Part shown: piece after piece, positions 1-30,065 of the stretch
How positions within the stretch are numbered: the first letter of the stretch is position 1
Layout of the letters: the number at the start of each line of letters is the position of its first letter
Source: a virus
Length of the DNA: 30,065 nucleotides
Virus record (IMG/VR): IMGVR_UViG_3300024257_000043
Location: 1 to 30,065 of that record
Strand: one strand, 5' to 3'
Made by a program: the position numbers and the translations under genes
The notes under the pieces: model-generated
Database searches by the model: none
What the model was told of the DNA's origin: nothing
What the model saw: the letters and a program-made list of their open reading frames with translations, nothing else

Positions 1-1160
1 ACGATAACCTCTATTGCTCCGAGTGTTATAATGGTGAAGTTCATTCCTGCTACCATTAGCGGGAGTTGACAAGTGCCGGTTACGTTGCAAATGAACGTAC
101 CACCGTAAAGATTAGCTCCGGTAAAGTTTGCTGCGAAATTTGCTGCTGAGTCTGTAACCGGAGTAAGACTTGGTAAAGCTCCCGCACTTGTAAGTCCTGT
201 TAATGATGTAATGTCACTATTAGCACCATCTGAAGCAGCATTGGCAACTTTGGCCAAGGGTATACCATCGTTGTCAAGACCTGTCATTGAGGTGATGCTA
301 GAGTTAACTGGACTTATACTTGCCACTGCAGCGTCTGCTAATACTACATCTGCGTTAGTTGTTACTACATCTGCGTTAGTTAGTACTACATCTGCTGCTG
401 TATCTATAGCGTCTTGTGCTGTAGTTGCTGCGTCTGCGGCAGTATCTATGGCGTCTTGTGTCGTTGTCACTACATCTGCATTTGTTGATACTACATCTGC
501 GTTAGTCAGTACAACATCAGCATTTGTTAGAACTAAATCTGCTGCTGTCGCGATTTCATCAAGTGCTGTTGCAGCAGCGTCTGCTGTAGTTGTTACTACG
601 TCTGCATTCGTTAGTACAACATCAGCGTTAGTTGATACTACATCAGCATTTGTTGACACCACGTCTGCAGCTGTTGCAGTTGCATCTGCGTCAGTTAGTA
701 TCTCATCTGCTGCAGCCGCAGCTGCAGACACAGCAGCAGCAGCAGCAGATGCAGCAGCAGCAGTAGTATATGAAGATACGCTACTCATGAGTATAAACTG
801 AGTATTGGCTAAATCATAGCTCAACATAGCTAAACCAGCTGCAGGTAAGTCACCAGCAGCTAAAGCTGTACCGTCTGGTTGAACAATTGACTTAACACCA
901 ATAGAATCTATATTTATAGTACTAGCACCAGTATTTGCGTCTGTAACACGCATCAAGACGGGCAAACCATCTGTGTATGAAGTAATTGTATTTGTCATTG
1001 CCAGAGTATACGCATCAGCTGCACCGCCAGTATCTACGATTCCATAGTTCTCAAACTTAGCAGCAAGGCCAAACAATTCTGTCATATCGGCTTGTAATCT
1101 TGTTATGAGAATCGTTCCCATAGTGTCTGATGTTGCATAAGTATCTTGTGACACACTCAT
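1..1160 (-). CDS. Tail fibre protein, N-terminal part (runs off left edge)
   Basis: A minus-strand frame is open from ATG at 1160 to the window edge, at least 386 codons, and begins MSVSQDTYATSDTMG. GGAG lies 7 bases before the ATG, and the upstream tail gene ends 1 base away. Residues about 1-125 look like a globular attachment domain. They are followed by an Ala-rich linker and then about 16 uninterrupted seven-residue repeats of the type TNADVVL, as expected for a trimeric coiled-coil shaft. After that the chain becomes a Gly/Thr-rich beta-type sequence (about residue 280 on). Position at the end of the virion operon and the repeat architecture indicate a receptor-binding fibre or its shaft. 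The receptor-binding tip is outside the window. The exact family is not recognised. Confidence 0.8.
   Translation of the reverse strand, partial: MSVSQDTYATSDTMGTILITRLQADMTELFGLAAKFENYGIVDTGGAADAYTLAMTNTITSYTDGLPVLMRVTDANTGASTINIDSIGVKSIVQPDGTALAAGDLPAAGLAMLSYDLANTQFILMSSVSSYTTAAAASAAAAAVSAAAAAADEILTDADATATAADVVSTNADVVSTNADVVLTNADVVTTTADAAATALDEIATAADLVLTNADVVLTNADVVSTNADVVTTTQDAIDTAADAATTAQDAIDTAADVVLTNADVVTTNADVVLADAAVASISPVNSSITSMTGLDNDGIPLAKVANAASDGANSDITSLTGLTSAGALPSLTPVTDSAANFAANFTGANLYGGTFICNVTGTCQLPLMVAGMNFTIITLGAIEVI
330..690 (-). repeat. Heptad-coding repeats in tail fibre shaft
   Basis: A 21-base period encodes seven-residue units. Eight copies contain exactly TNADVV, and the others are relatives such as TAADVVL, TTQDAID and TALDEIA. 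On the plus strand this appears as recurring 'actacatctgcgtta'-type words. An open frame on the opposite strand here is only a by-product of the repeats. Confidence 0.8.
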
Positions 1161-1161
1161 A

Positions 1162-3165
1162 TTAAATCTCCAATTGATAGAATTTAAACATCATTCCGTT
1201 TATAAATACTGGCTTTCCAGCTATGTGTATACTTGAAACTTTGACTTGAAATGAATAGCAATTTATGTTAAGATCAAAGTACAATAATGAGCCAACTGGA
1301 GTCAACGTTACGTTTTCTAAGTCGGCCAGAGGTATATTTTCTATATCAGCTAGTGTAATTGCGTCCGAGATTGCTAAAGCTAAAGACTTAGTTAACTCAG
1401 AAGTGCCTCTCTGGCCGTTCTTGTAGAAGTCAAATACAATATTTGAGCCATTGATACTTGAGGCCATAATCTGACCTTGTACTAAGTCTCGTGTTCCAAA
1501 TGGCATTTCTACGTAAGCTGTTTTATAAGACGGTGCTATTTGTGTAGTGCCTAAGTCTTTGTACTGTGTAGTACCTATTTCGTACATGTAGCCATCAGAA
1601 CAACCTATTACAAACTTTGCACCAATTTGTTTAAAAAACGTAGGTGTCACAGGTAATTTATACCTCGACCAGGGATAACGTACTTTGCCATTCTTCATTC
1701 TAATTGGTTGTTTTGTATGGCATATGTATGTATATGTACCACCTAAGTTTAACCAGTATTGACCATCCGCTGCATGATACCCTGCGATAGCTGTACCTGT
1801 TACCCAGTTAGTAAAAGCATCTCTTATAGGATCAGAGAATGAGTCTGTACGTAGATCACCAAACTCTTGTATACCAGTTAGATTATCTGTGCCTGTCGCT
1901 GAGCTAAACCATAAGTCATTATTTGTATTGACCAAAGTTTTAATTGTAGACCAAGACTTCTGAAACAGTAGTGGAAGTTTATACGTACTTGGAGTCGAGC
2001 CTTCTAACTTACACATGAATGAATGTTCTTCTGTACCTAGTACGTAAAGTGTGCCATATAAATCTTCAAATCCACCAATCGGGAATGAGTTAGCATTATC
2101 GTCTACTACACCAACATAACCACCGCCACCACTTGTAGACCAATCAAGATGTGTTAAGTTACCATAGTATGCACGACCTGGTTCATCTGGATTCTTGATC
2201 CACGGTCTGTTACCAGCAACTACGCCATAAGATGCTTTAGGCGGACGACCAGGATAAACCTTCATTATAGGATCACTTGTTGCTGTCTGAGCCCACGATC
2301 CTGTCCATACCCATGCAGCACCAGCGCTTGCTACTGTAGTACCTTGAACTAAGAAATTTGATCCTTCTAGACAAGCATAGTACGCTGTGCTCGGTAGCAT
2401 TTCAGATGATACATCTGCACTTGTAAACACTATAGATATATAGTCTGCTGATGCACTTGGTACAATGCCTGTATAAGCTTTAGTTGCTACAACTGCGTCT
2501 GATGATACAAGTCTTAATGTGGCGGTGATTGCCGCAGTACCGCCTGATTCTTGTACTTTAGCTTCTATTTTAGTAATTGGAATAGTGTACCCAGCATCCC
2601 AAGCTTGACTTGTAAACTTAGCTGCTATGCGATCGTCTGTACCAGCAGTAAGAACTGCTGCAGCATCGTCTTGACCAGAATAGTTATCGTATTGTGTACC
2701 ATCGTCGCCACCATCATATGCTATCTTAATTGTAGTTGTATCTTCACAGTATTTAAGATACGAACCATCACATATTAGCGCTACGTCGTTGTACGATACA
2801 AGCGTAGTAAGACCAACCATTGTCTTGGTGTCTACTTGTGTCGGTGTTAGCGTACTCATGTAATATACTTTATATACACTACTAGCATTATCAGTACATA
2901 GTGTATACTCAGTGCCACCTAGAGTCACTGATGCAGCATCTACGAGTGACCCTATAGCAGTATCTGACCATTTATATACTGCACCACGTGTTTCTAACTG
3001 GCCGCCTGGATTAAGCTTTAAATCGATACACTCAGCTAGTTCTTCTCGTTCCAGTTGAAAGGAAGGTACTGATGTATTCTCACCTAGTGGCCACCCAACA
3101 AATGCAATACCTTCTTCTTCAAGAGGTTGTGTTTGTGAGTTTATATATGCTGGAATTTCTCTCAT
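1162..3165 (-). CDS. Large tail protein (tail nozzle/beta-propeller-like)
   Basis: A 667-residue protein starting MREIPAYINSQTQPLEEEG. The start ATG shares one base with the stop of the adaptor gene (TAATG), so the two are probably translationally coupled. The sequence is rich in short beta-type segments. Residues about 310-450 (WIKNPDEPGRAYYGN, then FPIGGFEDLYGTLYVLGTEEHSFM, quoted here only in part) resemble large phage tail proteins that probe 'is my device on' style propeller strands, found between the head-tail adaptor and the fibre in short-tailed phages. Residues about 155-305 look like a separate jelly-roll-like domain. Function as a tail tube or nozzle component is inferred from position and pattern, not from a clear family match. 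Confidence 0.6.
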   Translation of the reverse strand: MREIPAYINSQTQPLEEEGIAFVGWPLGENTSVPSFQLEREELAECIDLKLNPGGQLETRGAVYKWSDTAIGSLVDAASVTLGGTEYTLCTDNASSVYKVYYMSTLTPTQVDTKTMVGLTTLVSYNDVALICDGSYLKYCEDTTTIKIAYDGGDDGTQYDNYSGQDDAAAVLTAGTDDRIAAKFTSQAWDAGYTIPITKIEAKVQESGGTAAITATLRLVSSDAVVATKAYTGIVPSASADYISIVFTSADVSSEMLPSTAYYACLEGSNFLVQGTTVASAGAAWVWTGSWAQTATSDPIMKVYPGRPPKASYGVVAGNRPWIKNPDEPGRAYYGNLTHLDWSTSGGGGYVGVVDDNANSFPIGGFEDLYGTLYVLGTEEHSFMCKLEGSTPSTYKLPLLFQKSWSTIKTLVNTNNDLWFSSATGTDNLTGIQEFGDLRTDSFSDPIRDAFTNWVTGTAIAGYHAADGQYWLNLGGTYTYICHTKQPIRMKNGKVRYPWSRYKLPVTPTFFKQIGAKFVIGCSDGYMYEIGTTQYKDLGTTQIAPSYKTAYVEMPFGTRDLVQGQIMASSINGSNIVFDFYKNGQRGTSELTKSLALAISDAITLADIENIPLADLENVTLTPVGSLLYFDLNINCYSFQVKVSSIHIAGKPVFINGMMFKFYQLEI

Positions 3166-3773
3166 TAGAAACCTGCGTCTTTAATGGCTTGTTGACGTAC
3201 TCTACGAACGGTCTTAGATACTATGGTCTGTCTGAAAAACTCATGTAAAGCAAAGTCACCAACTATCTTACGTTCATTTCTGTTCTTCGCAATTATTATA
3301 ACTCCTCCACGGAGTTCGTTGTTAAACTCATCATTGTATGGCATTGAGTTGCCACTAACTAGAGTTGTAGATTTCTGGTTGTATTGTAAAAAAACTGTTT
3401 GCTCTGATGATGCTGTTCTTTCGAAAATCATATTTGTTTTATGAATACCATAGTAACTAGGTATTCCAGTAGCGTTTTCTTGGAGTTCTTCATTTATCCA
3501 AGCAACACTCTTTTTCACTAAATCTGTATCGTCAATTTGTACTAATATGTCTGTACTGAAGTCAGTAGGTAGTGCAACACTGCTATTCGATATTGGTAGA
3601 GTTAAAGAAGTTGAATTAAATACCCAGTCTGACTGAACTGAGCCAAGGAAAGTTGCTAAGGCCTCAATTACTCTGTTGTAGAAAGCTAGTACCATAGTAG
3701 CTGAGTATTGCGTGGAATCCTCATCGCGTATATCAAACCTTGTCTGTGTTATTTCTGCATCTATAGTTGCCAT
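3165..3773 (-). CDS. Head-tail adaptor/connector protein
   Basis: A 202-residue protein. The N-terminal half is helical (RFDIRDEDSTQYSATMVLAF and on, typical of connector proteins that begin with a DNA- or portal-docking helix bundle). The second half carries LPTDF, then IPSYYGIH and MPYNDEFNNEL followed by AKNRNERK, a pattern common in phage adaptor proteins that join the portal ring to the tail. It lies between the capsid cluster and the large tail protein, which fits. It is probably coupled to the downstream gene by a TAATG overlap. The start is ATG at 3773, just downstream of a strong hairpin, with no clear free Shine-Dalgarno sequence. Confidence 0.65.
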   Translation of the reverse strand: MATIDAEITQTRFDIRDEDSTQYSATMVLAFYNRVIEALATFLGSVQSDWVFNSTSLTLPISNSSVALPTDFSTDILVQIDDTDLVKKSVAWINEELQENATGIPSYYGIHKTNMIFERTASSEQTVFLQYNQKSTTLVSGNSMPYNDEFNNELRGGVIIIAKNRNERKIVGDFALHEFFRQTIVSKTVRRVRQQAIKDAGF

Positions 3774-3780
3774 GTTAAAT

Positions 3781-3804
3781 ATGGGAGGGATTGCTCCCTC
3801 CCAT
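3781..3804 (-). terminator. Perfect 10-bp hairpin between virion and adaptor genes
   Basis: The 24 bases are a perfect inverted repeat: ATGGGAGGGA, a 4-base loop, TCCCTCCCAT. On the transcribed (minus) strand it is followed only by ATTTAAC, so the U-tract is weak. It may be a partial terminator, an mRNA-stabilising 3' end, or a translation control element for the adaptor gene 8 bases downstream. Confidence 0.6.
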
Positions 3805-3811
3805 CCTCAAA

Positions 3812-4498
3812 TTAATGATTAATGCAAAGTGCAACTACTTCAAATTTAGCGCCGTCAAGATCAACGTCACCGTTAGTTGTAGAAGCTACGATGTCAATAG
3901 TATCTGCAGAAGCGAAGTACAATGGAGAAGCTGCCCTAGGTGCCTTAAGTACAAAAACCTCTGCTGTAGCGGACGCTAAATCAATAGCCCCTCCAGTGTT
4001 ATTTGCAAGTACAACAGACACTGTATCTTCTGCTGTAACAGTTGCTGTAATAACAAGGTCTACAAGATCTACACCAAGTGTAACTAAAACAGGATTACCT
4101 ATCGCAGCACCTGCAACAGTTATATCTTTAACTTCTTCATTACCGTCGTCAATTGACGCTGCATCCCATGTAGAAGTCGCTGTTAGAACTGTTGATGCAT
4201 TACCAGTAGCATCTAAATTGAGGTCTTGGCCCCAGTAATCAGTATCAGAACCATAACCAAGATGAACTGTAGCATCTGCTGTTTCCGCTGTAATAACATT
4301 AATATACGCATTTAACACTGTAGTGCGAGCTGGAATAGCTAAACACTGCGCTACATCAGTTTCACCTGCATCAATTGTCTGAATTGAACAGTCAATAGTG
4401 TTTCTGCGAACTTGAAAATCTGGGTCAATAAGGAGCTTCTGTGTAGCTGTTGCACCCCCGGTGACTGAACCATCACAAAAATTATATGTGGTTGCCAT
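3812..4498 (-). CDS. Virion protein, paralogue with inserted domain
   Basis: A 228-residue protein beginning MATTYNFCDGSVTGG. Its ends match the 151-residue protein encoded just upstream: DVAQCL-IPA-TTVL-AY and TAETA-LGYG near the start, YFA-ADTID and DVDLDG-K-EV at the end. Between them it carries about 80 extra residues (about 110-190) with GAAIGNPVLVTLGVDL and VVLANNTGGAIDLAS. That stretch resembles a small beta domain seen in many phage virion proteins. A strong ribosome binding site (AAAGGAGGTGA) precedes the ATG. Adjacency to the capsid gene suggests a decoration or minor capsid role, which is inferred. Confidence 0.65.
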   Translation of the reverse strand: MATTYNFCDGSVTGGATATQKLLIDPDFQVRRNTIDCSIQTIDAGETDVAQCLAIPARTTVLNAYINVITAETADATVHLGYGSDTDYWGQDLNLDATGNASTVLTATSTWDAASIDDGNEEVKDITVAGAAIGNPVLVTLGVDLVDLVITATVTAEDTVSVVLANNTGGAIDLASATAEVFVLKAPRAASPLYFASADTIDIVASTTNGDVDLDGAKFEVVALCINH

Positions 4499-4510
4499 GT
4501 CTCACCTCCT

Positions 4511-4966
4511 TTAATAAGTGTCGACGTGTTTAAGGCAAACAGCAAAAACTTCTACTTTAAGTCCGTCCAAGTCAACATCTGCGCCGTCTGTAGTCGCAGT
4601 AAGGTCAATAGTGTCAGCAGCAGCGAAATAAACTGGAACATTACTTCCAAGCCCACCTACCGTTACATCAGCAGCAGCGGCAACATCAAGAGCGTCGCCC
4701 CACTGATCAGCGTTTCCACCATAACCTAGGTCAACGGTACCATTAGCGGTTTCTGCAGTCATCACTCGTACGTAAGCAGTGAGTACTGTAGTAGCTGCAG
4801 GAATAATCAGACACTGCGCGACATCAGCCGCGCCAGCTTCAATATTCTGCAATGAAAAATCAACAATGTGCCGGAGTATAGTTAACTCATTTTCCCGAAG
4901 GGTAGTCTGAGTCATTCTAGGAACACCAGCGATACTTCCATCTGTAAAATTATATGTGGTTGCCAT
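4511..4966 (-). CDS. Virion protein next to capsid (possible decoration protein)
   Basis: A 151-residue protein, MATTYNFTDGSIAG at the start, directly downstream of the major capsid gene with a very strong ribosome binding site (AAGGAGGTGA, 6 bases before ATG). The chain is Ala/Thr/Asp-rich and beta-type, with IPAATTVLTAYVRVMTAETA and LGYGGNADQWG. This pattern is widespread in uncharacterised phage virion proteins located beside capsid genes. It is the short paralogue of the gene that follows. High expression is suggested by the ribosome binding site; a decoration function is an inference. Confidence 0.65.
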   Translation of the reverse strand: MATTYNFTDGSIAGVPRMTQTTLRENELTILRHIVDFSLQNIEAGAADVAQCLIIPAATTVLTAYVRVMTAETANGTVDLGYGGNADQWGDALDVAAAADVTVGGLGSNVPVYFAAADTIDLTATTDGADVDLDGLKVEVFAVCLKHVDTY

Positions 4967-4979
4967 TTAGGTCACCTCC

Positions 4980-6050
4980 TTAACTATGCGCAGCAGCATA
5001 AGAGCTAATGGTCATAACCCCAAAGTCTTTGCTGTTGAAACGGGTTTTTTGCATACCAAAACAACTGCCGGCTGCAAGACCTTTTTTGTTACCATAATCC
5101 TGGCTTTTTTCAACCCAGGTAATATAGTTGTCTTTACCAACTTTCTTTTGGTCCATTCTGTCATAAGCATTACCCAACGCAAAAACACCAGCTTGTGCAC
5201 CCAGGAAGAGATTCCTTCGTACGTTAGTTGTAGGTGTGTAAATACGATTTGATTCATAGATGATGCATTTATTGTAAACACCAAGAGCTCCGTTAAAGAT
5301 CGGATTCTTGAGTCCACGAATATTTGCATACTGCTGAATTTCATGCCATTTAACACTTGAAGAACCTGTACCAAGGGACAATTTCATGTCAGTCACTGAG
5401 TAAGGATGAAGCACAACTACAAAGTAGTCGTCGCCATCGATACGAACAGGACGCATGGGAACGTCATTGGTAGTCGCTTTTTCTTTTGCGTAATCAATAT
5501 CTTCAAGCAGGAATTTATCATTTGAATCCAGGGCGCCAGTGCTTGTTTCAGCAGTTGCGTTACCAGAATAAATGATATGATCTGAGTCAGGAGTTCGGCC
5601 AGTGTTGCTACCGTGGGTCAACGAGGTGTCACCGCAAAGATACCTGAACATATACTCTTCAAGCTTGTTGCTCCACCATCTTGACAAGGCCCACTGTCCG
5701 TCCTTTCTAAGATTATGAATTGTTCTCTGCTGGGACATTTTTCCAAAGATATGTGCATGTCTCAGCTGATTGATTTTAATACTGTCCTGATAAAAAGTCA
5801 ACTGTTCTTCGTTGCCTTCCAGGGTGTTGTCTCCAGTTACGCCAGCGCCTTCCATCTCAACTAAGAGATCGTAGACTATATTATCACCAGCGTTCTTCTC
5901 GAGGTCTTTTGCCATATAAAGGATCGCATCTTCATTAGTTCCGAGAAACTTGCGGAAGAACAAGGTACCCTTAAGGGCCTCGTACCATGTCTTTTTAGAC
6001 CAAAGTTTCACCGTTTGACTTGACGATGTGCCGAACTCTGTCTCTGCCAT
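4980..6050 (-). CDS. Major capsid protein, N4-gp56 family
   Basis: A 356-residue protein forming the head shell. The N-terminal region (VKLWSKKTWYEALKGTLF, then FLGTNEDAILYMAKDLEK) and LLVEMEGAGVTGDNTLEGNE followed by HAHIFGKMSQQRT match the pattern of the N4-gp56/DUF4043 major capsid family, which has the HK97 fold. Length is close to that family's usual 350-400 residues. AGGAG lies 7 bases before the ATG. It sits downstream of the portal and scaffold genes, as usual, but is separated from the scaffold by an endonuclease gene. Confidence 0.88.
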   Translation of the reverse strand: MAETEFGTSSSQTVKLWSKKTWYEALKGTLFFRKFLGTNEDAILYMAKDLEKNAGDNIVYDLLVEMEGAGVTGDNTLEGNEEQLTFYQDSIKINQLRHAHIFGKMSQQRTIHNLRKDGQWALSRWWSNKLEEYMFRYLCGDTSLTHGSNTGRTPDSDHIIYSGNATAETSTGALDSNDKFLLEDIDYAKEKATTNDVPMRPVRIDGDDYFVVVLHPYSVTDMKLSLGTGSSSVKWHEIQQYANIRGLKNPIFNGALGVYNKCIIYESNRIYTPTTNVRRNLFLGAQAGVFALGNAYDRMDQKKVGKDNYITWVEKSQDYGNKKGLAAGSCFGMQKTRFNSKDFGVMTISSYAAAHS

Positions 6051-6069
6051 TTGTGACTCCTGTTAATAA

Positions 6070-6702
6070 TTATGAATATTTATCTTTATACTCCACAACT
6101 TTGTGTAGTAGATCTTCGTTTGACTCTATTGTACCTAGTAAAGTATTACATCTAGGACACAGTAACCCTCTAACCTTATTTGTATCATGGTCATGATCTA
6201 TGGATGCTCTAGTAGATAACTCACTGAAATCTTTACTGCAAATTTCACAGCAGCCTTTTTGTTGATTCATCATATCTTGAAAATCAACTTCAGTTAAGCC
6301 ATAACTTGTTTTAATACTAGCCATACGAAAATAATGATCACGTTGTTTACGTTCAGCATTATTTTTTGCACCAGTAGGGTTATACTGTTTTCGTCGTAAG
6401 TGCTCACAAGTTTTACAGTTAACCATTAAACCATTTTTATCTCGGTTGTCAACTCCGAATAATTTAACTGATAAAGTTTGTTTACACGACGGACAATACT
6501 TTTTACCTTGTTTAAGCTGCTGAACGCGTCGATTAGTTTCTTCGACACTTTTCTTGCCTTTACCATTTGCCCAGCATTTTTTATTTGACTTACTTGCACA
6601 TTGTCTACAGTATGATTTTAAACCGTCTTTACTTCGCGCTTGTTTGTTAAACTCAGTAATACTTTTTTCTACTTTACATCCACTACACGTTTTAGTCTTC
6701 AT
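6070..6702 (-). CDS. Endonuclease VII-type HNH homing endonuclease
   Basis: A 210-residue protein. It has a zinc-finger pair CSGCK...CRQC (residues about 6-35), a second CPSC...CKTC pair (about 65-100), and a C-terminal endonuclease VII-like HNH domain with CCEICSKDF, SIDHDHDTNKVRGLLCPRCN and LLG. The family cuts DNA with a His-metal finger. Insertion between scaffold and capsid genes, which are normally adjacent, suggests a free-standing homing endonuclease. I place the start at ATG 6702 (GAGGG 8 bases before), where family-like sequence begins. An in-frame ATG at 6807, with AAGGA 8 bases upstream and 11 bases after the scaffold stop, would add 35 unrelated residues and cannot be ruled out. 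Confidence 0.85.
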   Translation of the reverse strand: MKTKTCSGCKVEKSITEFNKQARSKDGLKSYCRQCASKSNKKCWANGKGKKSVEETNRRVQQLKQGKKYCPSCKQTLSVKLFGVDNRDKNGLMVNCKTCEHLRRKQYNPTGAKNNAERKQRDHYFRMASIKTSYGLTEVDFQDMMNQQKGCCEICSKDFSELSTRASIDHDHDTNKVRGLLCPRCNTLLGTIESNEDLLHKVVEYKDKYS

Positions 6703-6710
6703 TTTACTAG

Positions 6711-6743
6711 CCCTCGCTATTTCCTGTAAAATAAATACGAGGG
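6711..6743 (-). promoter_or_regulatory. Hairpin that can hide the endonuclease ribosome binding site
   Basis: On the minus strand CCCTCG-TATTT pairs with AAATA-G-CGAGGG: an 11-bp stem with one bulged G and a 10-base loop. The 3' arm contains the GAGGG that would serve the ATG at 6702. Folding in read-through transcripts would therefore limit translation of the endonuclease. Confidence 0.5.
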
Positions 6744-6818
6744 AAAGAATGTAGGTTGCATCCCTTTTCGACTTGCATTGTCTATCCCTCATAACTGTAT
6801 AATTCATATCAGTTTTCC

Positions 6819-7796
6819 TTAACCTGTTTTTTCCAGTAGACGATCGATTTTCGCCATCGTTCGAGCGTCTAAGTTCATGAATTCTTCAGTCGGCATATTT
6901 GCAACTCTAGCAAGTAGAGTCTCGTTTACTTCGCCTCCTGAAGAGTTTGCTCTTGCTAGTGAAGCTGGTCGATCTGTATCCAATAGTTCATTGGTGTTGT
7001 TAGCTTCAGTTATTGCAAGGTTTAAGGCTTTTCGTACATACCGTGGGGTCGCAATCAAGTGCGCTTCCAAAACACTTTCCATGTTTAAAGACGGAAACTT
7101 CTTTGTAAAAGCGTCATTGATTGTTTTCGAGTTCAACGCGATGTCAATAGCTTGATCAGCTGTAGTAGGCGCTGCAATTCCGCGCTTTACTAAGTAGTCA
7201 TCAAATAAGTCATCTTTCAAGTAATCCCACGCGCTTGAAACTTTTTTGTGAGCGTCAGCATAGCCTTCGTTCTCGCTCAATAAAGTGTTTAACGCTTCGC
7301 TTTCTGACGCTTTAGTATGCATAGTTGTAGTTGCATTTCGCAACATGTCAACCTGATTCTTAAGCTCCAAAAGTTCAGCATTATCTCCAGTACTCAGGTT
7401 CATCAATTTAGAAGTATCCAGGTAGAGATTCCCTTCTTCATCAAAGTCGATAGGGATGTTGGAGTACTTCTTGTCATCAAGTTCGTTCTCCAAGTCCTTA
7501 GTCTCTTTGAAAGTTGCTACGGCAGTTTTAATTTCATCTAACTGCTCCTGTAGTCCCTGTCTAATACCTCTTTGTGCTGATAAAGATTTAATTAAACCTT
7601 TATTGGCAATTTCTAACTCAGACATCTTCTTAGCAATAGATTGTACGTCGTCTACATCCTGATCTGCATCATCATCTGCATCATCATCCACATCATCCAC
7701 ATCTGCAAATTCATCCAACACATCTGTGTCATCAACGTCAACTTCATCTAGTGCTGCGAGTTCTTCTTTTGTTAGATTTTTGTTATCCTCAGCCAT
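6819..7796 (-). CDS. Capsid scaffold-like protein
   Basis: A 325-residue, strongly acidic protein between the portal and capsid genes. Residues about 17-52 are almost all Asp/Val/Ala (a DDADDDAD-type run). Residues about 52-105 and 140-170 have heptad-like spacing typical of coiled coils, and the C-terminal region is helical. Position, acidity and coiled coil are the hallmarks of phage internal scaffolds, which guide procapsid assembly and then leave. AAGGAG precedes the ATG. No specific family motif was recognised, so the call rests on context. Confidence 0.7.
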   Translation of the reverse strand: MAEDNKNLTKEELAALDEVDVDDTDVLDEFADVDDVDDDADDDADQDVDDVQSIAKKMSELEIANKGLIKSLSAQRGIRQGLQEQLDEIKTAVATFKETKDLENELDDKKYSNIPIDFDEEGNLYLDTSKLMNLSTGDNAELLELKNQVDMLRNATTTMHTKASESEALNTLLSENEGYADAHKKVSSAWDYLKDDLFDDYLVKRGIAAPTTADQAIDIALNSKTINDAFTKKFPSLNMESVLEAHLIATPRYVRKALNLAITEANNTNELLDTDRPASLARANSSGGEVNETLLARVANMPTEEFMNLDARTMAKIDRLLEKTG

Positions 7797-7838
7797 ACTA
7801 ACTCCTTTTCGCCCGATCCCCGGCGTCGGTAGTCACCC

Positions 7839-9926
7839 TTATGTAGGTGTCACATTTGTTGGTGTATTATTCTGTGGTGCTGCAGCCTGTTTCTCTGACG
7901 CACTCACCACAAATTTAAGTAGCTCAAGCATAGAACTTTTCTCGTCTGCGTCCATATCAGCCATCTTAGCAGCTAAGTCACGCTTAGAGTCAGTGTCTTT
8001 CTGAGCTATTTGCTCCCTTGATATTGCACCGTCTTGCATCTTGCCTTTCGCCATTATTTCTAACTTCTTGCTCTCGTTTTGTACCTGTGCTGTTTTATGC
8101 TTATCGTCACTTTCCAGCTTTTTGGCTTTCATCTGCATCTCAATACCTTGCAGTTTCTGTTTGCCTTCTTCTTGTTGCTTAATGTAGTTTTTCCAGTTTG
8201 CTTTTTCAATTGGAGATAAATCAAGTTTGTCAATCACAGTGAATGGATCAACTGGGAAGCCTTTTTCCATCATTTCCATAAAGGTTGCCAGCTCAGCCAT
8301 CATCTTAGTTAAGCCACCAGGGGCTTCTTCCATTCGAATATTGTAATTTAGGTCACGAATTTTTCTAATCGGCGCAATCATTCCACGCTGTTGATCTACT
8401 ATATAACCTTGTTGAAAAGTGTATTTCTCAGTTTCACCGAGTATCTTTCTAATCTGTGTCTCAGGCATAAAGCGTACGATTATCTCAATCTTCCGCTTGT
8501 ATACTTCTTTAAGTGCAGCTCGATGATTAGCAAATAACTTAGCCAAGATAGTAAGTCCTTGCTGTTGTCTCAAACGAAGATTTATTCCTGGTTCACGACG
8601 CTGCTGTGCAATACCCATCAAGTCAGGATTCACACCACTGATCATCTTCATTGCTTCCCGGTTCATCTCTTCAAGCTTCATTGGTGCATCAGGGAATTGT
8701 GGAACAGATTTTTCTTTAACCTTGTTCAAACCCCCCTTGGTCATAAACGTAATTGCATCAGGATCAGCCCATGAGTCTTGCGCTTGTGTGAGATCATGAA
8801 ATGCATCAATCTCAGCCATGACGCCAACGCCTTGCTTACCCAGGAGTTTAAGTGTATGCATCCAACGTCTATTGCATTCTTTCTGTGGGTCAATCATACC
8901 CTTCACAAGCCCATAGGCCTTGTGCTGCCGGGTTGATCGATCGATATATGCTCTTGCACGACAGAGTGAGAAGTTCTTCTTATAGACAGGTGAATCACCT
9001 TCCCACAAAATCCGGTCATGTGTGTAGTGCAGCCAATGAATCTTAGTGTCATATACTTGAGTCAGTTGACCAGATATTTTTTCTTTCTTCAGGAGGTTGT
9101 ATTCTTTCTTTGTTAGCTCAGTAATTTCCTTCTTGTCACTTATAAAGTAGTATCGCAGATACGCAATTCTGTACTCTAAATGTGAGACCAAAACTCGCTT
9201 GTTTTGTGAGTCGTAGAACTCAAAAGAATCTGCTTGCACTACGTCTTGGTCTAGATAACCAAGAGAGTGATCTGAATGCTTACCTAGTCCTTCCAGGCCA
9301 TCAGTAAAAATTTCTTCCATATCCTTAATGTGCTTAGGATACCTGATGTGAAAGTCTTCTGCTGTAATCCACTTCTCATAGATGATGTACCGTGCATCAC
9401 TAAGGTTCGACTTCCTACACATTGGATCAACTAATACCTCATACCCTTCTAATGAGAATTCGTAGAACTGAAGTTCTTCAGGATTTGCCGGATCAGGTCC
9501 TACGTCGACTACTACATCACCAACACCTGTGATAAGTTCATTCTCAAATAGTGTCTTGTGCTCATCTGCTGCGTCAAGTTGACTTGTGTCAATGTACTTG
9601 ACAATATCCTCAAGTACTTCACATAAGAAGTCATCACTCTTCTCAACTGGGTATGGATAAATACGTACTGGATTTTGCGACTCAATCCCAACGGCTAGTT
9701 CTACAGTAGGATGGATGTAGTTCCATACTAAAGCTTCACGACCCTGCTGCTCTAGCTTAAACTTCTCATCATCACTCCACTGGTCACCGGCTTTAAACTT
9801 CTGCGCAAGCTGAGCTGACTCAAGCCACTCTAGATTTGCAGTCCAAGCTTCGTCTCGCATCTCTTTCGCAACTGTCAGTCGATCTTCTTTTGAGAGCTCA
9901 GTAAATGATGTATACCAACCAGCCAT
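7839..9926 (-). CDS. Portal protein, P22-like
   Basis: A 695-residue protein that should form the dodecameric ring through which DNA enters and leaves the head. The N-terminal part has FKAGDQWSDDEK, then ALVWNYIHPTVELAVGIESQNPVRI, followed by DVVVDVGPDP and YEVLVDPMCRKSNLSDARYII, the typical order of P22-type portals (family length about 700). The region around residues 390-480 (PDLMGIAQQRREPGINLRLRQQQG, quoted in parts) fits the crown-proximal helices. The last about 130 residues form a Lys/Glu/Gln-rich helical barrel-like tail. It lies downstream of the terminase genes as expected. Confidence 0.88.
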   Translation of the reverse strand: MAGWYTSFTELSKEDRLTVAKEMRDEAWTANLEWLESAQLAQKFKAGDQWSDDEKFKLEQQGREALVWNYIHPTVELAVGIESQNPVRIYPYPVEKSDDFLCEVLEDIVKYIDTSQLDAADEHKTLFENELITGVGDVVVDVGPDPANPEELQFYEFSLEGYEVLVDPMCRKSNLSDARYIIYEKWITAEDFHIRYPKHIKDMEEIFTDGLEGLGKHSDHSLGYLDQDVVQADSFEFYDSQNKRVLVSHLEYRIAYLRYYFISDKKEITELTKKEYNLLKKEKISGQLTQVYDTKIHWLHYTHDRILWEGDSPVYKKNFSLCRARAYIDRSTRQHKAYGLVKGMIDPQKECNRRWMHTLKLLGKQGVGVMAEIDAFHDLTQAQDSWADPDAITFMTKGGLNKVKEKSVPQFPDAPMKLEEMNREAMKMISGVNPDLMGIAQQRREPGINLRLRQQQGLTILAKLFANHRAALKEVYKRKIEIIVRFMPETQIRKILGETEKYTFQQGYIVDQQRGMIAPIRKIRDLNYNIRMEEAPGGLTKMMAELATFMEMMEKGFPVDPFTVIDKLDLSPIEKANWKNYIKQQEEGKQKLQGIEMQMKAKKLESDDKHKTAQVQNESKKLEIMAKGKMQDGAISREQIAQKDTDSKRDLAAKMADMDADEKSSMLELLKFVVSASEKQAAAPQNNTPTNVTPT

Positions 9927-9939
9927 AATAAGTCACCTT

Positions 9940-10161
9940 TTATTTTTTTGGAGTAGGCTTAACTGTGCCAACTGCCGGAATCTTCGCAGTTTCTTTTGTA
10001 CCAATGTAGATGACCGCGGCAGACTTAAGTACATCACCGCTCTCAAGATGCACACTGTTCTCTACATTTCGTGTAACCATCTTCATCAGTCTCTCATGAT
10101 CGTACTGAGCCAACTCAATTGTGTTACCGTCAATCATTCTTGCATAGTATCTTGTTCCCAT
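9940..10161 (-). CDS. Small protein between terminase and portal genes
   Basis: A 73-residue protein, MGTRYYARMIDGNTIELAQ at the start, mixed alpha/beta, ending in a Lys/Pro-rich tail. It lies 13 bases downstream of the portal-proximal end on one side and 12 bases after terminase on the other, within the same minus-strand operon. A likely ribosome binding site (GGGAGAAG) precedes the ATG. Small genes at this position are common in phages, but I do not recognise this family. Confidence 0.6.
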   Translation of the reverse strand: MGTRYYARMIDGNTIELAQYDHERLMKMVTRNVENSVHLESGDVLKSAAVIYIGTKETAKIPAVGTVKPTPKK

Positions 10162-10173
10162 TACTCTTCTCCC

Positions 10174-11628
10174 TTACATTACCATTCTTCGTTGTTTATA
10201 TTTCGCCATCAGTGCGTCTACTTCATTCAGGCGTTCCTTTGTATAGCCAGAAAGGCCCCTGATACGCATCATCACATACTGAAGAGCATCGTGGACATGA
10301 CTGTACTTATTCTTGGCAGGCGTATCTGCAAATCTCTCTTCACCAACAACCTGCAGTCTTCTAAACTTATAGCCTCCATTAAATCCCTTTCTCAAATGGT
10401 TGCAGTCAGGATGTAAGTTGAATGCAGGCTTGCCGTCCCTGAGTGCAGTAAGATAGAATCGTACTGCTTCAAGACGTGGATCTAGCACATTGGTATTTGC
10501 TTCTTCACACATGATACCTAAGTCGGCTAGTTCTTTAAAAACTGTTTGTTCGTCTGTTTGTGCACGTTGATTGCCGGCTGGGTCACCGATGAATGAGATA
10601 TCTGTGTCGGGGTAGTGCTGCTGAATATGTGGCAGTAAGCAGGTCTCAGCAAACTGCTTAATACCCATGTCAAAGGAGACTACTTCAGACAGCACATTCA
10701 CACCGCCACGTGTTGTTGGTTGTACAAATACTGCAGAGGGAGTTAAGCCAAAGTCAAGGCCGCACAGTAATTCCTGATCCTCAACATGCACGATATGTTC
10801 ATTTAGATGAAGGGCTTCTGACCACTGTTCTTTGTAAATCGGCCTTCCATCTTCAACACTCCCGAATTGATTTGCTAGGTTGACCTTTATCCAACTGTGT
10901 GTCTTACCTTCTTTTCCTCTAGTGTAGTATCCCTCAGGTAAGTTTTGTATGTTCTCAGCCAAAGGATTGGATTCCCATTCTCTAGTTACGGGGTTCTCTA
11001 TTAACCCACCAGGTTGTGTAAAAAAGGTCCAGTCCCTTGGCTTGGTAACTTCTTGCAGTTCGTAAAGCCAGTGATCATCATCCACTTGATTGGTGTCACC
11101 GATTATCCCGTACCATGACGGCCCGCCATCAATAGCTGACGGATATCTGCCGATACGAAAGTCGAGCATATCCAGGATAGCTTTCGGTAATTCTTTTATT
11201 TCGTTGAGCCAGGCCCCAGTCAACTGTGATCCCCTCACCTTCTTGACAGCTTGCGGTCTGTCAAGAGCTATGAAGACTAGGTCTGAGTCAACGATGGTCT
11301 TATCTGATAGTTTAAATTTTATATGGTGGTTGGGTGGTTGAATACCAGACCCTTTAGAAAACTTCCCTAGATGCTCGAATAAGTCAAGCCAATCCTTGAT
11401 CGTAGTAGAGAAGAGTTCTCCATATGTGTTCCTGACAGCGTACCATCTACTTTTGCGTATGCCTTGCCGGTTTGGTCGCTGCTCAGTCATCTGTGTCAAG
11501 ATGCGTTCACAAGAGCCATAAGTTTTGCCGCTACCTAATGGCCCTGTGATAATACCAACACGCCCTCGATGATGAATGTAGTCACCGAGTACCTGCCCTT
11601 GCGCCTTGGTTTTCATCACAAACTTCAT
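10174..11628 (-). CDS. terL: Terminase large subunit
   Basis: A 484-residue DNA-packaging motor. The ATPase domain has a Walker A motif GPLGSGKT (residues 29-36) and a Walker B-like GAWLNEI with the likely catalytic Glu143. The RNase H-like nuclease domain has GLDFG (Asp292), GDPAG (Asp349) and HVHDALQY (Asp447), which supply the metal-binding acids. Length is normal for the family. It follows the small subunit by 3 bases and precedes the portal gene. All key residues are present, so it should be functional. The headful-versus-site-specific packaging mode cannot be decided from this alone. Confidence 0.93.
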   Translation of the reverse strand: MKFVMKTKAQGQVLGDYIHHRGRVGIITGPLGSGKTYGSCERILTQMTEQRPNRQGIRKSRWYAVRNTYGELFSTTIKDWLDLFEHLGKFSKGSGIQPPNHHIKFKLSDKTIVDSDLVFIALDRPQAVKKVRGSQLTGAWLNEIKELPKAILDMLDFRIGRYPSAIDGGPSWYGIIGDTNQVDDDHWLYELQEVTKPRDWTFFTQPGGLIENPVTREWESNPLAENIQNLPEGYYTRGKEGKTHSWIKVNLANQFGSVEDGRPIYKEQWSEALHLNEHIVHVEDQELLCGLDFGLTPSAVFVQPTTRGGVNVLSEVVSFDMGIKQFAETCLLPHIQQHYPDTDISFIGDPAGNQRAQTDEQTVFKELADLGIMCEEANTNVLDPRLEAVRFYLTALRDGKPAFNLHPDCNHLRKGFNGGYKFRRLQVVGEERFADTPAKNKYSHVHDALQYVMMRIRGLSGYTKERLNEVDALMAKYKQRRMVM

Positions 11629-11631
11629 ATC

Positions 11632-12141
11632 TTAAACTCCACTCAAGTCTCGGATGATCACAGTGGGGAGCCCAGACTCATCTTTGCCCATCGAAATTGC
11701 ACTGTTGAGTCCCTGAATGTCCTTGGTCAGCGCTTGAAACACGCCAGAGAGTGTGGCAATATCTCTAACACTCTCTTCATCGACTGCCTCAATCGCACTG
11801 CGAGCTTTTGCCAGTAACTTAGTTTCTAAGTCAGCATATAATTCGACAAGTGCGAGTTGCTTGGCCATGTTAAACACTTGAAGTCTTTTTCGGTTTTTAT
11901 CCAGGAATTGATCTGCGCGAACGGTAAAGATATCTTCACCCTCTAAAAGCTCTTCACCCTCTGTACCTTCAACCAGAGAGAAGGAGGACGAATCGTCTTC
12001 TGAAAACCACTGCTGCCATTCTTGTTCTTTGGCAATCTTCTCCATCATAGAGAGAGGTAAACCTAGAGTATCTGCAAGATCTTTAAGAGGGACGCCTAGA
12101 ATCTCGTAAGATAATCTAGGTACTTTCATATTGGTTTCCAT
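11632..12141 (-). CDS. Terminase small subunit (probable)
   Basis: A 169-residue protein and first gene of the minus-strand operon. Residues about 10-40 (YEILGVPLKDLADTLGLP) form a helix-turn-helix-like segment for DNA recognition. An acidic linker follows (EGTEGEELLEGED), then a helical region (about 75-150) suited to oligomerisation. Immediate position before the large subunit, size and architecture agree with a terminase small subunit that recognises phage DNA for packaging. AAAGGAG lies 7 bases before the ATG. There is no strong family motif, so the call is mostly contextual. Confidence 0.7.
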   Translation of the reverse strand: METNMKVPRLSYEILGVPLKDLADTLGLPLSMMEKIAKEQEWQQWFSEDDSSSFSLVEGTEGEELLEGEDIFTVRADQFLDKNRKRLQVFNMAKQLALVELYADLETKLLAKARSAIEAVDEESVRDIATLSGVFQALTKDIQGLNSAISMGKDESGLPTVIIRDLSGV

Positions 12142-12167
12142 ATCAGCTCCTTTTACTTTCTTATTTA

Positions 12168-12196
12168 ATTATAAGCTATATATTTGGATTTGTACA
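12168..12196 (-). promoter_or_regulatory. Promoter for the minus-strand virion operon
   Basis: On the minus strand TGTACA (12196-12191) and TATAAT (12173-12168) are separated by 17 bases and lie just upstream of the terminase small subunit. The -10 is perfect and the -35 matches at 4 of 6 positions. The two poly-A/T flanks make false positives possible. Confidence 0.5.
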
Positions 12197-12361
12197 GCTT
12201 TATTTGAAAATAAAATACAGTAATACCACTCGTGGGAAAAGTGTATCATACCATATTATATAGGCGAATTTTTTCTACAGTTTTGATCTTTTTTAGTATA
12301 AGCACATCAGTTTGGCAGAGCAATACACGTATTATAGTATTTTAGTATCGGGGTTATACTT

Positions 12362-12614
12362 GTGTAAAAAGTGTATATTTTAGTAAAAACAGAGAAATTT
12401 TTTTGTTTAGTTTCTCGGTGTTATACTTGTGTAAAAAGTGTATATTTTAGTAAAAACAGAGAAATTTTTTTGTTGGGATTCACAGAAGAGTGGTGTAAAA
12501 AGTGTATATTTCACTGTGTACGAGAAATTTTTTTGTTGGGATTCACAGAAGAGTGGTGTAAAAAGTGTATATTCTATTGTTTACGAGAAATTTTTTTGTC
12601 GGGATTTACATAAG
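12362..12614. repeat. Four 63-67 base tandem repeats (candidate iterons)
   Basis: The units begin at 12362, 12429, 12493 and 12556. Each has a core GTGTAAAAAGTGTATATT, a variable middle, GAGAAATTTTTTTGT, and (units 2-3) GGGATTCACAGAAGAGTG. Spacings are 67, 64 and 63 bases, near six helical turns. They lie between the divergent operons, directly beside an extreme A/T tract. Open frames across them are incidental. Confidence 0.85.
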
Positions 12615-12648
12615 CAGAGCTTATTAACCCACGGGCCCCCTATACCCC

Positions 12649-12812
12649 ATATTATATATTTATTTTATTTTAAAATATTTTTAAATAAATATTATATTAT
12701 ATATTAAATTTTATTAAAAATATATAAAAATTTATTTAATTTTTTTATTTACAAATTTATTTTTTTATTATATAATATATATATTAAATAAATAATAATT
12801 ATTTATTTAATA
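12649..12812. other. A/T-only tract, candidate DNA unwinding element
   Basis: Of 164 bases only one (position 12752) is C or G. The tract lies between the tandem repeats and the first plus-strand promoter. Such easily melted DNA next to repeats is typical of replication origins, so an origin is inferred. The gene-free interval 12142-12978 holds nothing else beyond the repeats, promoters and a structured leader. Confidence 0.6.
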
Positions 12813-12817
12813 GATCT

Positions 12818-12846
12818 TTGACATAATATAAAAGCTTTTATATGAG
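12818..12846 (+). promoter_or_regulatory. Early promoter of the right block
   Basis: A perfect -35 TTGACA (12818-12823) is followed after 17 bases by TATGAG (12841-12846), which matches the -10 consensus at 4 of 6. It is the first recognisable promoter before the plus-strand genes. Confidence 0.5.
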
Positions 12847-12847
12847 A

Positions 12848-12949
12848 AGGCTAGAAGACTTCACTCTTCTGTAAGAAGAGCGCGAGACTGAATAGCCTGC
12901 TTATAAGAAGAGTGTATAACTGTGAGACTCTGATACTGAAGAGTCTCAC
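12848..12949 (+). promoter_or_regulatory. Structured 5' leader of the first early gene
   Basis: AGGCTA (12848-12853) pairs with TAGCCT (12893-12898) around an inner hairpin CTCTTC/GAAGAG. A second, perfect 9-bp hairpin follows, GTGAGACTC (12922-12930) with GAGTCTCAC (12941-12949). The structure ends about 30 bases before the first ATG. Confidence 0.5.
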
Positions 12950-12978
12950 TCGATGGCCTAAGCACAAGGAGACTTACT

Positions 12979-13164
12979 ATGAAATCACTAAACTTTGAAA
13001 CTAACGAAGCTTATATCGCATGTGATTTTGAAGAAACATTCGACAGAACACACTTCAACGAATACTTGAAGAATACTGAGATACATGATATGACTGAGTA
13101 TCTCGAAACTCTTGTACCAGTGTACAGAGCATCGCACACTGACTTTGTTAAACGCCCGTACTAA
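12979..13164 (+). CDS. Small early protein, unknown function
   Basis: A 61-residue acidic protein, MKSLNFETNEAYIACDFEETF at the start (quoted in part). It is the first gene of the right block, with AAGGAG 7 bases before the ATG and a structured leader upstream. No motif is recognised. First-position early genes in phages often act on host functions, but nothing in the sequence shows this. Confidence 0.6.
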   Translation: MKSLNFETNEAYIACDFEETFDRTHFNEYLKNTEIHDMTEYLETLVPVYRASHTDFVKRPY

Positions 13165-13243
13165 TCAACACAAACATCCGAACAGCGCTCGGGCGATGTA
13201 AAACTAAGCGCGTTTACAACACTCAACTTATAAGGAGTACATC

Positions 13244-13570
13244 ATGGCCAAAGCAAAAGAACAAAGCGTACAGTTGACTAACACTACAGAGCTGAAAAGC
13301 TGGACCAAACCTGAACTTGTAACTGCAGTAATTGAGTATGAAGACTTGCTCCTTGCACTTGAGAGTAAAATCTCAAGTGTGAAGGTGCCTGTAACAGGGC
13401 GCAAAGAACAAGTACTGAAAATCTTGAAGTCAGCTGGACACATAAGCGTCTCAGCTATTGCGACGCGCATTGGCATCAGCCAACGCAATGTGTCTTCGCA
13501 GATGACATACCTCCGCAAGGACGGTCATGCAATCGCGACCGACTCGCTCGGTCGTAAATTTCTTGAGTAA
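13244..13570 (+). CDS. Winged-helix DNA-binding protein (paralogue 1)
   Basis: A 108-residue protein. An N-terminal helical segment (about 12-45) precedes a winged helix-turn-helix at about 50-108: RKEQVLKILKSAGHISVSAI, then ATRIGISQRNVSSQMTYLR as recognition helix and KDGHAIATDSLGRKF as wing. The last 55 residues are nearly identical to the protein at 15095-15424, and the core is shared with those at 13918 and 23941. It probably regulates transcription. TAAGGAG precedes the ATG, and the leader shares CATCCGA...GATGTAAAACT with the one at 14363-14393. Confidence 0.75.
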   Translation: MAKAKEQSVQLTNTTELKSWTKPELVTAVIEYEDLLLALESKISSVKVPVTGRKEQVLKILKSAGHISVSAIATRIGISQRNVSSQMTYLRKDGHAIATDSLGRKFLE

Positions 13571-13597
13571 TTAACTGATGTCTTCTAGCCTTCTATA

Positions 13598-13638
13598 TGC
13601 GCTGCTCAATAACGAGCAGCGCAACCCTTAACAAGGAG
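13598..13638 (+). repeat. Hairpin/Shine-Dalgarno cassette, copy 1
   Basis: A perfect 10-bp stem (TGCGCTGCTC, loop AATAAC, GAGCAGCGCA) is followed by ACCCTTAACAAGGAG, which is the ribosome binding site of the next gene. The same 41 bases recur unchanged twice downstream. Confidence 0.85.
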
Positions 13639-13645
13639 AATGACT

Positions 13646-13861
13646 ATGGCTATTGTTTATGTAGTAATGCTTGACGTAAAGTATGAAGGTTCAACACTCA
13701 GAAATTTGTTTAGCAATGAAAACGCAGCACGCAAGTACTGCGCGGCTAATGCCAACGACGTCGAGTATGATGACGTGAGCTTCTCAATTCACGAGATGAC
13801 TGTGATTGACGAAGTAAATGTTACCGAGGCTGATGACAAGTATGATCATTACGACTACTAA
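13646..13861 (+). CDS. Small early protein, unknown function
   Basis: A 71-residue acidic protein, MAIVYVVMLDVKYEG at the start and DDKYDHYDY at the end. The ATG at 13646 is preferred over one at 13640, which is only 1 base from AAGGAG; 13646 has the normal 7-base gap. The chain looks like a compact alpha/beta fold, but I recognise no family. It belongs to the run of cassette-separated small genes. Confidence 0.6.
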   Translation: MAIVYVVMLDVKYEGSTLRNLFSNENAARKYCAANANDVEYDDVSFSIHEMTVIDEVNVTEADDKYDHYDY

Positions 13862-13869
13862 CCTTAACA

Positions 13870-13910
13870 TGCGCTGCTCAATAACGAGCAGCGCAACCCT
13901 TAACAAGGAG
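13870..13910 (+). repeat. Hairpin/Shine-Dalgarno cassette, copy 2
   Basis: Same stem, loop and AACAAGGAG as copy 1, directly before the gene at 13918. Confidence 0.85.
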
Positions 13911-13917
13911 GATGATT

Positions 13918-14103
13918 ATGACTAACCCTAACCGATCTAAAGTTCTCAATGCTGTTCAAACATCAATCAAATCAAACGGTTATTACCGTAATGATATGAT
14001 TGCCAAACAACTCGGTATCCCTAAGCGTGAGGTAAGCAAGATGCTTACTTACCTTAGATGCGATAACGGCCACGACTTCACGCGGTATAGAATGAACCGC
14101 TAA
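13918..14103 (+). CDS. Small winged-helix-like protein (paralogue 2, divergent)
   Basis: A 61-residue protein, nearly all helix-turn-helix: RSKVLNAVQTSIKSNGYY, then MIAKQLGIPKREVSKMLTYLR. The spacing and the TYLR ending of the recognition helix match the proteins at 13244, 15095 and 23941, but it lacks their N-terminal segment and most of the wing. A DNA-binding role is likely. The start at 13918 has the normal gap to AAGGAG; the ATG at 13912 is too close. Confidence 0.6.
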   Translation: MTNPNRSKVLNAVQTSIKSNGYYRNDMIAKQLGIPKREVSKMLTYLRCDNGHDFTRYRMNR

Positions 14104-14112
14104 CCTTTAACA

Positions 14113-14153
14113 TGCGCTGCTCAATAACGAGCAGCGCAACCCTTAACAAGGAG
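14113..14153 (+). repeat. Hairpin/Shine-Dalgarno cassette, copy 3
   Basis: Same 41 bases as copies 1 and 2, directly before the ribbon-helix-helix gene. A shortened relative with only CCCTTAACAAGGAG lies before the gene at 14436. Confidence 0.85.
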
Positions 14154-14160
14154 AATGACT

Positions 14161-14352
14161 ATGTCTAAACGTGTTAACATTTCAATGCCTGAAGAATTAT
14201 ATGCAGACGTTAAGAAATATAATCTTAATACTTCTAAAGTATGTCAAAAAGCTTTAGAGACTGCAATACGATTTGAGAAAGGTAAACGCCGACACCGTCA
14301 AAGCATGATTGATAATGCTCATCACATTATCAAAGCTTTACAGCGTGCTTAA
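14161..14352 (+). CDS. Ribbon-helix-helix DNA-binding protein, CcdA/CopG-like
   Basis: A 63-residue basic protein. KRVNISMPEELYADV (residues 3-17) forms the DNA-contacting beta strand and the first helix, and LNTSKVCQKALETAI the second helix, as in MetJ/Arc/CopG-type dimers and CcdA-like antitoxins. It should bind DNA as a dimer. No toxin-like partner is evident next to it, so a stand-alone regulator is more likely than an antitoxin. The ATG at 14161 has the proper gap to AAGGAG. Confidence 0.75.
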   Translation: MSKRVNISMPEELYADVKKYNLNTSKVCQKALETAIRFEKGKRRHRQSMIDNAHHIIKALQRA

Positions 14353-14435
14353 AACTCAATGCCTTAACCATCCGACGCGTCTGGGTGATGTAAAACTTGG
14401 CGCACTAACTCTAACCCTTAACAAGGAGGATGATT

Positions 14436-14777
14436 ATGACTGAAACATTATTTACATGTATGACACTGGCTGAAGCATTAACTAAAGAAGCTGACGCAGT
14501 AAGAAAAACTGAAGACGACATGATGTCTTATGTCGAATGTTACAACGGCCTCGAGCGTATACACCACGATCTGTATACACATGCTGAACTCGATGATCTT
14601 AGCGAGACGCTTGAAGCGAACGGCACATGTGACATAAGCATGGACCTTGTACGAATAATGAACATATGTCTTGACGGCTTCGGTAAATCTGACGTAGCAA
14701 ATACACTACGACTACCGATTAGCAACAAGATAATGCAACTCGTACACTTTCTTCATTATCTGCACAACATGAGTTAA
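14436..14777 (+). CDS. Small early protein, paralogue of 16642-16983
   Basis: A 113-residue helical, acidic protein. The middle (YNGLERIHHDLYT, then LEANGTCDISMDLVRIMN) aligns with the protein at 16642 (YNARDLLIRLNNNLYT, LENEGTLDIDMALIDLIY). Function unknown. The ATG at 14436 follows AAGGAGG by 7 bases; an ATG at 14430 is too close. The gene closes the cassette series and is followed by a nested inverted repeat. Confidence 0.65.
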   Translation: MTETLFTCMTLAEALTKEADAVRKTEDDMMSYVECYNGLERIHHDLYTHAELDDLSETLEANGTCDISMDLVRIMNICLDGFGKSDVANTLRLPISNKIMQLVHFLHYLHNMS

Positions 14778-14791
14778 CCACTAACAAACAC

Positions 14792-14838
14792 CAATGCCTC
14801 ATTGCTTATGATTTACTATCATAGGCGGTGAGGCATTG
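14792..14838. repeat. Nested inverted repeat
   Basis: CAATGCCTCA (14792-14801) pairs with TGAGGCATTG (14829-14838), and inside it TATGAT pairs with ATCATA around TTACT. No T-run follows on the plus strand, so a simple terminator is unlikely. Confidence 0.65.
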
Positions 14839-14877
14839 ATGATAGTAAGCCCGGCCCAGTGGGAGAGCGCGGCCAAG
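14811..14877. repeat. GC-rich dispersed repeat, copy A
   Basis: ATTTACTATCA, a 28-base insertion carrying the right arm of the nested inverted repeat and an inverted TGATAGTAA, then CCGGCC and GGGAGAGCGCGGCCAAG. The GC-rich part stands out from the AT-rich surroundings. Confidence 0.6.
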
Positions 14878-14928
14878 TATCAACCAGTACAGAAGATCAC
14901 GGTCCAGCATCAGCTCACCATCGTCCCA

Positions 14929-14967
14929 ATTTACTATCACCCGGCCCCGCTGGAGAGCTCGGCCAAG
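14929..14967. repeat. GC-rich dispersed repeat, copy B
   Basis: TTTACTATCA followed by CCGGCC and CTGGAGAGCTCGGCCAAG. It lies 18 bases before the CACCAA box of the next promoter. Confidence 0.65.
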
Positions 14968-14984
14968 CGCGATACCCAGTCCCA

Positions 14985-15032
14985 CACCAATTGCACCCGG
15001 CTATTTACTTCCCCGTGCTTTGGTGATATAAT
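14985..15032 (+). promoter_or_regulatory. Promoter with CACCAA-N29-TTGGTG operator, copy 1
   Basis: TTTACT (15004-15009), 17 bases, TATAAT (15027-15032). CACCAA (14985-14990) and TTGGTG (15020-15025) flank the -35 with exactly 29 bases between. It drives the winged-helix gene at 15095. Confidence 0.8.
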
Positions 15033-15094
15033 TATATTATAAAGAGTGAGGGAATAATCCTTCATTTAATAAATACCAAGCAAGGAGGTCCAAC

Positions 15095-15424
15095 ATGGCC
15101 AAAGAATTGATGAGTATGACCAAAGAAGAATTGGTGGCAATGATTGAAGCACAGTCAGTAGAGATCAACAAAGTGAAGGATGCAGCTGGTGGCCGGAAAC
15201 TTCAGGTATTGAAGATACTTCAGACTGGAGACCACACCACAGTGAAAGCCATCGCTGCAAGAATCGGTATCTCAGACAGGAATGTCTCATCTCAAATGAC
15301 GTACCTCCGCAAGGACGGATATGCCATCGCAACAGACAGTCTTGGCCGGAAGTTTCTTGAATCCACAGGTCAGGTGCATGAATCAGCTGGAGCCAAGGTT
15401 ATAACCAGAAAGAAAGCAGTATAA
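15095..15424 (+). CDS. Winged-helix DNA-binding protein (paralogue 3)
   Basis: A 109-residue protein. A short N-terminal helix (SMTKEELVAMIEAQSVEI) precedes the winged helix-turn-helix: RKLQVLKILQTGDHTTVKAI, then AARIGISDRNVSSQMTYLR, wing KDGYAIATDSLGRKFLES. This domain is almost identical to that of the 13244 gene, and a basic tail (ITRKKAV) follows. It lies directly behind a promoter with the inverted CACCAA/TTGGTG boxes, so autoregulation is plausible but unproven. AAGGAGG precedes the ATG, and a strong hairpin follows the stop. Confidence 0.75.
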   Translation: MAKELMSMTKEELVAMIEAQSVEINKVKDAAGGRKLQVLKILQTGDHTTVKAIAARIGISDRNVSSQMTYLRKDGYAIATDSLGRKFLESTGQVHESAGAKVITRKKAV

Positions 15425-15433
15425 CAAATAACC

Positions 15434-15460
15434 TGTGCGGTGAGTCTATCTCACCGCACA
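15434..15460 (+). terminator. Perfect 11-bp hairpin
   Basis: TGTGCGGTGAG, loop TCTAT, CTCACCGCACA, then ATTTAATC. The U-run is short, so it may attenuate transcription or protect the 3' end of the winged-helix message. Confidence 0.55.
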
Positions 15461-15482
15461 ATTTAATCAGGAGGAACTCAGT

Positions 15483-15611
15483 ATGGTTGATTATTATGAT
15501 GAGTACAGCGACGAAGAGTATGAGGATCTTGACATTGAATTCTTTGTACCCGACTCGCCAGGTAGACGGTGTAACTGTGAAGACGCACCGTGTTGTGGAT
15601 GCAATCAATAA
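15483..15611 (+). CDS. Very small Cys-rich, acidic protein
   Basis: A 42-residue protein, MVDYYDEYSDEEYEDLD at the start and CNCEDAPCCGCNQ at the end. The five clustered cysteines could bind a metal. AGGAGG and a conserved AACTCAGT precede the ATG, and the same leader recurs before the next gene. Similar Cys-rich small proteins are frequent in phages. Function unknown. Confidence 0.6.
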   Translation: MVDYYDEYSDEEYEDLDIEFFVPDSPGRRCNCEDAPCCGCNQ

Positions 15612-15626
15612 CGGGAGGAACTCAGT

Positions 15627-15815
15627 ATGGCCAAGAAGAGAGTCTTTAAAGAGCATATCGTCACGGCTGTGATCATCAATCACCAGCTGTATGTGATGGA
15701 CTTTGTTGAGCAGTATGAATCAGTAGAACATGCGATCTTTGCAAAGTTCGGCATCGACGCTGACAATGAAAATTATCACGTACTGTGGAGTGGTCCACGA
15801 TACCACATAGGTTAA
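15627..15815 (+). CDS. Small protein, unknown function
   Basis: A 62-residue alpha/beta protein, MAKKRVFKEHIVTAVIINHQ at the start. The GGGAGGAACTCAGT leader repeats that of the previous gene, suggesting a duplicated control segment. A strong terminator follows it, so it ends a transcription unit. No family recognised. Confidence 0.6.
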   Translation: MAKKRVFKEHIVTAVIINHQLYVMDFVEQYESVEHAIFAKFGIDADNENYHVLWSGPRYHIG

Positions 15816-15819
15816 CAGT

Positions 15820-15855
15820 AATGCCCGGGCATCTCAATGTGTCCGGGCATTTTTA
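15820..15855 (+). terminator. Rho-independent terminator
   Basis: ATGCCCGG (15821-15828) pairs with CCGGGCAT (15843-15850), extended inward by weaker pairs, followed by TTTTTATTT. It ends the unit that starts at the 15004 promoter. Confidence 0.85.
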
Positions 15856-15891
15856 TTTACTATCATCGGCGGGACTGGAGAGCTCGACCAA
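15855..15891. repeat. GC-rich dispersed repeat, copy C
   Basis: ATTTACTATCA, CGGC, then CTGGAGAGCTCGACCAAA, matching copies A and B. It abuts the terminator and opens the gene-free region. Confidence 0.6.
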
Positions 15892-16538
15892 ATAAGATCT
15901 GGATTCTAGAAAAATGAGCGACCGCTCATTGTGGCTACTTCATAGCTACATTTGCTCTAAGCTACTGATTTTACTACATATAACCAGAGGTAAAATCGAG
16001 CTAAATTTAGGTCTTTTTATATTCTATTAACTCTTTTTATCTAACTACTTGTTTTTATTATATATATTAATAAAATTGAAAGAATTAAGAGAAATATAAT
16101 ATAATAGAAATACAAGGTTGTAAAAGACCTGGGGTTATTGTATATATAGGCTACGGTGTATGTATTATTGATCCTTTTTACCCTTCTGTAGCTTAAAAGG
16201 ATAGAAAAGTTTTTATTGAAATTAGCTCATGCTCTTCAAAAAAGGACAGAATATCTAATAAAATCAGCTACTTAGAAAATAAGAGTCATTTTAAGCAAAA
16301 TGAGAATACCTAGTTATATCAGCTACTTAGAGACAAAGAATTACCGCGAGGCTCTTTGTAGACTACGCACTTTTTGAGAGAATACCTAATAAAATCAATA
16401 GCTTAGGCCCATTTTCTCGAAATATACACGAAATAAATTATCTAATAATATCAGCTACTTAAGTTTGAGCCGTCATTCATTTTTTATTAGCTCATTTAAC
16501 CTGAAATATTAACCCACAAACACACAAAGTGCGCTCAA
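15892..16538. other. Gene-free AT-rich region, candidate second control or origin region
   Basis: No plausible gene on either strand. It holds a long inverted repeat, AGGTCTTTT (16009-16017) with AAAAGACCT (16122-16130), an 8-bp hairpin (16171-16178 with 16195-16202), and four degenerate direct repeats listed separately. It ends at a conserved promoter. Origin or regulatory function is an inference from AT-richness and repeats. Confidence 0.5.
16249..16463. repeat. Four degenerate 27-28 base direct repeats
   Basis: Units at 16249-16276, 16304-16331, 16380-16407 and 16437-16463 share the form AATA(T/C)CTAATAAAATCAG then CTACTTAG. Spacings of 55, 76 and 57 bases are irregular, so they are not a CRISPR array. 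Confidence 0.65.
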
Positions 16539-16586
16539 CACCAATTATCTCTGGCTATTTACTTTCCAGCTCTTTGGTGATATAAT
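16539..16586 (+). promoter_or_regulatory. Promoter with CACCAA-N29-TTGGTG operator, copy 2
   Basis: CACCAA (16539-16544), TTTACT (16558-16563), TTGGTG (16574-16579) and TATAAT (16581-16586), with the same internal distances as copy 1. It drives the genes at 16642-17575. Confidence 0.8.
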
Positions 16587-16641
16587 TATATTATAGAAGT
16601 GAGAAGGAATTAAAAATCAACACTTAAGCAAGGAGTCCCGT

Positions 16642-16983
16642 ATGAGAGACACATTAACACTAGAGGCTATCCGTGAAGACTTAACCAGTGTGCGCAAGCT
16701 CATCAGAGTGCGCAAGCCAGAAACAAAAGAGTATGACTTAGACTACTACAACGCAAGAGACTTACTTATTAGGTTGAACAACAACTTATACACACTACCT
16801 ATCTCTGGTTGGCTAGAGAATGAAGGCACACTAGATATAGACATGGCACTAATTGATCTAATCTACTTCATCAACAACCACAAGCTCAAACAACTCAATG
16901 AAGCACTTTATCAAACTATTAATCTGGTTGACGCGATCAGCTACAGATGCGCAACACGATTTGACTCACTGACCGAGGTATAA
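16642..16983 (+). CDS. Small early protein, paralogue of 14436-14777
   Basis: A 113-residue helical protein with a basic N-terminal third (VRKLIRVRKPETKEYD). It aligns with the 14436 protein over the middle region: NLYT and LENEGTLDIDMALIDLIY. GCAAGGAG precedes the ATG. It is the first gene behind a conserved promoter. Function unknown. Confidence 0.65.
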   Translation: MRDTLTLEAIREDLTSVRKLIRVRKPETKEYDLDYYNARDLLIRLNNNLYTLPISGWLENEGTLDIDMALIDLIYFINNHKLKQLNEALYQTINLVDAISYRCATRFDSLTEV

Positions 16984-17023
16984 CAAAGTTAAAATTAACA
17001 CCAAAAGCAAGGAGGCCAACATC

Positions 17024-17356
17024 ATGGCACAGCATGATCCAAGACACCGCAACTCACTCCACAAGCTAAGTAACAATGAAGCATACCTTAACTTAGGGTT
17101 CATACCCATCACGACAGGCAGAGGCCAACAAGCTCTGTACATGGTAACTACGTTCGGCTCCTATTTCTGGTTAACAGACTTAAACGGCGACGCTCTGCCC
17201 AAGGACTCAGACAAACAACTCTCATTCTGCATGTACGATGGAGACACTAACGCACTGCTCTACTACAAAGACATTCCAAACTTAGTTACTAATGTCGTCA
17301 TGCACATCTCTCTGGCTGTTGATGACTACATACTTAAAACAAGGAGGCCAAACTAA
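17024..17356 (+). CDS. Hypothetical protein
   Basis: A 110-residue protein with alternating beta segments (ALYMVTTFGSYFWLTDL) and a basic C-terminal end. AAGGAGG lies 8 bases before the ATG, and its stop touches the next ATG. No family recognised. Confidence 0.6.
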   Translation: MAQHDPRHRNSLHKLSNNEAYLNLGFIPITTGRGQQALYMVTTFGSYFWLTDLNGDALPKDSDKQLSFCMYDGDTNALLYYKDIPNLVTNVVMHISLAVDDYILKTRRPN

Positions 17357-17575
17357 ATGATTAGCAACGCTGAATTATCACAAAGGCAAACTCTGCGTGA
17401 CCGTGGCGAAAGCCCTGACAAGTTAGACAAGGAGACGACTGAGGAGTTTCTGCAACGAGGTGGTAGGATTGCAAAGATTCCGAGGGGTATGAGTGGTGAG
17501 ACATTTAACGCGTTCCAATGCACGAAGGAGGCACATAAGGATGGCACAGTCAACGATCCAAAAGAAACAAAATAA
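17357..17575 (+). CDS. Small protein with RGGRI-IPRG motif
   Basis: A 72-residue, charged protein. Residues about 29-47 read EEFLQRGGRIAKIPRG, a pattern common in short uncharacterised phage proteins. AAGGAGG precedes the ATG, which directly follows the previous stop. Function unknown; a DNA- or RNA-binding role is possible from its basic motif. Confidence 0.6.
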   Translation: MISNAELSQRQTLRDRGESPDKLDKETTEEFLQRGGRIAKIPRGMSGETFNAFQCTKEAHKDGTVNDPKETK

Positions 17576-17604
17576 GAAATCTGTATTTTATTTTTCTCGG
17601 GGTA

Positions 17605-17633
17605 TTTACAAACCGGTCTTTTTATGTTATAAT
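17605..17633 (+). promoter_or_regulatory. Promoter of the primase-helicase gene
   Basis: TTTACA (17605-17610), 17 bases, TATAAT (17628-17633). It shares GTATTTACA with the conserved promoters but lacks the CACCAA and TTGGTG boxes, so it may be regulated differently. Confidence 0.7.
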
Positions 17634-17683
17634 AAGAAGATAGGGTAAAAGAGGATTAGTAAGACTCTCCTTGTTGTTGAGTG

Positions 17684-17723
17684 GTTGGAGAAACTTAGAA
17701 CTAGGCCACTAGGTTTCTCCAAC
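17684..17723 (+). promoter_or_regulatory. Stem-loop in the primase-helicase leader
   Basis: GTTGGAGAAAC (17684-17694) pairs perfectly with GTTTCTCCAAC (17713-17723). The loop holds CTAG-GCCA-CTAG, able to form a small inner stem. It lies in the roughly 140-base leader. Confidence 0.6.
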
Positions 17724-17779
17724 ATCCTAACCAACACTCGCAGCACCCACATATAACTCTACAACAACAGAGGATATTT

Positions 17780-20164
17780 ATGGCAACTACAGTACTACGT
17801 AAAGACGATCCACATTTACTAACACTCACACAACTCAACTTTAAGAAAATTCCCAACTCCCTTAAGCAGCATCCCTTCTGGATACTATGGCAACCTCGGC
17901 ATCAGCACAACTCTACAAAGATACTTAAGACCCCATTCGGTGGCAAAGCATGGCAGAAACAGATACAGTCCTGGGATGACATTGTGCCGCACTATGGCAA
18001 GCAACAAAAGAACATACCGACTGGACTGGGTTTCGTGTTCACCAAGGACCATCCATTTGTGTGCATCGACATTGACGACGTCACACCGACCAACTCAAGG
18101 ATGCAAAAAGAACTTGACTCATACACTGAGCGATCTCCTTCTCTCTTGGGTACGCATGTCTGGGTGCAGCTCTTCAGCATCAAGGACAAAGCGAAGTTAG
18201 AATCCTACTTCGGCACTAAACGATTTAATAAGACACACAAACGTGATTTGTTTATATCATCTGGCTATTGTACTATCACTGGGGGACATGTCAAGACTAC
18301 CCCGACTGATGTGCGCATTTACTCCTTTGAGGACTTAGTTGACATACTAGGCCAGTACTTCAATCAAAAGATTGTCTCCCTGGAAGAGCACCGTCAAGAA
18401 GCAGTTCAAACAAGCAAGGTACTATTCCCCCGCACCAAGCGACAAGCACCAATCTCTGCAGAACAAGCAAGACTCCTACTACGTAAAATCGACGTCCGCA
18501 CCTTGACATCTGACATATTCGACAACTTGACTCATCCTACAAGACTAGCGATCCTAAACCCAGATGAGACAGAAGAAGCGCGTGAACCATGGATGACAAT
18601 CTGTCAAGCAATTCATCATAACTTTGGTGGTGAGCCAGATGGTCTTCTACTTCTACATGAGTGGAGTAAGAAGGGTAACAAGTATGACAAAGAGGCACTC
18701 ATGTCGGTGTACGAGTCATTCTCTACGGCGCCAGAGTTTCTTAATCAACAAAAACCAATAACAATCGGTACACTCATTGCGCTGGTCAAAGCACAGAGAC
18801 CGGACTTCAACGATCTATCTCCGAAGGGAAAGCCTGTCTCCACAATTCAAAACTTAGAGGCGTACTTCAAGTTCTACAAGTATCATATGGCGTTTAACAT
18901 CGTCACACGTGAGGTAGACATAGCGATGCCTAAAGCCATAGTAACAACTCTGGCCGACAAGACTATTAGAATCTTTGATATAGACAGAGCATATCGTATC
19001 ATCGCGTCTGAGTTATTGAAGCTCGGTTTCGCGAATAAGAACTTTATAAATCTAAGAGAGTCAATTCTAGACTATGCTAAAGTAAACTCATATAATCCAA
19101 TAGAAAACTACTTTAATAAGATATATGCTGAATATGATGAAGCTCAAGATCCATTAGAGGATCTTATGAACACTATCACGTTCGACAATACGATACGGAC
19201 TAAGAATGCTCAAGCAGCGGTCAAGGTGTTCTTTAAGAAGTGGCTGACACAAGTTGTCGCGGCGGCGAATACCTCACAAACACACTCGACCAGGATATTC
19301 AACAACCTGATGATCTTGATCGGTGAACAGGGTGTAGGTAAGACTAAGTGGGTTGCTTCGCTCTTTCCAAAAGAGATTCAACAATTCTGTGCAGGTAGTG
19401 GCAACTTACAGATTAACCAATTTAGAACTGACAACGTGAAGCAAGCTATTGAGTTACAGCGCACGTTGATCTGCAACATCAATGAAGTAGACTTACTGTT
19501 CAAGGAAGGCTCGTACTCAAAGTTCAAGCAACTTCTGGATGAGACGACCAACTCGATGGTGTTACCTTATGGCAAGACTGCTGTGCAGATGACACGACGA
19601 ACAGTATTTATAGGTAGCACGAACAAGCGTCACTTCTTAGTAGATCAAACAGGTAACAGAAGGATAACTCTGGTCCATGTTGACGACATGAACTCAGAAC
19701 ATACTATGGACCTAGGGCAACTTTGGGCACATGCTGTGCACTGGTACCGTGAAGAAAAATGCTGGTGGCTTGACCCTAAGAATCCAGAAGATAAGGTGGC
19801 AATTGAGGTGCAAAACAAACTAAATATGCAAGGTATGTACATTGGTGATGACGGCTTGATGGAAGACTTAGATCACTACTTCAAGCTAGACGCTAAGTCA
19901 ATCCACTACAAGAAAGTAACATTTAAAGACATACGAATGCTGATGCCAAGTCTACATGGTGTAAAGCTCAACTCTAGGGCATTCAATGTAGCAAAGATGA
20001 CTTTTCATAACTGGCTAAATCAAACTAAGTTTGGCGAAGTTATGAAGAAGAAAAGTGGCGTTCGTGCCCAGCAATTCTATTTAGTTCCCCCTATCCGCGA
20101 AAAGAAACAAGCTGCATCATTCAAGCAAGCTGCACTACTAGATGAACTAGAATCTCTCGCCTAG
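17780..20164 (+). CDS. Primase-polymerase/helicase fusion
   Basis: A 794-residue replication protein. Residues about 25-185 form an archaeo-eukaryotic primase-polymerase-like domain: PFWILWQPR, metal-binding IDIDD (96-100), SPSLLGTHVW (119-128) and TITGGH (165-170). A PriCT-like segment (PWMTICQAIHHNFGG, about 270-310) follows. The C-terminal half is a VirE/D5-like superfamily 3-type ATPase with Walker A GEQGVGKT (515-522), CNINEVDLL as the probable Walker B-like region, and IGSTNKRHFL. It should prime and unwind phage DNA. The start ATG follows a leader with AGAGGA. Key acids and the Walker A are intact. Confidence 0.85.
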   Translation: MATTVLRKDDPHLLTLTQLNFKKIPNSLKQHPFWILWQPRHQHNSTKILKTPFGGKAWQKQIQSWDDIVPHYGKQQKNIPTGLGFVFTKDHPFVCIDIDDVTPTNSRMQKELDSYTERSPSLLGTHVWVQLFSIKDKAKLESYFGTKRFNKTHKRDLFISSGYCTITGGHVKTTPTDVRIYSFEDLVDILGQYFNQKIVSLEEHRQEAVQTSKVLFPRTKRQAPISAEQARLLLRKIDVRTLTSDIFDNLTHPTRLAILNPDETEEAREPWMTICQAIHHNFGGEPDGLLLLHEWSKKGNKYDKEALMSVYESFSTAPEFLNQQKPITIGTLIALVKAQRPDFNDLSPKGKPVSTIQNLEAYFKFYKYHMAFNIVTREVDIAMPKAIVTTLADKTIRIFDIDRAYRIIASELLKLGFANKNFINLRESILDYAKVNSYNPIENYFNKIYAEYDEAQDPLEDLMNTITFDNTIRTKNAQAAVKVFFKKWLTQVVAAANTSQTHSTRIFNNLMILIGEQGVGKTKWVASLFPKEIQQFCAGSGNLQINQFRTDNVKQAIELQRTLICNINEVDLLFKEGSYSKFKQLLDETTNSMVLPYGKTAVQMTRRTVFIGSTNKRHFLVDQTGNRRITLVHVDDMNSEHTMDLGQLWAHAVHWYREEKCWWLDPKNPEDKVAIEVQNKLNMQGMYIGDDGLMEDLDHYFKLDAKSIHYKKVTFKDIRMLMPSLHGVKLNSRAFNVAKMTFHNWLNQTKFGEVMKKKSGVRAQQFYLVPPIREKKQAASFKQAALLDELESLA

Positions 20165-20212
20165 CACCAATTCTCTCCAGCTATTTACAATTCAGTACTT
20201 TGGTGATATAAT
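20165..20212 (+). promoter_or_regulatory. Promoter with CACCAA-N29-TTGGTG operator, copy 3
   Basis: CACCAA (20165-20170), TTTACA (20184-20189), TTGGTG (20200-20205), TATAAT (20207-20212). It lies 1 base after the primase-helicase stop and drives the long run of overlapping small genes. Confidence 0.8.
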
Positions 20213-20267
20213 TATTTTATAAGTTGATGAAGGTAAAAACTTTAACTACAAAACGAGGAGGCTTAGT

Positions 20268-20477
20268 ATGATTAAATGGTTAGGTGAAACAGAATGTAAT
20301 GTATGCCACAAAGATGCTACAAAAGCCAAGTGGTTTGCTGATGCAAAGACCAAGTACGGTCCCTGGGCATTAGTATGTGACAAATGCTGTAAGAAGCACT
20401 GCATAGCTGTTGGACAGATGTATGATCCAAAGACAAAGGAAAAGATATGCGATTTAAAACAAGAACATATGTCGTAA
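20268..20477 (+). CDS. Small zinc-ribbon-like protein
   Basis: A 69-residue protein with C10-x2-C13 and C37-x2-C40 plus C41 and C45, able to hold one zinc ion. KYGPWALVCDKC and VGQMYD match a common small phage zinc-binding protein pattern. CGAGGAGG precedes the ATG. It is the first gene behind a conserved promoter. Function unknown. Confidence 0.7.
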   Translation: MIKWLGETECNVCHKDATKAKWFADAKTKYGPWALVCDKCCKKHCIAVGQMYDPKTKEKICDLKQEHMS

Positions 20478-20501
20478 ACACAAGAACTTACAGGAGGCCT
20501 A

Positions 20502-20648
20502 ATGTTAAGATTCTGGAAAGTCTGTCTGGTAATTCACTTCTGCTTATTAATAAGCTCCGCAAATGTCTATACAAGCTCGATCTTATTGGTCACATTCTTA
20601 ATTAGTGGCGTAGGCTACTACACAACAAAGGAGAGACTAGATGTCTAA
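20502..20648 (+). CDS. Small membrane protein
   Basis: A 48-residue protein, MLRFWKVCLVIHFCLLISS at the start, with hydrophobic stretches at about 7-18 and 26-40. They could form one long or two short membrane segments. AGGAGG lies 5 bases before the ATG, and the stop overlaps the next gene by 8 bases. No family; a holin role is not supported by anything nearby. Confidence 0.55.
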   Translation: MLRFWKVCLVIHFCLLISSANVYTSSILLVTFLISGVGYYTTKERLDV

Positions 20649-20844
20649 TGTAGAATACTTAGAAATAAGCGAACTTGTAAGTGAAAAAGGTTGGTACTTC
20701 TGGGATGAAACAGGAGACGCAATCGGACCATGGAAAAACAAGTGGGCTGCAGAAAAAGTTTTTTCAGCGTATATTTTTAATGTAATTGAAGGTCAAGACT
20801 TTCTTCATTTACATCTTGACAAATTCTTACAACTAAGTCGGTAA
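20641..20844 (+). CDS. Small protein, unknown function
   Basis: A 67-residue protein with WDETGDAIGPWKNKWAAEKV, reminiscent of a small phage alpha/beta family that carries a GPW-K-A pattern. AAAGGAG precedes the ATG, which lies inside the end of the previous gene. Function unknown. Confidence 0.6.
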   Translation: MSNVEYLEISELVSEKGWYFWDETGDAIGPWKNKWAAEKVFSAYIFNVIEGQDFLHLHLDKFLQLSR

Positions 20845-20857
20845 AGGAGAGATTAAC

Positions 20858-21328
20858 ATGACAAGCAAACCATTTTACTATGAACACATAGAGCTGGAAA
20901 AAAAAGCAGCCAAACGAACTTATGAAAATAGTCTTGCAGACATTACTAGTACCAGGGAAGACTTCTACAATGTTGTAAGAGATGTGGCTGAGGAACTTGA
21001 GTTGGTTGATTATAAATCTACTATAATGATTGGCTCATGGCCCAAACGAGCATACGTCAGTGTCAAGTTGAAGAAACACGATACTATCACCAATGGGGTC
21101 AATGAGGTTATAGATACTGTTGAAGAGATTCTTACACCACTTGACTTTAAGATGGACTTAGACTGCTCCAAACAACAAGAAGGTTACTATGAACTATACT
21201 ACAATAAAGGTGTGTTTGTAATTAACATATCTGTATTTATTGCGTCATCAGATAAGTGCAAAGCTAGACAAGTAGAAGTGACAAAGACTAATACAGAAAC
21301 AATCTATACATGTGAGGAGGTTGAATAA
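20858..21328 (+). CDS. Hypothetical protein
   Basis: A 156-residue acidic protein. An N-terminal helix (about 1-55, charged) is followed by an alpha/beta region. AAAGGAG lies 9 bases before the ATG. Its stop overlaps the next start by one base (TAATG). No family recognised. Confidence 0.6.
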   Translation: MTSKPFYYEHIELEKKAAKRTYENSLADITSTREDFYNVVRDVAEELELVDYKSTIMIGSWPKRAYVSVKLKKHDTITNGVNEVIDTVEEILTPLDFKMDLDCSKQQEGYYELYYNKGVFVINISVFIASSDKCKARQVEVTKTNTETIYTCEEVE

Positions 21329-21498
21329 TGTATTTCTATAAAAACAACTGGTACAAAAAGAACAAACAAGGTATGTGGATGATCGGGTGTTACGGCAACA
21401 CAAAGTCTAAGACTGCCAAGACATGGTTTAGGTATACAGGCCGATCAGACTTTATGAAAAAAGTGATGAAAGATGGAGACTGCCTTCATGAACTTTAA
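21328..21498 (+). CDS. Small basic protein
   Basis: A 56-residue, Lys-rich protein, MYFYKNNWYKKNKQGMW at the start. AGGAGG precedes the ATG, and translation is probably coupled to the previous gene. Its 3' end overlaps the next gene by 11 bases. Function unknown. Confidence 0.55.
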   Translation: MYFYKNNWYKKNKQGMWMIGCYGNTKSKTAKTWFRYTGRSDFMKKVMKDGDCLHEL

Positions 21499-21670
21499 TA
21501 CTTTTTTACTGATACTGATTCTGCTATGCATTTGTGTAGTAGCTAAAGGCTTAGATATATATAACGCAAATATCCAAGCTCAGTTAAACACGATACAGTA
21601 TCAAACTTCTGGTTGCTATCCGCATCCAACAGAGATACTTAAAGACGTGAAACTAAAGGAGAAGAACTAA
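21488..21670 (+). CDS. Small membrane-anchored protein
   Basis: A 60-residue protein with one strong hydrophobic segment (NTFLLILILLCICVVAKG, residues 4-21), a signal anchor with a soluble C-terminal part. The ATG at 21488 is chosen because GGAG lies 9 bases before it; the ATG at 21473 has no such site. An Rz-like spanin role is conceivable but not supported by neighbours. Confidence 0.55.
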   Translation: MNFNTFLLILILLCICVVAKGLDIYNANIQAQLNTIQYQTSGCYPHPTEILKDVKLKEKN

Positions 21671-21671
21671 T

Positions 21672-22001
21672 ATGAGACATCACTCAACACAACTACAAAT
21701 CTTTAAGGCCCAAACGTACTTACAGGAACATAGAGCTGAGCTTGAAGTAATGAAGCTCGCAGACGCCACAAGAGCAATCAACACTGCATGTGCCACAGCT
21801 GTGTCAGCGAATACAGTTAAGAACTGGTCTATTATGTTCAGCATCACATTCGCCAAGTCGTACAACAAAGGTATGAACAAAACAAACTGTCGTATCAAAA
21901 CTCTGGCCAACGCTATTGCAGAACTTTATGAGGACGTAGGTTCTAAACAGCATCCTGGAGTTGCAAAGATTCTTGAAGACTTGAATGGAGGCGACAAATG
22001 A
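21672..22001 (+). CDS. Hypothetical helical protein
   Basis: A 109-residue, mostly helical protein. The segment ATAVSANTVKNWSIMF looks weakly like a helix-turn-helix. AAAGGAG precedes the ATG, and the last bases overlap the next gene (ATGA). Function unknown. Confidence 0.6.
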   Translation: MRHHSTQLQIFKAQTYLQEHRAELEVMKLADATRAINTACATAVSANTVKNWSIMFSITFAKSYNKGMNKTNCRIKTLANAIAELYEDVGSKQHPGVAKILEDLNGGDK

Positions 22002-22186
22002 ATCCAGACATAATGAAACAAGCAGGCTTTGGTGAAGAATTAAAAGCTGTTAACATGGGTAAGTGTCCTGGCTGTCACGAAGATGTAGGGCCAAACGACT
22101 TCAGAGATACACTATCACGCAAGGAGTACTTTATCTCAGGACTCTGCCAACAATGCCAAGACAAAGTATTTGGAGGAGGTGAGTAA
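21998..22186 (+). CDS. Small zinc-ribbon protein
   Basis: A 62-residue protein with C23-x2-C26 and C50-x2-C53. KCPGCHEDVGPNDFRDTLSR and EYFISGLCQQCQDKVF match a widespread phage zinc-ribbon family. It overlaps both neighbours (ATGA and TAATG), so it is tightly coupled. Function unknown; these proteins are often near replication genes. Confidence 0.7.
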   Translation: MNPDIMKQAGFGEELKAVNMGKCPGCHEDVGPNDFRDTLSRKEYFISGLCQQCQDKVFGGGE

Positions 22187-22329
22187 TGAATACTGCTTTA
22201 TGGCAAAAATGGCTAAACGAAGATGTAGATGATCTTAAAGAGGCTTTACTATACTACGGTATAACTGGAATCCTGGCTCGCTTTGAAGATTGGTTAAAGT
22301 TTAACAAACACTTAATAAAGGAGGACTAA
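22186..22329 (+). CDS. Very small protein, unknown function
   Basis: A 47-residue, helical protein, MNTALWQKWLNEDVDDLKEA at the start. GGAGGTGAGTA precedes the ATG, and it shares one base with each neighbouring gene. This tight packing supports it as real. Function unknown. Confidence 0.55.
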   Translation: MNTALWQKWLNEDVDDLKEALLYYGITGILARFEDWLKFNKHLIKED

Positions 22330-23522
22330 TGCACAGTAAGTATTCACCCTCACAACTACCTAGGATCGTAACATGTCCAGGAAGTGTGATTAGTACAAAG
22401 GACGTATCAAAAGAGACTTCTTCATACGCTGAGGAAGGTACAATGCTGCATGCTGTAGTGGAAGAATGTTTGACTCTGAATGAGCACACAATACCAGAGG
22501 CCACGAAACTGAACTTCAACATCGCTGATGATGAGAGCAAGGAACTTGTTGAGGCAGTCCAAGAAGTACTAGACTGGGTTGTATCTCTACGACTGAAGTA
22601 CGCTGACTATGAAGATGCGTATGAAGTAGTAGAGCAGCGAGTGTACATGTCACCGTACATCAAGGCAACAGGTTGTCAGATGCTCAATGATGTACACGGC
22701 ACACTTGACTACTCCTTCATCATACCATCTGCAGGAGTTGTGTACATCGTAGACTGGAAATTTGGTAAAGGAGTAGAGGTGTGGCCAGACTCAGAGCAAC
22801 TATACGCCTATGCTCTTGGCAAGTTAGCGTCCGTGAAGTTCGAAGTCAAGAAAGTATTTCTGGTCATTGGACAACCAAGATTATATTCAGGTGAACTATT
22901 CAAGATTGTTGAAACTACACCTGAAGCACTTAAGTCTTGGTTAGTGTCATCCCTGGTTCCTGCACTGAACAACAGCATGTCTAAGCACCCAATCTATAAG
23001 CCAACAGAGAAGGCTTGTATGTGGTGCGCGATAAAACGTACATGTAAGTATCGTAAAGACATGGCGATGCAAGCTGCAGCAGATGTATTTAAGATTCACG
23101 CAAAGCTGCCTGACAAAACAGACGATGAAGAGTTATCAGACTTCTTATTCAAGCTACCTGACTTAAAGAAGTACATTAGCGACATTGAGTTATATGCTAT
23201 GAACATCTTAAGAGCAGGTCGTGACCTTCCTAAATGGAAACTTGTTGCAGGACGCAGCATTCGCAAATGGAAGGATGAAAAAGAAGCTAAGTTATTTTAT
23301 GCAAACTTGGAAGAGTATGATGCCGAAGACCTTACTATCACCAAGTTCAAGAGTCCTACACAGATTGAGAAACTGGTAGGGAAGAAAAATGTTACAGAAG
23401 AAATGCTGGCGTTAGTGGTTAAGCCACCTGGCAAGCCAACGCTAGTACGTGAGACTGATAAACGCCCCGCACTCGAGTTTGAGACAGCAGAAGATAAGTT
23501 CAAATCATATGTGGAAGATTAA
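22329..23522 (+). CDS. DUF2800 protein, Cas4/RecB-like nuclease
   Basis: A 397-residue protein. It carries a PD-(D/E)XK nuclease core: His41 in EEGTMLHAVVEEC, Asp127 in HGTLDY, Asp142-x-Lys144 in IVDWKFGKG, and EQLYAYALG. A likely iron-sulphur staple is formed by Cys16 (TCPGS) with Cys230, Cys233 and Cys239 (CMWCAIKRTC). This is the layout of Cas4 and AddB exonucleases. In phages DUF2800 genes sit with a DUF2815 DNA-binding protein and polymerase A, as here. It probably processes DNA ends in recombination or replication. AAGGAGG lies in the end of the previous gene. Confidence 0.85.
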   Translation: MHSKYSPSQLPRIVTCPGSVISTKDVSKETSSYAEEGTMLHAVVEECLTLNEHTIPEATKLNFNIADDESKELVEAVQEVLDWVVSLRLKYADYEDAYEVVEQRVYMSPYIKATGCQMLNDVHGTLDYSFIIPSAGVVYIVDWKFGKGVEVWPDSEQLYAYALGKLASVKFEVKKVFLVIGQPRLYSGELFKIVETTPEALKSWLVSSLVPALNNSMSKHPIYKPTEKACMWCAIKRTCKYRKDMAMQAAADVFKIHAKLPDKTDDEELSDFLFKLPDLKKYISDIELYAMNILRAGRDLPKWKLVAGRSIRKWKDEKEAKLFYANLEEYDAEDLTITKFKSPTQIEKLVGKKNVTEEMLALVVKPPGKPTLVRETDKRPALEFETAEDKFKSYVED

Positions 23523-23531
23523 GGAGGAGAT

Positions 23532-23807
23532 ATGCAAGGAGAAGGAAGTGCTAAAATGCCTAAAAAAACTATGCAAATACGTGAGCAGACTGACATACTT
23601 GAGAACAGCACTGCTACAATACTCGACCAAGTTAGTAACTTAGAAGGTCGGTTACAAGCCATACTGCTGCCGTCAGACTGTACTGCTGAAAATGACTCGC
23701 CAGAACCATGTCTTGTACCATTGGCTTATAAGATATGGCAAGTAAATGAAAACTTAGCACGAGTTATGACAAGACTGAGCTCGTTGACGGAAAGACTAGA
23801 GCTATGA
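23532..23807 (+). CDS. Small coiled-coil protein
   Basis: A 91-residue protein. Residues about 16-45 (QIREQTDILENSTATILDQV) and 65-91 have heptad-type hydrophobic spacing. AAGGAGG lies 4 bases before the ATG at 23532. It ends the long run of genes begun at the 20184 promoter. Function unknown. Confidence 0.55.
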   Translation: MQGEGSAKMPKKTMQIREQTDILENSTATILDQVSNLEGRLQAILLPSDCTAENDSPEPCLVPLAYKIWQVNENLARVMTRLSSLTERLEL

Positions 23808-23818
23808 TGTAGCTATAA

Positions 23819-23846
23819 AATTATTTTCTAAAAAGTGAAAATAATT
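23819..23846. repeat. 10-bp inverted repeat upstream of promoter
   Basis: AATTATTTTC pairs with GAAAATAATT around an 8-base loop. It ends 2 bases before the -35 at 23848. It could be an operator or a weak terminator of the preceding genes. Confidence 0.5.
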
Positions 23847-23847
23847 G

Positions 23848-23876
23848 TTTACTTTCCCGCACTTTGGTGCTATTAT
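23848..23876 (+). promoter_or_regulatory. Promoter with a half operator
   Basis: TTTACT (23848-23853), 17 bases, TATTAT (23871-23876). ACTTTGGTG lies at the same place as in the conserved promoters, but the left CACCAA is absent and an AT inverted repeat is found there instead. It drives the winged-helix gene at 23941. Confidence 0.7.
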
Positions 23877-23940
23877 AAAGATAATAAATGAATAAGAATA
23901 GTTCTTATTTTGCACTAAACAATTTAATTGGAGAAGAAGA

Positions 23941-24453
23941 ATGGCTGAAAAAATCAACAGAAGACAGCAGGTAATCGATGCAATCACAACAGGTGAAATG
24001 ACAAAGAAAGAGATCGCAGAGCAGATCGGTGTCAAAGAATCAGGCATCAGTTCACAGATGACGTACCTCAGATGGATGGGATACTTCATTATCTTTGATG
24101 ACGACAAAAAACTGTCCTTCACTGATGAAGCAGGATTCGCTGACTGGGAGGCTGATAAAAAAGCCAACCGTAAAACCAAATCTACCTCAACAAAGACACC
24201 AGCTGAACAGCACGCCACGTTGACCAAGACCATCGCCAACCAGGAAAAAGCAATGGCTAAGTTTGTTGACAAACAGACCTTGCTTGCTGACGAAGAAGAT
24301 GCAGATGAAGATACTGTCAATGAAGTGGATGCGAACATCACACTCCTGGATATCAAGATCAGGCGCAATGAAGCAAAACTCGACAACATTGATCTGAGTG
24401 ATGAACCTGACGCTGAGCCAGAACCTGACGACGAAGACGAAGAACTTCTTTAA
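23941..24453 (+). CDS. Winged-helix protein with acidic tail (paralogue 4)
   Basis: A 170-residue protein. The N-terminal winged helix-turn-helix (RRQQVIDAITTGEMTKKEIA, then EQIGVKESGISSQMTYLRWMGY) shares the SSQMTYLR recognition helix with the paralogues at 13244 and 15095. A Lys/Thr-rich linker, a coiled-coil-like region (about 80-150) and an acidic tail (DEPDAEPEPDDEDEELL) follow. The acidic tail could contact polymerase or other proteins, as an inference. GGAGAAG precedes the ATG, and the promoter upstream has the TTTGGTG half operator. Confidence 0.75.
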   Translation: MAEKINRRQQVIDAITTGEMTKKEIAEQIGVKESGISSQMTYLRWMGYFIIFDDDKKLSFTDEAGFADWEADKKANRKTKSTSTKTPAEQHATLTKTIANQEKAMAKFVDKQTLLADEEDADEDTVNEVDANITLLDIKIRRNEAKLDNIDLSDEPDAEPEPDDEDEELL

Positions 24454-24462
24454 CTGACACTC

Positions 24463-24484
24463 GAGGGGAGGTAACACTCTCCTC
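24463..24484 (+). terminator. Short hairpin after winged-helix gene
   Basis: GAGGGGAG pairs with CTCTCCTC (one G-U pair) around GTAACA, followed by ATTCAAC. No U-run, so at most an attenuator. Confidence 0.35.
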
Positions 24485-24508
24485 ATTCAACAATGAAAGG
24501 TTTTGCTT

Positions 24509-25183
24509 ATGGAAATAAAAGTGTACGACCAGATGACTATTGAGCTGATGCAACAGCCTAAGTATCCTGCTGAGATAATAGCCATTGCCTTGAACCTCAC
24601 AATGAAGTCAGACCCTACATTTGTACCAGCAAAGTTCACTGAGAAGCTCGGTAAGTTTCTATTGGATGCAGATCACACATCGCCACTAGAACATATCAAC
24701 TACACAATACTTATTCAAAATGTATCACGATCATTCCTTGCACAGATAACACGGCACCGCATGGGCTCCTTCACTTCTGCATCACAACATTATCAATACT
24801 ATGACGACTACCCAGTCATCATGGAGAAGTATAAAGAAGAGATGGAGTTTGCCTGTCAGACTGCGTTCACTATATATCGCAGCTTAGTTGACAAGGGTGT
24901 TAGAAAAGAAGAAGCTCGGCAAGTACTACCTAATGCTGCGGCTGTTAATCTACTCTGGACTGTGAATGCACGGTCATTGATTAACTTCTTTAGGCAACGA
25001 CTATGCCTGAGAAATGTTAAAGAGATGCGGATGTTTGCCCAACGGTTACTATCATTGGCTGAGCCCACCTTCCCTGAGCTCTTCAAACACGTCGGGCCGC
25101 AATGCTACGAAGGCAAGTGTAAGCAAGGTAAGATGAGCTGCGGCATTGGTCCTTGGGTTAAGTGGAATAAAAAGGAGAAGTAA
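24509..25183 (+). CDS. thyX: Flavin-dependent thymidylate synthase ThyX
   Basis: A 224-residue enzyme converting dUMP to dTMP with FAD and methylene-tetrahydrofolate. It has HTSPLEHINY (56-65), SRSFLAQITRHR and the signature RHRMGSFTSASQHY (82-95). The classical motif is RHRxxSxNxxSxR; here Asn is Thr and the last Arg is His, a variant seen in phage ThyX. NFFRQRLC and CYEGKC near the end fit the family. The start ATG at 24509 has AAAGG 8 bases before it. It is directly coupled to the NTP-pyrophosphatase gene, forming a dTMP supply pair. Confidence 0.9.
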   Translation: MEIKVYDQMTIELMQQPKYPAEIIAIALNLTMKSDPTFVPAKFTEKLGKFLLDADHTSPLEHINYTILIQNVSRSFLAQITRHRMGSFTSASQHYQYYDDYPVIMEKYKEEMEFACQTAFTIYRSLVDKGVRKEEARQVLPNAAAVNLLWTVNARSLINFFRQRLCLRNVKEMRMFAQRLLSLAEPTFPELFKHVGPQCYEGKCKQGKMSCGIGPWVKWNKKEK

Positions 25184-25527
25184 TGGAAGAAATACTTGTA
25201 CGAATATCTGAGTACCAAAAAGCTATGGGGTATGACTTTGAGAACATGACTCTGCAAGCTCGGATGCAGGCGTTTAGAAACTACGTATTTGCTTTAGCTG
25301 TTGAACAAGCCGAGCTTGCAACAGAGCTGCCAATTAAGCCCTGGAGACCATACAAAGATCAGCTGTACTCAGCTCCCGAAGTACTTGCTGAGGAGTGGGT
25401 AGACTGTCTGTTCTTTCTGGTCGATCAAGCCTTGGTTCTGCAGCTTCCACATGATGTGATTAGAAAAGCATTTGAAGACAAAATGACAAAAAATTATAAA
25501 CGTATAAAGGACGGCTATAATGGGTAG
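25183..25527 (+). CDS. MazG-like NTP pyrophosphatase (dUTPase-type)
   Basis: A 114-residue all-helical protein. The metal-binding pattern is E41-x2-E44 (AVEQAELATELPIKPW) and E71-x2-D74 (AEEWVDCLFFLVD), with FEDKMTKNYKR near the end, as in the MazG/dUTPase-2 superfamily. It likely hydrolyses a dNTP such as dUTP or dCTP to the monophosphate. Its ATG overlaps the thyX stop (TAATG), so making dUMP for ThyX is the probable role. Exact substrate is not fixed by the sequence. Confidence 0.75.
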   Translation: MEEILVRISEYQKAMGYDFENMTLQARMQAFRNYVFALAVEQAELATELPIKPWRPYKDQLYSAPEVLAEEWVDCLFFLVDQALVLQLPHDVIRKAFEDKMTKNYKRIKDGYNG

Positions 25528-25750
25528 CATGACTGACAAGCAGACCAAAGAAGTTGAGGGTCATATTAAAGATGCGTCCAGAGAAGAGTATAAGTGCAAG
25601 CTTACGATTTTGAAAGAGCAGTACTCTGTAATACTTGGTGAGAAAAGGCGGCACTTAGCTGACGCTGCGCATTGTGATAAAGGTTTAAATAATGTTGAAC
25701 TACGTTTAATCGAACTAGTGAAAGGAGGGCTTATGCATAACGGAAGATAA
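25520..25750 (+). CDS. Small charged protein
   Basis: A 76-residue, helical, charged protein beginning MGSMTDKQTKEVEGH. It overlaps the pyrophosphatase gene by 8 bases, and AAGGA lies 8 bases before the ATG. Residues about 25-70 may be a coiled coil. Function unknown. Confidence 0.5.
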   Translation: MGSMTDKQTKEVEGHIKDASREEYKCKLTILKEQYSVILGEKRRHLADAAHCDKGLNNVELRLIELVKGGLMHNGR

Positions 25751-25802
25751 GACCAAAACGGCAAACACGCAAAACTATTAAAACTTTAAACAGGAGAAAC
25801 AA

Positions 25803-26351
25803 ATGATCACAGGAGAAGTTATTATAAGCTACCCAGCTATCTGGGAGCCAAAAGCAAACCCAAGTGGTGCGATGAAATTTTCTTGCTCAGTTCTTATTGA
25901 TAAGAAAGACAAAGCCACAGTTAAAGACTTCCAAGACGCTATTGCCAAAGCCACTGCAAAGGGCAAAGGTTCTATTTGGAACAACAAAATACCAAACTTC
26001 AGGTACAAACCATTGAGAGACGGCGATGAAGAACTCGAGTCTGGTGAGAAGACAGACAAAGTGTACAAAGGTAAGTACTTCATCAACTGCTCCTCAAATG
26101 ACGCTCCAGGAGTTGTAGGTCCTGATGCTAAACCACTCATGGATCAAGATGAGCTATATGCAGGCTGTATTGTACGCCTCGATGTGAACCCGTTCCCGTA
26201 CAAAAACTCAGGTAACTCAGGGATTGGGTGGGGTCTAAATAATTTAATGCTTGTAAGAGAAGGCCCAAGACTCGACGGGCGACAAAGAGCTGTGGACGCG
26301 TTTGGCTCTTATGCGTCTAATGAAGTTAATGACGAAAATGATTTAATGTAG
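25803..26351 (+). CDS. DUF2815 single-stranded DNA-binding protein
   Basis: A 182-residue protein. SYPAIWEPKANPSGAMKFSC at the start, YFINCSSNDAPGVVG, then YAGCIVRLDVNPFPY and GWGLNNLMLVREG follow the pattern of DUF2815, an OB-fold single-strand DNA-binding family. The acidic tail (NEVNDENDLM) resembles those that recruit partner proteins in other single-strand binding proteins. It should coat exposed strands during replication alongside the polymerase and DUF2800 nuclease. CAGGAGA precedes the ATG, and a strong terminator follows. Confidence 0.85.
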   Translation: MITGEVIISYPAIWEPKANPSGAMKFSCSVLIDKKDKATVKDFQDAIAKATAKGKGSIWNNKIPNFRYKPLRDGDEELESGEKTDKVYKGKYFINCSSNDAPGVVGPDAKPLMDQDELYAGCIVRLDVNPFPYKNSGNSGIGWGLNNLMLVREGPRLDGRQRAVDAFGSYASNEVNDENDLM

Positions 26352-26357
26352 TACTAC

Positions 26358-26386
26358 GAAGGGGAGTGGCTGTTACACTCCCCTTC
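26358..26386 (+). terminator. Perfect 11-bp hairpin terminator
   Basis: GAAGGGGAGTG, loop GCTGTTA, CACTCCCCTTC, then AATTTAA. The run of T is short, but the stem is very stable and lies directly before a new promoter. Confidence 0.7.
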
Positions 26387-26397
26387 AATTTAACCAC

Positions 26398-26414
26398 GAA
26401 TATACACTTTTTAC
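26398..26414 (-). repeat. Inverted remote copy of the 12.4-kb repeat core
   Basis: The minus strand reads GTAAAAAGTGTATATTC, identical over 17 bases to the core of the fourth tandem repeat (12558-12574) and over 15 bases to the other three. It lies 6 bases before the CACCAA box of the next promoter. Confidence 0.75.
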
Positions 26415-26420
26415 GCTTAG

Positions 26421-26468
26421 CACCAATTAATTCCAGCTATTTACTTCTTGGTGTTTTGGTGATATAAT
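26421..26468 (+). promoter_or_regulatory. Promoter with CACCAA-N29-TTGGTG operator, copy 4
   Basis: CACCAA (26421-26426), TTTACT (26440-26445), TTGGTG (26456-26461), TATAAT (26463-26468). An extra TTGGTG lies at 26448-26453. It drives the nucleotidyltransferase-polymerase unit. Confidence 0.8.
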
Positions 26469-26523
26469 TATTATATAAGTGAAAGAAGTATCTTTCATAC
26501 AACACTTAACGAGGAGTGACACT

Positions 26524-27201
26524 ATGCATGAACTAAATCGCATCAACAAACAAATCTTTGACTTACAGGCCCATAAGCGTCAGATTAAAGAAGCAATCCA
26601 GGTCATTGATACAAGCAACATGACCAAGCAAGAGATCATCGACAAAGCCATGACACTGCCCGAGATACCAGAGCATCTCTGGGAAGCTATGCAAGACTTC
26701 GGTTTTCAGACAGGCTCCTCAGTATTTGGCAATATAAACACTCCATCAGATATTGACTGGGTCGTGAACCTCCCAGCCTATGCCTTCTATTATTCTGGTT
26801 GTGCCTTAACGTGTGGCAAAATACAGGCCAACTACATTGACGAAGGCAGCAAAGACTTTGTTCCGTTCTATGCAAACAAAGACGGTAAGCTATACAACAT
26901 CATCTGCATCGGAAGTTACTACAAGCTGGAAGCGTGGAAAGAAACCACAAGGATTATGACTGACTTATCTAACTATGACGCACTTAAAGACATCATGAAG
27001 ACTAAGTGGAAACGTGTCAGGTTGTTCAGAGCCTTGACTGACGTCTTTGAGCCTGTCAAACCGCTGTATCATCGTCTTGATATCGCAGAAGCTCATCAAT
27101 ATGACATATGCTGCAGCTGTGGTCGTGAAGCCGTGAACTTTACATGCAAGGCTGCCAAGGATCATTACAAGGCAACAGGTGTTTGTGAGAGGTGTGCATA
27201 A
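26524..27201 (+). CDS. Predicted nucleotidyltransferase with zinc-ribbon tail
   Basis: A 225-residue protein. Residues 61-82 read FQTGSSVFGN and then TPSDIDWVVNLP, fitting the nucleotidyltransferase signature hG[GS]-x(9-13)-Dh[DE]h with Gly64-Ser65 and Asp76-x-Asp78. A helical N-terminal region and an alpha/beta middle with YNIICIGSYYKLEAWK follow. The end carries C196-x2-C199 and C221-x2-C224, probably a zinc ribbon. It could transfer a nucleotide to a protein, RNA or small molecule; the substrate is unknown. The ATG at 26524 has GAGGAG 7 bases upstream; an in-frame ATG at 26479 is too close to the promoter. Confidence 0.7.
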   Translation: MHELNRINKQIFDLQAHKRQIKEAIQVIDTSNMTKQEIIDKAMTLPEIPEHLWEAMQDFGFQTGSSVFGNINTPSDIDWVVNLPAYAFYYSGCALTCGKIQANYIDEGSKDFVPFYANKDGKLYNIICIGSYYKLEAWKETTRIMTDLSNYDALKDIMKTKWKRVRLFRALTDVFEPVKPLYHRLDIAEAHQYDICCSCGREAVNFTCKAAKDHYKATGVCERCA

Positions 27202-27512
27202 TGGATGTTAAAGAAACTTTGAAGGAAAGACAAGGCACACACGGCGCCTTTAGTGAGAACGCTGTGGCGTCTCAAGCCTTAAAGACTACTATCACTAACC
27301 AGAAAAGTACTCATGTGTACCTAGACGCCGTACAACAAGAAGTGCTGGATGTTATATGTGCCAAGATTGCACGAATCATAACAGGCGATCCAGACCATAC
27401 TGACTCATGGCACGATATAGCTGGCTATGCTATGCTTGCGGAGCAAGATATAACTGATAAGTATAAAGACACAGGCAAAGAACCATGGGTAGGACACGTA
27501 GATGAACAGTAA
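27201..27512 (+). CDS. DUF6378-like phage protein
   Basis: A 103-residue protein, MDVKETLKERQGTHGAFSEN at the start. The order ERQGTHGAF, QQEVLDVICAKIARIITGDP and DSWHDIAGYAML matches a common phage family (DUF6378), whose function is unknown. The conserved His, Asp and Lys positions suggest a catalytic or metal-binding helical bundle. It overlaps both neighbours, the polymerase by 11 bases, so it is coupled to replication genes. Confidence 0.75.
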   Translation: MDVKETLKERQGTHGAFSENAVASQALKTTITNQKSTHVYLDAVQQEVLDVICAKIARIITGDPDHTDSWHDIAGYAMLAEQDITDKYKDTGKEPWVGHVDEQ

Positions 27513-29466
27513 ACTCTGGCTTGACTTTGAGTCGTACAGCGAAGTGGACCTGCGAAAGCATGGCTCACTTCGCTATGCACATCATGAGTCAACAAACGTA
27601 ATTTGTCTAGGGTACGCTTTCGACGATGAACTTACACAACTGTGGACTCCTGCTCAAGAGTTTCCAGAAGCTATACGTGCATACATGGAGAATGGAGGAC
27701 CTGTGTATGCACACAATGCGATATTTGACTACCGTATATGGAATGAAGTGTTAGTTCCGTCCTTTGATGAAATCCCCACCATGTCTCTACATCAGTGTGT
27801 AGACACCGCTGCGCTTTGTCTTACCTACACACTCCCAGCATCTCTGGCTAAAGCTGGTGCTGCGTTGAACATTAGCTTACCAAAACTTGAAGAGGGTGTG
27901 AGACTAATCAACAAGTGTTGCAAGCCTAACAAAGCTGGCGAGCAGCCATCATACTTTGATATACCTGATACTTTCAAAGAACTATTCATGTACTGTAAAA
28001 GAGACGTTGACGCAATGCGTGAGATTGTCAACACTCTACCTCGGCAAGAGCTGCTTCCTATAGAACAAGAAGTATGGGAACTCACTGCCAGCATGAATAG
28101 AACTGGACTACCTGTTGACATACGTACTGTACGAAATGTCTTAGCGTACTTAAACAAGTATGTTAAAACAGAGATGTCCAAGGTTGCTACTATCACTGGG
28201 GGTCGTATACAGACTGTTGGTCAAACACAGAAGATAAGAGACTGGTGTGAAGAGAAAGGTGTTGTACTACCTAACTTACAAGCACCAACAGTTGCTGAAG
28301 CTATATCAGATGAACGTCTGCCAGAAGAAGTACTTAGCCTATTGAAGCTTAGACAAGAACTTGGTAGAACATCTACAGCCAAGTTTAAGAAGATCAAAGA
28401 ACTTGAGATGGATGGTTACGTACACGATAACATTCAGTACCATGGAAGTAACACTGGTCGATGGGCTGGTCGAGGCTTCCAGATGCATAACTTGCCTCGT
28501 GCCAAAGTTCCTAACCCAGAGCACTATATAGAGATGTTTAAAAGTAAGAAGATTATAGATGATCCAGTTACGATCGGAAAAGCTCTTATAAGGCCTATGA
28601 TCTTAGCTCCTAAAGGTATGATGCTTATGGTATCAGATTATAGTTCTATTGAGAATAGGATACTAGCATGGCTTGCTGGAGACACTCATACACTAGATGT
28701 TTTTAGACAAGGCTTAGATCAATATAAGGACATGGCAACGCATCTTTATAAAGTAGAGTATGACGACGTTACCAAAGCACAGCGCCAGATGGCCAAGATG
28801 GTGGTTTTGGGATGCGGCTACCAAATGGGCTGGCGAAGGTTTAAAGAATCAGCTCAAGACTGGGACGTGTATCTAACAGACGAAGAAGCCAAGCATATAG
28901 TGGACATGTATCGAGAGAAGTACGACCTCATTGTAGACATGTGGAACGACCTGAAGCTAGCAGGTATCAGAGCTATAATAACTGGTAAGAAACAAACCTT
29001 TGGTCAACTGAATCTAGGTACAGCACGTGTCAATGGTATACGATGGCTGGCGATGCAACTCCCTTCTGGAAAGAGCATCTATTATATGAACCCAAGTGTG
29101 CAAGAGAAGTACATCCCTGGGTATGAGACGATGGGTAAGGTGCCTACTATCATGCACTGGGGAGTAAATCCATACAGCAAGAAATGGAGTGAACTTAAAG
29201 TAACTCCTGGTCGACTGACTGAGAATGCAACACAAGCCACAGCTCGTGAAGTTATGGCATATGGTATGCTGAATGTCCAGAAGAATATGCCTGAGGCTAC
29301 ACTGATAGGAACAGTACACGATGAGGCGTTAAGTTTGATTGATGAGAAACTCGCTGTGTCAGAAACCATGGATAAGTTTAACCTTGAGTTGTGCACTGTA
29401 CCATGGGCTAAGGACTGTCCTCTGGCAGCAGAAGGATACTTTGAGAAACGTTATAAGAAAGACTAA
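27502..29466 (+). CDS. Family A DNA polymerase with proofreading exonuclease
   Basis: A 654-residue replicative polymerase. The 3'-5' exonuclease is intact: WLDFES with Asp8 and Glu10, YAHNAIFDYRIW with Asp76, YCKRD with Asp168. The polymerase domain has motif A SDYSSIENRILAWLAGD (Asp379), motif B QRQMAKMVVLGCGYQMG, and motif C VHDEAL (Asp607). It is shorter than bacterial Pol I because the 5'-3' exonuclease domain is absent, as in T7-type phage polymerases. It starts inside the end of the DUF6378 gene. It should copy phage DNA with the primase-helicase and the DUF2815 protein. Confidence 0.93.
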   Translation: MNSKLWLDFESYSEVDLRKHGSLRYAHHESTNVICLGYAFDDELTQLWTPAQEFPEAIRAYMENGGPVYAHNAIFDYRIWNEVLVPSFDEIPTMSLHQCVDTAALCLTYTLPASLAKAGAALNISLPKLEEGVRLINKCCKPNKAGEQPSYFDIPDTFKELFMYCKRDVDAMREIVNTLPRQELLPIEQEVWELTASMNRTGLPVDIRTVRNVLAYLNKYVKTEMSKVATITGGRIQTVGQTQKIRDWCEEKGVVLPNLQAPTVAEAISDERLPEEVLSLLKLRQELGRTSTAKFKKIKELEMDGYVHDNIQYHGSNTGRWAGRGFQMHNLPRAKVPNPEHYIEMFKSKKIIDDPVTIGKALIRPMILAPKGMMLMVSDYSSIENRILAWLAGDTHTLDVFRQGLDQYKDMATHLYKVEYDDVTKAQRQMAKMVVLGCGYQMGWRRFKESAQDWDVYLTDEEAKHIVDMYREKYDLIVDMWNDLKLAGIRAIITGKKQTFGQLNLGTARVNGIRWLAMQLPSGKSIYYMNPSVQEKYIPGYETMGKVPTIMHWGVNPYSKKWSELKVTPGRLTENATQATAREVMAYGMLNVQKNMPEATLIGTVHDEALSLIDEKLAVSETMDKFNLELCTVPWAKDCPLAAEGYFEKRYKKD

Positions 29467-29503
29467 AGGAAAATAAAAAAATGCTTAATCCTTTTAAAAA
29501 AGC
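29465..29503 (+). repeat. Duplicated start region, copy 1
   Basis: AAAGGAAAATAAAA, a few more A, then ATGCTTAATCCTTTTAAAA: ribosome binding site and first seven codons. The second copy is at 29784-29820, differing in the A-run length. Confidence 0.8.
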
Positions 29504-29795
29504 GATGCTTGAATGTGATGATCAGGATGGAAAAGAAAGACTGTGGGGATGGTTTGAATTAAGTTATGCCAGTTTTTTAGTTATTCCAAGAGTTTTGATG
29601 CACTCGATGCCCGATGATTGGCAGAACCAAATGGCTTCCTTGCTTGAAGAATATCAAGATACCTTTCCAAACCAACCAGATATTGGAACAAGGATTCAGA
29701 CCACAAAGAACGGCAAACTTACCAAAATGCCAGAATTTTTAAAAAACTATCGGCACCCTGATCATAGGGTTATCGAAAAGATGAAAGGAAAATAA
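29481..29795 (+). CDS. Hypothetical protein with duplicated N-terminus
   Basis: A 104-residue protein beginning MLNPFKKAMLECDD. The first seven residues, and the ribosome binding site before them, are repeated in the next gene. The chain contains aromatic residues (WGWFELSYASFLVIP) and a basic C-terminal end. AAGGA lies upstream of the ATG. No family recognised. Confidence 0.6.
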   Translation: MLNPFKKAMLECDDQDGKERLWGWFELSYASFLVIPRVLMHSMPDDWQNQMASLLEEYQDTFPNQPDIGTRIQTTKNGKLTKMPEFLKNYRHPDHRVIEKMKGK

Positions 29796-29820
29796 AAATG
29801 CTTAATCCTTTTAAAAAAGA
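29784..29820 (+). repeat. Duplicated start region, copy 2
   Basis: Same segment as 29465-29503, spanning the end of the previous gene and the start of the next. Confidence 0.8.
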
Positions 29821-30065
29821 ACGCTTCATAGTTTGGCACAATGATACTGCTGATCGTGTGATTGTTGAAAGAAATTGGTTTCAACGGTTGTTGTATCCTA
29901 TTTGTTTTGCAACTTGTACCGAAATTATGAAGTCAAGCCAGATTAAAATAAAAATAGATTCTGCTGAAAAGTTTGTTGAGCATATAAAATCACATCTTGC
30001 CGATGATGAATATGTAGTTTGTAAGATATGTGGAAAATCCGTTGAAGAAATATATATAGATTCAA
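29798..30065 (+). CDS. Hypothetical protein, N-terminal part (runs off right edge)
   Basis: An open frame from ATG 29798 to the edge, 89 codons seen, beginning MLNPFKKERFIVWHNDTADR. It shares MLNPFKK with the gene before it but diverges after that. VCKICGK near residue 77 is half of a possible zinc site. AAAGGA precedes the ATG. Function unknown. Confidence 0.6.
   Translation, partial: MLNPFKKERFIVWHNDTADRVIVERNWFQRLLYPICFATCTEIMKSSQIKIKIDSAEKFVEHIKSHLADDEYVVCKICGKSVEEIYIDS

Follow-up and report, generated by a model that had tools for sequence, protein, structure and literature searches.

Whether four promoters in an uncultured tailed phage are switched together, and by what, is the question raised by a motif that recurs in a 30,065-nt stretch of its DNA (the window). 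There the hexamer CACCAA is followed, after exactly 29 bases, by its inverted copy TTGGTG at 14985, 16539, 20165 and 26421, and all four pairs overlie promoters of the form TTTACW-N17-TATAAT. The original prediction read these pairs as the operator of one phage regulator governing one regulon through an invariant geometry. The four exact pairs are real in that shuffled sequence (n=100, box gaps of 24-34 bases) gave a mean of 0.03 pairs and never more than one.

The box pair and its promoters

Six plus-strand promoters, P1 to P6, lie in the early and replication half of the phage, which is of about 57 kb.

P1, 14985-15032, plus strand: left box 14985-14990, −35 TTTACT 15004-15009, right box 15020-15025, −10 TATAAT 15027-15032
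P2, 16539-16586, plus strand: left box 16539-16544, −35 16558-16563, right box 16574-16579, −10 TATAAT 16581-16586
P3, 17605-17633, plus strand: −35 TTTACA, TGn, −10 TATAAT, neither box
17780-20164: primase/helicase gene, downstream of P3
P4, 20165-20212, plus strand: left box 20165-20170, −35 TTTACA 20184-20189, right box 20200-20205, −10 TATAAT 20207-20212
P5, 23848-23876, plus strand: −35 TTTACT, right box alone 23864-23869, −10 TATTAT 23871-23876
P6, 26421-26468, plus strand: left box 26421-26426, −35 26440-26445, additional TTGGTG 26448-26453 inside this copy, right box 26456-26461, −10 TATAAT 26463-26468

By sequence all six are strong sigma70-type promoters with an extended −10, and we infer that they are used early by the host RNA polymerase. 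TGn directly precedes a near-consensus −10 in each, and the −35 (TTTACT or TTTACA) is close to TTGACA at a 17-nt spacer, with 9-11 of 12 positions matching over the two hexamers. Between 12100 and 30065 there are 44 promoter-like matches; the −10 is preceded by TG in seven of them, P1 to P6 and one other. The constant layout first described for the four paired promoters, with a 17-base spacer and 13 nt from the end of the left box to the −35, holds in every copy, and a single A separates TTGGTG from TATAAT. P3 and P5 were rightly set apart as lacking both boxes and one box respectively. The resulting dyad of 41 bp brackets the −35, its left half upstream and its right half in the spacer, and the box centres are 35 bp or about 3.3 helical turns apart.

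The blocks CACCAATT, GCTATTTAC and TTTGGTGATATAATTAT are identical across the four copies, which also have GCTA in common, and since the stretches between and around them are, as measured, only 37-44% identical, a recent duplication of the whole block is rejected. The TG of the right box doubles as the TG of the extended −10, which makes part of this box ordinary promoter sequence. In longer records of this phage no additional pair turns up.

The strong early promoters of T4 carry UP, −35, TGn and −10 elements (PMC2988021, in excerpt) and resemble this set in that host sigma70 −35/TGn/−10 sequences recur across phage promoters together with extra consensus regions. No inverted box pair is described for them in that excerpt, in contrast to the CACCAA/TTGGTG and GCTA here, and the sequence that precedes the left box is not A/T-rich throughout. 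In T4 middle promoters a MotA box centred at −30 replaces the −35 and about half have TGn (PMC2988021, same excerpt), so that there too a phage element in the −35 region is combined with a sigma70 −10. Here, however, a −35 hexamer is present, TTTACW in all six promoters, and the boxes flank it. Judged by titles and abstract openings in the open-licence literature, no treatment of P1 to P6 was recognised.

The pair in related phages

Among eight related records an exact pair occurs at promoters of two, and at two of their 24 listed promoters. In G010 (35774, minus strand) the boxes are again 29 bases apart, and compared with the window both are displaced upstream by 10 bp on the promoter, the right box adjoining the −35 and not the −10, with the left box shifted along. 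In L209 (1059) the gap is 28 bases and the left box ends 12 nt, not 13, from the −35. The pair straddles the −35 in the window, in G010 and in L209. Because it recurs in relatives and is shifted by 10 bp in one of them, it is very probably a real two-part site, although where it sits on the promoter varies. The fixed geometry originally proposed thus does not extend to relatives, several of which also have promoters at equivalent places without boxes. That the pair is kept although slid by about one helical turn points to shared control of the four early and replication promoters, and this much of the regulon idea, a site read as a unit, gains support. Conservation was seen in part, at promoters of G010 and L209 and not at those of the other six of the eight records.

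Permuted control hexamers at gaps of 26-32 gave the exact pair in none of 19 cases, with the same result when the control was repeated on all 30 of the relatives' promoter matches. Once two mismatches are tolerated the pair no longer stands out (2 matches, reached by 4 of 19 controls), and single boxes with one mismatch show a modest enrichment (22 against a control mean of 14, reached by 2 of 19 controls). At gaps of 0-60 bases in 13 related records there is one other exact pair, 42 bases apart in G011 and off the listed promoters, and G011 has a left box alone. Besides G010 and L209, two related records have the left box only, exact or with one mismatch, and in L129 and G015 promoters of this kind lack the pair. 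Upstream of 40 family promoter matches CACCAATT is found ten times with at most one mismatch, nine times at −29, −19 or −18 from the −35, four of these being the window's own copies. A second box, AAAAAGTG, occurs at steps of −29/−28, −18 and −8 in 8 of 10 matches, and at P5 it begins 18 nt upstream of the −35.

The listed promoters number 30 and were picked by hand after folds had been seen, from 40 regular-expression matches of which 11 were dropped, with G017:19133 added; the AAAAAGTG positions and the winged-helix distances given below use this list plus G015:18388 (31 promoters). Hairpin and left-box counts were repeated on all 40 matches, and box and pair counts on the 30 in relatives; the conclusions stand, the one-mismatch single boxes being slightly weaker. 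G015 was taken as 20,000 of its 20,033 bases, and L030 and L031 were left out of the comparison, as they start downstream of P6.

Other IMG/VR records matching the pair with TATAAT (L009, L011, L012, L014-L016) lack a TTTAC −35 and were set aside as unrelated. The last scan returned 22 stretches, five from the same phage, one each from G010 and G011, and 15 others, among which only L260 has a relative of the phage's 55 ORFs of at least 100 aa, a single weak helicase-like match. In L244 and L259, two of these 15, compact dyads resembling CACCAATTTGGTG or CACCAATTCGGTG lie close to what looks like a promoter. A search with the P6 DNA gave a single weak match (E 0.4), and a polymerase alignment gave no relatives in bacterial genomes.

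What may read the boxes

Four winged-helix or winged-helix-like proteins and one ribbon-helix-helix protein are encoded nearby.

13244-13570, plus strand: short winged-helix protein A (HTH_11/HTH_24), candidate regulator
13912-14103, plus strand: short winged-helix-like protein, a divergent paralogue
14155-14352, plus strand: ribbon-helix-helix protein, CcdA/RHH_5-like, alternative candidate regulator
15095-15424, plus strand: short winged-helix protein B, encoded by the first gene after P1 and the preferred candidate for the regulator
23941-24453, plus strand: winged-helix protein C, first gene after P5

HTH_11 and HTH_24 score barely over their cut-offs for A and B, which places a winged-helix domain in both; NCBIfam ArsR/SmtB scores of 23.5 and 26.1 bits, against a cut-off of 55, give no membership of a named ArsR or MarR family. 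The predicted model of B runs H-H-H-H-E-E (mean pLDDT 70.4); its best Foldseek match has E 8.6e-3, with none at 0.001, and B has no match at E 0.01 among 50,697 phage records. Protein C has relatives in L129, L209, G010, G011, G015, G016 and G017. An HMM built from six winged-helix ORFs found 18 in all, and for 12 of these 18 a listed promoter stands 22-75 bp ahead. The same holds for 32 of 589 ORFs that reach 80 aa or more, a rough control that includes the winged-helix ORFs themselves and overlapping spurious ORFs. Such genes also follow promoters without boxes, and so the family is not tied to CACCAA/TTGGTG and no particular paralogue is linked to the box.

The best reading of the whole, at a probability of roughly 0.4, is a winged-helix operator that brackets the −35 and damps the regulator's own promoter together with the replication promoters. 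A short phage-encoded winged-helix protein made from promoters of the P1 to P6 set would occupy the two half-sites, as an oligomer or by two contacts, and so cover the −35 and spacer region; once accumulated it would damp its own promoter and those for replication, while P3 and P5, with one box or none, would escape or be under different control. Taken separately, the binding of both boxes by one protein is probable, that this protein is a winged-helix protein of the phage has about an even chance, and its effect would be repression on odds slightly better than even, with activation given something like a one-in-four hearing. A bridging oligomer or two contacts seems more plausible than the looping originally entertained, which was rejected as unlikely because a free loop would need more than 29 bp of DNA. 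Box centres some 3.3 turns apart place the two halves on different faces of the DNA, which is awkward for a simple bridge.

Operators of the lambda Cro/CI type are compact dyads of about 17 bp, several to a control region. As there, sites for a phage-coded regulator would lie over the −35 and −10 of early promoters, with autoregulation proposed; unlike there, each promoter has one pair, and the half-sites are 35 bp apart centre to centre and not about one turn.

Less likely is an activator site, at which a protein on the left box (at about −54 or −64) makes contact with RNA polymerase and aids a weak −35, so that the promoters fire as delayed early ones once the first regulator has been made. 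The −35 is indeed TTTACT or TTTACA and not TTGACA, and left boxes standing about one helical turn apart between promoters (−29 against −19/−18), with most AAAAAGTG boxes at similar steps, would fit contact on one face. However, the window's right box reaches over the spacer and extended −10, so that a protein sitting there would be more likely to block sigma; and since P3 and many box-less promoters of relatives resemble the others in −35 and −10 sequence, extra help seems unneeded. The 10-bp step in box position could itself indicate polymerase contact, which would favour activation.

Slightly further down in likelihood, the two boxes may be unrelated, the right an enlarged extended −10 (TTTGGTGnTATAAT) and the left a separate upstream element, equally spaced through fixed promoter geometry and the common descent of the four copies. 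The solitary right box of P5 and solitary left box of G011 would suit this, as would a TG that belongs to TGn anyway; against it, both boxes are the same hexamer in opposite orientations, and in G010 they moved together with N29 kept.

A host protein as binder is improbable. Related phages may have a host in common, but CACCAA-N28/29-TTGGTG-N-TATAAT, sought in a collection that represents each of 84,980 species by a single genome, occurs in 28 stretches, once in each and never with TTTAC at the −35, so that no host regulon of this exact geometry is seen among the hosts represented.

Ribbon-helix-helix proteins often bind short repeats cooperatively, and the protein at 14155-14352 matches CcdA (E 3.8e-8); that it is the binder instead of a winged-helix protein is nonetheless a poor bet, for among the matches listed at E 1e-3 it has no relative in the eight compared records, some of them fragments, including those that bear boxes, and its gene is not directly behind any promoter of the P1 to P6 type.

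The winged-helix operator can be set in a wider and rather speculative scheme, in which a wide two-part operator moves by one helical turn as a unit and is read by multiplied winged-helix proteins, other promoters carry AAAAAGTG at nearly the same helical positions, and many transcripts share 5' hairpins. If true, this would amount to a plug-in regulatory code where the type of box changes and the docking position is constant. The transcription programme is not known for most uncultured phages, and a pair with conserved spacing and a one-turn shift yields a testable prediction of the genes switched together and the type of protein involved, for which the winged-helix family provides a short list.

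Hairpins predicted at transcript 5' ends

Sequence beyond the −10 is predicted to fold at several of these promoters.

15044-15067, plus strand: hairpin predicted for the 5' end of the P1 transcript, a 10-bp stem closing a 4-nt loop, z −2.07, taking +1 at 15039
17684-17723, plus strand: long hairpin in the 141-nt P3 leader (leader z −3.99)
23890-23910, plus strand: possible hairpin at the 5' end of the P5 transcript with a 9-bp stem; folding 63 nt gives a different minimum-energy structure (z −0.18)
26479-26498, plus strand: hairpin predicted for the 5' end of the P6 transcript, an 8-bp stem closing a 4-nt loop, z −2.35

P2 and P4 are without a clear 5' hairpin. Over the family, 14 of the 40 promoter matches would give a transcript that opens with a short hairpin, where shuffles give 0.6; these shuffles, like those for the hand-picked set, preserve base composition only, and against dinucleotide shuffles the mean folding z over the 40 is −0.94, with many values near or above zero. 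The predicted stems start 3-12 nt past an assumed transcription start, and they cluster at that start, which is placed from sequence about 7 nt after the −10. Rfam gave no match at its gathering threshold. Short hairpins near the transcript 5' end are described among 5'-end stabilising hairpins (PMC3997798) and in the T4 gene 32 leader (PMC8948821), both consulted in excerpt, and those here would likewise be short and close to the 5' end; they differ in being sequence predictions at many promoters of one phage family, where the stems differ in sequence between promoters. If real, they would offer a sequence-only marker of transcript starts in the family. By eye, the related record L049 has a hairpin similar to that of the P3 leader, and in the same place.

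The box pair in the window

The four exact copies of CACCAA-N29-TTGGTG predicted earlier, at promoters P1, P2, P4 and P6 (14985, 16539, 20165 and 26421), are borne out and stand far above chance (0.03 expected for gaps of 24-34; 0 of 100 shuffles reached four). All four overlie TTTACW-N17-TATAAT, the TG of the right box (TTGGTG) supplying an extended -10 element. Three blocks, CACCAATT, GCTATTTAC and TTTGGTGATATAATTAT, are identical among the copies, and the DNA between and around them has 37-44% identity in the stretches measured. P3 (17605) and P5 (23848), described in the original prediction as relatives lacking one or both boxes, are so: P5 has the right box only and P3 neither, the -35, spacer and TGn being common to both. 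The window comes from an IMG/VR phage record, and its phage also occurs in three longer records, G003 (56,719 bases), G001 (131,274) and G002 (31,321), at 99.9-100% identity along shared long stretches, and a four-copy matrix run on G001 and G003 found nothing more above shuffled-sequence tops except P5 and P3. The box-pair promoters lie in the replication-gene part of the window:

Left part, minus strand: capsid, P22-like portal and terminase-like genes
Right part, plus strand: VapE/PriCT-2 primase-helicase, DUF2800, Thy1, Enc34-type ssDNA-binding protein and DNA polymerase A

The proposed operator is not of the compact Cro/CI type and, unlike in MotA-type promoters where the -35 is replaced, it does not replace the -35. 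Strong T4 promoters combine -35, TGn and -10 (PMC2988021), and the window promoters fall in this general class. At 15820-15851 a strong hairpin that resembles an intrinsic terminator and has a T-rich tail would end the P1 unit.

Beyond about 57,000, G001 (to 131,274) appears to be a different tailed phage, with other head, tail and polymerase genes, joined to the window phage where the two sequences are alike, close to a lectin-domain gene; the record is perhaps an assembly chimera. G003 encodes at 8471-18298 (L042), minus strand, a 3,275-aa protein without a match in Pfam or PHROGs at E 0.001, with counterparts in the related records G010, G011 and G018.

Boxes in related records

Related records were obtained by scanning with alignments of polymerase, DUF2800 and winged-helix proteins. 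In G010 (62,969 bases) CACCAA-N29-TTGGTG lies behind the primase; its right box follows the -35 immediately, and compared with the window both boxes are displaced upstream by 10 bp. L209 has the pair at N28 ahead of a winged-helix gene. At the G010 position there are an exact and a one-mismatch left box in G011, a one-mismatch left box in G018 and a one-mismatch right box in G016; a one-mismatch right box also adjoins a -10 once each in G010 and G011. For gaps of 0-60, exact pairs occur once each in G010 (29), L209 (28) and G011 (42, outside the listed promoters), and none in ten other relatives (G014-G018, L129, L047, L048, L030, L031). L049/L129 (11.7 kb), with a polymerase 68% identical across 436 matched residues, have promoters equivalent in place to P3, P4 and P5 that carry no boxes, and AAAAGTGTATATT in three intergenic stretches.

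With 19 permuted hexamers as controls, 24 hand-listed promoters in eight related records have six exact boxes, one out of register at -47 (control mean 0.47, maximum 5), and two exact pairs, where none of the 19 controls has any. All 30 promoter matches in these records likewise give six (mean 0.68, maximum 5) and two against 0. Over those 30, one-mismatch single boxes number 22 (mean 14; 2 of 19 controls reach 22), two-mismatch pairs two (reached by 4 of 19) and three-mismatch pairs 18 (mean 6.2, maximum 13). Across all 40 promoter matches in nine records, window included, ten sites match CACCAATT with no more than one mismatch, one at -47 and nine at -29, -19 or -18 from the -35, these nine not being independent events because four are the window's own copies. 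AAAAAGTG, allowing one mismatch, has ten matches in the DNA upstream of 31 promoters (2.4 on average for permutations, 6 at most): eight at -29, -29, -28, -18, -18, -8, -8 and -8, and two off-phase ones at -34 and -32.

In L244 and L259, unrelated viral contigs, a compact CACCAATTTGGTG- or CACCAATTCGGTG-type dyad lies just upstream of a promoter-like TTTACT-N17-TATAAT.

Proposed mode of action and candidate binder

In the window as in L209 and G010, the -35 hexamer lies between the two halves of the dyad. Repression or damping of the box-pair genes is favoured, because a protein gripping the two halves at once would be in competition with polymerase for the -35 and spacer; we infer binder, oligomer state and sign alike. 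Activation by a bound protein contacting polymerase seems rather unlikely, and it is such a contact that the 10-bp box shift could reflect.

A repressing or damping protein might be sought among four winged-helix-like genes of the window (13244, 13912, 15095, 23941), which share a core around VSSQMTYLR. A winged-helix HMM found 18 ORFs among the records examined, six of which had been used to build it; 12 of the 18 begin 22-75 bp past a listed promoter, compared with 32 among the 589 ORFs of at least 80 aa. For 15095-15424 a winged helix is predicted with moderate confidence (mean pLDDT 70.4). Its structural matches are weak (best E 8.6e-3), and their leading titles name winged-helix and MarR-like regulators, NolR and HlyU, and methyltransferases as well. 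Given this promoter placement and these regulator-like matches, autoregulation is plausible; ORF position, model and structural matches link no particular paralogue to CACCAA.

Predicted hairpins at transcript starts and other repeats

Fourteen of the 40 promoter matches have a predicted hairpin with stem score at least 9, starting within 12 nt of the assumed transcript start, against 0.6 in composition shuffles (sd 0.7, maximum 3) and 3, 0, 0, 0, 0 and 1 when the assumed start is shifted by 20-70 nt. Compared with dinucleotide shuffles, folding energy gives a mean z of -0.94 over the 40, and therefore the signal is confined to part of the set. In the window these are predicted:

15044-15067: P1 5' hairpin, clear, z -2.07
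26479-26498: P6 5' hairpin, clear, z -2.35
17684-17723: P3 leader hairpin, longer, z -3.99

The P5 hairpin is weak by folding, which gave no 5' hairpin at P2 or P4. Stem sequences vary among promoters with pairing kept, also in G010, G015, G018 and L209, and this difference in sequence speaks for a structure in the RNA rather than a DNA operator. An mRNA can be stabilised by a hairpin located at its 5' end or close to it (PMC3997798), the T4 gene 32 leader, as described in PMC8948821, being a further case.

Other repeats occur in the window. Four copies of a GTGTAAAAAGTGTATATT box, spaced by 63-67 bp, lie at 12348-12614 near an A/T-rich stretch; AAAAAGTGTATATT has one reversed copy just upstream of P6 (26399-26414); and AAAAGTGTATATT lies upstream of relatives' genes or promoters (L049 1286, 6143, 9277; L047 540). 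These boxes may serve as iterons of an origin or as a second operator. At 13585-14167 three 68-nt intercistronic units (82-93% identity to the first), each with a GCGCTGCTC-AATAAC-GAGCAGCGC hairpin and then the same ribosome-binding region, precede three different small genes. Pieces of ATTTACTATCA and GAGAGCTCGRCCAA recur around the P1 unit (14806-14828, 14929-14966, 15850-15891). Upstream of P2, at 16245-16462, a 31-nt repeat occurs four times (ATCAGCTACTTAG in three) within a 700-base stretch lacking an ORF of 50 aa, its core being similar to CAGCTATTTAC at two of the promoters.
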